From: Oscillospiraceae bacterium
GTDB taxonomy: Bacteria > Bacillota > Clostridia > Oscillospirales > CAG-272
Reading direction: 5' to 3'
Assembly (NCBI GenBank): GCA_015065295.1
Contig: SVQN01000018.1
Location: 1-41,383, forward strand
Length of the DNA: 41,383 nt
Part shown: in pieces, positions 1-41,383 of the stretch
How positions within the stretch are numbered: the first letter of the stretch is position 1
How the letters are laid out: each line of letters opens with the position of its first letter
The notes under the pieces: model-generated
What the model saw: the letters and a program-made list of their open reading frames with translations, nothing else
Told to the model about the DNA's origin: nothing
Database searches by the model: none
Position numbers and translations under genes: made by a program

Positions 1-577
1 TCCAAAACCTTTTTAATCTGTTGTAGCCGGTTTGTTTGGCTTATATGATGGGGAGGGGGCTTTTTGAAATATACCGTGGAGTACGGCTGAAATTTGTTAG
101 ACCTGTTGACGTGGGGCTGGTTTTTATCTCTACGAAAATCGTTATGGGGAAGTCAGGCTCCGCCAAGACCCTGACTTCCCTCGCCATTTTTCGACTGCGT
201 GATACAATACGCCACTTTTGAATTCAGCTACGGTATGTTGGTTTTCCGCGCGTCTTGGCTATCCCGCCGTCCGCGCTTTACGATAGTTTGGTCGGCTGAC
301 ATACAGTCTTTTTTGAAAAGCACGAACGGCGACAGCCAAGGAGTGCGGGGGATTTCGAAACGTAGCTGAATTTTGACGTGACGCACTTCATCAATGTATC
401 CCATCCGGCAACGGAAGTCAGGGTCTTGGCGGAGCCTGACTTCCCCAAAACGATTTTCGAAGAATTTCAAACCAGCATCATGTCAGCGGATGGGATCAAC
501 GAAATGGCTACGCACAGACCCAAGAAAATCCCCCTTAGAAAACAAAAAATCTGCATATCCGAAATTTGATAGCAGAC
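1..577. repeat. Composite foldback element, left copy (no gene)
   Basis: No credible gene lies here. The stretch is a long imperfect inverted repeat centred near position 296. Paired blocks keep a nearly constant coordinate sum (592-594): CTACGAAAATCG at 130-141 with CGATTTTCGAAG at 451-462; GGAAGTCAGG at 148-157 with CCTGACTTCC at 435-444; GAATTCAGCTACG at 220-232 with its complement at 361-373; TTGGCT at 255-260 with AGCCAA at 334-339. Each outer arm also folds on itself (148-157 with 170-179; 413-422 with 435-444). Bases 1-30 look like the tail of the terminator-like repeat that recurs at 578-632, so the element appears bounded by that repeat on both sides. A second copy in the opposite orientation starts at 41010. 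Confidence 0.75.
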
Positions 578-632
578 CAAAAAGGTTTGGAAGGGGTTTG
601 GGGGAACCTTTCCTCAAAAGGTTCCCCCAAGG
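578..632 (-). repeat. Dispersed terminator-like repeat downstream of the deacetylase gene
   Basis: Read on the minus strand this is CTTGGGGGAACCTTTTGAGG, then AAAGGTTCCCCCAA, then ACCCCTTCCAAACCTTTTT. The core GGGGGAACCTTTT/AAAAGGTTCCCCC makes a strong hairpin. It starts a few bases after the stop codon of the deacetylase gene. Homologous copies follow the stop codons of three other genes (12783-12843, 27520-27599, 40948-41010) in the same sense orientation, which suggests it acts as a transcript 3' end. The U-tract after the hairpin is imperfect. Confidence 0.7.
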
Positions 633-639
633 AAAAACC

Positions 640-1677
640 TCACCCCACCCCAATATCACATAAAGGATAGAACTCGTACCCCTGACTGCGAACCCAGTCG
701 ATCATGTCGCCGAGGATGGCGGTGTTGGTCGTGGATTCGGGGTGGAGGAGATAGACGCAGCCGTTGTGGAGACCGGTCTTGATTTTTTCGATCGTCTCGG
801 CGGTGCCGGGCTGGTCGTCGTCGTAGAAGTCGCGGTGAGCCCAGGACCACATCACCGTCGTGTAGCCCATTTTGTCCGCGAGGGACAGAACCCATTCGTT
901 CGCCGCGCCGGACGGGGGACGGAAGTAGATCATCGGATCGGCGTCCGGGAAGTAGGTGTAGAAAATGTCCTCCAGACCCTGAAGCTCCTTCACGAACGTG
1001 TCTTTGTCTACCGTCGTCAGATCGTAGTGGTTTACGCAGTGGTTGGCGAGAATGTGCCCCTCGTCGATCATCCGGCGAACCATGTCCCGCGCCGATTCGA
1101 CATAGTGACCGTTCACGAAAAACGCCGCCGGGACGTTCTTCGCTTTCAGCGTGTCCAGAATTTTTGCGGTCGTTCCCGTCTCGTAGCCGCAGTCAAAGGT
1201 CAGATATACCGCCTTCTTTGTCTCGTCTCCGCGGTAGATCACACCGTATTTTTCGAGAATCGCCATGGTGGAGTCCGAACGATCCTTCCCCCACGAAAGA
1301 GTGACCTCCCCCGTCGCGGGATCGCGTACCGTCGGACCGAAGTACCAGTCGTTGTTGTCCGCCGCCGCATCGTCAAAGGGGATGTACCGCAGAGCATCCA
1401 GACCCGTCAGATCGGACAGCCCGCTGTCATCCCGCGCGGGAAAATTGTATTCGTATACGCCGTTCACGACTTCCCAGAGCGGAGCCGAACCCGGTGCGGA
1501 TGTACCTGCCTCGTTCCCGGAGGATGCGTCTTCCTCCGGGGCAAACGAGCCGTCCGTGACCGCATCAGCCGTTGTCACTTCGCGGCCGACTCCGACGGTT
1601 CGGGAAACCTCCGCAGGCTTCGGTGAACAGGCGGTAAGAAGCAGAAAAAGAAAAAGAAGGGAGAACATACGTTTCAT
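640..1677 (-). CDS. PdaA-like polysaccharide deacetylase lipoprotein
   Basis: Predicted membrane-anchored peptidoglycan N-acetylmuramate deacetylase of the PdaA (delta-lactam biosynthetic) branch of the NodB family, acting outside the membrane. The 345-residue product opens with a lipoprotein signal ending LLTAC (Cys17), then an acidic Ser/Gly-rich linker to about residue 65 and a variable region. The NodB domain runs from about 155 to 340: YLTFDCGYE (Asp162), ANHCVNH (His213, His217 as likely zinc ligands), FRPPSG (253-258) and LLHPES (His312). The pattern TFDxGYE, RPP, LLH is that of Bacillus PdaA, which has TFDNGYE; here Cys163 replaces the Asn. I chose ATG at 1677; a GTG two codons upstream (1683) is possible because GGAGG lies only 4 bases before it. 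It has its own promoter at 1735-1763. Role in spore cortex is inferred from the family only. Confidence 0.85.
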   Translation of the reverse strand: MKRMFSLLFLFLLLTACSPKPAEVSRTVGVGREVTTADAVTDGSFAPEEDASSGNEAGTSAPGSAPLWEVVNGVYEYNFPARDDSGLSDLTGLDALRYIPFDDAAADNNDWYFGPTVRDPATGEVTLSWGKDRSDSTMAILEKYGVIYRGDETKKAVYLTFDCGYETGTTAKILDTLKAKNVPAAFFVNGHYVESARDMVRRMIDEGHILANHCVNHYDLTTVDKDTFVKELQGLEDIFYTYFPDADPMIYFRPPSGAANEWVLSLADKMGYTTVMWSWAHRDFYDDDQPGTAETIEKIKTGLHNGCVYLLHPESTTNTAILGDMIDWVRSQGYEFYPLCDIGVG

Positions 1678-1734
1678 ATCCACAAATCCTCCGCGTTGAT
1701 TGCTGCAACAATACTTTGGTGCTTTTTTATAATT

Positions 1735-1763
1735 ACTATACCATATAAATATGTCGAAATCAA
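1735..1763 (-). promoter_or_regulatory. Vegetative promoter of the deacetylase gene
   Basis: Minus-strand TTGATT (1758-1763), 17-bp spacer, TATAGT (1735-1740). It lies about 58 bp before the start codon, with GGAGG in between. Confidence 0.7.
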
Positions 1764-1801
1764 CTGTTTTTACCGATTTGCAGAAATTTTGTTAAATGTA
1801 A

Positions 1802-1848
1802 AAGGCTGGCGGAACACGATTCGGAAAAATCGCAGTTCCGTCAGCCTT
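1802..1848 (-). terminator. Intrinsic terminator of the solute-binding protein gene
   Basis: A 14-bp stem: AAGGCTGGCGGAAC (1802-1815) with GTTCCGTCAGCCTT (1835-1848), one mismatch, with a further AATCG/CGATT pairing in the loop. On the minus strand it is followed by a T-rich run, and it sits 26 bp past the stop codon at 1874. Confidence 0.8.
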
Positions 1849-1873
1849 GAGGATATTTTTCAGGTAAAAGAAA

Positions 1874-3340
1874 TTATTCCATGGTGTTGAAGTCTTCGAT
1901 GAGAGTGCTCAGAACCTTCTGGGCAGCCTTCTGATTGGCCTGATAATACGAAGCGAGTTCTTCGTTGGAAACGATCAGCTTCCGCAGAACATCGTTGAAG
2001 GTCAGACCGTAGGAGAACCCAAACGAAATGGTGCGTCCGTCGGCGATGATCTGAAGCATTTCCGAGTCGTCGGGCGAATCTGCCGTGCGGCTCTTCATGG
2101 CTACTTCAAAATATGCGGGAAGAACATTCTTGTAATTGTAGCAGGAAGTCGCTTCCACAATGGTGCCGATAATATCTACCTGTTCGGGCGTTACCGTCTT
2201 CGGGATTGCCCACGGCAGGTCGGTACATCCGTTGATGTATTTTTCCTGAAGTTCATCGTACTTCGGGCAGGGAAGGAAGCCGTAGTTGAAATCGCTGTCA
2301 CGATAAATGTCGTACGCATCCCCGATCTGGCCGAGAACCATCATCGCCGTGCCGGTCTTGAAAATTTCGGAGGTAAACGCCGAGTTGGTCTTGTAGATGC
2401 AGTTGTCGGTATTGAAAATCGAGCGGAGCTTTCCGAGTGCCGTATCTACCCGTTCGAGGTCAAGGTCAAGCGTTCTGGTGCCGTCTGCCTGCGCGGTGTA
2501 CGCGCCGAGACCAAGGGATTCCTGGAGACAGTACAGCGTTTCGACCCCCGTGCAGAGACCGATCCGGTCTTTCTCCGTCTTTCGGCCGTCGCCGTCAAGA
2601 TCAGAATAGGTGTTTTCCGTAAGGCTGCACATTTTGTCCAGCGTCCATGTTCCTTCCCGGACGGTATCATACGGAATTTCAACATTGAGTTCGGTCATAA
2701 TGTTTTTGTTGACCATGATCGCGCGCGTCCAGTGAAGGTTGGTAAAGGACAGATAGGAGGATGCCAGATACATCTTGCCGCAGAGTTCCAGATCCATGGA
2801 AGGGAGCCACCACGGTTTCTCGAAATCAAACTGTTCGACATTTTTCAGGTTATAGAACATTCCCTGCTTTGCCAGTCCCATCATGGTTCCGTCATGCCCA
2901 ACGGCAACGTCGAACGCATTGTCGCCGGAAACAATGAGATTGGATGTGTTGCCGCCCATCGAGTAAGCGTCGCCGCCGTCAATCACGGTGATCTTACAGT
3001 TGAAGCGTTCTTCAATGTAGAGGGTTGAGTCGCGGAGGGCGTCGTTCACAGGGTCGCCTGTATAATCTTCCGCCATAATGCGGTGAGCGGCATGAACACC
3101 GTCCGTCCAGAGCATGGAGTAGTACCGGAATTCATACCCGTCCAGATTGGTGTCGGGCAGTCCGTCGGACAGTTCGGTTTCCTCGGGAACGGCTTCTTCT
3201 TCGGCTGCCGGAGCGGTCGTTTCCCCCTGCTGTACGCCCGACGGTTCTGCGGAAACAGCATTGTCCGAACAGGATGCAAACAGAGGCGCGCACATCAGAA
3301 GTGCGAGAAAAAATGCGAGTTTTGCGCGTAATTTTTTCAT
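1874..3340 (-). CDS. ABC-transporter extracellular solute-binding lipoprotein (family 1, sugar type)
   Basis: Predicted lipid-anchored binding protein that captures a sugar or oligosaccharide for an ABC importer. The 488-residue product starts MKKLRAKLAFFLALLMCA and has the lipobox LFASC, then a Ser/Glu/Pro-rich spacer (about 23-50) before the globular part. Segments such as YRDSDFNYGFLPCPKYDE and CTDLPWAIPKTV (a typical hinge-near region of family 1 binding proteins that act with MalF/MalG-like permeases) support the call. The reading frame is open 67 codons further upstream, but AAGGAG lies just before the ATG at 3340 and the signal peptide begins there. It follows the GH43-like gene by 49 bp and should share its promoter. 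No permease or ATPase gene is in the window, so the partner genes lie elsewhere. Ligand unknown. Confidence 0.85.
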   Translation of the reverse strand: MKKLRAKLAFFLALLMCAPLFASCSDNAVSAEPSGVQQGETTAPAAEEEAVPEETELSDGLPDTNLDGYEFRYYSMLWTDGVHAAHRIMAEDYTGDPVNDALRDSTLYIEERFNCKITVIDGGDAYSMGGNTSNLIVSGDNAFDVAVGHDGTMMGLAKQGMFYNLKNVEQFDFEKPWWLPSMDLELCGKMYLASSYLSFTNLHWTRAIMVNKNIMTELNVEIPYDTVREGTWTLDKMCSLTENTYSDLDGDGRKTEKDRIGLCTGVETLYCLQESLGLGAYTAQADGTRTLDLDLERVDTALGKLRSIFNTDNCIYKTNSAFTSEIFKTGTAMMVLGQIGDAYDIYRDSDFNYGFLPCPKYDELQEKYINGCTDLPWAIPKTVTPEQVDIIGTIVEATSCYNYKNVLPAYFEVAMKSRTADSPDDSEMLQIIADGRTISFGFSYGLTFNDVLRKLIVSNEELASYYQANQKAAQKVLSTLIEDFNTME

Positions 3341-3389
3341 TTTATATCTCCTTACAATAACAGATTTTTCGATTCTGTGATTCCATGCC

Positions 3390-4643
3390 TTACGGGCGAA
3401 CCTGTTCAAAGCAGAAATCGTCAAAGCGAAGCAGTTCTTCGGCTTCACCGCGGAATACAAAGCAAAGGGAATGAGTACCGTTTGTGTTTTCAAGGCGACA
3501 GGGCAGCTCGGCAAAATGATCGAATCCGCCGGTATTTCCAACCTTCAGACAGCCAAGCATTTTTCCGAAGGGACTGTTTTCACGAATCTCAATGGTACAC
3601 TCGTTTCCGCTGCCGTTTGAAACGCGGAATTTGATGAGTGCATTCTGTCTCATGCCGTGAATATTCTGGTAATACAGATAGGAATTATCCGTGATTCCGC
3701 GCATTTCAAAACCGTCAGCATTTTCCTTTTTGTAAATCCCGTCCGATGCTGCAAAATACCATTCGCCCTTGATTGCATCCCATGAAGCATCATACTGGCC
3801 TACGCCCGCCGTATACATGAACTTATCGGTAACAATGTCTCCGTTATCCTTGTAATGCGCGTATATTATTTTGGTAGTACGATAAAAGGAATCCACCTTT
3901 TCCTCGCCGCAGTTTTCCGGAATACCGTATGCGAGATAGGTTTGATTATGATAGTTAAAGAATGTGCCGTGATCTACGGTTGCATCGTCACAGAACTGAC
4001 CGCGGAAGGTATACGGGCCATAGATATTATCGGCAGTCGCATAAACGCCGCCGTGTGTATTGAGATAATAGATTCCATTGCGCTTGGTAATCCATGCAGC
4101 ATCGTTCTCCCAGCCGTTTATCAGTTCAATCGGTCTCGGATGCTCGGCAAGGGAGACCATATCCTCATTCAGACGTGCGATATAGTATTTTTTGCCGAAT
4201 ACCGTATATCCGAAAATGATATACGGGGTCTTTTCTTTGTCATCATCAATAAACACTGTGGGATCATAACAGGCTGTATCAACCAGGCCCTTGGGAAGAA
4301 GCGGTTTTCCGAGAGCATCTTTGTAAGGGCCTCCGGGACCGTTTTCACTGACAGCTACCCCTGTGCATCGCTGCTGATCGGAAAAATAGAAGTAATACGT
4401 TCCATTCCGTTCAGCCGCATCTGTTGCATAGCATTCTTCGCATTTTCCGAGGAATGTGTCTTCCGGGTGGACTACGCACTCCAGCTTCCAGTTCAGCAGG
4501 TCATCGCTGGAAAATATCTGCCAGTCATCCATGCGGAAGATCGGCTGATTCGGTCCACGGTCGTGGCTTGAAAAAAGATACGCCTTTCCGTTGAAAATAT
4601 GAATATGAGGGTCACATACCCCCTGATTTGGTATGATTCTCAT
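3390..4643 (-). CDS. GH43-like beta-propeller glycosidase with C-terminal CBM6-like domain
   Basis: Predicted exo-acting glycoside hydrolase of the five-bladed propeller type (GH43 and relatives; arabinosidase/xylosidase-like). Candidate catalytic residues fit the family layout: Asp11 in VCDPHIHIF at the extreme N terminus, Asp127 in ACYDPTVFI, Glu179 in NGWENDAAW. Propeller signatures include WQIFSSDDLLNWK (31-53) and YGPYTFRGQF (208-217). From about residue 315 to the end is a beta-sandwich resembling carbohydrate-binding family 6 (YYQNIHGM ... GTHSLCFVF ... LRFDDFCF). There is no signal peptide, so it should be cytoplasmic and act on imported oligosaccharides, consistent with the solute-binding gene next in the operon. 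The ribosome binding site is weak: AGGAAGGA lies about 30 bases upstream. Exact substrate cannot be read from sequence. Confidence 0.8.
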   Translation of the reverse strand: MRIIPNQGVCDPHIHIFNGKAYLFSSHDRGPNQPIFRMDDWQIFSSDDLLNWKLECVVHPEDTFLGKCEECYATDAAERNGTYYFYFSDQQRCTGVAVSENGPGGPYKDALGKPLLPKGLVDTACYDPTVFIDDDKEKTPYIIFGYTVFGKKYYIARLNEDMVSLAEHPRPIELINGWENDAAWITKRNGIYYLNTHGGVYATADNIYGPYTFRGQFCDDATVDHGTFFNYHNQTYLAYGIPENCGEEKVDSFYRTTKIIYAHYKDNGDIVTDKFMYTAGVGQYDASWDAIKGEWYFAASDGIYKKENADGFEMRGITDNSYLYYQNIHGMRQNALIKFRVSNGSGNECTIEIRENSPFGKMLGCLKVGNTGGFDHFAELPCRLENTNGTHSLCFVFRGEAEELLRFDDFCFEQVRP

Positions 4644-4730
4644 AAGTTATGCCGTTTTCTTTATATGTATTCCTTCCTGATATAATCAATTGTTTTTAAC
4701 GTTTTTTCGGAATTTCCGTCAATAGTGCAC

Positions 4731-4759
4731 ATTATATCTCATATTTCAGGCAATGTCAA
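4731..4759 (-). promoter_or_regulatory. Consensus-perfect promoter of the GH43/solute-binding operon
   Basis: Minus-strand TTGACA (4754-4759), 17-bp spacer, TATAAT (4731-4736). The 5' leader would be about 80 bases, AT-rich, without a clear operator. Confidence 0.85.
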
Positions 4760-4873
4760 GGAGACACGGAAAGCATAAAATAAAACGCGCAATTTGTGCG
4801 AAATATCACTATACACCCATGCTTTTTTTGTGCATATCTCACGTTTTCTTCGTGGGATTTAAAAAAAGTAAAG

Positions 4874-5170
4874 TCAATTCCCTGAGAACTCCATTTCCGT
4901 GTGTTCCGCCAGAATCTTCTTCAGCGCACTCAGGGAACTGGTATGACAGCGCGCGATCCGCGTACCCTTTCCGCAGATTTCCGCAAGGGCATAATTTACC
5001 ATTTTGTGAGACATCGTATTTGTGAACAATACCAGCAGCTCCGGTGTACCAGCCCCGCGAAGCCCCCCGTTCATCTTCGGATAAATCTTCGCTTTCATCC
5101 GGTATTCCGCACACAGCTCCTTGTACTGGCGCACCATACATTCGTTCCCGCCGACAATTACTACACTCAT
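4874..5170 (-). CDS. DUF2325 family protein
   Basis: Small (98 aa) cytosolic protein of the DUF2325 family, recognised by its start MSVVIVGGNECMVRQYK and the segment LLVLFTNTMSHKMV. The family has a Rossmann-like alpha/beta fold of unknown biochemical role and is common in Clostridia. The start at 5170 is preceded by AAGGAGA. The gene stands alone, divergent from the YitT gene. The DtxR-like inverted repeat just after its promoter suggests control by an iron- or manganese-dependent repressor, so a metal-related role is a reasonable inference but not shown. Confidence 0.8.
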   Translation of the reverse strand: MSVVIVGGNECMVRQYKELCAEYRMKAKIYPKMNGGLRGAGTPELLVLFTNTMSHKMVNYALAEICGKGTRIARCHTSSLSALKKILAEHTEMEFSGN

Positions 5171-5210
5171 TGGATGATCTCCTTATACTTTCAATTATTC
5201 CGTGCATTTT

Positions 5211-5267
5211 GGTTAGCCTTTGCTAACTCATGCGTAATATACTACCATAAAGATAGGTTGTTGTCAA
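5211..5267 (-). promoter_or_regulatory. Promoter with DtxR-like operator for the DUF2325 gene
   Basis: Minus-strand TTGACA (5262-5267), 17-bp spacer, TAGTAT (5239-5244). A few bases after the expected start of transcription is GTTAGCAAAGGCTAAC (5212-5227), an inverted repeat with TTAG/CTAA ends as in DtxR/MntR-family sites. Its position fits roadblock repression. Confidence 0.6.
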
Positions 5268-5301
5268 GAGGATTTTCGGGAAAATTCGTTTTATCTTGCT
5301 C

Positions 5302-5330
5302 TTGACAGTCCTGTGTCGGCATAGTATACT
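5302..5330 (+). promoter_or_regulatory. Promoter of the YitT-family gene
   Basis: TTGACA (5302-5307), 17-bp spacer, TATACT (5325-5330), 40 bp before the ATG at 5371. It is divergent from the DUF2325 promoter 35 bp away. Confidence 0.85.
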
Positions 5331-5370
5331 ATATTCATACAAAAAATTCCATTCTTACGAGGAAAACGCC

Positions 5371-6213
5371 ATGTTCAACAAACGCTCCGTCCGCGAATTT
5401 CTCATCATCACCTTCGGCACCGCCGTCATCGCCGCCGCCGTGTATTTCTTCATGCTCCCGAGTCACGTCACCGTCGGCAGCGGCACTGCCCTTGCGATGG
5501 TCATCAGCAATTTCGTTCCTCTGCCTGTCTCCGCGATCACCTTCCTGCTGAACGTCGTCCTCCTTATCATCGGATTTCTTCTGATCGGCCCCGAATTCGG
5601 CGCGAAAACCGTTTACTGCTCTCTTCTCATGCCCGCGGTCATGCGTATTTTTGAAATCGTGTTTCCGGATTTCCAGTCCCTCACCGGCGACCCGTTTCTG
5701 GATATGATTGGCTATATCCTTGTGGTCGGCATCGGTCTTGCGTTCCTCTTCTCGTGCAATGCCTCTTCCGGAGGACTGGACATTGTCGCAAAAATCATGA
5801 ACCGTTATCTCCGGATGGACCTCGGACAGGCGATGTCCGTTTCCGGACTGGTCGTCGCGCTGTCGTCCGCGATCTGTTACGACAAAAAGACGGTCGTCAT
5901 CAGCCTGATCGGTACCTATTTCGGCGGTATGATCGTGGATCACTTTATCTTCGGTCTGAACCTGAAACGCCGCGTGTGCATTCTCTCCCCGAAGGTGGAG
6001 GAAATCACGCAGTTCATCCTGCACGACCTTCACAGCGGTGCCTCTCTTTACGATGCAACAGGTGCCTACGATAATGTTGTCCGCCGCGAGATCATCACGA
6101 TTGTGGACAAACAGGAGTATAAAAGACTGATGGACTACGTCCGGAAAACCGACCCGACGGCGTTCGTCACGGTCTATTCGGTAAACGAAATTTCGTATCA
6201 GCCGAAAAAATAA
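5371..6213 (+). CDS. YitT family membrane protein (DUF161 + DUF2179)
   Basis: Integral membrane protein of the YitT family, function not firmly known. The 280-residue product starts MFNKRSVREFLIITFGTAVI; about five hydrophobic helices cover residues 7-190 (for example AVYFFMLPSHVTVGSGTALA and the stretch ISNFVPLPVSAITFLLNVVL). A soluble C-terminal DUF2179 domain follows from about 200 (CILSPKVEEITQFILHDLHSG, with REIITIVDKQEY). Length and layout match the family. The frame opens upstream, but ACGAGGA before the ATG at 5371 and homology to family N termini decide the start. It is a single-gene unit between its own promoter and the hairpin at 6224. Confidence 0.88.
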   Translation: MFNKRSVREFLIITFGTAVIAAAVYFFMLPSHVTVGSGTALAMVISNFVPLPVSAITFLLNVVLLIIGFLLIGPEFGAKTVYCSLLMPAVMRIFEIVFPDFQSLTGDPFLDMIGYILVVGIGLAFLFSCNASSGGLDIVAKIMNRYLRMDLGQAMSVSGLVVALSSAICYDKKTVVISLIGTYFGGMIVDHFIFGLNLKRRVCILSPKVEEITQFILHDLHSGASLYDATGAYDNVVRREIITIVDKQEYKRLMDYVRKTDPTAFVTVYSVNEISYQPKK

Positions 6214-6223
6214 GGATATAAAA

Positions 6224-6258
6224 ATCGGGGAGGAACCTGTGAAAGATTCCTCCCCGAT
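6224..6258. terminator. Strong hairpin after the YitT gene
   Basis: Perfect 12-bp stem ATCGGGGAGGAA (6224-6235) with TTCCTCCCCGAT (6247-6258). The A-rich side lies upstream (6219-6224), so the better U-tract is on the minus-strand transcript, although the only neighbouring gene is on the plus strand. It may be bidirectional or stabilise the 3' end. Confidence 0.55.
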
Positions 6259-6401
6259 GCCGTTCTGTACGATTTTCTGTAAGCCCCGCAACATATCCAT
6301 TATAGCACAGATGGAGGGGATTTGTAAATACAAATATGAATGAATTATGATTTTCTGCCGTATGCACAAGAAAAAGTTGTGATCTTTTGATAAAATACCA
6401 A

Positions 6402-6430
6402 TTGAAAAAGCCGGAAAACTGTGATATACT
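6402..6430 (+). promoter_or_regulatory. Promoter of the candidate noncoding transcript
   Basis: TTGAAA (6402-6407), 17-bp spacer, TATACT (6425-6430). The stretch TATACTATAGCCACA (6425-6439) is identical to the -10/start region of the ctsR operon (34574-34588), and a GAAAG follows in both. Confidence 0.7.
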
Positions 6431-6436
6431 ATAGCC

Positions 6437-6905
6437 ACAGAAGAAAGAGAGGTACAAACCGATGTACAGATAACAGACAGGACTTTCTTCGGAAGACAAG
6501 TAGCTATTCTAAAGCGTTTATGAATCGGATTGCCGGGGAACAAACACGGCGGTGTTACGCGTTCATATAGATAGTTTTAAATAGCACATACGAGAAGAAT
6601 CAATCACGTTCATACTCGGCAGTAAGCGAAGTTCTTCCGGAAATCGCAATGGTGCGATTTTATAAAAAAGTCCGGTGTTATAAAACCGCCCCTTTTGCAG
6701 AACGATAAACACCTGATAAACGAAAGTGTTCTCCTTTTGAGAAAGATGTAAGTGAAGCGTGTTTGAATTTTTAAGATGGAAATCGTCAGCGAGAGGGAGA
6801 TCAGAGAAAGAGAGGATAATAAGATGTTAGATATCAAGAATCACAAGTGACCCTTGACTGTAGTCTGTAAAGAAAGAGTACGGTCAAGGGTCACTGTTAT
6901 TTTAT
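6437..6905 (+). ncRNA. Candidate noncoding (or leader-peptide) transcript of about 470 nt
   Basis: A good promoter and a strong intrinsic terminator (6846-6895) enclose a stretch with no sizeable open frame. Only tiny frames exist on the plus strand: ATG-TAC-AGA-stop at 6461 behind an AGAGAGG, a 16-codon frame from about 6520, and a 24-codon frame at 6776-6850 that stops just inside the terminator stem (MEIVSEREIREREDNKMLDI then KNHK). Local hairpins include AACAC/GTGTT near 6542 and AAATCGC/GCGATTT near 6642. I could not match it to tmRNA, RNase P RNA, SRP RNA or 6S RNA by their conserved cores. A decayed small gene is an alternative. A 75-codon minus-strand frame (6610-6837) has low-complexity composition and is not believed. 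Confidence 0.4.
6846..6905 (+). terminator. Intrinsic terminator of the candidate ncRNA
   Basis: Perfect 13-bp stem AGTGACCCTTGAC (6846-6858) with GTCAAGGGTCACT (6883-6895), followed by GTTATTTTAT. Confidence 0.85.
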
Positions 6906-6974
6906 GAAGAATATGTGTACTTCCGAGAACGGGAGTTTTTTTCTTGCGGGGAAGGGAAGTACAGGAAAAACAAA

Positions 6975-6998
6975 AACGGACACCTTACGGTATCCGTT
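6975..6998 (-). terminator. Terminator of the downstream tRNA-Arg copy
   Basis: On the minus strand the stem is AACGGATACC/GGTGTCCGTT (one mismatch) followed directly by TTTTTGTTTTT. It starts two bases after the encoded CCA end. Confidence 0.8.
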
Positions 6999-7000
6999 GA

Positions 7001-7076
7001 TGGCGCGCCATGCAGGATTCGAACCTGCGGCCTACCGGTTCGTAGCCGGGCACTCTATCCACTGAGCTAATAGCGC
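7001..7076 (-). tRNA. tRNA-Arg (anticodon ACG), copy A
   Basis: A 76-nt gene with encoded CCA. The acceptor arms GCGCTAT and ATGGCGC pair with one G-U. The D arm is TAGCTCAGTGGATAGAGT, the anticodon loop is CTACGAA giving ACG (reads CGU and, after A-to-I editing, CGC/CGA), and the T arm is GCAGG-TTCGAAT-CCTGC. Position 27-43 is a C-U mismatch. It has its own promoter and terminator and is identical in sequence to copy B at 7290-7365. Confidence 0.95.
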
Positions 7077-7107
7077 ATTCGCTTGGGTGTTTCCCTTGCG
7101 CTCATAT

Positions 7108-7136
7108 ATAATATCACATTCGTCCGCATTTGTCAA
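7108..7136 (-). promoter_or_regulatory. Promoter of tRNA-Arg copy A
   Basis: Minus-strand TTGACA (7131-7136), 17-bp spacer, TATTAT (7108-7113). Confidence 0.85.
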
Positions 7137-7189
7137 GGGGTTTTAAAAAAATTTTGGATTTATGTGAGAAAAAACACGCGTTCATACAA

Positions 7190-7225
7190 AACAAAAATGG
7201 ACATCGTACGATGTCCATTGATGGC
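7190..7225 (-). terminator. Orphan terminator with a tRNA-end scar
   Basis: A perfect 22-bp palindrome (7197-7218, half-site ATGGACATCGT) followed on the minus strand by TTTTTGTTTT is a full intrinsic terminator. It is joined to TGATGGCGC (7219-7227), which matches the sequence that precedes the 3' end of tRNA copy A (6999-7007), but the rest of a tRNA is missing. This looks like what is left of a third tRNA-Arg unit. Confidence 0.6.
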
Positions 7226-7254
7226 GCACCCTTCAAATCCGCATGTCCCGCCAA

Positions 7255-7286
7255 ACAAAAAACCTCCAGAATTTCTTCTGAAGGTT
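7255..7286 (-). terminator. Terminator of tRNA-Arg copy B
   Basis: Minus-strand stem AACCTTCAGAA/TTCTGGAGGTT (one mismatch), followed by TTTTTTG, three bases past the CCA end. Confidence 0.8.
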
Positions 7287-7289
7287 CAT

Positions 7290-7365
7290 TGGCGCGCCAT
7301 GCAGGATTCGAACCTGCGGCCTACCGGTTCGTAGCCGGGCACTCTATCCACTGAGCTAATAGCGC
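7290..7365 (-). tRNA. tRNA-Arg (anticodon ACG), copy B
   Basis: Identical over all 76 nt to copy A (7001-7076), including CCA and the C-U mismatch at 27-43. The identity continues for about 40 bp into the 5' flank with one base change, then the promoters diverge while keeping position. This marks a duplication of the whole transcription unit. Confidence 0.95.
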
Positions 7366-7396
7366 ATTCGCTTAGGTGTTTCCCTTGCGCTCATAT

Positions 7397-7425
7397 ATCA
7401 TACCACACCCGTTCGGGTTTGTCAA
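7397..7425 (-). promoter_or_regulatory. Promoter of tRNA-Arg copy B
   Basis: Minus-strand TTGACA (7420-7425), 17-bp spacer, TATGAT (7397-7402). Confidence 0.85.
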
Positions 7426-7459
7426 GGGGGTTTTTGAATTTTTTCTGATAATTTAATAA

Positions 7460-7494
7460 CGGAGGGACACTTTTTTTGAAAAGATGCCCCTCCG
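7460..7494 (-). terminator. Terminator after hydF
   Basis: CGGAGGG (7460-7466) pairs with CCCTCCG (7488-7494), followed on the minus strand by TTATTAAATT, six bases beyond the stop codon of hydF. Confidence 0.65.
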
Positions 7495-7499
7495 AGTCT

Positions 7500-8696
7500 T
7501 TATTCCATTACAATATCCGGGAACGGTTCGATTGAGCGTGCCAGAATGCCGTGGATATGCGCGATGGCGATGCCGTAGTTCGTGATCGGGACATCGCTGC
7601 CGATGCTGTGGCGGATGCGGGATTTCATTTCGCGTTCGTTCAGCATACAGCCGCCGCAGTGGACGACCAGCGCGTATTTCGACAGGTCTTCCGGAAATTC
7701 GCCGCCGGATGTGAACTCGAACCGGATGTCCTTTCCGGTGTGTTTGCGGATCCAGTTCGGCATTTTTACGGTGCCGATGTCCTCGCACTGGCGGTGATGC
7801 GTACATCCTTCGGAAATCAGGACGGTGTCGCCGTCGCGGAGGTCGTCGAGCTTTGCCGCGCCGCGCACCGCTTCCGCAAGGTCGCCTTTGTAGCGCGCCA
7901 TGAGGATCGAGAACGAGGTCAGCGGGACTTCGCGCGGGACATCGCGGCTGACGCGGCCGAACGCCTGCGAGTCGGTGATGACCATTTTCGGCGGCTGACC
8001 GAGTTTGGCGAGGGTCTGCGGAAGCTCCGTGTCGCGCGTGACAATCGGAACCGCGCCCGCGTCGAGAATATCGCGGATCGTCTGCTGCTGGGGAAGAATC
8101 AGACGTCCCTTCGGCGCGGCCTTGTCAATCGGCGTGACGAGAACGACGAAATCGCACGGTTCGAGCAGATCGGCGACGATGCGCTTATTGTTTTCCTCGG
8201 TTTTGACGAGATGTCCCATCCGTTCGCGCAGTTCGTGGATGTTCGTGCCGTCCGCCGCGCTGACGAAAATTTCGTTTGCGGCAGGGGAAGGGATATTTTC
8301 CAGCAGGTCGGATTTGTTGTATGCGATAAGGTAGGGGATTTTCTTCGCTTCAAACGACGCGGTCAGCGTTTTATCCATGTCGGACAGCCCCTTCACCGCG
8401 TCCACGACGAGAACGGCAAGGTCAGTCTGGTTGAGGGTCTGCATCGCGCGCTTGACACGCATCTGACCGAGTTCGCCTTCGTCGTCGATGCCGGGGGTGT
8501 CAATGATGACGACCGGGCCGAGGGGGAGCAGCTCCATTGCCTTTTTGACGGGGTCGGTGGTCGTGCCCTTGACATCGGACACCAGCGAGAGTGCCTGTCC
8601 GGTCACGGCGTTGACGACACTTGACTTTCCAGCATTGCGGAGACCGAAAAATCCGATGTGAATCCGTTCGGCGGAGACTTGTTCGTTCAATCCCAT
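7500..8696 (-). CDS. hydF: [FeFe]-hydrogenase maturation GTPase HydF
   Basis: GTPase and scaffold on which the 2Fe subcluster of the H-cluster is assembled before transfer to apo-hydrogenase. The 398-residue product has a GTPase domain at 10-165: P-loop GLRNAGKSS (18-26), GTTTDP (44-49), DTPG (66-69), NKSD (127-130). A dimerisation domain follows, then the C-terminal cluster domain with the HydF signature C-x-H-x45-H-C-x2-C (Cys298, His300, His346, Cys347, Cys350). Length and order are typical. The start has GGAGG six bases upstream. It is the last gene of the maturation cluster and lies 217 bp after hydG, separated by a foldback repeat, so it may have partly separate expression. No hydrogenase structural gene is in the window. 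Confidence 0.97.
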   Translation of the reverse strand: MGLNEQVSAERIHIGFFGLRNAGKSSVVNAVTGQALSLVSDVKGTTTDPVKKAMELLPLGPVVIIDTPGIDDEGELGQMRVKRAMQTLNQTDLAVLVVDAVKGLSDMDKTLTASFEAKKIPYLIAYNKSDLLENIPSPAANEIFVSAADGTNIHELRERMGHLVKTEENNKRIVADLLEPCDFVVLVTPIDKAAPKGRLILPQQQTIRDILDAGAVPIVTRDTELPQTLAKLGQPPKMVITDSQAFGRVSRDVPREVPLTSFSILMARYKGDLAEAVRGAAKLDDLRDGDTVLISEGCTHHRQCEDIGTVKMPNWIRKHTGKDIRFEFTSGGEFPEDLSKYALVVHCGGCMLNEREMKSRIRHSIGSDVPITNYGIAIAHIHGILARSIEPFPDIVME

Positions 8697-8759
8697 AGAG
8701 TTCCTCCAGTATTCAATGTGTATTTGGTAGAATAAAATTGGATTAGAAAATTTAAAATC

Positions 8760-8837
8760 CGTAGGGCGGGGGCTTGTCTCCCGCCGTGAAGGAATTGAAA
8801 CGGTTCGTAACGGCGGGAGATAAACCCCCGCCCTACG
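8760..8837. repeat. Foldback repeat between hydG and hydF
   Basis: Two 28-base arms (8760-8787 and 8810-8837) are complementary at 26 positions around a 22-base loop; the arm starts CGTAGGGCGGGGG and ends TCTCCCGCCGT. In RNA it would be a very stable hairpin in the hydG-hydF intercistronic region. There is no U-tract directly after it. A related element with arms starting CGTAGGGACACGG lies at 34286-34432. Confidence 0.85.
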
Positions 8838-8913
8838 AGCATTTATTCACCGATTGAAATTTTTATTGAATTTACGATATTGTTTCGATATACAGTACGG
8901 TAACATCGTTCCA

Positions 8914-10362
8914 TCAGAACCGGAAGTCTCTGCGGTTCGATGCCTTGATATCTTCGATATTCTTTGCGGCAATTGCTTTGACTTTTTCCTTCGGAATATT
9001 GTTCAGTTCCTTTTCGACGAGCTCGAAGCCGATTTCCTTTGTTTCTTCGCTTGCGTAGTCCACAAGGTATTCCGTCAGAGTCATGAGCGCGTTCGGATGG
9101 CAGCAGTTCTGAATCTGTCCGTTCTTGCAGAGTGCCATGAAGCGGTCACCTGTACGGCCTTCGCGGTAGCACGCCGTGCAGAAGGACGGAATGTAGCCGA
9201 GCTGCATCATCCAGTTCACGACTTCGTCGAGGGTACGCTGGTCGGATACGTCGAACTGTTCGCTGTCGTGCGGACGTTCTTCTTCCGTATAGCCGCCGAC
9301 CGAGGTACGGGATGCGCCGCTGATCTGGGAAATGCCGATTTCCAGCGCACGTCCGCGCACTTCCTGACTTTCGCGGGTCGAGATAATCATGCCGGTGTAG
9401 GGAACCGCGATCCGGATGCAGGCGATGATCTTTTCGAAAATGTCATCTGCAAGACCGTTGTCGAAGGTGTCCGGGTCAATGTCATCCGCGCGCTTCAGAC
9501 GGGGAACGCTGATCGTGTGCGGGCCGACGCCGTGAACGGCTTCGAGGTGTTCCGCGTGCATGAGAAGTCCCGCGAATTCGTACTTGTACATTTCCAGTCC
9601 GAACAGTACGCCCAGCCCGACGTCGTCAATGCCGCCTTCCATCGCGCGGTCCATCGCTTCGGTGTGGTAGTCGTAGTTGTGCTTCGGACCGGTCGGATGG
9701 AGTTCTTCGTAGCTCTTCTTGTGGTAGGTTTCCTGGAAGAGAATGTACGTTCCGATGCCGGCTTCCTTGAGCTTGCGGTAATTTTCAACAGTGGTCGCCG
9801 CAATGTTGACGTTTACACGGCGGATGTCGCCGTTTTTATGATGAACGGAGTAGATCGTGTTGATGCACTCGAGGATATATTCGATGGGGTTGTTGACGGG
9901 GTCTTCGCCGGCTTCGATGGCGAGTCTCTTGTGACCCATGTCCTGAAGCGCGATAACTTCCTTACGCACTTCTTCCTGCGTCAGCTTCTTGCGGGCGATG
10001 TGCTTGTTCTTGTAGTGGTACGGACAGTAAACGCAGCCGTTGACGCAGTAGTTGGAAAGGTAAAGCGGCGCGAACATAACAATACGGTTGCCGTAGAAGG
10101 CGAGCTTGATTTCCTTCGCCAGATCATACATCGCCTGAACCTTTTCAGGGATTTCACACGCCAGAAGAACGGACGCTTCGCGGTGGGTCAAACCTTCGCA
10201 GTGGATGCCGTCTTCGGTTTTCTTCGGACGTGCCTTTTCGAGGATTGCGTCGATGAGTTCGACGTTGTTCTTGTTTTCTTCAGCGTAGCGGATGGTGTCG
10301 AGAATTTCCTCGTTGTTGATGAATTCTTCCGCCTTGAGCGATTTGGGATTGTAGATTGCCAT
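8914..10362 (-). CDS. hydG: [FeFe]-hydrogenase maturase HydG (tyrosine lyase)
   Basis: Radical SAM enzyme that cleaves tyrosine to p-cresol and supplies CO and cyanide as an Fe(CO)2(CN) synthon for the H-cluster. The 482-residue product carries the radical SAM motif CVNGCVYC (Cys106, Cys110, Cys113) at the start of the TIM barrel and the HydG-specific C-terminal CX2CX22C motif for the dangler-iron cluster (CTAC ... NCC). Length matches the family. AAAGGA lies eight bases before the ATG. It follows the alpha/beta hydrolase gene by 68 bp, in one direction with hydE and the TM1266-type gene. Confidence 0.97.
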   Translation of the reverse strand: MAIYNPKSLKAEEFINNEEILDTIRYAEENKNNVELIDAILEKARPKKTEDGIHCEGLTHREASVLLACEIPEKVQAMYDLAKEIKLAFYGNRIVMFAPLYLSNYCVNGCVYCPYHYKNKHIARKKLTQEEVRKEVIALQDMGHKRLAIEAGEDPVNNPIEYILECINTIYSVHHKNGDIRRVNVNIAATTVENYRKLKEAGIGTYILFQETYHKKSYEELHPTGPKHNYDYHTEAMDRAMEGGIDDVGLGVLFGLEMYKYEFAGLLMHAEHLEAVHGVGPHTISVPRLKRADDIDPDTFDNGLADDIFEKIIACIRIAVPYTGMIISTRESQEVRGRALEIGISQISGASRTSVGGYTEEERPHDSEQFDVSDQRTLDEVVNWMMQLGYIPSFCTACYREGRTGDRFMALCKNGQIQNCCHPNALMTLTEYLVDYASEETKEIGFELVEKELNNIPKEKVKAIAAKNIEDIKASNRRDFRF

Positions 10363-10430
10363 GATGTGTCCTTTCTTATGGGTCAGAGTGAACTTCCCCG
10401 TGAGAGATGTTTATGATAAATTTTGTGGGT

Positions 10431-11225
10431 TTACTTGTTTAAAAACTCGAGGATTCGCCGGTTGAAGTCCGTGGCTTCTTCGTACGCCGCGTGACCGAGA
10501 TCATCGTAAAGATACAGGTCACATCCGAGTTTCTCTGTAATTTCGATGGAAGCTTCACCGGTTACGATCTTATCCTTCCGTCCGCCGAGAACGAGAACAG
10601 GGCAAGTGATTTTGTCGAGTTCCGCATATGCACAGCAGGTCAGACAGGCTTCGGCAAGACGCAGAAAACGTTCGGGATTCTGCGGACGGTTCAGCACAGT
10701 GAGCAGCGGGAGGAGAGGACGGTATTTTCTTCCGTAGGTTTCTGAATACATTTTATCAAGCATATCGGCTGTAAATGCACGCAGATCCCCTTTTTTTACG
10801 GTGGTAATCCAGTTTCCGACGACGGTTTCGACGGTGGGATTGTTCCGCGACAGCGTTACGCCGAGCACCAGTTTATGCACCAGATGCGGATGGTCGATTG
10901 CGAGGTACTGCGCGATCATCCCTCCCTGCGAGATACCGATCACATCGGCTTGCGTTATGCCGAGCTGTTCCATTGCTTCTGCTGTGTCATACGCCATATC
11001 CCGAACAGTATATCCGGCCGGAATGTGGTTTTTCCGGTCGATGACATAGATACGGTGTGTTTTTGCAAACATACGGTACATAACCGAAAGCATGAGAGCG
11101 GAGCCTTTGACACCGCGGGTGTTCAGGCCGGGCAGCATTACCAGCGGACGGCGGCCATTTCCGAAGACAGCATAATCCGTTGTGGTACTGCCGGTTTGGA
11201 GGGAACGATTTCTGGCGGAAAGCAT
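10431..11225 (-). CDS. Alpha/beta hydrolase inside the hyd cluster
   Basis: Predicted cytosolic alpha/beta-fold hydrolase of 264 residues. The catalytic triad is visible: nucleophile Ser in GISQGG, Asp in LGGRKDKIV, His in DDLGHAAY. The oxyanion-loop segment is PLVMLPGLNTRG. The fold is the esterase/lipase/MenH-like type, so the substrate (ester, thioester or C-C bond) cannot be told. The frame is open another 125 codons into hydE, but the start at 11225 has GGAGG at the proper distance and begins with family-like sequence. It lies 14 bp after hydE and 68 bp before hydG, so it must be co-transcribed with the maturases. No such enzyme is a known part of H-cluster assembly; it may be an insertion or an accessory activity. 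Confidence 0.85.
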   Translation of the reverse strand: MLSARNRSLQTGSTTTDYAVFGNGRRPLVMLPGLNTRGVKGSALMLSVMYRMFAKTHRIYVIDRKNHIPAGYTVRDMAYDTAEAMEQLGITQADVIGISQGGMIAQYLAIDHPHLVHKLVLGVTLSRNNPTVETVVGNWITTVKKGDLRAFTADMLDKMYSETYGRKYRPLLPLLTVLNRPQNPERFLRLAEACLTCCAYAELDKITCPVLVLGGRKDKIVTGEASIEITEKLGCDLYLYDDLGHAAYEEATDFNRRILEFLNK

Positions 11226-11239
11226 AGGGAACCTCCGTT

Positions 11240-12286
11240 CTATTTCGCAAAATCGCCGCGCGCCGTGACGACTTCGTAGCCGATTTTTGCCATCGACTGA
11301 CGGAGGTGTTCGACCGCCTGCGCGGATTCGTCGCCGGTGGCGATTTTGTTGTCGTACAGGGCGTATTTTTTGCGCTCCGACAGGGGCGAGAGGTTCGGCA
11401 TGACGACGTTTGCGCCTGCCTTGATGCCGCGTTCCCGGCCGTCCTTGGTGATCGTACCAAGCGCGGTCGTTGCGGGAAGGAGGAGGTTCGGCTTGATGAG
11501 CCGGAGAATCGACAGCAGGTAGATCGTCATGTCCGCTGTACCGGCAGGATAATTTCCGAACGGCGTGTCCTTCTGCGGGATGAACGGGCCGATGCCGCAC
11601 ATTTCCGGAGAGAATTCCTCGACAAACTTGAGGTCAAGCGCGAGGTTGTGCAGGGTCTGGAACGGCGAGCCGACCATGAAGCCGCATCCGACCTGAAATC
11701 CGAGGTCGTGGAGGTTATACAGGCACCGCATCCGGTTGTCAAACGACATTCCGGCGGGGTGGAGACGTTCGTAGTGCGCCTTGTCCGCCGTTTCGTGGCG
11801 GAGGAGGTAGCGGTCGGCACCGGCTTCGCGCATGACGGCGTATTCCTCACGGGAATATTCGCCGAGCGAGAGGGTGACGGCGCAGTCGGGGTAATTTTTC
11901 TTCAGTTCGCGCACGATGTCCGCCGTGTGATCCGCAGAAAAGATGCCTTCGCCGCCCTGTAGGACGAACGTGCGGAATCCGAGGGAATATCCTTCGGCGG
12001 CGCATTCGAGAATCTGCTCTTTCGTCAGGCGGTAGCGGTCGCAGGACTTGTTCGAGCGGCGGATTCCGCAGTAGAGACAATCGTTTTTGCAGATATTGCT
12101 GACTTCGATCAGTCCGCGGATGAAGACGGTGTTTCCGTAGATTTGCCGCCGGACGGCGTCCGCTTTTTCGGCGAGGATGGCCGCCGTTTCGTCGGAGCGA
12201 TGTTCCAGCAGAAGTTCGTATTCCTCTACAGTGAGCGAATGCGTGTGTGCGAGTTTTTCGATGATTTGCGTAATGGTTTCAATCAT
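11240..12286 (-). CDS. hydE: [FeFe]-hydrogenase maturase HydE
   Basis: Radical SAM maturase that acts in building the dithiomethylamine-bridged 2Fe subcluster, downstream of HydG. The 348-residue product has CKNDCLYC (Cys66, Cys70, Cys73) in the context VSNICKNDCLYCGIRRSN, then LQGGEG, RHETAD and GCGFMVGSPFQT, all typical of HydE and close to BioB/PylB-like enzymes. Its start codon overlaps the stop codon of the TM1266-type gene (ATGA at 12283-12286), which suggests coupled translation. HydE is more specific here than PylB because hydG and hydF follow in the same cluster. Confidence 0.96.
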   Translation of the reverse strand: MIETITQIIEKLAHTHSLTVEEYELLLEHRSDETAAILAEKADAVRRQIYGNTVFIRGLIEVSNICKNDCLYCGIRRSNKSCDRYRLTKEQILECAAEGYSLGFRTFVLQGGEGIFSADHTADIVRELKKNYPDCAVTLSLGEYSREEYAVMREAGADRYLLRHETADKAHYERLHPAGMSFDNRMRCLYNLHDLGFQVGCGFMVGSPFQTLHNLALDLKFVEEFSPEMCGIGPFIPQKDTPFGNYPAGTADMTIYLLSILRLIKPNLLLPATTALGTITKDGRERGIKAGANVVMPNLSPLSERKKYALYDNKIATGDESAQAVEHLRQSMAKIGYEVVTARGDFAK

Positions 12287-12549
12287 ATCGTTTGGTGTTC
12301 AATATGGGAGTAGGCGGTTTTTACGCTGACTCCGTCCAGATTTCCGATTTTTCCCGACAGCGCGGCGATCATGTTCTGCGGCGCGTCGATGGCGATGGAG
12401 ATGATGCTGATGCCGCGTTCGCGGTAGGGGATGCCCATGCGTCCGATGATGTAGCCGCCGTATTCGTGGAGCAGGGAATTGAGCGGTTCGGTGGAGTCCC
12501 GGTTTTCGACGATGATTCCCATGACGGCGACACGGGTGGATGCTGCCAT
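12283..12549 (-). CDS. TM1266-type iron-only hydrogenase system regulator
   Basis: Small (88 aa) ACT/NikR-C-like domain protein of the TM1266 family, which accompanies HydEFG genes and is annotated as a putative regulator. Recognisable sequence: RVAVMGIIVENRDS, YGGYIIGRMGIPYRERGI, VSVKTAYS. It has no DNA-binding domain, so a ligand-sensing or protein-partner role is more likely than direct DNA binding. I placed the start at 12549, where GGAGG precedes by eight bases. The frame stays open to 12651, but that extension reads through the terminator hairpin at 12571-12606 and looks like leader RNA. First gene of the maturation operon. Confidence 0.9.
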   Translation of the reverse strand: MAASTRVAVMGIIVENRDSTEPLNSLLHEYGGYIIGRMGIPYRERGISIISIAIDAPQNMIAALSGKIGNLDGVSVKTAYSHIEHQTI

Positions 12550-12570
12550 GATGTCCGCCTCCGTTTCGAT

Positions 12571-12606
12571 AAAAAAATCCGGCTGTACCTGAGGAAGGCG
12601 CAGCCG
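12571..12606 (-). terminator. Intrinsic terminator in the hyd operon leader (candidate attenuator)
   Basis: On the minus strand CGGCTG (12601-12606) pairs with CAGCCG (12580-12585) around a 15-base loop and is followed by seven T (12571-12577). It lies between the promoter and the ribosome binding site (12558-12562) of the first gene, so full-length transcription needs read-through or antitermination. The upstream leader has CAGGATACCTG and CCGC/GCGG hairpins that could compete. Confidence 0.65.
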
Positions 12607-12709
12607 AAAAAACCACGGAGATTCGCGGATGTCGATGAAGTTTGGCAGCACCTTTCCGGCAGAAACCGCGTGATCGGCGGAATCTTATTGTCAGGTATCC
12701 TGTGATTCT

Positions 12710-12738
12710 ATTATACACCCGCGAGAGGGATTTGTCAA
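12710..12738 (-). promoter_or_regulatory. Consensus-perfect promoter of the hyd maturation operon
   Basis: Minus-strand TTGACA (12733-12738), 17-bp spacer, TATAAT (12710-12715). The leader to the first start codon is about 154 nt and contains the terminator at 12571-12606. Confidence 0.88.
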
Positions 12739-12782
12739 TGGGTTTGATAAAATAAACATAGTGAATCAATATGTTTTTTGCT

Positions 12783-12843
12783 TGAAAAGGTTTTGGAAAG
12801 GGGTTCGGGGAAAACCTTTTCCTTAAAAAGGTTTTCCCCGAGA
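12783..12843 (-). repeat. Dispersed terminator-like repeat after the rhamnosidase gene
   Basis: Minus-strand CTCGGGGAAAACCTTTTTAA, then GGAAAAGGTTTTCCCCGA, then ACCCCTTTCCAAAACCTTTT. The hairpin GGGGAAAACCTTTTT/AAAAAGGTTTTCCCC differs from the other copies by paired changes (AAAA/TTTT for GAA/TTC), so the stem is kept while the sequence drifts. Confidence 0.75.
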
Positions 12844-12850
12844 AAAAACA

Positions 12851-14869
12851 TTATTCAAAAATCCTTTCGGCGTCCACGTCGGCTAAAAATACCGCCGCGT
12901 CGCTGAGCGTCAGATGGAAGAGGGAAGTGTTCCATTTTGTATCTCTGCCCCAGCCTTCGTAGGTCGTTGTCGCACCTTCGCGGATCATCCGCAGCCATGC
13001 ACGTTCGTCGCGGAGCATCGCTTCCACCATGTCGCGCCGTCCCATGCGGAGCAGACCGTACTGCATCGGGAACGCGCCGAAGAACGATACTCCCGTCACG
13101 CCGCGCTCGCCGATCCAGTTCAGGATGTTCTGCGTGCATTCGTCGTCCGGACAAAGCCCGAACGCGAACGGAAGAATGTTGCCGATGTAGCTCGAATGGG
13201 TCGAAACAAGGCTGTCCGTGAACAGATGACGTTCGCGGTCGTAGAACGCATCGAGGAACGCACTCACCAGCTCACGTTCGTCGCGGTACGGTTCCTCGCC
13301 GAGAATCGCCGCGATCTTGTTCGTGCAGCGGATTGCTTCAATATAATAGGCGTTCAGCGCGACGTGCGGCTCGTGGCAGACTTTTCCTTCGGTGATGTCC
13401 ACGTCGTAGCCGTCGCGGAAGTTTGCCGGCCATTCGACCACGCACCACTTGTCGAGGTCGCGCAGGAGTCCGGATTTTTCGTAGTCCGTACGGTAGGAAT
13501 CGAGCAGTGCGCGGATGCCCGGGTAATTTTTCGCCAGATAGTCCCGGTCGCCGCAGACGCGGTAATGCCAGAGGATCAGCGAAATCAGCATCAGCGGGTA
13601 TTCCGCGATTTCCTGCATCATCGAGCAGTCGAGACAGGTCACCATACCGGGCGTGATGAACGTCGAGCGGAACGCGTCGTCAATCAGCTTGCGGACGATG
13701 GAGTCGTCGCCGGTCAGAAGCAGGTTTGCCAGCGCGGTGTAGCAGCCGTCGCCGACGTAGAAGCCCTTTTCGCGTTCCATGCAGTCCTGAATGACCTCCT
13801 GAACGCCGTATTTCTGCGAGTTCACGCAGAGTTCCCAGACCGCCTGCATCGCTTCGTCGTCCCGGTATTCCGGCTTCATGGATGCCGCGAGGGGGAAGGG
13901 ATAGTGCCGCGCCGCGAACGAAATGTGCGTGATTTCGCATCCTTCGGGGAGAGTCAGCTCGGCGTAACGGAAGGATTTGTAGTCGAACCAGTCGAGGGAA
14001 CTTTCGCCGTCCGCTAAAATCCAGTCTTCCTCATACTTGCAGTTCGCGCGGAGAGCATAGCGGAGTTCGCCGTCGTCGTTCAGCTCCTGGGCACAGCGGA
14101 TGGTGACGGCATCGCCGGACTTGCCGGAAGCCGTGAGATTCAGATACCCGACGTAGGTCTTGCCGAAGTCAATAAACAGACGGTTTTCCGCGCGTTTTTC
14201 CACAAGTACCGGCGCGATTTCTTCGAATACAAGGGATTTCGTCGGCTGGGGAACAACGGTGTAGTCGAGAATTTCACGGGGAAGGGCGTGACCCCATGCG
14301 GAATCGTCGAAATCGGGCTGTTCGAACCCGACTTCGGCGGCGCGGGAATCGCAGGTTTCCAGAAACTGCGTTGCGTAGCCGACCGTGCCGGTCTCGGTAT
14401 ATCCGGTGTGCGGATGGGTGAGGAAGGACGAATCGCTCGCCAGAACCGTCGTACCGTCGAAAACGAGGTCGCAGAGAAGGCCGTGACGCTGGTCGCCGCT
14501 GACCCAGACGCGGTTGATAAGCCCCTGATACAGCGTGTGAACGGCGATGACGTTCCGGCCTTCGCGGAGGTAGGGCGTGACATCGACGGTGTTATAGCCG
14601 TAAGCGAAGTGATATGCGGGTGCGGGCCCCTGCGTGACGAACGTACCGTTGATGTAGAGTTTGTAGTAGTCGTCGGCGGTGATATGGAGGACGGCGGATT
14701 CGGGGAGAACGTCCGCGTCAAACGCACGGCGGAAGAGAATGTGGCGGTTGCGGTGGTCGTCACAGGGGAGGTTTACTTTTTCAAGCTGACGGTGGAAGAC
14801 ATTGCGCGGAGCGAGGGCGGCAAATTCCGCGTCGGTGATCCACGTTCCGGAGAAGGTATGAGCGGTCAT
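12851..14869 (-). CDS. GH78-like alpha-L-rhamnosidase
   Basis: Predicted cytosolic exo-glycosidase related to bacterial alpha-L-rhamnosidases. The 672-residue product has N-terminal beta-sandwich domains (1-330; a lectin-like part with DDYYKLYINGTFV and GYNTVDVTPYLREGRNVIAV), then an (alpha/alpha)6 barrel. The usual DxxxRDER region appears as QDCMEREKGFYVGDG (Glu365/Glu367, general acid candidate), and the C-terminal base motif appears as EGATTTYEGW (Glu638). It lacks a signal peptide. The ATG at 14869 has CGAGGT before it and a perfect promoter at 14916-14944; the end is marked by a terminator-like repeat. The substrate could be another alpha-linked sugar, since the catalytic motifs are not identical to characterised rhamnosidases. 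Confidence 0.8.
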   Translation of the reverse strand: MTAHTFSGTWITDAEFAALAPRNVFHRQLEKVNLPCDDHRNRHILFRRAFDADVLPESAVLHITADDYYKLYINGTFVTQGPAPAYHFAYGYNTVDVTPYLREGRNVIAVHTLYQGLINRVWVSGDQRHGLLCDLVFDGTTVLASDSSFLTHPHTGYTETGTVGYATQFLETCDSRAAEVGFEQPDFDDSAWGHALPREILDYTVVPQPTKSLVFEEIAPVLVEKRAENRLFIDFGKTYVGYLNLTASGKSGDAVTIRCAQELNDDGELRYALRANCKYEEDWILADGESSLDWFDYKSFRYAELTLPEGCEITHISFAARHYPFPLAASMKPEYRDDEAMQAVWELCVNSQKYGVQEVIQDCMEREKGFYVGDGCYTALANLLLTGDDSIVRKLIDDAFRSTFITPGMVTCLDCSMMQEIAEYPLMLISLILWHYRVCGDRDYLAKNYPGIRALLDSYRTDYEKSGLLRDLDKWCVVEWPANFRDGYDVDITEGKVCHEPHVALNAYYIEAIRCTNKIAAILGEEPYRDERELVSAFLDAFYDRERHLFTDSLVSTHSSYIGNILPFAFGLCPDDECTQNILNWIGERGVTGVSFFGAFPMQYGLLRMGRRDMVEAMLRDERAWLRMIREGATTTYEGWGRDTKWNTSLFHLTLSDAAVFLADVDAERIFE

Positions 14870-14915
14870 GATGTACCTCGTTTTTTTGTGTAAGATTGAC
14901 GAAATTCATGGGTAT

Positions 14916-14944
14916 ATTATATAGGATGAGTATGAATTTGTCAA
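14916..14944 (-). promoter_or_regulatory. Consensus-perfect promoter of the rhamnosidase-like gene
   Basis: Minus-strand TTGACA (14939-14944), 17-bp spacer, TATAAT (14916-14921). The rest of the gap, 14945-15196, holds no gene; it contains a single repeat arm ACGTGGGGGCTGTTTT near 15181 that also occurs at 15851 and 20260. Confidence 0.85.
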
Positions 14945-15196
14945 TGGGGAGGCGGAGAAAATGCGGAGAGATGGGTGGAGAGGTTGTACGCGTACACACG
15001 TACATGTGATTTTCACTTCCTCCACACTTTTTATAGCTTTTATCAAACTGTGGACAAATTTCATTTTGCGGTTTCTGGTAAAGTCCTCTTTCCTCATTTT
15101 CCACTTCTCCTTATATTGAGGATTGTGGACTATATCATACACCATCTTTGCGATTACAACAAGTCATTTGGACATTTTAGACGTGGGGGCTGTTTT

Positions 15197-15418
15197 TTAT
15201 ATAAGCGGTGTACATTCCTCTTTCAAGCCAAGAAGATAATCCGCACTGATGTTATAATATCGGCAAAGCGTGATAATATGCCGGATCGGGATTTCATTTT
15301 CTCCTTTTTCGTAACGCGAATACACCTGTTGTGTTGTTTTGAGAACGTGTGCGATATCGCTTTGTGTCAAATCGCGGTCTTCCCGGATATCGCGCAGGAT
15401 TTCGTTATAGGGTTTCAT
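15197..15418 (-). CDS. Small XRE-family transcriptional regulator
   Basis: A 73-residue protein made of one Cro/CI-type helix-turn-helix: LRDIREDRDLTQSDIAHVL, then TTQQVYSRYEKGENEIPIRHI and LCRYYNISADYLLGL. It has no ligand-binding or membrane part. The start at 15418 has AAGGTGG upstream; two earlier in-frame ATGs are weaker. It is divergent from the DUF6809 gene, and an inverted repeat placed across that gene's promoter is its likely operator, so it probably represses both. Such HTH plus small-protein pairs occur in Clostridia outside and inside prophages; nothing else here is phage-like. Confidence 0.85.
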   Translation of the reverse strand: MKPYNEILRDIREDRDLTQSDIAHVLKTTQQVYSRYEKGENEIPIRHIITLCRYYNISADYLLGLKEECTPLI

Positions 15419-15461
15419 TAAGCCAACCACCTTTGTATTGTTATTCATAAACATTTTACAA

Positions 15462-15508
15462 TACACCTGATATGATGTATTGATTTTACGCTATATCTGG
15501 TGTAAGAT
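15462..15508 (+). promoter_or_regulatory. Promoter of the DUF6809 gene with inverted-repeat operator
   Basis: TTGATT (15480-15485), 17-bp spacer, TAAGAT (15503-15508). TACACCTGATAT (15462-15473) and ATATCTGGTGTA (15493-15504) are inverted copies with one mismatch, flanking the -35 and overlapping the -10. The arrangement would let the divergent XRE protein block the promoter. Confidence 0.6.
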
Positions 15509-15536
15509 ATTATAACCAATCTTACCGGAGGTACTT

Positions 15537-15821
15537 ATGAAAACTCTCGAAAATTTATTTTTCGGCAACGAAATCCCGTTTGAACTTCCCCCTCTTGACC
15601 GCGAAGAATATCACCGTCTGGTCGAAGAACTGGACGAATTTGAAGACCCGCTCCTTGAACAACTGACCAAAGACCAACGACAATTGTACGAAGATTGCCA
15701 GGATATCCGCATGGACATCTCCATCGCCCAGATGCGTGACGCATTCGTCCGAGGATTCCGCATGGGCGTGCGGATTATGCTGGATGTTGTCCGCGAACCG
15801 GAGAAGAAAACCGCAAAATAG
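15537..15821 (+). CDS. DUF6809-like small protein
   Basis: A 94-residue, charged, helical cytosolic protein: MKTLENLFFGNEIPFELPP at the start, a Glu/Asp/Leu-rich middle, and the conserved-looking end DAFVRGFRMGVRIMLDVV. This layout (short LYYGN-like start and a C-terminal AFxxGFRxGxxLMxEV motif) is that of DUF6809 proteins, frequent in Clostridia and functionally unknown. CCGGAGGTACTT precedes the ATG. The gene ends at a strong terminator and lies opposite a small XRE regulator that probably controls it. Confidence 0.7.
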   Translation: MKTLENLFFGNEIPFELPPLDREEYHRLVEELDEFEDPLLEQLTKDQRQLYEDCQDIRMDISIAQMRDAFVRGFRMGVRIMLDVVREPEKKTAK

Positions 15822-15824
15822 GTA

Positions 15825-15866
15825 AAAACAACCCCCACGTCAGCCGAAAAACGTGGGGGTTGTTTT
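15825..15866. terminator. Bidirectional terminator between the DUF6809 and glycyl radical enzyme genes
   Basis: Perfect 16-bp stem: AAAACAACCCCCACGT (15825-15840) with ACGTGGGGGTTGTTTT (15851-15866). It has T/A runs on both sides, so it can end both converging transcripts. The right arm and the following 31 bases recur at 20260-20307 without the left arm. Confidence 0.85.
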
Positions 15867-15892
15867 AGTCATTCACCATTCGTCCTTAGCCA

Positions 15893-18046
15893 TTAGCCCA
15901 TTTCACTGTGTTCCGTCCGGTGCAGGATATCCTCCTGTACGGCGCGGTCGAGCTTCGTGAAGTACGCGCTGAATCCCGAGACGCGCACGACCAGTCCGGC
16001 GTACTTTTCCGGATGTTCCATCGCGTCGCGCAGGGTTTCCTTCGATACGCAGTTGATCTGCACTTCCTGTCCGCCTCTGGCAAAATATACCTTCAGTGCC
16101 GCCAGAAGTGCCGCGCGGTTTTCCGGCTTCTGAAGCATATCTTCCGTGTACTTCTGGTTCAGCACCGTGCCGCAGGAAACCAGTTTATAGTCCGGCTTCG
16201 ACAGCGACAGGAATACCGCCGTTGTGCCGCTCTGATCCATGCCGTAGGTCGGGGACGCCGCATCGGACAGCGGTACCTTTGCATGACGGCCGTCCGGAGT
16301 CGCGCCGATGCCCATGCCCGCGTAGACGCTCGCCGTGTTGCTGGCAATCGCGGTATAATAGGGGCCGCCGTCCGGGGTACGGTATTTCGAGAAAATCTTA
16401 TCGAGATAATCGACGTACCAGACCGCGTATTTGTCGACAAAATCGTCGTCGTTGCCATATTTCGGTGCGGCGATCAGGTGCGCCTGCAGGGTTTCGCAGC
16501 CCTTGAAGTCCGCCGCCATGGCGTCGCGCAGCTCGGTCAGCGTGAAGAGCTGTTCGTTGAACACACATTTTTCGATGGCCGCGAGGGAATCCGCGACGGT
16601 GCCGATGCCCATACAGCCTGCACCGTGTGCCGACGGATAGTGCGCGCCGCCGTCGTTGATGTCCATCCCGCGGGCAATGCAGTCGTCGCAGAACAGGGAC
16701 ATGAACGGGTCGGTATAATTTTTGCGGTTGTAGCGGTCGTTTTCATTGGCGAAAATTGTCACATATTCCGCCGCCGCAAAGTCAAGCTGCCGCTCGAACG
16801 CACGCATGAACGCCTCCATCGTCGGGATTTCCGCCACGTCGCCGGTGTCCACGCCGAGATAATGCTCGTCGATCAGGGATTTGCCGCGGAAGAACACCGC
16901 TTCGAGGTATTCCGGCACGTTGAACCGTCCGTCCGACCATGCGGGCTGTCTGCCGGGAATAAAGTTTTCGATGCAGCCGACGAAGCAGTAGTTGCGGGCA
17001 TCCTCGAGGGTATAGCCGTGACGGGTCAGCGCGGGGATGTTGACGCGGTCGTTCATGAGCGCGGGATAGCCGAGCCCGGTGCCGATGACCTGTAAGCATT
17101 CGTCGAGGAATTCGTCCGGCATTCCCTCGTGGAGACGCGCGGACAGATTCGGTCCCGGGATGTTGCAGTCGCGGACGGCGTGCAGAATAATGTAGCTGAG
17201 TTCGTTGATGCCTTCGGAACCGTCGGGCTTCACGCCGCCGATGGCGATGTTGACCACGTCGTCCCCGCCGAGCCAGCGCGATTCGCCGATCTTGATGAAC
17301 GTGGACGCAAACAGGATTTCGGCTTCGCGGTCGGTGAGAGTACCGGCCTGTTTGTCGTGGAGGTAGTACGGATAGAGATACTGGTCCATCCGTCCGAGTG
17401 CCATCGCGTACTTGCCCATGAGCAGGAACGTCAGATGGACGAGCCATGTCAGATTGAGAGCCTGACGGAGCGTGACCGGCGCATCCCACGCGATGTGATC
17501 GAGGTCGGCGGCGAGGGCGGTGAGATTGGCGCGGCAGGTTTCATCGGACGTTTGTCCGGCAGCTTCGCGTGCGGCAATCGCGTGATTCTTTACAAAAACC
17601 GCAAATGCCGCAAGAACGTCGCGCATGGTTCCGAGATACGCGGTCTTTTCGGAATCGTCCGCGTGAATAGCAATGGATTCGTGAATCCGATCCAGCGTGC
17701 CGGAAATCCCGTCCGCGAGGAAGCGGTCGTAACCGGGCGCGAAGTGGTCGGCATTGGTGGTAAAGTGACGGCTGCCGTAAGAACCGGCGATGTCACGGGC
17801 ACGGATCGCTTCGGTACGGTCGTAATCCGCCGCGGGAACGAAGCATCCCATCCGGGAACCGGCGACAAGGTCGTGTTCGTAGACCTTTGCGGGATAATTT
17901 TCGAGAAGGTACGCCAGTGCCGCCGCTTTTGCTCTCGCGGGCTTTTCGCCGAAGAACATACGGTAACAGCGGTACCGGAGAAGATCGGGAAGGACGTAAT
18001 CGCCGTCCGGACGCACCGAAACGGCGGACTTTAATTTAGAGAACAT
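15893..18046 (-). CDS. Glycyl radical enzyme, CxE (dehydratase/eliminase-like) type
   Basis: Pyruvate-formate-lyase-family enzyme of 717 residues that needs activation by a radical SAM protein. The glycyl radical loop is RVSGFSAYF near the C terminus (Gly691). The active-site Cys is in VGCIENF (Cys358) with Glu360 two residues on; this Cys-x-Glu pattern is that of the diol dehydratase, choline lyase and hydroxyproline dehydratase group, not true PFL, which has adjacent cysteines. The substrate cannot be named. The start at 18046 has GGAGG nine bases before it. It lies 127 bp after the GH50-like gene in the same direction, and a foldback repeat fills that gap. The stop codon lies within a copy of a related repeat arm (15867-15897). 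No activating enzyme is adjacent. Confidence 0.9.
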   Translation of the reverse strand: MFSKLKSAVSVRPDGDYVLPDLLRYRCYRMFFGEKPARAKAAALAYLLENYPAKVYEHDLVAGSRMGCFVPAADYDRTEAIRARDIAGSYGSRHFTTNADHFAPGYDRFLADGISGTLDRIHESIAIHADDSEKTAYLGTMRDVLAAFAVFVKNHAIAAREAAGQTSDETCRANLTALAADLDHIAWDAPVTLRQALNLTWLVHLTFLLMGKYAMALGRMDQYLYPYYLHDKQAGTLTDREAEILFASTFIKIGESRWLGGDDVVNIAIGGVKPDGSEGINELSYIILHAVRDCNIPGPNLSARLHEGMPDEFLDECLQVIGTGLGYPALMNDRVNIPALTRHGYTLEDARNYCFVGCIENFIPGRQPAWSDGRFNVPEYLEAVFFRGKSLIDEHYLGVDTGDVAEIPTMEAFMRAFERQLDFAAAEYVTIFANENDRYNRKNYTDPFMSLFCDDCIARGMDINDGGAHYPSAHGAGCMGIGTVADSLAAIEKCVFNEQLFTLTELRDAMAADFKGCETLQAHLIAAPKYGNDDDFVDKYAVWYVDYLDKIFSKYRTPDGGPYYTAIASNTASVYAGMGIGATPDGRHAKVPLSDAASPTYGMDQSGTTAVFLSLSKPDYKLVSCGTVLNQKYTEDMLQKPENRAALLAALKVYFARGGQEVQINCVSKETLRDAMEHPEKYAGLVVRVSGFSAYFTKLDRAVQEDILHRTEHSEMG

Positions 18047-18059
18047 AGTAAAACCTCCA

Positions 18060-18173
18060 TTTTGACTAATGACTAATGGTTAAGGGTGAATGACTATGTT
18101 AAATTGTCCGTCAAGCCGACAGACCTCAAATTCAGTCATAGTCCTTAACCATTAACCCTTAGTCCTTAGTCCC
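18060..18173. repeat. Foldback repeat in the leader of the first glycyl radical enzyme gene
   Basis: The left end reads TGACTAATGGTTAAGGGTGAATGACTATG in overlapping parts and the right end CATAGTCCTTAACCATTAACCCTTAGTCC, complementary over most of their length around a 50-base centre. The same family lies just before the second glycyl radical enzyme (29620-29755), and single arms lie at 15867-15897 and 20277-20307. Confidence 0.8.
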
Positions 18174-20174
18174 TTAAAACGCTATCGCTTCGATTTCCTT
18201 TGCCTTTTCTTCCGTCGGCGGCATCTGTCCGTCCGCGACTTTGTACAGTTCGCCATGGGTCTTTACAATGCCGTCGATGAATTCCGTGTACGGGCGCGAG
18301 CAGACGTCCAGTGCGCCGATCTGGTAATTTTCGCCGTCAAACCGACCGAGGTATGCCTGATCGTACAGGATGAAGTAGTGTGCGCCGAGACACATCGGAT
18401 GCGCCGCCGCACGGTGCATATACCGGCGGTACGCAATGCCGCGCTCGGTCTGGCTTTCCACGCCGCGCAGTCCCGTTGCGTCCATGCCCCGGTCGAGTGC
18501 GCCGAAGTGGAATTCCCCGATGATGACCGGCTTGCCCGTGATTTTCGAGAAGTTTTCGATGCTGTCCCACGGGTCCATGGAGTAGCAGTTGAACGAGAAC
18601 ACGTCTGTATATTCGCATCCCGCCGCCAGTGCCTTGCTGGACAGCCATGCGTAGCGGATGCCGAGATTGAGATGGTTCGGGTCGGCGCGTCTTGCCGCTT
18701 CCGCAGGAATCCGGATGTACCGGCGGATCATTTCGACCGAGCATTCCATGAGGTCGGACATTGCCGTAGTATTTCCTTCGGAAAAACTACCGATATCCGC
18801 CGCTTCAAACGGGGTATACAGGTCGTCGAACGACGTAAATTCCGCGCCCCACGCTTCATTGAGCTTCGCAATCTCGCCGTATTTCTTCGTCAGTTCGCCG
18901 ACGATGTAGTCCTTCGAATACAGCTTCGCTTCATTCGCCAGCGCGTGTGCGGCGATGTTGATGTTGTCCACGAACGCCCACGCCGGTTCGTTCGACATGA
19001 AGTAGCCGAGGAGGTACGGGTCATCTCTTGTTTTGTCGAGGAAGTGCGCCCATTTTTCCGCCGATTCCTCAAATTCCGGTGCAAAAACGTCCGGGAAGTC
19101 GCGGAAAATGCCGGTGGTCGTGTTCGGATAGCCCCAGCCGATGATGACGTACGGGAGCTTTTCGCGTTCGATGAAACGGCGGTCGCTCCAGCACGCGACG
19201 GTGTTGCATCCCCAGCGGATCAGACGGCGGCGGATCATGTCTGCCCAGATATTGAAGTAATCGTCGCCGAACGCCATCGCCGCGTTGTGGACGAAATAGT
19301 TGAAGTTTTCGGTCTTTCTGCCGTGCCACTGGCTGTCCGACCAGCCGATTTCACCTTTCGGCGGGAGGTCTTCGCAGAGGGACGTGATGCCGGTGAGGTT
19401 ACACTGGTCGCCGAGATTGACGCAGTCGAAGCCCATCGAGAAGAAAGCGTAACCGTCGGGATCACAGAGCCACCAGCGGTTCCCGTCGTTGCAGAGGGAG
19501 AAATAGCCGGTGCCGTCCTTCAGCTTTTTGCCCGTCCAGCCGCCCCACGCGGAGCGTTCCGGCAGGGGAGTTTCGTCCGCGTCGGCAGCTTCCGCACGGA
19601 GCGCGGCGATCATCTGCTCGGCGGATTCGGTCTTGCCCGGCCATGTGGTACCCTTTTTCTGACCGAGCGCGTCCACCATCTTCATTTCGGCGAGGGGATA
19701 CTCGGGTTCCTCGTCGAGGATGCGGACATTTTCGATTTTCAGAACGAGGTCAACGGGCGTTTTGTCCACGCAGACGGCGAATTTCTGCAAACGGTCGAGG
19801 TGGACGGGATGACCGTGGACGACGGTCTTGAGCTTGCCGGGGGTACGGGGCATGAACAGGTCGTTCGCAAACAATGCGGAGAACGGGAGCGCGATGCGGG
19901 TCGGCAGGTTCGGGAGAAGCCCCATTTTGATATTGAGGTCGTACTGATTGGAGGAAGTTTCCCAGAACTGCCAGCAGACCCCGGCGGAACGTTCGCCGCA
20001 GACGGTGATGTCCATGGAGAGATACTGATCGGGGCGGATCACCTCGCCGCAGAAGGTACCGCGCGGGAACTCGATGAAAATGGACGATGCGCCGCCCTTT
20101 GGGAAGAGGAAGGTCGTGGTATCCAGAACGGTCGAACGCCACGGACGGAAGGTGGAGAGATCGAGAAGTTTCAT
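18174..20174 (-). CDS. GH50/clan-A-like glycoside hydrolase
   Basis: Predicted retaining glycosidase with a TIM-barrel catalytic domain. The 666-residue product has an N-terminal beta-sandwich region (1-200) and a barrel that begins with YFSLCNDGNRWWLCDPDGYA and FFSMGFD, a pattern known from GH50 agarase-like proteins (VDPEG-FFSxG). Candidate acid/base Glu396 is in YFMSNEPAWAF and nucleophile Glu553 is in VIIGEFHFGA, as in clan GH-A. There is no signal peptide. The frame opens nine codons earlier, but AAAGGA and the promoter fit the ATG at 20174. Agar is an unlikely substrate for this kind of organism; a galactoside or another hexoside is more plausible. It leads an operon with the glycyl radical enzyme; its stop codon falls at the edge of the foldback repeat. 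Confidence 0.75.
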   Translation of the reverse strand: MKLLDLSTFRPWRSTVLDTTTFLFPKGGASSIFIEFPRGTFCGEVIRPDQYLSMDITVCGERSAGVCWQFWETSSNQYDLNIKMGLLPNLPTRIALPFSALFANDLFMPRTPGKLKTVVHGHPVHLDRLQKFAVCVDKTPVDLVLKIENVRILDEEPEYPLAEMKMVDALGQKKGTTWPGKTESAEQMIAALRAEAADADETPLPERSAWGGWTGKKLKDGTGYFSLCNDGNRWWLCDPDGYAFFSMGFDCVNLGDQCNLTGITSLCEDLPPKGEIGWSDSQWHGRKTENFNYFVHNAAMAFGDDYFNIWADMIRRRLIRWGCNTVACWSDRRFIEREKLPYVIIGWGYPNTTTGIFRDFPDVFAPEFEESAEKWAHFLDKTRDDPYLLGYFMSNEPAWAFVDNINIAAHALANEAKLYSKDYIVGELTKKYGEIAKLNEAWGAEFTSFDDLYTPFEAADIGSFSEGNTTAMSDLMECSVEMIRRYIRIPAEAARRADPNHLNLGIRYAWLSSKALAAGCEYTDVFSFNCYSMDPWDSIENFSKITGKPVIIGEFHFGALDRGMDATGLRGVESQTERGIAYRRYMHRAAAHPMCLGAHYFILYDQAYLGRFDGENYQIGALDVCSRPYTEFIDGIVKTHGELYKVADGQMPPTEEKAKEIEAIAF

Positions 20175-20215
20175 GGGTGGTATCCTTTCTGTATCATGCA
20201 CATATTGGTAGTTTT

Positions 20216-20244
20216 ATTGTAGCATAAATTGTGCGGATTGGCAA
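20216..20244 (-). promoter_or_regulatory. Promoter of the GH50-like/glycyl radical enzyme operon
   Basis: Minus-strand TTGCCA (20239-20244), 17-bp spacer, TACAAT (20216-20221), about 40 bp before the start codon. Confidence 0.75.
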
Positions 20245-20259
20245 GAGATACGGCGGAAA

Positions 20260-20307
20260 AAACGTGGGGGCTGTATTAGTCATTCACCATTCGTCCTTAG
20301 CCATTAG
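20260..20307. repeat. Repeat arm shared with 15850-15897, overlapping the CYTH gene end
   Basis: ACGTGGGGGCTGTATTAGTC then ATTCACCATTCGTCCTTAGC then CATTAGC, nearly identical to 15851-15897. At both sites it runs into the 3' end of a minus-strand gene. Here it encodes the last codons of the CYTH protein (MAKDEW and stop). The complementary terminator arm present at 15825-15840 is absent, so this copy is not a complete terminator. Confidence 0.75.
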
Positions 20308-20808
20308 CTTAGCCAAAGTCTTATTATGATACCGCTTCTCGTCCGTGACTTCCTTTAGAATTTCCAGAAATTCCGGAAATTCCACCGTTTCGTCCGGATC
20401 GCTCATCTCCACTTCCAGAATCGCATACCCGGCCATCACATCCCCGCCGATGTCCGGCGGATAGACGTCGATCTCCATCGTATGCCCCGCAAACGGGAAC
20501 GCATACCGCGTCTTGACCAGTTCCGAATATCCGTCTTCCTTCCGGAGACGTTCATATTCCTCCCGTGTCACTTCGCGCTCGTCCTCAAACCGGCTCAGAT
20601 ACGCGCGCGGACGTTTTTCCGTGTAAATATACACCGTCCCGCCGTTTTCCGTGATCGACCGGACGCGGCGTTCGACCTCCGGTTCTTTACGTTCCAGATA
20701 CGTCTGCACCATCGCCATCTCACGGCATCCGGCAATCGACCGCAGATACGCAAGGTCGGGGAAGCGGATCAGATATTTTCGTTCGGTTTCTACGTTTGTT
20801 GTATTCAT
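20284..20808 (-). CDS. CYTH domain protein
   Basis: A 174-residue protein of the CYTH (adenylate cyclase class IV/thiamine triphosphatase) superfamily, whose members act on triphosphorylated or polyphosphate substrates with a divalent metal inside a beta-tunnel. The hallmark ExExK-like start is VETERKYLI (residues 5-13). Alternating charged strands follow: ERRVRSI, YIYTEKR, DEREVTREEYERL, TRYAFPFAGHTMEIDVY, AILEVEM. The ATG at 20808 has CAGGTGA before it; the longer frame to 20925 overlaps the previous gene. Last gene of the pncB operon, 16 bp after the small unknown gene. The extreme C terminus is encoded by a dispersed repeat arm. Exact substrate unknown. Confidence 0.85.
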   Translation of the reverse strand: MNTTNVETERKYLIRFPDLAYLRSIAGCREMAMVQTYLERKEPEVERRVRSITENGGTVYIYTEKRPRAYLSRFEDEREVTREEYERLRKEDGYSELVKTRYAFPFAGHTMEIDVYPPDIGGDVMAGYAILEVEMSDPDETVEFPEFLEILKEVTDEKRYHNKTLAKLMAKDEW

Positions 20809-20824
20809 GCTGTCACCTGAAAAA

Positions 20825-21082
20825 TCAGAATGTGTTGTTTCTGTCTGCGCCGTCATTTGCGCCGCTGTCCGCGAGCTGTTCGACAAATGCGCGCATTTCA
20901 TCCCGCGAACGGATGCTGACGGCATTGTTCATCAACGCGCTCTTTTCCGCTTCGGTCAATGCCTGAAACCGGTCGAACGCGGACGGGGATTCCGTCAGTG
21001 CCGCGCCGAATTCCAGCGGCATATCGGCGGTAAAGACCGCAGGACGATACATCCGCGGCGGATTCCGTCGGTTTCTGTCCAT
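20825..21082 (-). CDS. Small conserved-type unknown protein
   Basis: An 85-residue protein I cannot assign. The N-terminal third is basic and Pro-rich (RNRRNPPRMYRPA), the rest is helical with FQALTEAEKSALMNNA and SRDEMRAFVEQL, a pattern seen in small Clostridia proteins of unknown role. AAGGAGG lies directly upstream of its ATG, and it is embedded between the radical SAM gene (77 bp) and the CYTH gene (16 bp), which supports translation. No signal peptide, membrane helix or metal motif. Confidence 0.65.
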   Translation of the reverse strand: MDRNRRNPPRMYRPAVFTADMPLEFGAALTESPSAFDRFQALTEAEKSALMNNAVSIRSRDEMRAFVEQLADSGANDGADRNNTF

Positions 21083-21159
21083 CGGAAAACCTCCTTTTTT
21101 ACTGCGCTGATACCGTTAGTCTGCACGGTCAGAGAGGGAATTATCCGATGGTTTTTCTG

Positions 21160-22077
21160 TCAGAAATCGGGTGTGTATTTTTTTGTCGCCGACGTGCGTT
21201 CCTGTGACCAGCCGTCGAATCCGAGACGTTCCGATTCGTCCAGAACCGCCTGATATTCAAACGACGTGATCCGCCGCCGGATTTTTTTGTATCGGTCAGG
21301 CACATCCGCGGAGGACGGTTCCTCCAGAAATTCCGGCGTGTACTGCGCCATCAGCGAAAGTCTGAGGTTTTCCACAGGAAGAATTTCCGCGATTTTCCGC
21401 AGAACGGCGATGGAATCCGCACGGTGCCCCGGAAGAATCAGGTGCCGCACAATTACGCCGCGCGTCATCATTCCGGCGTCGTCAAACGTGCATTTTCCGA
21501 CAAGTCCGTACATTTTTATCAGCGATGCCGCCGCCGTTTCCGGATAATCCTCCGCGTGTGAATACAGCTTCGCCGTTTCCGGAGAGGCGTATTTGAAATC
21601 CGTCAGGAAAATATCGACCGTTCTCGCGAGAGCTTCGACGGTTTCTGGCAGCTCATACCCGCCCGTGTTCCACACAACGGGGAGATTCAGCCCGTCTTCC
21701 CGGGCGATTTTCACGGCATCAATGATCTGCGGCGTGTACTGTGTCGGGCTGACGAGGTTGATGTTGTACGCGCCGTCCCGCTGCAGTCCGAGGAAAATGT
21801 CCGCCAGTTCACGGATGGAGTACACCGTTCCCGTACAGGAGCGGCGGCTGATGTCGCGGTTCTGGCAGTAAACGCAGCCGAGCGGACAGTGCGTGAAGAA
21901 CACTGCGCCGGAACCGCGTTTTTCATCAGTTCCGCTGATACACGGCTCCTCCCAGCGGTGAAGCATCACCTTGGATACCTCAATTTTGTCCGATGCACCG
22001 CAGTACCCGGCCGATTTTGTCCGATCCATCCCGCATTTCCGGGGACAGACTGTACAGTTGGTAAGGGAAAGGTTCAT
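21160..22077 (-). CDS. PflX-like radical SAM protein (COG1313 type)
   Basis: Radical SAM protein of 305 residues, related to glycyl radical enzyme activases but of the separate PflX group whose function is not settled. N-terminal CTVCPRKCG (Cys8, Cys11, Cys15) and AGYCGA make an extra cysteine cluster. The radical SAM motif is CPLGCVYC, here CX3CX2C, in the context FFTHCPLGCVYCQN. Further typical segments are NLVSPTQYTPQI, VVWNTGGYE and FLTDFKY. Its start lies one base after the stop codon of pncB, so translation is probably coupled. It is the only activase-like protein in the window and could serve one of the two glycyl radical enzymes, but the operon gives no support for that. Confidence 0.85.
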   Translation of the reverse strand: MNLSLTNCTVCPRKCGMDRTKSAGYCGASDKIEVSKVMLHRWEEPCISGTDEKRGSGAVFFTHCPLGCVYCQNRDISRRSCTGTVYSIRELADIFLGLQRDGAYNINLVSPTQYTPQIIDAVKIAREDGLNLPVVWNTGGYELPETVEALARTVDIFLTDFKYASPETAKLYSHAEDYPETAAASLIKMYGLVGKCTFDDAGMMTRGVIVRHLILPGHRADSIAVLRKIAEILPVENLRLSLMAQYTPEFLEEPSSADVPDRYKKIRRRITSFEYQAVLDESERLGFDGWSQERTSATKKYTPDF

Positions 22078-22078
22078 A

Positions 22079-23539
22079 TCAGTCCTTGTTGCCCTTGATG
22101 TACTTGGAAATCATGCCGGTTTTGAGGTCGTAGAGCCGCTGGGACAGGTCGATGTAGTACCCGTGCGGATTTTCAAAACGGAGAACTTCTTTCCACATGG
22201 TTGCGATTTCACGCGCACAGTGGTCGCGTACCTCGTCGATCGGCGGCAGGTTGTAGACCAGTTCGCCGTTCCGGAACACCGGTACGAGCATTTCCCGCGC
22301 GGTGAAGTTTTCGAGAATTGTACGCTTCCATGTGTGTTCGGGGTCGAAGATTTCAAGCGGCTGGGTCTGGTCAACCGTTTCGTCGTGGAGCATGATGAGG
22401 TCGGCCATCGCCTTGCCGGTTTCGTTCGAGTACATCCGGAACAGCTTCTTGAAGTGCGGGTTGGTGATCTTCGCGGCATTTTCGCTGACCTTGATCTTCG
22501 GGATGATGTTGCCGTCCGCATCTTCCACGGCGGCGAGCTTGTATACGCAGCCGAACACGGAGTCGCTCTTTGCGGTAATCAGACGTTCGCCCACGCCGAA
22601 TGCGTCCACGCAGGCTTCCTGCGCGATGAGTTCGCCGATGATGTATTCGTCGAGCGAGTTGGACACGACGATCTTGCAGTCGGTCAGTCCGGCTTCGTCG
22701 AGAGCTTTTCTCGCCTTCTTGGAGAGGTACGCGATGTCACCGGAGTCAATGCGGATCGCACATTTTTTCAGACCCTGCGGCCACAGAACGTCCTTGACGG
22801 CGCGGATGGCGTTCGGAATCCCGGAGCCGAATACGCTGTAGGTATCGACCAGAAGGGTCGGATTGTTCGGATAGAGACGGCAGTAGGTGGAGAACGCTTC
22901 GTATTCGTTGTCGAACATCTGCACCCACGAATGCGCCATCGTCCCGCCCGCCGGAACGTCGTACAGCTTGTCGGAGAGGGTGCAGGCGGTACCGGTGCAT
23001 CCGCCGATGTACGCCGCACGCGCACCGTAAACGGCCGCATCTTCCCCGTGTGCACGGCGGCTGCCGAATTCGGAAATCGGACGTCCCTTTGCCGCACGGA
23101 CCATGCGGGACGCCTTGGTCGCAATGAGGGACTGATGATTCAGCGCAAGGAGGACGTAGGTTTCGATGAGCTGCGCCTCAATGGTAGTCGCGCGGACGGT
23201 CAGGATGGGTTCCCCGGGGAAGATGACCGTACCTTCGGGAACCGCCCAGATATCGCCGGTGAAGCGGAAATTTGCGAGATATTCGAGGAATTCTTCTGAG
23301 AAAAAGCCCTTACCGCGGAGATATTCGATATCGCTGGCGGTAAAACGGAGGTCTTCGATGTAATGGACGATCTGTTCCAGACCGGCGGCGATGGCATACC
23401 CGCCCCCATCGGGAACGCGGCGGAAGAACACGTCGAAGTACGCGATGCGGTCGCGCATTTCGGTTTCGAAATACCCGCGGCTCATAGTGAATTCGTAGAA
23501 GTCACAGAGCAGGGCAAGGCTGTATTCGTCTCTTTTCAT
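22079..23539 (-). CDS. pncB: Nicotinate phosphoribosyltransferase
   Basis: Joins nicotinate and PRPP to nicotinate mononucleotide in the Preiss-Handler NAD salvage pathway, in the cytosol. The 486-residue product has the type II layout: N-terminal LLCDFYEFTMSRGYFE, then ATKASRMVRAAKGRPISEFG with SRRAHG (substrate and PRPP site), YIGGCTGTACTLS, GTMAHSWVQMFDNE, LLVDTYSVFGSGIPNAI, and IRIDSGDI. A Cys-rich C-terminal tail of some family members is absent. CGAGGTACAGC lies before the ATG at 23539. First gene of a four-gene operon with the radical SAM, small and CYTH genes. I see no convincing promoter in the short stretch between the start and the foldback at 23603. Confidence 0.92.
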   Translation of the reverse strand: MKRDEYSLALLCDFYEFTMSRGYFETEMRDRIAYFDVFFRRVPDGGGYAIAAGLEQIVHYIEDLRFTASDIEYLRGKGFFSEEFLEYLANFRFTGDIWAVPEGTVIFPGEPILTVRATTIEAQLIETYVLLALNHQSLIATKASRMVRAAKGRPISEFGSRRAHGEDAAVYGARAAYIGGCTGTACTLSDKLYDVPAGGTMAHSWVQMFDNEYEAFSTYCRLYPNNPTLLVDTYSVFGSGIPNAIRAVKDVLWPQGLKKCAIRIDSGDIAYLSKKARKALDEAGLTDCKIVVSNSLDEYIIGELIAQEACVDAFGVGERLITAKSDSVFGCVYKLAAVEDADGNIIPKIKVSENAAKITNPHFKKLFRMYSNETGKAMADLIMLHDETVDQTQPLEIFDPEHTWKRTILENFTAREMLVPVFRNGELVYNLPPIDEVRDHCAREIATMWKEVLRFENPHGYYIDLSQRLYDLKTGMISKYIKGNKD

Positions 23540-23602
23540 GATGCTGTACCTCGTATTTTTTAGTTTTCTCTATAGACTGTTTGTGATTGCAGACTTTCTC
23601 TC

Positions 23603-23985
23603 GTCCTGCGCGGACGGCGCATAAGAGGGTTTCCGGGGCGAAACCCTCTTATGAATCACCCCGCCCTGCATTCGTGGGACTCGCCCTTAAGGGCTCAGAC
23701 ATACAGCAGTTTGCACTCAGCAGACCGCTCGGAAGAACAGAGATATAGTATTTCGAAAAGGTGGAACCTAAATTTTCAGTTATCCCTCGTTATCCTTCAC
23801 GGCTGTTTCTACTGAACATACAATTTGGACAGATTTGCACCCAAACCTTGTCTCTTCCTGAAAATCTGAATGCGGGCAAACCGCTGTCTGTCCGAGGTCT
23901 TAAGACCGAGTCCCCCGAACGTTAAGCCGGGTATTCATAAAGGGGGCGGCGTTTGAGCCCCCTTTATGCGCCGTCCGCGTAGGAC
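23603..23985. repeat. Long foldback element with hairpins inside each arm
   Basis: No gene is present between pncB and thiI; this 383-bp structure fills the gap. Outer arms GTCCT-G/A-CGCGGACGGCGCATAA (23603-23624 and 23964-23985) match at 21 of 22. Inner arms GGGACTCG ... CTTAAG ... GTTTGC (23677-23714 and 23875-23912) keep the same centre (sum 47588-47589). Each arm also has its own hairpins: ATAAGAGGGTTTC/GAAACCCTCTTAT (23621-23652), CATAAAGGGGGC/GCCCCCTTTATG (23936-23968), and CCCTTAAGGG versus GTCTTAAGAC, in which the bases differ between arms but self-pairing is kept. Confidence 0.85.
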
Positions 23986-24024
23986 ATATAATTTTGAAAA
24001 ATGTCCGAAGGACATTTTTCTTCC

Positions 24025-25218
24025 TTACAGTTCCTGATGAAGCACCACCGTATTCCGCGTCAGCCATGCTTCCTCAACAAGCGCGTCCACGTCGAGCTTG
24101 TTCTCCTCGACGAGAACCTTCGCCAGCTCCGGCTGCGTCCGCGGATGTCTCGGCGTGAAGACCGTGCAGCAGTCGTCGAACGGCAGAATCGACGTCGCAA
24201 ACGTGCCGATTTCACGGGAAATCTTGATGATTTCTTCCTTGTCCATGCCGATGCACGGGCGGAAAATCGGTCGGTCGGCCGCGTCTTCCGTTACGCACAT
24301 CGCCTTCATCGTCTGCGACGCTACCTGTGCGAGCGATTCGCCCGTTACGAGAACTTCACAGTGGTTTTCTTCCGCGCATCTCGATGCCAGACGCATCATG
24401 AAGCGGCGCAGAAGAAGAGTGAAGTAGTCTTCGTCGCAGTTGTCGCGCATGAGCTCCTGAATGTGGGTCAGGGAAATGATGTGTACCTTGATCTTGCCGC
24501 AGTATTCGGTCAGCGCGGATGCCAGCGTCAGCACCTTTTCGCGCGCTGCTTCGCTGGTGTACGGGAAGCTGTCGAAATGCACGCAGTCCACGGTCATGCC
24601 GCGCTTCATCATCATGTAGCCGGCAACGGGGGAGTCAATCCCGCCGGAAAGCAGGAGCATCCCGCGTCCCGCAGAACCGAGCGGCATTCCGCCCGCACCG
24701 CGATCCTGACCCGCGTGGATGTACGCATAGCTTTCGCGGACTTCGATCTTGACGATGATGTCCGGTTCGTTCAGGTCAACCGTGATGTCCGGGATGGTTT
24801 CGAGGATCACCGCGCCCACTTCGCCGGACAGTTCGGGTGAGGACAGCGGGAATCTCTTGTCACTGCGCTTTGCCGTGCATTTGAAGGTTTTATAGTCCGC
24901 CAGCTTTTCCGGGAGGTATTCGCGTGCTTTGTCGAGGATGGCTTCGAGCGTCTTTTCGCAGACCGCCGCACGGCAGATGCCCGCGAACCCGAACACCTTG
25001 CCGATCTGTGCGTACATCACGTCGAGCAGTTCTTCCGCTTCTTCGTCGTTCGGTTCGACGTAAACGGTGCTCTGGTTGTAGCGGACGGTGTAATTGCCGA
25101 CGAGAGCGGCGCGGCGTTTTACTTCGCCGAGAAGCTGGTTTTCAAACGTTTTTTTGTTGGTGCCTTTGAGGATGATTTCTCCGTATTTGCAGAGGATGGC
25201 TTCTTTCATCTGGTACAT
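24025..25218 (-). CDS. thiI: tRNA 4-thiouridine synthase ThiI
   Basis: Adenylates U8 of tRNA and installs sulfur to give 4-thiouridine; in some bacteria it also feeds thiamine thiazole synthesis. The 397-residue product has the N-terminal ferredoxin-like and THUMP domains (1-165), the PP-loop SGGIDSP (191-197) and the C-terminal part with DDCCTVFTPRHP (about 345-356, containing the conserved active-site region). The rhodanese domain of the E. coli enzyme is missing, as in Firmicutes, where a dedicated cysteine desulfurase usually delivers sulfur; none is next to the gene. GGAG eight bases before the ATG at 25218 supports this start over the Met at codon 4. Confidence 0.95.
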   Translation of the reverse strand: MYQMKEAILCKYGEIILKGTNKKTFENQLLGEVKRRAALVGNYTVRYNQSTVYVEPNDEEAEELLDVMYAQIGKVFGFAGICRAAVCEKTLEAILDKAREYLPEKLADYKTFKCTAKRSDKRFPLSSPELSGEVGAVILETIPDITVDLNEPDIIVKIEVRESYAYIHAGQDRGAGGMPLGSAGRGMLLLSGGIDSPVAGYMMMKRGMTVDCVHFDSFPYTSEAAREKVLTLASALTEYCGKIKVHIISLTHIQELMRDNCDEDYFTLLLRRFMMRLASRCAEENHCEVLVTGESLAQVASQTMKAMCVTEDAADRPIFRPCIGMDKEEIIKISREIGTFATSILPFDDCCTVFTPRHPRTQPELAKVLVEENKLDVDALVEEAWLTRNTVVLHQEL

Positions 25219-25273
25219 TGGTGTATTCTCCGTTGATTTATGGGATGGTTAGACTTATCCAGTTTATCGTTAA

Positions 25274-25302
25274 TCTATAGTATATCATACTTTTCGCGGC
25301 AA
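25274..25302 (-). promoter_or_regulatory. Probable promoter of thiI
   Basis: Minus-strand TTGCCG (25297-25302), 17-bp spacer, TATAGA (25274-25279). An overlapping TATACT is an alternative -10. Confidence 0.5.
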
Positions 25303-25378
25303 GAAAAGAGCAAATTTCAACAAAATAAGAGATATAGCCCGGAAATATTAAAATTCCATGAAAAAATCCCGGTTCCGG

Positions 25379-25407
25379 TTGACGATGCCGGGGTTTTATG
25401 ATATAGT
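25379..25407 (+). promoter_or_regulatory. Promoter of the membrane protein/lipoprotein operon
   Basis: TTGACG (25379-25384), 17-bp spacer, TATAGT (25402-25407). A better-looking TATACT at 25407-25412 would need a 22-bp spacer. Confidence 0.6.
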
Positions 25408-25441
25408 ATACTTGTAAAACAATCCTGCGGAGGTATATCTT

Positions 25442-25942
25442 ATGAAGAAAAAGACCGAGATACGGCTGTATAACATGATTATGCCGCTGTGGATGATTGC
25501 CGCGTTCATACCGCAGTTATGGCTGATTGTACTGCCTGCCAACTGGCTGATTGACTTTCTTGTTCTCTGGCTGACCATGAAATTTCTGAAACTCGAACGT
25601 CCGGGAGCATTGGCTGTCCGGAATGTGTGGCTGACGTGGATGTTCGGATTTGCCGCAGACCTTGTCGGCGGTCTTCTGATGATCGCACCGTCTCTGGGAA
25701 TGAGTGTCGGAAAGGATTTGTTCTATTACGGTATCACGCGGGTACTGAACAATCCATTTTACGATATCTGGTCATTCCTCTGGACGACGTTCGGCGTGGT
25801 AGTCACGGCAGTTCTGATTTTTATCTATAACCGATACATTGTACTGAAAAAAGCAGATATGACGGAGGTGCAGAAGCGGAAGATCGCACTGTCTCTGGCG
25901 ATTTTTACCGCGCCGTATCTGTTCTATCTGCCTGCCATGTGA
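25442..25942 (+). CDS. Multi-pass membrane protein of unknown function
   Basis: A 166-residue integral membrane protein with about four helices: IMPLWMIAAFIPQLWLIVL, WLIDFLVLWLTMKFL, WLTWMFGFAADLVGGLLMIA and FLWTTFGVVVTAVLIFIYNR, plus a C-terminal hydrophobic stretch. No catalytic or transport motif is evident. GCGGAGG lies nine bases before the ATG. It is followed after 15 bp by the first of two paralogous lipoproteins, and the three genes end at one terminator, so they are probably one operon with an envelope function that I cannot specify. Confidence 0.8.
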   Translation: MKKKTEIRLYNMIMPLWMIAAFIPQLWLIVLPANWLIDFLVLWLTMKFLKLERPGALAVRNVWLTWMFGFAADLVGGLLMIAPSLGMSVGKDLFYYGITRVLNNPFYDIWSFLWTTFGVVVTAVLIFIYNRYIVLKKADMTEVQKRKIALSLAIFTAPYLFYLPAM

Positions 25943-25957
25943 GAAAGGAGTACGAGG

Positions 25958-26473
25958 ATGAAGAAATGGTTGCCCATGCTTTTCTGCGGACTGCTGCTGT
26001 TCACTGCCTGCGGAAACCGGATGCCCGAAGGTGTCCCGCAGGATTTCGCGGTGTATTATGCCATGGGGATTGACACAGCGCAGATGAATATTCTTGACAC
26101 CTACGAGGGCTATATTCAGAAAGACCTCATCCGCAAGGGTACGGCGAGAGCGGATTATACGCCGACGGATGAAGAAATCGTCGCCATTTACAACAAAATC
26201 ACGGAACTGGAATTGTGGACAATGCCGAACAATGTGCGTCCGGATTCCGAGATCGTTCAGCCGACGACATATTTCGAGATACGCTTTACCATGGATGGGA
26301 TTACTTATGAAATTTTAGCGGATTCTACAATTAATCATAGTACATGGCTGAACGAAAATATCACGTCCAAGCAGGCGGAAGCAATCAATACCTTCTGTAG
26401 ATTCCTGCATGAATTAATGATGGACACAGACGAATACCACAGCCTTCCGGACAGCGAAGGCGGCTATATGTAA
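25958..26473 (+). CDS. Lipoprotein, tandem paralogue 1
   Basis: Secreted lipoprotein of 171 residues: signal MKKWLPMLFCGLLLFTAC with lipobox LFTAC (Cys18), then GNRMPEGVPQDFAVYYA, LDTYEGYIQKDLI, a helix TDEEIVAIYNKITELELW, and FEIRFTMDGITYEILADS. No known domain is recognised. The next gene encodes a close paralogue. A GAAAGGAG precedes the ATG. Confidence 0.82.
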   Translation: MKKWLPMLFCGLLLFTACGNRMPEGVPQDFAVYYAMGIDTAQMNILDTYEGYIQKDLIRKGTARADYTPTDEEIVAIYNKITELELWTMPNNVRPDSEIVQPTTYFEIRFTMDGITYEILADSTINHSTWLNENITSKQAEAINTFCRFLHELMMDTDEYHSLPDSEGGYM

Positions 26474-26494
26474 AATAATTCGACGGAGGTACTT

Positions 26495-27001
26495 ATGAAA
26501 AGAATTTTTCCCTTCATTTTGACCGTTGTTCTGCTGACCGCCTGCGGAAACCGGATGCCCGAAGGTGTCCCGCAGGATTTCGCTGTGTATTACGCGGACT
26601 GGATTAACGAAAGCCAGCCGGACATACTCGATACCTACGAGGGATATATCCAGAAAGACCTCATCATGGATGGGACGGCGAAAACGGATTATACACCTTC
26701 GGAAGAAGAAATTACGGCGATATATGACAAAATTGTGGAGCTGGAATTGTGGAAGATGCCGGATAATATGCGGGCGGAAGCTGAGGTGATCCAGCCGATG
26801 ACGTATATGGAGATACGCTTCACGATGAACGGAAAGACGTATGAAATTCTGGCGGATACTACGGTTTTCCACGGTTACAATGAAAATATCGAACCTGAGG
26901 AAGCGGAAACCGTCGGAAAATTCTGTATGTTCATGCAGCAGTTCATGATGGACACGGACGAATACCAAAGCCTTCCGGAAAGCAGGGGAGGATATCAGTA
27001 A
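26495..27001 (+). CDS. Lipoprotein, tandem paralogue 2
   Basis: 168-residue lipoprotein (lipobox LLTAC) with the same layout as its upstream neighbour: GNRMPEGVPQDFAVYYA, LDTYEGYIQKDLI, EEEITAIYDKIVELELW, MEIRFTMNGKTYEILADT, MDTDEYQSLPES. Near-identical DNA runs through the segment after the lipobox in both genes, while other parts have diverged. That points to a recent duplication or local gene conversion. GGAGG precedes the ATG by seven bases. Function unknown. Confidence 0.82.
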   Translation: MKRIFPFILTVVLLTACGNRMPEGVPQDFAVYYADWINESQPDILDTYEGYIQKDLIMDGTAKTDYTPSEEEITAIYDKIVELELWKMPDNMRAEAEVIQPMTYMEIRFTMNGKTYEILADTTVFHGYNENIEPEEAETVGKFCMFMQQFMMDTDEYQSLPESRGGYQ

Positions 27002-27005
27002 GCAT

Positions 27006-27049
27006 AACAAACCGGCGTGCGGTCAAACTCAACCACACGCCGGTTTGTT
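27006..27049 (+). terminator. Terminator of the lipoprotein operon
   Basis: Perfect 14-bp stem AACAAACCGGCGTG (27006-27019) with CACGCCGGTTTGTT (27036-27049), four bases after the stop codon and followed by ATTACTAT. Confidence 0.82.
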
Positions 27050-27061
27050 ATTACTATAAAT

Positions 27062-27491
27062 GAGCAAATCTGAAAAATAGACAGAATTCATTCGCTTTCA
27101 GCTTCCCGTTGTCATTCCGAGGACTTATTACTATATATTTCAACTGAAGTTCTTGTCCGAGGAATCTTTGCACGCCACTGTGTAAGCCGTAAGGTATGTC
27201 CGTGGTATTCCCACCTATTCAGCTACAGAGGTTCAACTTTGTCATAACAAATAATCTGCTGTTCCTATATTTGTGCTGATTGTTCGTTATAGGCGTTCGT
27301 AAACCTCTGAAGCCGAAATTTCAACACAACCACGGACTTTCTCTACGGCTGACACAGGAGAGTGCAAAGATTCCTCAGGCAGGACGTGCAGTTTTGATTT
27401 TCAGCGAGTTTCGCCTTCGGAATGACAACGTTGGGTGCGAAGGGAAGGTTGGGCTTATCATTCTGATGTTCGTCAGATTTTGAATTTGCTC
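27062..27491. repeat. Long foldback element of about 430 bp
   Basis: No gene lies between 27001 and 27609. Paired blocks share one centre (sum about 54535): GAGCAAAT (27062) with ATTTGCTC (27484); GTTGTCATTCCGAGG (27109-27123) with CTTCGGAATGACAAC (27415-27429); GAGGAATCTTTGCAC (27159-27173) with GTGCAAAGATTCCTC (27362-27376); GTCCGTGGT (27198) with ACCACGGAC (27329); CAGAGGTT (27226) with AACCTCTG (27302). Between blocks the arms differ. The GTCATTCCGAG ... GAGGAATCT wording is common in dispersed repeats of many bacterial genomes. Confidence 0.85.
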
Positions 27492-27519
27492 GTTTTTAGT
27501 ATATTATTTATCCCAGTCC

Positions 27520-27599
27520 GAAAAGGTTTTTCGGAGGGGTTCGGCGGAGATTCCCTTCGGGAACTCCAACCCTTTTTCCTCAAAAAAGGGTTCCCCGAG
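27520..27599 (-). repeat. Dispersed terminator-like repeat after the second glycyl radical enzyme
   Basis: Minus-strand TCTCGGGGAACCCTTTTTTG, AGGAAAAAGGGTT, then an extra hairpin GGAGTTCCCGAAGGGAATCTCC split here as GGAGTTCCC-GAA-GGGAATCTCC, then CCGAACCCCTCCGAAAAACC. It is the longest of the four copies, with an inserted stem-loop, and begins nine bases after the stop codon. Confidence 0.7.
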
Positions 27600-27608
27600 A
27601 AACTTCAT

Positions 27609-29600
27609 TTAAACCGCATACTCCTGGCGGCGGATGACGTGATCCTGGAAGCCTTTGTCGAGTTCCACAAAGTACGCGCTCCATCCCCAGATACGCACGA
27701 TCAGACGCTCGTACTTTTCCGGGTGCGCCTGTGCGTCGAGCAGGGCTTCTCTCGATACCGCGTTGAGCTGGAGCTGATGACCGCCGCGCGAGACGAAGTA
27801 TTTCACCAGCGACGCCACCTTCGTCATGCTTTCTTCGGAAGCAAAAATTCTGCTGTCGAATTCCAGCGTCAGCGGACCGCCGTTGATGACCTTGCCGAGA
27901 TCGGGCGCGGTGAACGATTTCACAATATTGATCGGGTTGTCAATCTTCGCAAACAGCGACGCCGAGTAGTTCGCCGCAAACGGTTCGCCTTTGCGCCGGC
28001 CGTCCGGAGATGCGCCGATTTCGTCCGCGTGCCACAGATAGAACATCGCCGAACCGGTTCCCGCACGCCAGATGCCGCCGCGTTCGTTCGTCTTTCCGGC
28101 GAGGGCACCGGAGAACGTTTCCGTCAGCCATACAAGCTGTTCGTCCGCCGGTGCGGAGTTTTCCGTCCCCAGCTTCGGGGATTCGCTGCGGAGCGTGTGC
28201 AGAAGTTCGTCGTACCCCGCGAAATCCGCACGGACAGCCGCCGTGAATTCCTCAGCGGACATCGTTTTTTCTTCAAATACGACCTTCTTAATGGCTGCAA
28301 GCGAGTCCGCAGCACAGGAAACACCCGTCCCGTGGATGCCGAAGTTGTTGTACTTCATCCCTTCCGTAAAGGGTTTTCCGCCGTAGAGAAGTTCCATGAA
28401 CGGCGAGGGAACAAACCAGATGTTTTTTACGCCCGCCCGGATCACGTCGCACTGCGCGGTGATTTCCGCCGCGACGTTTATACGGAATTCCTCAAAATCC
28501 GCGCATTTTTCAAGCGTATTCAGCGCACGGTCCACCGCCAGCGGGTACGACATTGCGCCGATGTTGGCAATTTCCATGCCCACGCCCGGGATAATGAATT
28601 CCCAGCACGCCGCAACGGTGTAGTTTTCCGCGTCCGCCTTGTCGTAGCCGAGCTTCATCAGCGCGGGAATGACCGTGTCGTCGTTCGAATACTGCGGGAA
28701 TCCCAGTCCGACCTTTGTCAGCTTGGTGCCTTCCTCGTAGACCCACAGAGGCGTGTTTTTCGTTACACGCAGGTTGATCTTCGGGTCGATCAGCTTCAGT
28801 TCGCCGGACGCACGGAGACACATTCCGGTGAGGAGGTTGTAAATTTCGGAACCTGTGTCGGAATCGGTTCCGCCGAGCATCATGGACTGACCGTTGTCGC
28901 CCTGCTGGATGCCCGTGTACATATCGGAGTCAATGTTGAACGAGAGGAAGAAGTCGAGCAGGAGTTCGTACGCTTCGTTTTCCGTGAGCCGTCCCGCCGC
29001 GAGATCGGCTTCCAGATAGGGCATCATGTACTTGTCAAACCGTCCGACGGTGTTGTGATAGTTGCCCTCGAGCCAGAGTGAATAGTGGATGATCCGGAAG
29101 AACTGGAGTGCTTCGCGGAAGGTTTCCGCCGGGTACGCCGGTACTTTTTCAAGTACGTCCGCAACGTCGTTCCGTCCGGTGCGGAGAGCTTCGTCCCGGT
29201 AACGGGCAACGAGACGGAGAAGCGCGTCAATGTCGGCCTTCGCAAATTCGTCGGCACAATCCCGGACGGCGAGCAGACCGCGCTTCATGAGATAGGTGTG
29301 ATCGGGGCAGACGTTCGAGACATAGCCCTGTTCATGGAGAAAATGGTGGCTGCGGATGGCGTTCCATTCGTCCTCGGTGAAGCAGTCGTACGGACGGGGA
29401 ACGGTGCGAAGGAACACGATCTTCTGCCCGGGCAGGATGTGCGGCACTTCCGTGTCCATCACGCGGCAGAAACGGTCGGACATTCTGGCACGCGGCGACA
29501 GCCCTTCGGCCTTGTAGCGTTCCGCCTGAGAGGGAATCGGTTCCAGCCGGAATTCCCGCTGCCGGTGCGCGGTAATGAAATCGTATAAAGGCTGATTCAT
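27609..29600 (-). CDS. Second glycyl radical enzyme, CxE type
   Basis: PFL-family enzyme of 663 residues, distant in sequence from the one at 15893-18046. The radical loop is RIWGWSAYF (Gly639), the active-site Cys is in VAACWEFIIPG (Cys332) with Glu334 giving the Cys-x-Glu signature of dehydratase/lyase members. Other family features: RFDKYMMPY, LDFFLSFNID, LGGTDSDTG, GLGFPQYSNDD, GIHGTGVSCAADSLAA. Substrate unknown. CCGGAGG lies before the ATG at 29600. It has its own promoter at 29758-29786 and a 150-nt leader that consists mostly of a foldback repeat. It is a single-gene unit; no activase is adjacent. Confidence 0.9.
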   Translation of the reverse strand: MNQPLYDFITAHRQREFRLEPIPSQAERYKAEGLSPRARMSDRFCRVMDTEVPHILPGQKIVFLRTVPRPYDCFTEDEWNAIRSHHFLHEQGYVSNVCPDHTYLMKRGLLAVRDCADEFAKADIDALLRLVARYRDEALRTGRNDVADVLEKVPAYPAETFREALQFFRIIHYSLWLEGNYHNTVGRFDKYMMPYLEADLAAGRLTENEAYELLLDFFLSFNIDSDMYTGIQQGDNGQSMMLGGTDSDTGSEIYNLLTGMCLRASGELKLIDPKINLRVTKNTPLWVYEEGTKLTKVGLGFPQYSNDDTVIPALMKLGYDKADAENYTVAACWEFIIPGVGMEIANIGAMSYPLAVDRALNTLEKCADFEEFRINVAAEITAQCDVIRAGVKNIWFVPSPFMELLYGGKPFTEGMKYNNFGIHGTGVSCAADSLAAIKKVVFEEKTMSAEEFTAAVRADFAGYDELLHTLRSESPKLGTENSAPADEQLVWLTETFSGALAGKTNERGGIWRAGTGSAMFYLWHADEIGASPDGRRKGEPFAANYSASLFAKIDNPINIVKSFTAPDLGKVINGGPLTLEFDSRIFASEESMTKVASLVKYFVSRGGHQLQLNAVSREALLDAQAHPEKYERLIVRIWGWSAYFVELDKGFQDHVIRRQEYAV

Positions 29601-29619
29601 GAAAAAACCTCCGGTTTTT

Positions 29620-29755
29620 TTGACTAAGGGCTAATGGTTAAGGGTGAATGACTATATTGGATTTTATGTCTGTTGGAGTTTCCGAAGGAAATCTCCGCCT
29701 GACATGGAGTTCAGCCATAGCCCTTCACCATTAGTTCTTAGTTCTTAGTCAATTC
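29620..29755. repeat. Foldback repeat forming the leader of the second glycyl radical enzyme gene
   Basis: Left end GACTAAGGGCTAATGGTTAA followed by GGGTGAATGACTAT, right end ATAGCCCTTCACCATTAGTT followed by CTTAGTTCTTAGTCAA; the ends are complementary. An inner pair is GGAGTTTCC/GGAAATCTCC around 29680. The family is the same as at 18060-18173, also just upstream of a glycyl radical enzyme. The promoter lies outside the element, so the transcript must contain the whole structure. Confidence 0.8.
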
Positions 29756-29757
29756 CA

Positions 29758-29786
29758 TTATACTATGTGCCGGGCGAAATTGCAAG
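29758..29786 (-). promoter_or_regulatory. Promoter of the second glycyl radical enzyme gene
   Basis: Minus-strand TTGCAA (29781-29786), 17-bp spacer, TATAAT (29758-29763). The -35 begins right after the stop codon of the upstream XRE-repeat gene. Confidence 0.8.
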
Positions 29787-29791
29787 AAAAA

Positions 29792-31453
29792 TCATTCCTC
29801 GTCGGGGGTATAATTCTCGGCGGTGCCGTAGACCTTGACCTTTTCCGCTTCGATGTCGCCGTTTGCGTCGCCGTGGACGGTCACGTCGCTGTCGGTCGTG
29901 ATATCGCCGTTCACGTCGCCGTCCACTTCAACGTCGCCCGTGGTATTGATATCGCCGCCGACATCTCCGCCGACATTCACGTCGCCTGTGGTATCGACAT
30001 CGCCGGAAATATCGCCGCCGACGTTCACGTCCGCCGATGTATCCACGTCTCCGTTGATATCGCCGCCCGCCATGACGGTCTGGGTCGTGTCCACATCGCC
30101 GTTGATGTCCCCGCCGGCGGTCACGTTGCCCGTGGTGTCGATATCGCCGTTGATATCGCCGTCCGATACGGTGACTGCGCCGGTCGTGTCAATATCGCCG
30201 TTCACGTCGCCGTTGATGACGATGCTGCACGCAGCGGACAGATCGCCGTCGTAATCCCCGTTGATCGTGACATTCTGTCCGTCCACGGAAATTTCGTCGT
30301 CGGAATCGGCTTCGATTTCTTCTTTCTTTGCTTTATTGCTGCCGATGCTGCCTGCCGCATGGACGGACATATTCGCGTGGGCATCGCCGCCGACGTTGTT
30401 GCAGTTGAGGGACATATTTGCGGACGCATTGCCGTACACGTCGCCGCAGTTGAGGGTCATGTTGGCGTGCGCGTCGCCGGTGACATTGCCGCAGGTCATG
30501 TTCATGTTGGAATGCGGATTGCCCATGACCTCGCCGTGGATGGTTGTGTCGAAGCCGGAGGAGGATTCGCCGGTCACGTCGCCGTTGACTTCGACGGAAA
30601 TGGAGGAACGGAGGGATTTCACATCGCCGTTGATGACCACGCGGACGAATTCGTTCGGGGAGCCCTTGAACTGGTTGACGATTTTGCCGTCCTTGACGAG
30701 GGCAATTTCGTATTCCTCGTCGGGATCGGTGAGGTCGAGCGTGTATTCGCTGACGGGGAGGGTGAAGCCGGACGTGTCGATCTGGGTATTGGAGCGGTCG
30801 AGCTTTTTCTTAATCCAGTTCCCGATTCCGTGCGGCTTCGGAGGTACCGGCGGAACGGGCGGAACCGGGGGAACCGGAGGTACTGGAGGCACCGGAGGAA
30901 TCGGCGGAACATCAATTTTCTGGGCGGGGATGGTCTGTCCCGGAATATGCTGTGCGGGAAGAACCTCGCCGGTCGGCAGATGGATTTCGGGAATATGGAT
31001 GTCCGGGATGTTGATTTCCGGAACTGTGATTGTATGCGCGGGTTCACCGGCTTCCGCTTCGGCGGCAAGGCGGTCATATTCTTCTTCGTTCGCTTCCACT
31101 TCCGCCGCGAGACGGTCGTAATATTCTTCGTCCGTTTCTTCAGCTTTGCCGCTGAGACGGTTAATAGTTTCATTGAAAGTATCGGTTTCCGGTGCTTCTT
31201 CCGGAACGGTTTCGGGTTCTGCGGGAGCTTTTTCTGCGTTCAGTTCCTCCACGCCGAGGATCGCCGCGATGTTTTCGTCAAATATTTCCGCGATGCGCGG
31301 GAGCGTGAGGATGTCCGGCAGGGTTTCGCTGCGCTCCCACTGGGAGACGGCCTGCGGACTGACGCCGAGCTGTTCCGCGAGTTCCGACTGCGTGAGTCCC
31401 TTTGCTTTGCGGAGGAACGCGATTTTCTGGCCGATGATGCTTCTGTCTGTCAT
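29792..31453 (-). CDS. XRE helix-turn-helix fused to polyproline and bactofilin-like repeat domain
   Basis: A 553-residue protein of unusual architecture. Residues 5-66 are a clear Cro/CI-type HTH (LTQSELAEQLGVSPQAVSQW). Residues 68-140 are Glu/Ala-rich; 144-160 alternate Ile-Pro (PEINIPDIHIPEIHLP); 183-207 is a PPV polyproline run. Residues 240-300 look like a beta domain. Then come about three 15-residue repeats (VTGDAHANMTLNCGD type, 322-366) and about eight 16-residue repeats (GDINGDVDTTGDVNVG type, 413-543). The regular Gly-Asp/Val spacing is that of right-handed beta-helices such as bactofilins, which polymerise. No signal peptide or membrane helix, so it should be cytosolic. It is preceded by a promoter with direct repeats that may be its own operator. 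I know no described family with this order of parts. Confidence 0.88.
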   Translation of the reverse strand: MTDRSIIGQKIAFLRKAKGLTQSELAEQLGVSPQAVSQWERSETLPDILTLPRIAEIFDENIAAILGVEELNAEKAPAEPETVPEEAPETDTFNETINRLSGKAEETDEEYYDRLAAEVEANEEEYDRLAAEAEAGEPAHTITVPEINIPDIHIPEIHLPTGEVLPAQHIPGQTIPAQKIDVPPIPPVPPVPPVPPVPPVPPVPPKPHGIGNWIKKKLDRSNTQIDTSGFTLPVSEYTLDLTDPDEEYEIALVKDGKIVNQFKGSPNEFVRVVINGDVKSLRSSISVEVNGDVTGESSSGFDTTIHGEVMGNPHSNMNMTCGNVTGDAHANMTLNCGDVYGNASANMSLNCNNVGGDAHANMSVHAAGSIGSNKAKKEEIEADSDDEISVDGQNVTINGDYDGDLSAACSIVINGDVNGDIDTTGAVTVSDGDINGDIDTTGNVTAGGDINGDVDTTQTVMAGGDINGDVDTSADVNVGGDISGDVDTTGDVNVGGDVGGDINTTGDVEVDGDVNGDITTDSDVTVHGDANGDIEAEKVKVYGTAENYTPDEE

Positions 31454-31493
31454 GATGAAATTCTCCGATCTGTGATGAATTGGGATGGAAATT

Positions 31494-31547
31494 CGTTCGT
31501 GTACACGTTCGTGATTTCAGCATACCATAGTTTGCCGCGGAATGCAA
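31494..31547 (-). promoter_or_regulatory. Promoter and candidate autoregulatory site of the XRE-repeat gene
   Basis: Minus-strand TTGCAT (31542-31547), 17-bp spacer, TATGCT (31519-31524). Right at the expected transcription start are two direct repeats CACGAACG spaced by 4 bases (31494-31501 and 31506-31513) that include the palindrome CGTGTACACG. The placement suits autorepression by the encoded HTH protein. Confidence 0.6.
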
Positions 31548-31591
31548 GAAAGCATTTGTTGAATTTTGAATTTTTTTGAAAAATCACGAAA

Positions 31592-31730
31592 TTCAAGCGT
31601 TGCTTTAGTTATGGTGAGCGTGAAGATAAGAAATTTCATGTTATTGGTATTTATAAAACCTTTTATATCCAATTAAGCGGAGATTGAATTTCCTTATAAT
31701 GGATAATTTCGGACTAAAGCATTGCTTGAA
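31592..31730. repeat. Foldback repeat between the XRE-repeat gene and the envelope cluster
   Basis: Arms TTCAAGCGTTGCTTTAGT (31592-31609) and ACTAAAGCATTGCTTGAA (31713-31730) pair at 16 of 18; inner ATAAGAAATTTC (31626) and GAATTTCCTTAT (31686) share the same centre (sum 63322-63323). The 380-bp gap otherwise holds only promoters; a weak TTCACC/TATACT pair (31769-31774, 31793-31798) may drive the next operon. Confidence 0.7.
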
Positions 31731-31834
31731 TGTGTTTTTTGACGAACGATTTTGCATAAAAATCCCCATTCACCCCATCTCCCGAACCGGCATATACTGT
31801 ACCGAATCCCAAGGAAAGCGAGGATTTTTCACGA

Positions 31835-32335
31835 ATGAATCAGAATGGAAGCGGATTTCTCCGCGTTCGTGTGACCGAAGCGTCCGGAACGCTCCCCATC
31901 GAAGGAGCCGTGGTGCGGATCACGGACTATCCGGCGGAAGGCGAGAGTGACAGCGGACGGCTTCTTTATTCCCTCCGGAGCAATGCGGACGGTCTGACCC
32001 CCGTTGTGTCTCTTCCCGCGCCTCCCGCAGGCGACAGCCGTGTTCCCGGGGCGGCACAGCCGTACGCGGTCTACAATATTTCCGTCACCTATGACGGCTA
32101 TTATCCGGTGGAAGGCGTAGGCGTTCCGGTGTTCGACCGTGTGACCGCTGTGCAGCCGGTGAATCTTCTGCCGTATTCGGAGGAAGACCGGATCGCCGGT
32201 GCGGACAGCGGACGGGTAATGATCTACGAATTCCCCGATACCGAATCCCTTCAGCCGGGCGGCGTGACGCGCGGGGAGATCGGGAACAGCAACGGTACGG
32301 TCACGGGAGGGGTGCGGAACGGAGGTGACCGGTGA
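31835..32335 (+). CDS. Carboxypeptidase-regulatory-like domain protein of an envelope/spore cluster
   Basis: A 166-residue protein with an Ig-like carboxypeptidase-regulatory fold in its first 110 residues: RVRVTEASGTLPIEGAVVRI, LYSLRSNADGLTPVVSLPAP, YAVYNISVTYDGYYPVEGVG, followed by VFDRVTAVQPVNLLP, the usual order of such beta-sandwiches. A Gly/Thr-rich tail ends the protein. There is no signal peptide. AAAGCGAGG precedes the ATG. Its stop codon overlaps the GTG start of the next gene (GTGA at 32332-32335), so the two products are probably made together. The role is inferred from its partners, which bind peptidoglycan. Confidence 0.75.
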   Translation: MNQNGSGFLRVRVTEASGTLPIEGAVVRITDYPAEGESDSGRLLYSLRSNADGLTPVVSLPAPPAGDSRVPGAAQPYAVYNISVTYDGYYPVEGVGVPVFDRVTAVQPVNLLPYSEEDRIAGADSGRVMIYEFPDTESLQPGGVTRGEIGNSNGTVTGGVRNGGDR

Positions 32336-33732
32336 ACAATCCGATTCTCCGTCCGGTGATCCCGGAAAACGTGACCGTCCATCTCGGGCGGCCGGACAGT
32401 TCCGCGCGGAACGTGACTGTCCCGTTCACGGATTACATCAAAAACGTCGCGTCGAGCGAGATTTACCCCACATGGCCGGAATCTGCCATCCGTGCGAACA
32501 TACTCGCCCAGATCAGCTTTGTCCTGAATCGCATCTACACCGAATATTACCGCAGCCGCGGGTACGATTTTGACATCACCAACTCCACCTCCATCGACCA
32601 GAGCTTCGTCTACGGCCGCGACATTTTCACGAATATTTCGGAGATCGTGGACGAGATTTTCAATACCTACATCCGCCGTCGCGGATCGACGGAACCGCTG
32701 TTTGCCGCGTACTGCGACGGGGTGGAGGTGCAGTGCGGCGGACTGTCCCAGTGGGGAAGCGTGACACTGGCAAACAACGGTCTGACGCCGTACGAGATTC
32801 TGCAGTACTACTTCGGAGACGACATTGATCTGGTCGGGAACGTGCCGGTCGAGGGGGTGACGGAGAGCTACGAAGGAACGCCGCTCCGTCTCGGTTCGGT
32901 CGGCAATTCCGTCCGGCTGATCCAGATTCGCCTGAACCGGATTTCGCGGAATTTTCCCGGCATCCCGAAAATATCGAATCCGGACGGGTACTTCGATGCG
33001 GAAACACGGGATGCCGTGCGGGTCTTTCAGGAACAGTTTTCTCTCACGCCGGACGGTGTCGTCGGACCGGGGACGTGGTACGCCATCGCGCGCATTTATA
33101 ATGGAGTGAAGCGGATCACGGACGTGAATTCCGAGGGAATCCCGCCGGAAGACGTGACGCTGCTGTACGGGACGGAACTGCGCGAAGGTTCGGCAGGTGC
33201 GGGCGTGTCGGAATTGCAGTATTTTCTTGCACTGATTGCGGCATTCAACCCGTCCGTACGTCCGGTGGCGATCGACGGCGTGTTCGGCGCGAATACCCGG
33301 GCGGCGGTCGAGGATTTCCAGTACGATTACGGCCTTCCGGTGACCGGTGTGGTGCAGCTTCCCACATGGCGTGCGCTGTACACGACCTACCGGAATCTGC
33401 TGAATTCGCTTCCGGCGGGATATTTTTCGGTGGAAAACGCGCCGTATCCGGGAATTCCGCTGGTGGTCGGGGAGTCAAACGAAAGTGTACGGATTCTCCA
33501 GAACCGGCTGAACCGGATTTCGGACGTCTACACGGAGATTCCCAAGCTGACGGTGGACGGCGTATACGGAAGTGTGACGGAAACGGCGGTGCGGGTGTAT
33601 CAGCAGTTGTTCGGACTGACCCCGAGCGGCGCGGTCGGTGCGGAAACGTGGAATTCCATTGCGGATACCTACCGGACGCTCGTTCAGGGGGATGAAGGAA
33701 GTACCGCGCAGTTCGGCGGCGTGATTTCATGA
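32332..33732 (+). CDS. SpoIID-like protein with three peptidoglycan-binding domains
   Basis: A 466-residue protein without signal peptide. Residues 1-165 resemble the SpoIID/LytB N-terminal domain (ANILAQISFVLNRIYTEYY, YGRDIFTNISEIVDEIFN, EPLFAAYCDGVEVQ, GGLSQWGSVTLANNG, where QWGS is the conserved core). Three PG_binding_1 domains follow at about 178-255 (VRLIQIRLNRISRNFP ... GYFDAETRDAVRVFQEQF), 283-350 (DGVFGANTRAAVEDFQYDYG) and 385-455 (DGVYGSVTETAVRVYQQLFG). The start is GTG with GGAGG upstream and overlaps the previous stop codon. Likely role: binding and perhaps remodelling of cortex or cell-wall peptidoglycan in the mother cell or spore coat; enzymatic activity of the SpoIID part is uncertain. 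Confidence 0.85.
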   Translation: MNNPILRPVIPENVTVHLGRPDSSARNVTVPFTDYIKNVASSEIYPTWPESAIRANILAQISFVLNRIYTEYYRSRGYDFDITNSTSIDQSFVYGRDIFTNISEIVDEIFNTYIRRRGSTEPLFAAYCDGVEVQCGGLSQWGSVTLANNGLTPYEILQYYFGDDIDLVGNVPVEGVTESYEGTPLRLGSVGNSVRLIQIRLNRISRNFPGIPKISNPDGYFDAETRDAVRVFQEQFSLTPDGVVGPGTWYAIARIYNGVKRITDVNSEGIPPEDVTLLYGTELREGSAGAGVSELQYFLALIAAFNPSVRPVAIDGVFGANTRAAVEDFQYDYGLPVTGVVQLPTWRALYTTYRNLLNSLPAGYFSVENAPYPGIPLVVGESNESVRILQNRLNRISDVYTEIPKLTVDGVYGSVTETAVRVYQQLFGLTPSGAVGAETWNSIADTYRTLVQGDEGSTAQFGGVIS

Positions 33733-34262
33733 GGGGAGGAATGGCTTTGGTGAACATCGCGGACGATGCCGTCCGGACGGCGTATCTGCAGGAGATGCTG
33801 CGGTATCTCGGACAGGTGCTGTGCGAACCGCTGTGGCAGGTGGACGTGACGGGGACGTACAACCGTCCGACCGTACAGGCGGTACGGCGGTATCAGGAAA
33901 TGCGGCGGCTTCCGGTGACGGGGATTGTCGATCGGACGACATGGGAAATGCTGACGGCGGAGTATCTGCTTGAACGGGAACTGCGTGAACCGGTGATGAT
34001 CCGGGCGGTTCCGGACATTGCCTCGCACGCTACGCTGCCGGGACAGCGCGGGGATGAGGTGCTGCTTTTACAGATTCTGCTGAACGCTCTGCGGAACGAA
34101 TACGACTATCCGGCGGTTCCGCTGTCCGGCATTTACGGTGCACAGACATCGGAGGCGGTCGCGCAGTATCAGAAGTTCAACGGACTGGACGCGACAGGTA
34201 CTGCGGATCGCCGTACATGGCGGCGGCTGACGGAAGAATACAACGGACTGCGGGTGGGATGA
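33729..34262 (+). CDS. Protein with two peptidoglycan-binding domains
   Basis: A 177-residue protein made of two PG_binding_1 repeats: about 15-80 (YLQEMLRYLGQ ... GTYNRPTVQAVRRYQEMRRL ... GIVDRTTWEML) and about 100-170 (LLLQILLNALRNEYDYPAVP ... GIYGAQTSEAVAQYQKFNGL ... RTWRRLTEEY). No signal peptide and no catalytic domain. Its ATG overlaps the stop codon of the preceding gene (ATGA, 33729-33732). A GGGGAGGA lies after that ATG, so a TTG or GTG at 33747 or 33750 is an alternative start. It completes the three-gene overlapping cluster and is followed by a foldback repeat. Confidence 0.82.
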   Translation: MRGGMALVNIADDAVRTAYLQEMLRYLGQVLCEPLWQVDVTGTYNRPTVQAVRRYQEMRRLPVTGIVDRTTWEMLTAEYLLERELREPVMIRAVPDIASHATLPGQRGDEVLLLQILLNALRNEYDYPAVPLSGIYGAQTSEAVAQYQKFNGLDATGTADRRTWRRLTEEYNGLRVG

Positions 34263-34285
34263 GTTAACAGGAAACCGTCGTTGTT

Positions 34286-34432
34286 TTCGTAGGGACACGG
34301 CGTGCCGTGTCCGTCTGACAATTTGGATATTCTATAGTTTTTTGAAAGAAATGTCCGGAGCAGGCGTGGATTTTGAAGGAATTATGTTTGTCCAAACTGT
34401 TTGGCGGACACGGCACGCCGTGTCCCTACGAA
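34286..34432. repeat. Foldback repeat with perfect 28-bp arms
   Basis: TTCGTAGGGACACGGCGTGC plus CGTGTCCG at 34286-34313 is perfectly complementary to 34405-34432. Each arm contains its own palindrome GGACACGGCGTGCCGTGTCC. The centre (34314-34404) is AT-rich and weakly paired. Such GTAGGGACACGG elements are dispersed in many genomes. It lies between the envelope cluster and the ctsR operon. Confidence 0.9.
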
Positions 34433-34533
34433 ATAGCGATGGTCTTTTTTTAAATATAAAAAACTTCGATTTCGTGAGAAAAAACGAGCTTTTTGATACA
34501 TAATTTCGTCTAACCGGATTTCTCTGTATCTTT

Positions 34534-34611
34534 TTTGACTTTCTTTGACTTTGACCATTTCTGACTTTTGCGGTATACTATAGCCACAACGAAAGGTCAA
34601 AGATAGTCAAA
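34534..34611 (+). promoter_or_regulatory. ctsR operon promoter with two CtsR operators
   Basis: The promoter is TTGACC (34551-34556), 17 bp, TATACT (34574-34579). Downstream CtsR box: GGTCAAA-GAT-AGTCAAA (34595-34611), the canonical direct heptad repeat. Upstream on the other strand: AGTCAAA-GAA-AGTCAAA (34550-34534) with a further overlapping GGTCAAA (34556-34550) that covers the -35. Together they explain autorepression and heat induction of the four-gene operon. Confidence 0.93.
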
Positions 34612-34633
34612 ATCAAATAAACGGAGAACAGAG

Positions 34634-35089
34634 ATGATATTATCGGATCATATTGCAAGACTGATCGAAGAGATGCTCGAGGAGGGCGGCGGCAGTACGG
34701 AAGTGCGGCGGAACGACCTCGCAGCAAAAATCGGCTGTGTGCCGAGCCAGATCAATTATGTTATCACCTCGCGCTTCACGCCGGAACGCGGGTATGTGAC
34801 GGAATCCAGACGCGGCGGCGGCGGTTACATCCGGATCGTCCGCATCCAGATGACCAAAAACGAATACCTGATGCACTTTTTCCAGGCGATCGGTACGATG
34901 CTGGATGAAGCCGAAGCCAAGGCGTATCTGAAAAACCTGATCGAACATGGCGTCATGACCGAGAGGGAAGCGCGCGTGGCGATGCAGGCGATGTCGCAGT
35001 CGGCACTCGAAAAATGTCCGGCGGAAAAACGGGCGGCGGTCCGCGCGGATATCCTGCGCCACATCCTGATGCTGCTTATGATGGAATAA
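34634..35089 (+). CDS. ctsR: Heat-shock repressor CtsR
   Basis: Repressor of class III heat-shock genes in Firmicutes; binds the heptad repeats just upstream and is inactivated on heat shock with the help of McsA/McsB. The 151-residue product has the N-terminal winged HTH (LSDHIARLIEEMLEE, RRNDLAAKIGCVPSQINYVITSRF) and the glycine-rich wing and thermosensor ESRRGGGGYIRIVRI, then the helical C-terminal dimerisation domain. CGGAGAAC precedes the ATG. First gene of ctsR-mcsA-mcsB-clpC in the standard order. Confidence 0.97.
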   Translation: MILSDHIARLIEEMLEEGGGSTEVRRNDLAAKIGCVPSQINYVITSRFTPERGYVTESRRGGGGYIRIVRIQMTKNEYLMHFFQAIGTMLDEAEAKAYLKNLIEHGVMTEREARVAMQAMSQSALEKCPAEKRAAVRADILRHILMLLMME

Positions 35090-35133
35090 ACCAAATTTTT
35101 TAGAAACTGTATTGTATAACGGAGGAAAATCGT

Positions 35134-35709
35134 ATGCTTTGTGAGAGATGCAAGAAGAAGGAAGCGACCTTTTATTATCATGAAAACGTCAACGGGACGG
35201 AAAAAACCTATTCGCTCTGCCGTGACTGTGCGGACGAGCTGAAGAAATCCGGAGAACTGGGGAAATTCGGCGGTTTCGGAACGGAGTTTGCACCGTTCGA
35301 AAGCCTGTTTGCCCACGATCCGTTTGAAAATATCGACAGCCTGTTTTCAAAACAGGAGATTTTCGGAAGTCTGTTCGCTCCGGCGAAAACCCGCCAGCTT
35401 GCCGAACGCGGCAGTGCCAAGAAATGTCCCCTCTGCGGCATGACGCTGTCCGACTTTTCCAGAGAGGGCAAAGTGGGCTGTCCGACCTGCTACGAAACTT
35501 TCGCGGACGAGCTGGAACCCGCCATCGGCCGTATTCACGGCAGAACGGCGCATAACGGACGCGCACCGTCGAAATTCCGCGAAAAGACGGAACTCAAAAA
35601 CCGCATCCGTGCCCTTGAAGCGGAACAGAAGGAAGCAATCAAAACGGAAAATTACGAACGCGCGGCAGAGATCCGCGATGAACTGAAGAACCTGCGCGGT
35701 CAGGCGTAA
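35134..35709 (+). CDS. mcsA: McsA, zinc-finger activator of McsB
   Basis: Stimulates the arginine kinase McsB and modulates CtsR. The 191-residue product has the paired zinc-binding CxxC motifs CERC, CRDC, CPLC and CPTC, and a C-terminal UVR domain (RIRALEAEQKEAIKTENYER, then AAEIRDELKNL) that contacts McsB or ClpC. GGAGG lies 7 bases upstream of the ATG. The stop codon directly abuts an ATG of mcsB. Confidence 0.95.
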   Translation: MLCERCKKKEATFYYHENVNGTEKTYSLCRDCADELKKSGELGKFGGFGTEFAPFESLFAHDPFENIDSLFSKQEIFGSLFAPAKTRQLAERGSAKKCPLCGMTLSDFSREGKVGCPTCYETFADELEPAIGRIHGRTAHNGRAPSKFREKTELKNRIRALEAEQKEAIKTENYERAAEIRDELKNLRGQA

Positions 35710-35733
35710 ATGGGACAGAAAGGAGAAGCGAGT

Positions 35734-36753
35734 ATGTGGTATAAGAATAAGGGACAGGAAAACGACGTGGCGGTCAGCACCAGAATTCGTCTGGCACGGA
35801 ATCTGAACGGATACCCGTTTGAAGGACGCCTGAACGAAGAACAGGCAAAGGAAATTATCGAAAAAGTGTGGTCGGTGTTTGAAGGAAAATCCGGATGGAC
35901 GTTCGTGGATTTTTCCGCTCTTCCGGCAATCGAACGTGCATCCTACGCCGAACGTCATATCGTCAGCCCCGAATTTGCGAAAAAGCAGGGACCGTGCGCG
36001 CTGATCGTCAATGAGGAAGCGTCGGTATACATCATGGTTCTCGAAGAAGACCACCTCCGCATTCAGGCGATTTCCGCCGGATTTGACCTTTCCGGAACGA
36101 TGAAGGCGGTCACGGACGCGGAAAAATTACTCGACGAGGTACTGGACATCGCGTATTCCGAAAAGCTCGGTTATCTCACTCATTGCCCGACCAACCTCGG
36201 AACCGGAATGCGCGCGTCGGTCATGCTCCATCTTCCCGCATACATCGGCGCGGGCGGCATCCGGAATTTACAGGGACAGCTCGAAAAACTCGGACTGACC
36301 ATGCGCGGGATGACGGGCGAGGGAAGCTCTGCGTCCGGCGGTCTGTACCAGATTTCCAACCAGATCACCCTCGGCATCACGGAAGACGAAACCATCGCCA
36401 AACTCGAAGACGTGATCGGTCAGATCATCGCCAAGGAACGGGATTTGCGCGGACGCATTTCCAGAGACTCGCTCGACAACCTCTCTGACCGCGTGATGCG
36501 CGACATGGGCGTGATGATGTACGCGACCCGCATCGGTTCCGCCGAACTGATTTCCCTTTATTCGGACGTTCGTCTCGGCGCGGCACTGAACCTGTTGTCC
36601 CTTCCCATCGAAAAGCTGGACGAAATGCTGATGCGTTGTATGCCGAACACGATCTGTGCGGAACGGGAAGGCATGCTGACTCCGGCGGAACGCGACCGTG
36701 CGCGTGCGGCAATTGTCCGGGAAATCCTCGGCAAGGCGAATAACGCGGAATGA
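35734..36753 (+). CDS. mcsB: Protein-arginine kinase McsB
   Basis: Phosphorylates arginines on misfolded proteins, marking them for ClpCP, and on CtsR. The 339-residue product has the phosphagen-kinase fold: nucleotide-binding STRIRLARNLNGYPF near the N terminus, LTHCPTNLGTGMRASVMLHLP (the catalytic Cys region) and the RGMTGEGS loop. An in-frame ATG at 35710 abuts the mcsA stop, but AAAGGAG sits eight bases before the ATG at 35734 and MWYKNKGQENDVAVSTRIRL is the usual N terminus. Length matches the family. Confidence 0.95.
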   Translation: MWYKNKGQENDVAVSTRIRLARNLNGYPFEGRLNEEQAKEIIEKVWSVFEGKSGWTFVDFSALPAIERASYAERHIVSPEFAKKQGPCALIVNEEASVYIMVLEEDHLRIQAISAGFDLSGTMKAVTDAEKLLDEVLDIAYSEKLGYLTHCPTNLGTGMRASVMLHLPAYIGAGGIRNLQGQLEKLGLTMRGMTGEGSSASGGLYQISNQITLGITEDETIAKLEDVIGQIIAKERDLRGRISRDSLDNLSDRVMRDMGVMMYATRIGSAELISLYSDVRLGAALNLLSLPIEKLDEMLMRCMPNTICAEREGMLTPAERDRARAAIVREILGKANNAE

Positions 36754-36826
36754 AAACGTATAGAATAACAAGAGATATATAATAAAGGAAAGAAACGATC
36801 GAATATAAGGTAAGGAGGACATCCAC

Positions 36827-39322
36827 ATGAACATCGGATTTACCGGAAAGGCACAGAATGCGCTCAACCGAGCATTATATATCGCCTCCGAAATGGGGCA
36901 TACCTGCGTGGGAAGCGAACATCTTCTGCTCGGTCTGCTCTCCGAAAAGGACGGCATCGCCGAACGGGTGCTGAGCGAACGCAGCGTGACCTACGACAAA
37001 ACCAAACAGCTTCTCGCGGACAACGTCGGTGTCGGCAGCCCGAGCAAGCTGTCAGCGGCGGACATTACGCCGCGCACGAAAAAGATCATCGAACAGTCGG
37101 CGGGCATTGCCGTCAGCATGGGACATGGCTACATCGGGACGGAGCATCTGCTTCTTGCCCTGTGTGACGAAAGCGAGTGCTTTGCCGTCCGTCTGATCGC
37201 GGAACAGGGAGCGTCCGCCGCCGATCTCCGACGGGATGTCCTTGCAAGTCTCGGTCAGGAGTCGAATGACCGGGGTCACGGCAGTTCCTCGGGAGTATCC
37301 GGTTCCGGAAACGGCGCAAACGGCGGAAAAAAGTCGGACGAAGGTCTGCGCGATGCCCAGAATCTCACGCAGTTCGGACGAAACCTCTGCAAAATGGCGA
37401 AGGAAGGGAAGATCGACCCCATCATCGGCCGTGACAACGAAACGGCAAGGGTCATCCAGATTCTTTCCCGCCGCACGAAAAACAATCCCTGTCTGATCGG
37501 GGAACCCGGCGTCGGCAAAACCGCCGTAGTCGAAGGTCTGGCACAGCGCATCGTGGACGGAAGCGTACCGGATACCCTCCGGAATAAGGTGATCGTCACC
37601 CTCGATATTTCCGCCATGATCGCCGGTGCGAAGTACCGCGGCGAATTCGAAGAACGCATGAAAAACGTCATGGACGAAGTCCGCCGCAATCCGCAGATCA
37701 TCCTGTTCATCGACGAAATCCATACCATCATCGGTGCCGGCGGTGCGGAAGGTGCCGTCGATGCTGCCAACATCATCAAACCCGCGCTGGCACGAGGAGA
37801 AATGCAGGTCATCGGCGCAACGACCATTGACGAATACCGCAAGCACATCGAAAAGGACGCCGCGCTCGAACGCCGGTTCCAGTCCGTCATGGTCGGCGAA
37901 CCGTCACCGGAAGAAGCCGAACAGATTCTGCTCGGTCTGCGCGACAAGTACGAAGCACACCATAAACTCAAGATTTCCGACGACGCGATTGCTGCCGCCG
38001 TGAAGCTGTCCGTGCGCTACATCAGTGACCGCTGGCTGCCCGACAAGGCAATCGACCTCATCGACGAAGCGGCAAGCAAGAAGCGCATTGACTCGTTTAC
38101 GCCCACGCCGGACGTGCGTGAACTGGAGGAAGCCCTCAAGAAAACGACTGCCGAAAAGGAAGAAGCGATCCTCGGCGAAGATTACGAAGGTGCGGCACGT
38201 CTGCGCGACGAAGAAAAGAAGCTCACGGAGGAACTGGAAGCAAAGAAATCCGCATCTGTTCCCGGAAGTTCCGGCGACATGGTCGTGGATGCGTCCGATA
38301 TCGCGGACATTGTGACCTCATGGACGGGGATTCCCGTGAAAAAGCTGGCGGAAGAAGAGGGCGAACGCCTGATGAAGCTCGACGCGATCCTGCGCGAACG
38401 GGTCATCGGACAGGACGAAGCCGTGGACGCGGTTGCCCGTGCGATCCGCCGCGGACGGATGGGGCTCAAGGATCCGAAGCGTCCGACCGGCTCGTTCATC
38501 TTCCTCGGCCCGACCGGTGTAGGTAAGACCGAACTGTCGAAGGTTCTGGCGGACACAATGTTCGGCGACGAAAACGCCATGATCCGCGTGGATATGTCGG
38601 AATACATGGAAAAGCACAGCGTATCGAAGCTGATCGGCTCCCCTCCGGGCTATGTCGGCTACGATGAGGGCGGACAGCTCACGGAAAAAATCCGCCGCAG
38701 ACCGTATTCGGTTGTCCTGTTCGACGAAATCGAAAAGGCGCACCCGGATGTGTTCAACATCCTTCTCCAGATTCTCGAAGACGGCATCCTCACCGATGCA
38801 CAGGGACGACGGGTGGATTTCAAGAATACCGTCATCATCATGACCTCGAACGCCGGGGTTTCCGATCTGGCGAACGCGCCGCGCAAGCTCGGATTTGCCG
38901 TGGATGAAGAAGCGGCGAACCGTGACGAAAGGGAAGCAACGAAGGCCGCGCTCACGGAAGCCCTCAAGCGGACATTCAAGCCGGAATTCCTCAACCGCGT
39001 GGACGAAACGATCATTTTCAACAAGCTGACCGACGCGGATATCGAAAAGATCACGGATATCATGCTCGGCGAGGTGAAGAAGCGCATTGCCGCACTCGAC
39101 ATTTCGATCACGTTCGATCATGATGTAGTCGCATCGCTGGCGAAGGAAGGCTTTGATCCGGCATACGGCGCAAGACCGCTCCGCCGTGCGATTGTCCGGA
39201 GAGTGGAAGACAGCTTCTCGGAAGCGATGCTCGGCGGTACCGTCAAGGCGGGCGACACCGTGACGGCGGTACTGGAAGACGGCGTGATCCGTTATAAAGT
39301 GGGCGAACCGGCAGCCGTATAA
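36827..39322 (+). CDS. clpC: AAA+ unfoldase ClpC
   Basis: Hsp100 ATPase that unfolds substrates, including arginine-phosphorylated proteins, for the ClpP protease. The 831-residue product has two Clp N-terminal repeats (1-145), a Gly/Ser linker (about 148-166), AAA domain 1 with GEPGVGKT, a UVR-containing middle domain ([15 protein letters not shown]), AAA domain 2 with [12 protein letters not shown], and the C-terminal D2-small domain. It ends ...GEPAAV. AAGGAGGACATCCAC precedes the ATG. Last gene of the CtsR operon; the 73-bp gap after mcsB has a TATAAT but no clear -35. Confidence 0.97.
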
Positions 39323-39340
39323 GTCCGGAATTGACGATAG

Positions 39341-39378
39341 AAAAACCGTACTTCGGAGAAATCCGCGGTACGGTTTTT
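39341..39378. terminator. Bidirectional terminator between clpC and the XRE-membrane gene
   Basis: Perfect 11-bp stem AAAAACCGTAC (39341-39351) with GTACGGTTTTT (39368-39378), with A and T runs suited to both converging genes. Confidence 0.85.
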
Positions 39379-39385
39379 GTGATAT

Positions 39386-40024
39386 TTATTCATTCGGTTC
39401 TGTATAAGTATTCTCCTCCGGTTTCGGCGAACGGACGCGGCAGGAGAGCCATACGACGACCGTTGCGGGGAAGCCGATGCACATCAGGAGCCAGAGATTG
39501 TATGCCCGCGCGGCATAACAGATCAGGAAAAGGATGCTCCAGACGAGCAGGGAGACGAACCAGAAATACAGTTTCCGGTTTCCCCAGAGGCTGTTGAAGA
39601 CGATCAGGAGAACGGCGGTCACGGGGCAGGCGATGACGAAACTGAGCCCGAAGGAAATGCTGCACAGCCGGAGGATGATGTAGACGATGAAGGCCAGCAG
39701 CCACACGCCGGCGACGGAAACGAGGGTGACGGCGAAGTGGTTGGTAGTGTAAAGCTGCTGCGGCTGCTCGGATTCCGGGATTGTTTCTGCTTCCGGTTCA
39801 ACAGGAGGAATGTCATGTTCTTCGGTGAGCATATAATCGACGGTGACACCGAAGAGGTCGGCGATGGTCTTGAGACAGATCACGTCGGGGATGCCGTCGG
39901 CGCGTTCCCATTTGGATATGCTCTTGTCGGAATAGCCGATTTTTTCGGCGAGACCCGCCTGCGTCATTCCGGCATTTTTCCGGAGGGCGGTGATATTTTT
40001 AGCGATAATCTGTGGAAGTTCCAT
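39386..40024 (-). CDS. XRE regulator with C-terminal membrane domain
   Basis: A 212-residue protein: N-terminal Cro/CI-type HTH (IIAKNITALRKNAGMTQAGL, KIGYSDKSISKWERADGIPD, LFGVTVDYMLTEEHD), an acidic Pro/Glu linker (about 75-95), then four hydrophobic helices (HFAVTLVSVAGVWLLAFIVY, FGLSFVIACPVTAVLLIVF, LYFWFVSLLVWSILFLICYA, LWLLMCIGFPATVVVWLSC). Membrane-tethered XRE proteins of this kind are frequent in Clostridia; the signal is unknown. The start at 40024 is chosen by homology of HTH N termini; its nearest GGAG lies about 15 bases away, so the start is less sure. A palindrome cluster upstream (40092-40183) is the likely operator, shared with the divergent SGNH gene. Confidence 0.82.
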   Translation of the reverse strand: MELPQIIAKNITALRKNAGMTQAGLAEKIGYSDKSISKWERADGIPDVICLKTIADLFGVTVDYMLTEEHDIPPVEPEAETIPESEQPQQLYTTNHFAVTLVSVAGVWLLAFIVYIILRLCSISFGLSFVIACPVTAVLLIVFNSLWGNRKLYFWFVSLLVWSILFLICYAARAYNLWLLMCIGFPATVVVWLSCRVRSPKPEENTYTEPNE

Positions 40025-40091
40025 GGATGTCGTGATACAGCTCCTCTCTCCCGTTTTCGCTTCTTGAGGTGAAATCCACCCGAACATTCTC

Positions 40092-40183
40092 TCTACGGAC
40101 AGTAGAAACGGCAAAATCTACTCTCGAACGGGTAGATTCTACGCCGGATAGACTCTACGGAGGCCTGTAGAGGAGACGTAGAG
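40092..40183. promoter_or_regulatory. Cluster of TCTAC/GTAGA palindromes (candidate operators)
   Basis: Three inverted repeats: TCTAC-GGACA-GTAGA (40092-40106), AATCTAC-10-GTAGATT (40115-40138), CTCTAC-GGAGGCCT-GTAGAG (40153-40172), plus an extra half-site GTAGAG (40178-40183). They lie between the divergent XRE-membrane and SGNH genes. TATACT (40189-40194) and TATAAT (40227-40232) just downstream are possible -10 elements for the SGNH gene, without good -35 boxes, as expected for a regulated promoter. Confidence 0.65.
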
Positions 40184-40269
40184 GGGAGTATACTGTCCGG
40201 GGGTGGTATAAACGGAGGTTTGTCTGTATAATAATATCACAAAGACAAGAGAAACGAAAGGTGAAGAAA

Positions 40270-40935
40270 ATGAAGCGAATATTAATTTTTGGTGACTCCA
40301 TCATGCGCGGCGTATATTATTCGGAAGAGGCGGGCCGGCACAAGCTGTACGGCGAGCGTCTTCATACATTAAAGGAAGCGGGCTACGAAGTAAAGAACTG
40401 TTCGATCATGGGTGCGACGATCGGGACAGGCCTTGACCTGATAAAGAAGCGTCTGACAACTCCCGCGGACGAAACGACGGTACTGTTCGAGTACGGCGGG
40501 AACGACTGCGACTTCCGCTGGGCGGACATCTCCGGCGACCCGACGGGGACGTACCATCCGAACACGCCGCTCGACCGTTTCACGGAACTGTACGGCGAAG
40601 TGATCCGCTATGCGAAGGACATGGGAGCCTCCGTAAAGCTCTGCAACCTCGTTCCCCTGGACTCCGACCGCTACATGAAGTGGATCACGCGGAACCTCTC
40701 CTACGAAAACATCCTCGGCTGGCTGGGCGACCCGAGCATGCTCTACCGCTGGCACGAATACTACAACCGCACCGCCGAAAAGATCGCGTCCCTGTTCGAC
40801 TGCCCTCTGATCGACATCCGCTCCCCGTTCCTGTTATCGCATAATTATACAAATCTTCTCTCCCCGGATGGCATTCACCCGAACGTGGAGGGCCACGAGA
40901 TGATTGACCGTTTGCTGTGTGAAGCGGTGGGGTGA
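40270..40935 (+). CDS. SGNH/GDSL hydrolase
   Basis: Predicted cytosolic SGNH-fold esterase of 221 residues. Block I GDSIMRG gives the catalytic Ser (about residue 9), block III YGGNDCD gives the Asn, and block V SPDGIHPNVEGH gives the Asp and His. Family members deacetylate sugars or cleave lipid esters; with several glycosidases in the region, a carbohydrate esterase is plausible but not shown. A GTG three codons upstream (40261) is possible, but GAAAGGTGA has the right spacing for the ATG at 40270. It is divergent from the XRE-membrane regulator and ends at a terminator-like repeat. Confidence 0.87.
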   Translation: MKRILIFGDSIMRGVYYSEEAGRHKLYGERLHTLKEAGYEVKNCSIMGATIGTGLDLIKKRLTTPADETTVLFEYGGNDCDFRWADISGDPTGTYHPNTPLDRFTELYGEVIRYAKDMGASVKLCNLVPLDSDRYMKWITRNLSYENILGWLGDPSMLYRWHEYYNRTAEKIASLFDCPLIDIRSPFLLSHNYTNLLSPDGIHPNVEGHEMIDRLLCEAVG

Positions 40936-40947
40936 GGAGATGCGTTT

Positions 40948-41010
40948 CTTGGGGGAACCTTTTTGAGGAAAAGGTTCCCCCAAACCCCTTCTAAAACCTT
41001 TTTCATCTGT
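40948..41010 (+). repeat. Dispersed terminator-like repeat after the SGNH gene
   Basis: CTTGGGGGAACCTTTTTGAG, then GAAAAGGTTCCCCCAA, then ACCCCTTCTAAAACCTTTTT. Hairpin GGGGGAACCTTTTT/AAAAGGTTCCCCC. It is the plus-strand member of the family seen in sense after three minus-strand genes, and it leads straight into the foldback element. Confidence 0.75.
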
Positions 41011-41383
41011 TACAGGGATTTCGACTGTGCAGATTTTTTCTTTAATAGGGGGATTTTCTTGGGTGCCTGCGTAGCCATATCGTTGATCCCATCTGCTGAC
41101 ATATCGTTGGTTTGAAATTCTACGAAAATCGTTTTGGGGAAGTCAGGCTCCGCCAAGACCCTGACTTCCGTTGCCGTAGAGAGAAGCTGTAATATAGTAA
41201 GCAACTACTGAATTCAGCTACATATCGTTATCCCCCGCACTCCTTGGCTGTCGCCATTCGTGCTTTTCAAAGAAAACTGTATGTCAGCCGACCGAACAAA
41301 CGAAAAGCGCGGACGGCGGGCGAGCCAAGACGCGCGGAAACCCAACAAACCGTAGCTGAATTCAACATTGACGTACTATATCG
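41010..41383. repeat. Composite foldback element, right copy (cut by window end)
   Basis: The reverse complement of this stretch aligns with the left-edge element along its centre and right arm, with most bases identical (for example GAATTCAGCTACGG, CGCGCGTCTTGGCT, GTCGGCTGACATACAG, and GGAAGTCAGGGTCTTGGCGG at 41170 downwards). So the two edges of the window carry the same element in opposite orientation. No protein-coding frame is conserved between the copies. The remaining arm lies beyond the window. Confidence 0.75.

What the first reader, a model, noticed from the sequence alone, without database searches (positions are those of the whole stretch)
29792..31453. XRE regulator fused to polyproline and polymer-type beta-helix repeats
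A DNA-binding HTH (5-66) is followed by an acidic segment, an Ile-Pro alternation, a PPV run (183-207) and two sets of short repeats: about three of 15 residues with a conserved Cys (NCGD, NCNN) and about eight of 16 residues (GDINGDVDTTGDVNVG type). The second set has the spacing of bactofilin-like beta-helices, which self-assemble. A soluble transcription factor with a potential polymer-forming domain could form filaments on DNA or couple a cytoskeletal scaffold to gene control. I know of no described system with this layout. The sequence shows the parts; polymerisation is inference.
Basis: partly seen in the sequence, partly recalled or inferred. Interest (0 to 1): 0.78.

Follow-up and report, generated by a model that had tools for sequence, protein, structure and literature searches.

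The report
Self-regulating DNA-binding bactofilin-like rod protein
A gut Clostridia protein joins a gene-switch (helix-turn-helix) domain to a long, very acidic relative of the bactofilin cytoskeletal fold, and it and its relatives carry regularly spaced DNA sites in front of their own genes, so it probably controls its own production through a multi-site complex; whether it also forms filaments is unproven.

Summary
The gene (29792-31453, minus strand, 553 aa) is as described: XRE/HTH_3 domain, variable linker, then two sets of 15- and 16-residue coils that match Pfam Bactofilin (64.2 bits, cut-off 27.9; 0 of 5 shuffles match). Of 25 genomes of the genus (66-94% complete), 16 carry the whole fusion and one a copy cut by a contig end. 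The coils are under purifying selection. Beyond the finding: all 17 upstream regions share two pseudo-palindromes (A; B overlapping the -35) and 12 of 17 have a third (C). Their spacings differ in steps of about one DNA turn. In fusion-bearing genomes 15 of 19 matches to the A-type palindrome lie at the fusion's own promoter, and the sites follow the fusion, not the neighbouring cell-wall operon. Best reading: a local autoregulator with phased operators, the acidic beta-solenoid serving as oligomerisation or docking rod. The Phe needed for canonical bactofilin polymers is missing in 16 of 16 members and the solenoid is strongly acidic, so the sequence does not support filaments. New variant of a known kind.

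The parts
29792..31453 (-). Fusion gene, 553 aa: XRE HTH + linker + cap + bactofilin-type coils
   Evidence: 16 whole members aligned
31256..31441 (-). HTH domain, residues 5-66; recognition-helix region QAVSQWER nearly invariant in 16 members
   Evidence: HTH_3 E 2.2e-14; alignment A1
30812..31255 (-). Variable linker, residues 67-214: acidic part, Ile-Pro alternation, PPx run 183-205. Coiled-coil-like in some relatives, with an added FtsK_gamma domain in 3 of 16, only 20-25 residues in three
30650..30811 (-). Conserved cap segment before the coils, residues 215-268
   Evidence: alignments A1 and A3; dN/dS 0.09-0.14 for residues 215-285
30350..30649 (-). First coil set, residues 269-368: about 15-16 residues per coil, one Cys in each of three coils
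   Evidence: lag-15 identity 0.36; on its own only a weak Bactofilin match, 19.6 bits, below cut-off, and no better than Pfam C6 (20.6 bits, also below cut-off)
30278..30349 (-). Acidic spacer between the coil sets, residues 369-392
   Evidence: highest dN/dS of the seven regions in three of three pairs, 0.20-0.41
29834..30277 (-). Second coil set, residues 393-540: about nine 16-residue coils of GDINGDVDTTGDVNVG type
   Evidence: Bactofilin 66.4 bits on residues 386-553; lag-16 identity 0.52
31519..31524 (-). Putative -10 (TATGCT)
   Evidence: by eye; TA and TG columns invariant in 17 upstream regions; letters checked
31542..31547 (-). Putative -35 (TTGCAT), 17-bp spacer
   Evidence: by eye; letters checked
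31545..31564 (-). Operator-like site B (ATTCAACAAATGCTTTCTTG), overlapping the -35
31592..31608 (.). Operator-like site A (minus strand CTAAAGCAACGCTTGAA)
   Evidence: invariant block in 17 upstream regions; matrix score 14.0; pattern hit
31714..31730 (.). Operator-like site C (CTAAAGCATTGCTTGAA), 122 bp from A
   Evidence: matrix score 15.1; pattern hit; spacing
31835..34262 (+). Neighbouring divergent operon (166 aa without Pfam match; 466 aa SpoIID + PG_binding_1; 177 aa PG_binding_1): conserved neighbour, not shown to be a target
   Evidence: neighbour in 14 of 17 loci; domains; no strong A-type site in front of it where the fusion is elsewhere or not found

Best explanation
It is a soluble XRE-type regulator whose C-terminal half is a long acidic beta-solenoid built on the bactofilin coil pattern. 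SHOWN by sequence: the architecture, its conservation and selection, a two- or three-site footprint at its own promoter in all 17 loci, spacings that differ by about one DNA turn, and the concentration of A-type sites at the fusion's own promoter. INFERRED: the HTH binds these sites; protein units bound to A, B and C contact each other (looped or stacked complex) and occlude the -35, giving autorepression; the solenoid supplies or presents the contact surface, by oligomerising or by docking a partner whose state feeds back on expression. Since recognisable sites concentrate at its own gene, the rest of its job probably lies in the solenoid (scaffold or docking rod), and the DNA-binding part keeps its amount in check.
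For: 16 of 16 whole members match HTH_3 and Bactofilin at E<=0.01. A profile of the C-terminal halves finds bactofilins of known structure (6ria E 6.3e-7, 2n3d E 2.1e-5). dN/dS of the GD coils 0.11-0.17, near the HTH's 0.07-0.12. In the alignment of 17 upstream regions the 21 invariant columns lie in site A, site B/-35 and the -10 (assignment to blocks by eye). Pattern CAAN6CTT: 35 occurrences against a mean of 1.9, maximum 7, in 300 first-order Markov shuffles (pattern chosen after seeing the sites). Spacings A-B 24, 33, 35-36 (9 loci), 45-46 (4), 55-56 (2); C-A 121-123 (3), 131-134 (4), 142-144 (5); hence, by addition, C-B 167-169 (7 loci) or 177-180 (5), about 16 or 17 turns. On a tree of 16 of the 17 these classes need at least 4 changes for A-B and 4 for C-A, the latter counting presence or absence of C. 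A-type palindrome: 15 of 19 places in the 17 fusion-bearing genomes are at the fusion's own promoter. In front of the cell-wall operon no A-type site as strong as the window's (14.0, 15.1) was found in 7 of 7 genomes where the operon was found and the fusion is not beside it: 4 without a fusion found, 3 with it elsewhere; best score in front 7.7, at the start of the first gene 8.8, inside the second gene 10.4. One of those three, G005 (L031), keeps A, B and C at its fusion.
Against: No binding or expression data and no structural model. Spacing classes are shared by kin, so the Rayleigh values (A-B distinct 0.002, C-A distinct 8e-4) overstate the evidence, and in the window's clade the A-B and C-A shifts may be one event. 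A-B of 33 (L032) and 24 (L036) rest on the -35-side half-site alone. Five of 17 loci show no C; the C sites of L030 and L034 are weak (8.0, 11.4) and that of L021 scores below 7. The A-type pattern misses the sites of G000 (the window's own genome), G005, G012, G022 and G024, and has 4 places elsewhere in fusion-bearing genomes and 5 in the 8 others. The second pattern is not specific: 15 of 39 places in fusion-bearing genomes at the own locus (2 of 3 in G000), 40 places in the 8 others. The reversed-pattern controls were more frequent than the patterns in both searches. The matrix sees A-type sites but hardly B-type ones (window B 5.9). Low dN/dS is not special to the coils: the Ile-Pro/polyproline linker has 0.08-0.18. 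Phasing is also normal for ordinary dimeric repressors, so it does not show that the solenoid makes the contacts.
Confidence: 0.55

Rival explanations
1. Docking or sensing rod: the solenoid is a protein-docking surface, and partner binding changes DNA binding by the HTH, as proposed for Toastrack beta-helix proteins in envelope stress; self-assembly is not needed.
For: A similar cap and Cys coils occur behind a weakly SHOCT-like N-terminus instead of the HTH (L235), and an XRE + DUF2807 protein exists in the same phylum (L163). PMC11237479 (passages) proposes that docking to Toastrack may act through fused or associated HTH domains. Neighbourhood with a SpoIID/peptidoglycan-binding operon in 14 of 17 loci, often with ctsR-mcsA-mcsB beyond it.
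Against: No ligand or partner known; no envelope gene shown to be a target; A-type sites follow the fusion, not the cell-wall operon.
Confidence: 0.25
2. Bactofilin-like filament former: the solenoid polymerises end to end and the HTH anchors the polymer to DNA or couples polymer state to gene control.
For: Bactofilin coil pattern above the curated cut-off and matched by 16 of 16 members; bactofilins assemble into non-polar filaments (start of the abstract of PMC12448750).
Against: None of 16 members has a Phe in the last 60 residues, whereas F106 is invariant in 14 of 14 canonical proteins and F.G.C is found in 13 of 14. Net charge of the C-terminal part -11.5 to -18.8 per 100 residues (-24 to -60 in all), against -11 to +4 in all for whole canonical bactofilins. 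Profile-profile match to canonical bactofilins covers only 41 columns. Coil number varies among members.
Confidence: 0.13
3. DNA mimic: the acidic solenoid competes with DNA for the protein's own HTH or for another DNA-binding protein.
For: Net charge of the 324-residue C-terminal part is -53, and acidity is kept in 16 of 16 members; the whole protein is -13.7 per 100 residues against -7.5 to +0.5 for the 20 other window proteins measured.
Against: The HTH is itself neutral to slightly negative (0 to -3). Acidic ladders can also bind cations or keep a repeat protein soluble. Resemblance to pentapeptide-repeat DNA mimics is recalled, not tested.
Confidence: 0.05
4. RodZ-like: the HTH is a protein-interaction domain and does not bind DNA.
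For: XRE-type HTH domains can serve as cytoskeletal adaptors (RodZ, recalled).
Against: Pseudo-palindromic footprint at the own promoter in 17 of 17 loci; no membrane helix (highest 19-residue mean hydropathy 1.56 in 16 members); near-invariant recognition-helix region; 3 of 16 add an FtsK_gamma domain.
Confidence: 0.02

Closest known systems
Bactofilin family (PF04519, IPR007607)
   Same: Coil length and pattern; Pfam above cut-off in the window protein; profile matches to 6ria and 2n3d
   Different: N-terminal HTH; 14 coil motifs here and up to 24 in relatives, against six repeats in canonical proteins (PMC4372379 passage); interface Phe absent; much more acidic
KfrA-type plasmid proteins (PMC7821693; abstract and section 9 read)
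   Same: N-terminal DNA-binding head and long tail; described as transcriptional auto-regulators that form filaments when bound to their operator
   Different: KfrA tail is an alpha-helical coiled coil; here the tail is a bactofilin-type repeat region; filaments untested
Toastrack (DUF2807/DUF4097) beta-helix proteins linked to HTH domains (PMC11237479; passages read)
   Same: Beta-helix linked with transcriptional domains; predicted intracellular
   Different: No DUF2807/DUF4097 among the families listed for this protein (25 of 27 shown); different coil pattern and cap
XRE (HTH_3) repressors such as SinR and P22 C2
   Same: HTH alignable to 3qq6 (E 2.9e-5) and 2r1j (E 6.1e-5)
   Different: Those lack such a repeat region (recalled)

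Membership tests
Bactofilin | Repeat coils matching PF04519 | tested here: met
   64.2 bits against cut-off 27.9; 16 of 16 members match at E<=0.01; 0 of 5 shuffles
Bactofilin | Compact core of about 110 residues flanked by unstructured tails | tested here: not met
   C-terminal region of 199-454 residues with 6-24 coil motifs, behind an HTH; core size from a PMC12448750 passage
Bactofilin | Conserved Phe of the C-terminal polymerisation interface | tested here: not met
   No Phe in the last 60 residues in any of 16 members; F106 invariant in 14 of 14 canonical proteins
Bactofilin | Nucleotide-independent polymerisation | not testable with these tools
   needs purified protein
Bactofilin | Right-handed beta-helix fold | not testable with these tools
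   structure prediction busy, then switched off; only sequence profiles available
XRE regulator | HTH_3 domain | tested here: met
   E 2.2e-14
XRE regulator | Binds a palindromic operator and regulates transcription | tested here: inconclusive
   Footprint in 17 of 17 promoters, no binding data
KfrA type | Alpha-helical coiled-coil tail | tested here: not met
   Tail is a bactofilin-type repeat region by profile; coiled-coil-like linkers in some relatives (by eye)
KfrA type | DNA-triggered filaments | not testable with these tools
   needs electron microscopy
Toastrack | Match to DUF2807/DUF4097 | tested here: not met
   None among the listed Pfam matches of the window protein or its coil sets; L163, an XRE protein elsewhere, does match DUF2807
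RodZ | Transmembrane helix after the HTH | tested here: not met
   Highest 19-residue mean hydropathy 1.12 in the window protein, at most 1.56 in 16 members

The most novel reading that the evidence does not exclude
A chromosomal counterpart of KfrA: a self-limiting scaffold whose beta-solenoid assembles on three helically phased operators, so that the assembly state of the rod is read out directly by its own promoter; some members add an FtsK-gamma DNA-binding module, tying the scaffold to chromosome handling.
Probability: 0.2. Interest if true: 0.82.

Novelty: new variant of a known kind. Interest (0 to 1): 0.6.

Why it matters
It would be a gene regulator whose second half is a relative of a cytoskeletal protein, which makes a direct link between scaffold assembly and transcription testable with one gene and one promoter. 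The phased sites give exact predictions: moving A or C by half a DNA turn should break control, moving it by a whole turn should not.

Tried and rejected
Operator at 31494-31513 (CGTGTACACG): only in the window, L021 and L022; set aside as the family operator.

Regulation of the divergent cell-wall operon through site C: weakened. C stays with the fusion in G005 (L031) without that operon beside it, and the operon has no strong A-type site where the fusion is not beside it. Against this: G004 has an 8.8-scoring sequence at the start of the operon's first gene and an XRE gene of another kind (187-residue frame, no GD coils) upstream of the operon, and G007 has a 7.7-scoring sequence close upstream of it; I take these as chance but did not test it. 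The operon was not found in G009, G020, G021 and G023.

Pattern TTCAASNNNNNCTTTA as a genome-wide probe: too unspecific. The reversed patterns used as controls by the tool were more frequent than the patterns; that is itself a palindrome and not neutral.

Defence system: PADLOC matches are to HTH parts, apart from one weak other match in L026 (LeoBC, E 6.7e-5). The DUF583 hits in PMC13092281 were DUF5830 (passages). PHROGs gave HTH families, an unnamed phrog_3163 over the coils (E 6.4e-18) and, for L026, FtsK-like families. PMC5882156 (find in main text) does not mention bactofilin.

Wider survey: samples of the class (391 genomes) and phylum (398). Bactofilin matches over the cut-off are common (130 of 391), but XRE fusions with such a cap or coils outside the genus were seen only in L121 and L129, and in split frames in L174. 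Only the loci returned (up to 30 a call) and 34 further regions, chosen by frame length or by the part of the profile matched, were checked for an HTH, so this is a lower bound.

Full report
What is there. The minus-strand gene 29792-31453 encodes 553 residues. Pfam finds HTH_3 (E 2.2e-14) and Bactofilin (64.2 bits, cut-off 27.9). Five shuffles of the second repeat set match nothing in Pfam at E<=1, whereas the real segment (386-553) gives 66.4 bits. The Cys-bearing set alone is only a weak match (19.6 bits, E 0.0011, below cut-off; Pfam C6 scores 20.6 bits there, also below cut-off).

The family. Searching 40 related genomes and fetching loci gave 16 whole members in the 25 genomes held of the genus and one cut by a contig end (G019). 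The genomes are 66-94% complete, so absence from the other 8 is not proven. All 16 match HTH_3 and Bactofilin at E<=0.01. Conserved: the HTH, a cap segment (SLPxSExxxDF...YEIxLxKDGKIV) and the coils. The linker is free: Ile-Pro and polyproline in the window's clade, coiled-coil-like stretches in others, and in L025, L026 and L027 an FtsK_gamma domain (best E 5.5e-24). In the window's own genome (70.8% complete) Bactofilin matches occur only in this gene. In the genus 18 of 25 genomes have a Bactofilin match over the cut-off, in some of them from separate proteins without HTH.

Constraint. Between the window, L021 and L022, dN/dS (Nei-Gojobori, own script) is 0.07-0.12 for the HTH, 0.09-0.14 for the cap, 0.11-0.17 for the GD coils, 0.15-0.32 for the Cys coils, 0.18-0.29 for the acidic linker, 0.08-0.18 for the Ile-Pro/polyproline part and 0.20-0.41 for the spacer. 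So the coils are not a freely varying tail, although low values are not special to them and coil number differs widely between members.

Fold and self-assembly. A profile of the 16 C-terminal halves finds bactofilin 6ria (E 6.3e-7) and Bactofilin A 2n3d (2.1e-5), but also a tail fibre (9cuy, 1.1e-6) and a baseplate spike (9f4a, 6.3e-4), so repeat bias plays some part. hhalign against 14 canonical bactofilins gives 96% probability over only 41 columns. Of 151 coils picked by a loose pattern, positions 3, 5 and 13, which the pattern did not fix, are hydrophobic in 72, 80 and 70%, as inward residues of a solenoid would be. Against polymerisation: PMC12448750 (passages) reports that changing a conserved Phe in the C-terminal interface abolishes polymers; none of the 16 members has a Phe in its last 60 residues, while F106 of alignment A6 is invariant in 14 of 14 canonical proteins. 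That F106 is the same Phe is my inference from its C-terminal place. The C-terminal part carries -24 to -60 net charges. Six repeats of 16-18 residues in canonical bactofilins are from a passage of PMC4372379.

DNA sites. In the 17 upstream regions aligned, the 21 invariant columns lie in two pseudo-palindromic blocks and the -10. Block A is [CGT]GCAAGNNNNNCTTG[AC]A in 14 loci and CTAAAGCNNNNCTTGAA in the window, L021 and L022; block B, TTCAASAANNGCTTTATTG-like, overlaps the -35. A third site C occurs in 12 of 17 by a loose pattern and in 11 of 17 with a matrix score above 7. The matrix from 14 A sites scores above 9 at five places (best 12.0) more than 600 bp from the gene starts in these 17 loci, 207,790 bases in all; it hardly sees B-type sites. 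Spacings fall into classes about one DNA turn apart; C to B is, by addition, 167-169 bp in seven loci and 177-180 in five. A tree of 16 of the 17 needs at least four changes for each of A-B and C-A; the window's clade differs from L028, L030, L031 and L034 by a shift of A of about 10 bp with C-B unchanged. Significance values ignore kinship and should be read as suggestive.

Locality. Over 25 genomes the A-type pattern has 24 places: 19 in the 17 fusion-bearing genomes, 15 of them at the fusion's own promoter, and 5 in the 8 others; it misses the sites of G000, G005, G012, G022 and G024. The second pattern finds own-locus sites in 12 of 17 genomes (15 of 39 places; in G000 2 of 3) but has 40 places in the 8 genomes without a fusion, so it is mostly background. 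In both searches the reversed control pattern was more frequent than the pattern. The divergent SpoIID/PG_binding operon is the neighbour in 14 of 17 loci (domains). In four genomes without a fusion found and three with the fusion elsewhere the operon has no A-type site as strong as the window's: best 7.7 in front of it, 8.8 at the start of its first gene, 10.4 inside its second, against 14.0 and 15.1. In one of those three (L031) A, B and C accompany the fusion. The sites therefore appear to belong to the fusion gene.

Relatives elsewhere. L129 (XRE + cap + Cys coils) is a distant relative: its C-terminal part matches the window protein at 31% identity, E 2e-11, though it scores only 14.6 bits for Bactofilin. 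L121 has an XRE HTH, a similar cap and a few coils (Bactofilin 24.5 bits, below cut-off). L235 has a weak SHOCT-like start (19.7 bits, below cut-off) before the same kind of cap and coils, and L163 joins XRE to DUF2807 (38.5 bits, over cut-off). Joining HTHs to beta-solenoids thus looks like a recurring theme, of which the Toastrack proteins of PMC11237479 (passages) are a described branch; that main text does not mention bactofilin.

Known systems. The closest functional parallel is KfrA (PMC7821693, abstract and section 9): an autoregulator with a self-assembling tail whose filaments form on its operator. I found no description of an HTH-bactofilin fusion in the listings of searches of an open-licence library (one search showed 12 of 497 papers; most papers were not read); subscription papers and databases of domain architectures were not available.

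Verdict. The evidence points to a local autoregulator with phased operators and an acidic bactofilin-type solenoid rod. Filaments are possible but not supported by the sequence hallmarks tested.

Noticed in passing
L046, L048, L051, L055, L058, L059: Separate bactofilin-like proteins (frames of 239-304 residues) without HTH in six genomes of the genus, with a different second half.
   Followed up: partly
L025, L026, L027 (linker of the fusion): FtsK_gamma domain between HTH and solenoid in one clade, a second probable DNA-binding module.
   Followed up: partly
window 31835-39322: Divergent SpoIID/peptidoglycan-binding operon (beside the fusion in 14 of 17 loci) followed by ctsR-mcsA-mcsB-clpC; a -10-like GCATAYAMTG is conserved some 60-80 bp from site C.
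   Followed up: partly
L235, L238, L239: A similar cap segment follows a SHOCT-like helix pair (Pfam checked for L235 only), in two cases after an N-terminal bactofilin-like region (by eye).
   Followed up: partly
L174 (G265): An XRE + CGD-coil gene whose HTH lies in two reading frames (frameshift or sequencing error).
   Followed up: no
L249 (G004) 1475-2035: An XRE gene of another kind, without GD coils, about 0.7 kb upstream of the SpoIID/PG-binding operon in a genome where no fusion was found.
   Followed up: no
25 genomes of the genus (control): The reversed control palindrome AMGTTCNNNNNGAACKT is frequent in some genomes (13 places in G005, 7 each in G012 and G018, 3 in the window's genome), perhaps another regulator's site.
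   Followed up: no
window 25958-26473 and 26495-27001: Two adjacent, similar lipoprotein-like genes, apparently a tandem duplication (by eye); the first has no Pfam match.
   Followed up: no
window 29765-31579 (+) and 27435-29081 (+): Long open frames antisense to real genes; probably a by-product of codon composition.
   Followed up: no
window 27609-29600 and 15893-18046 (-): Two glycyl-radical-enzyme-like genes; the first has PFL-like and Gly_radical domains, the second was judged by eye.
   Followed up: no
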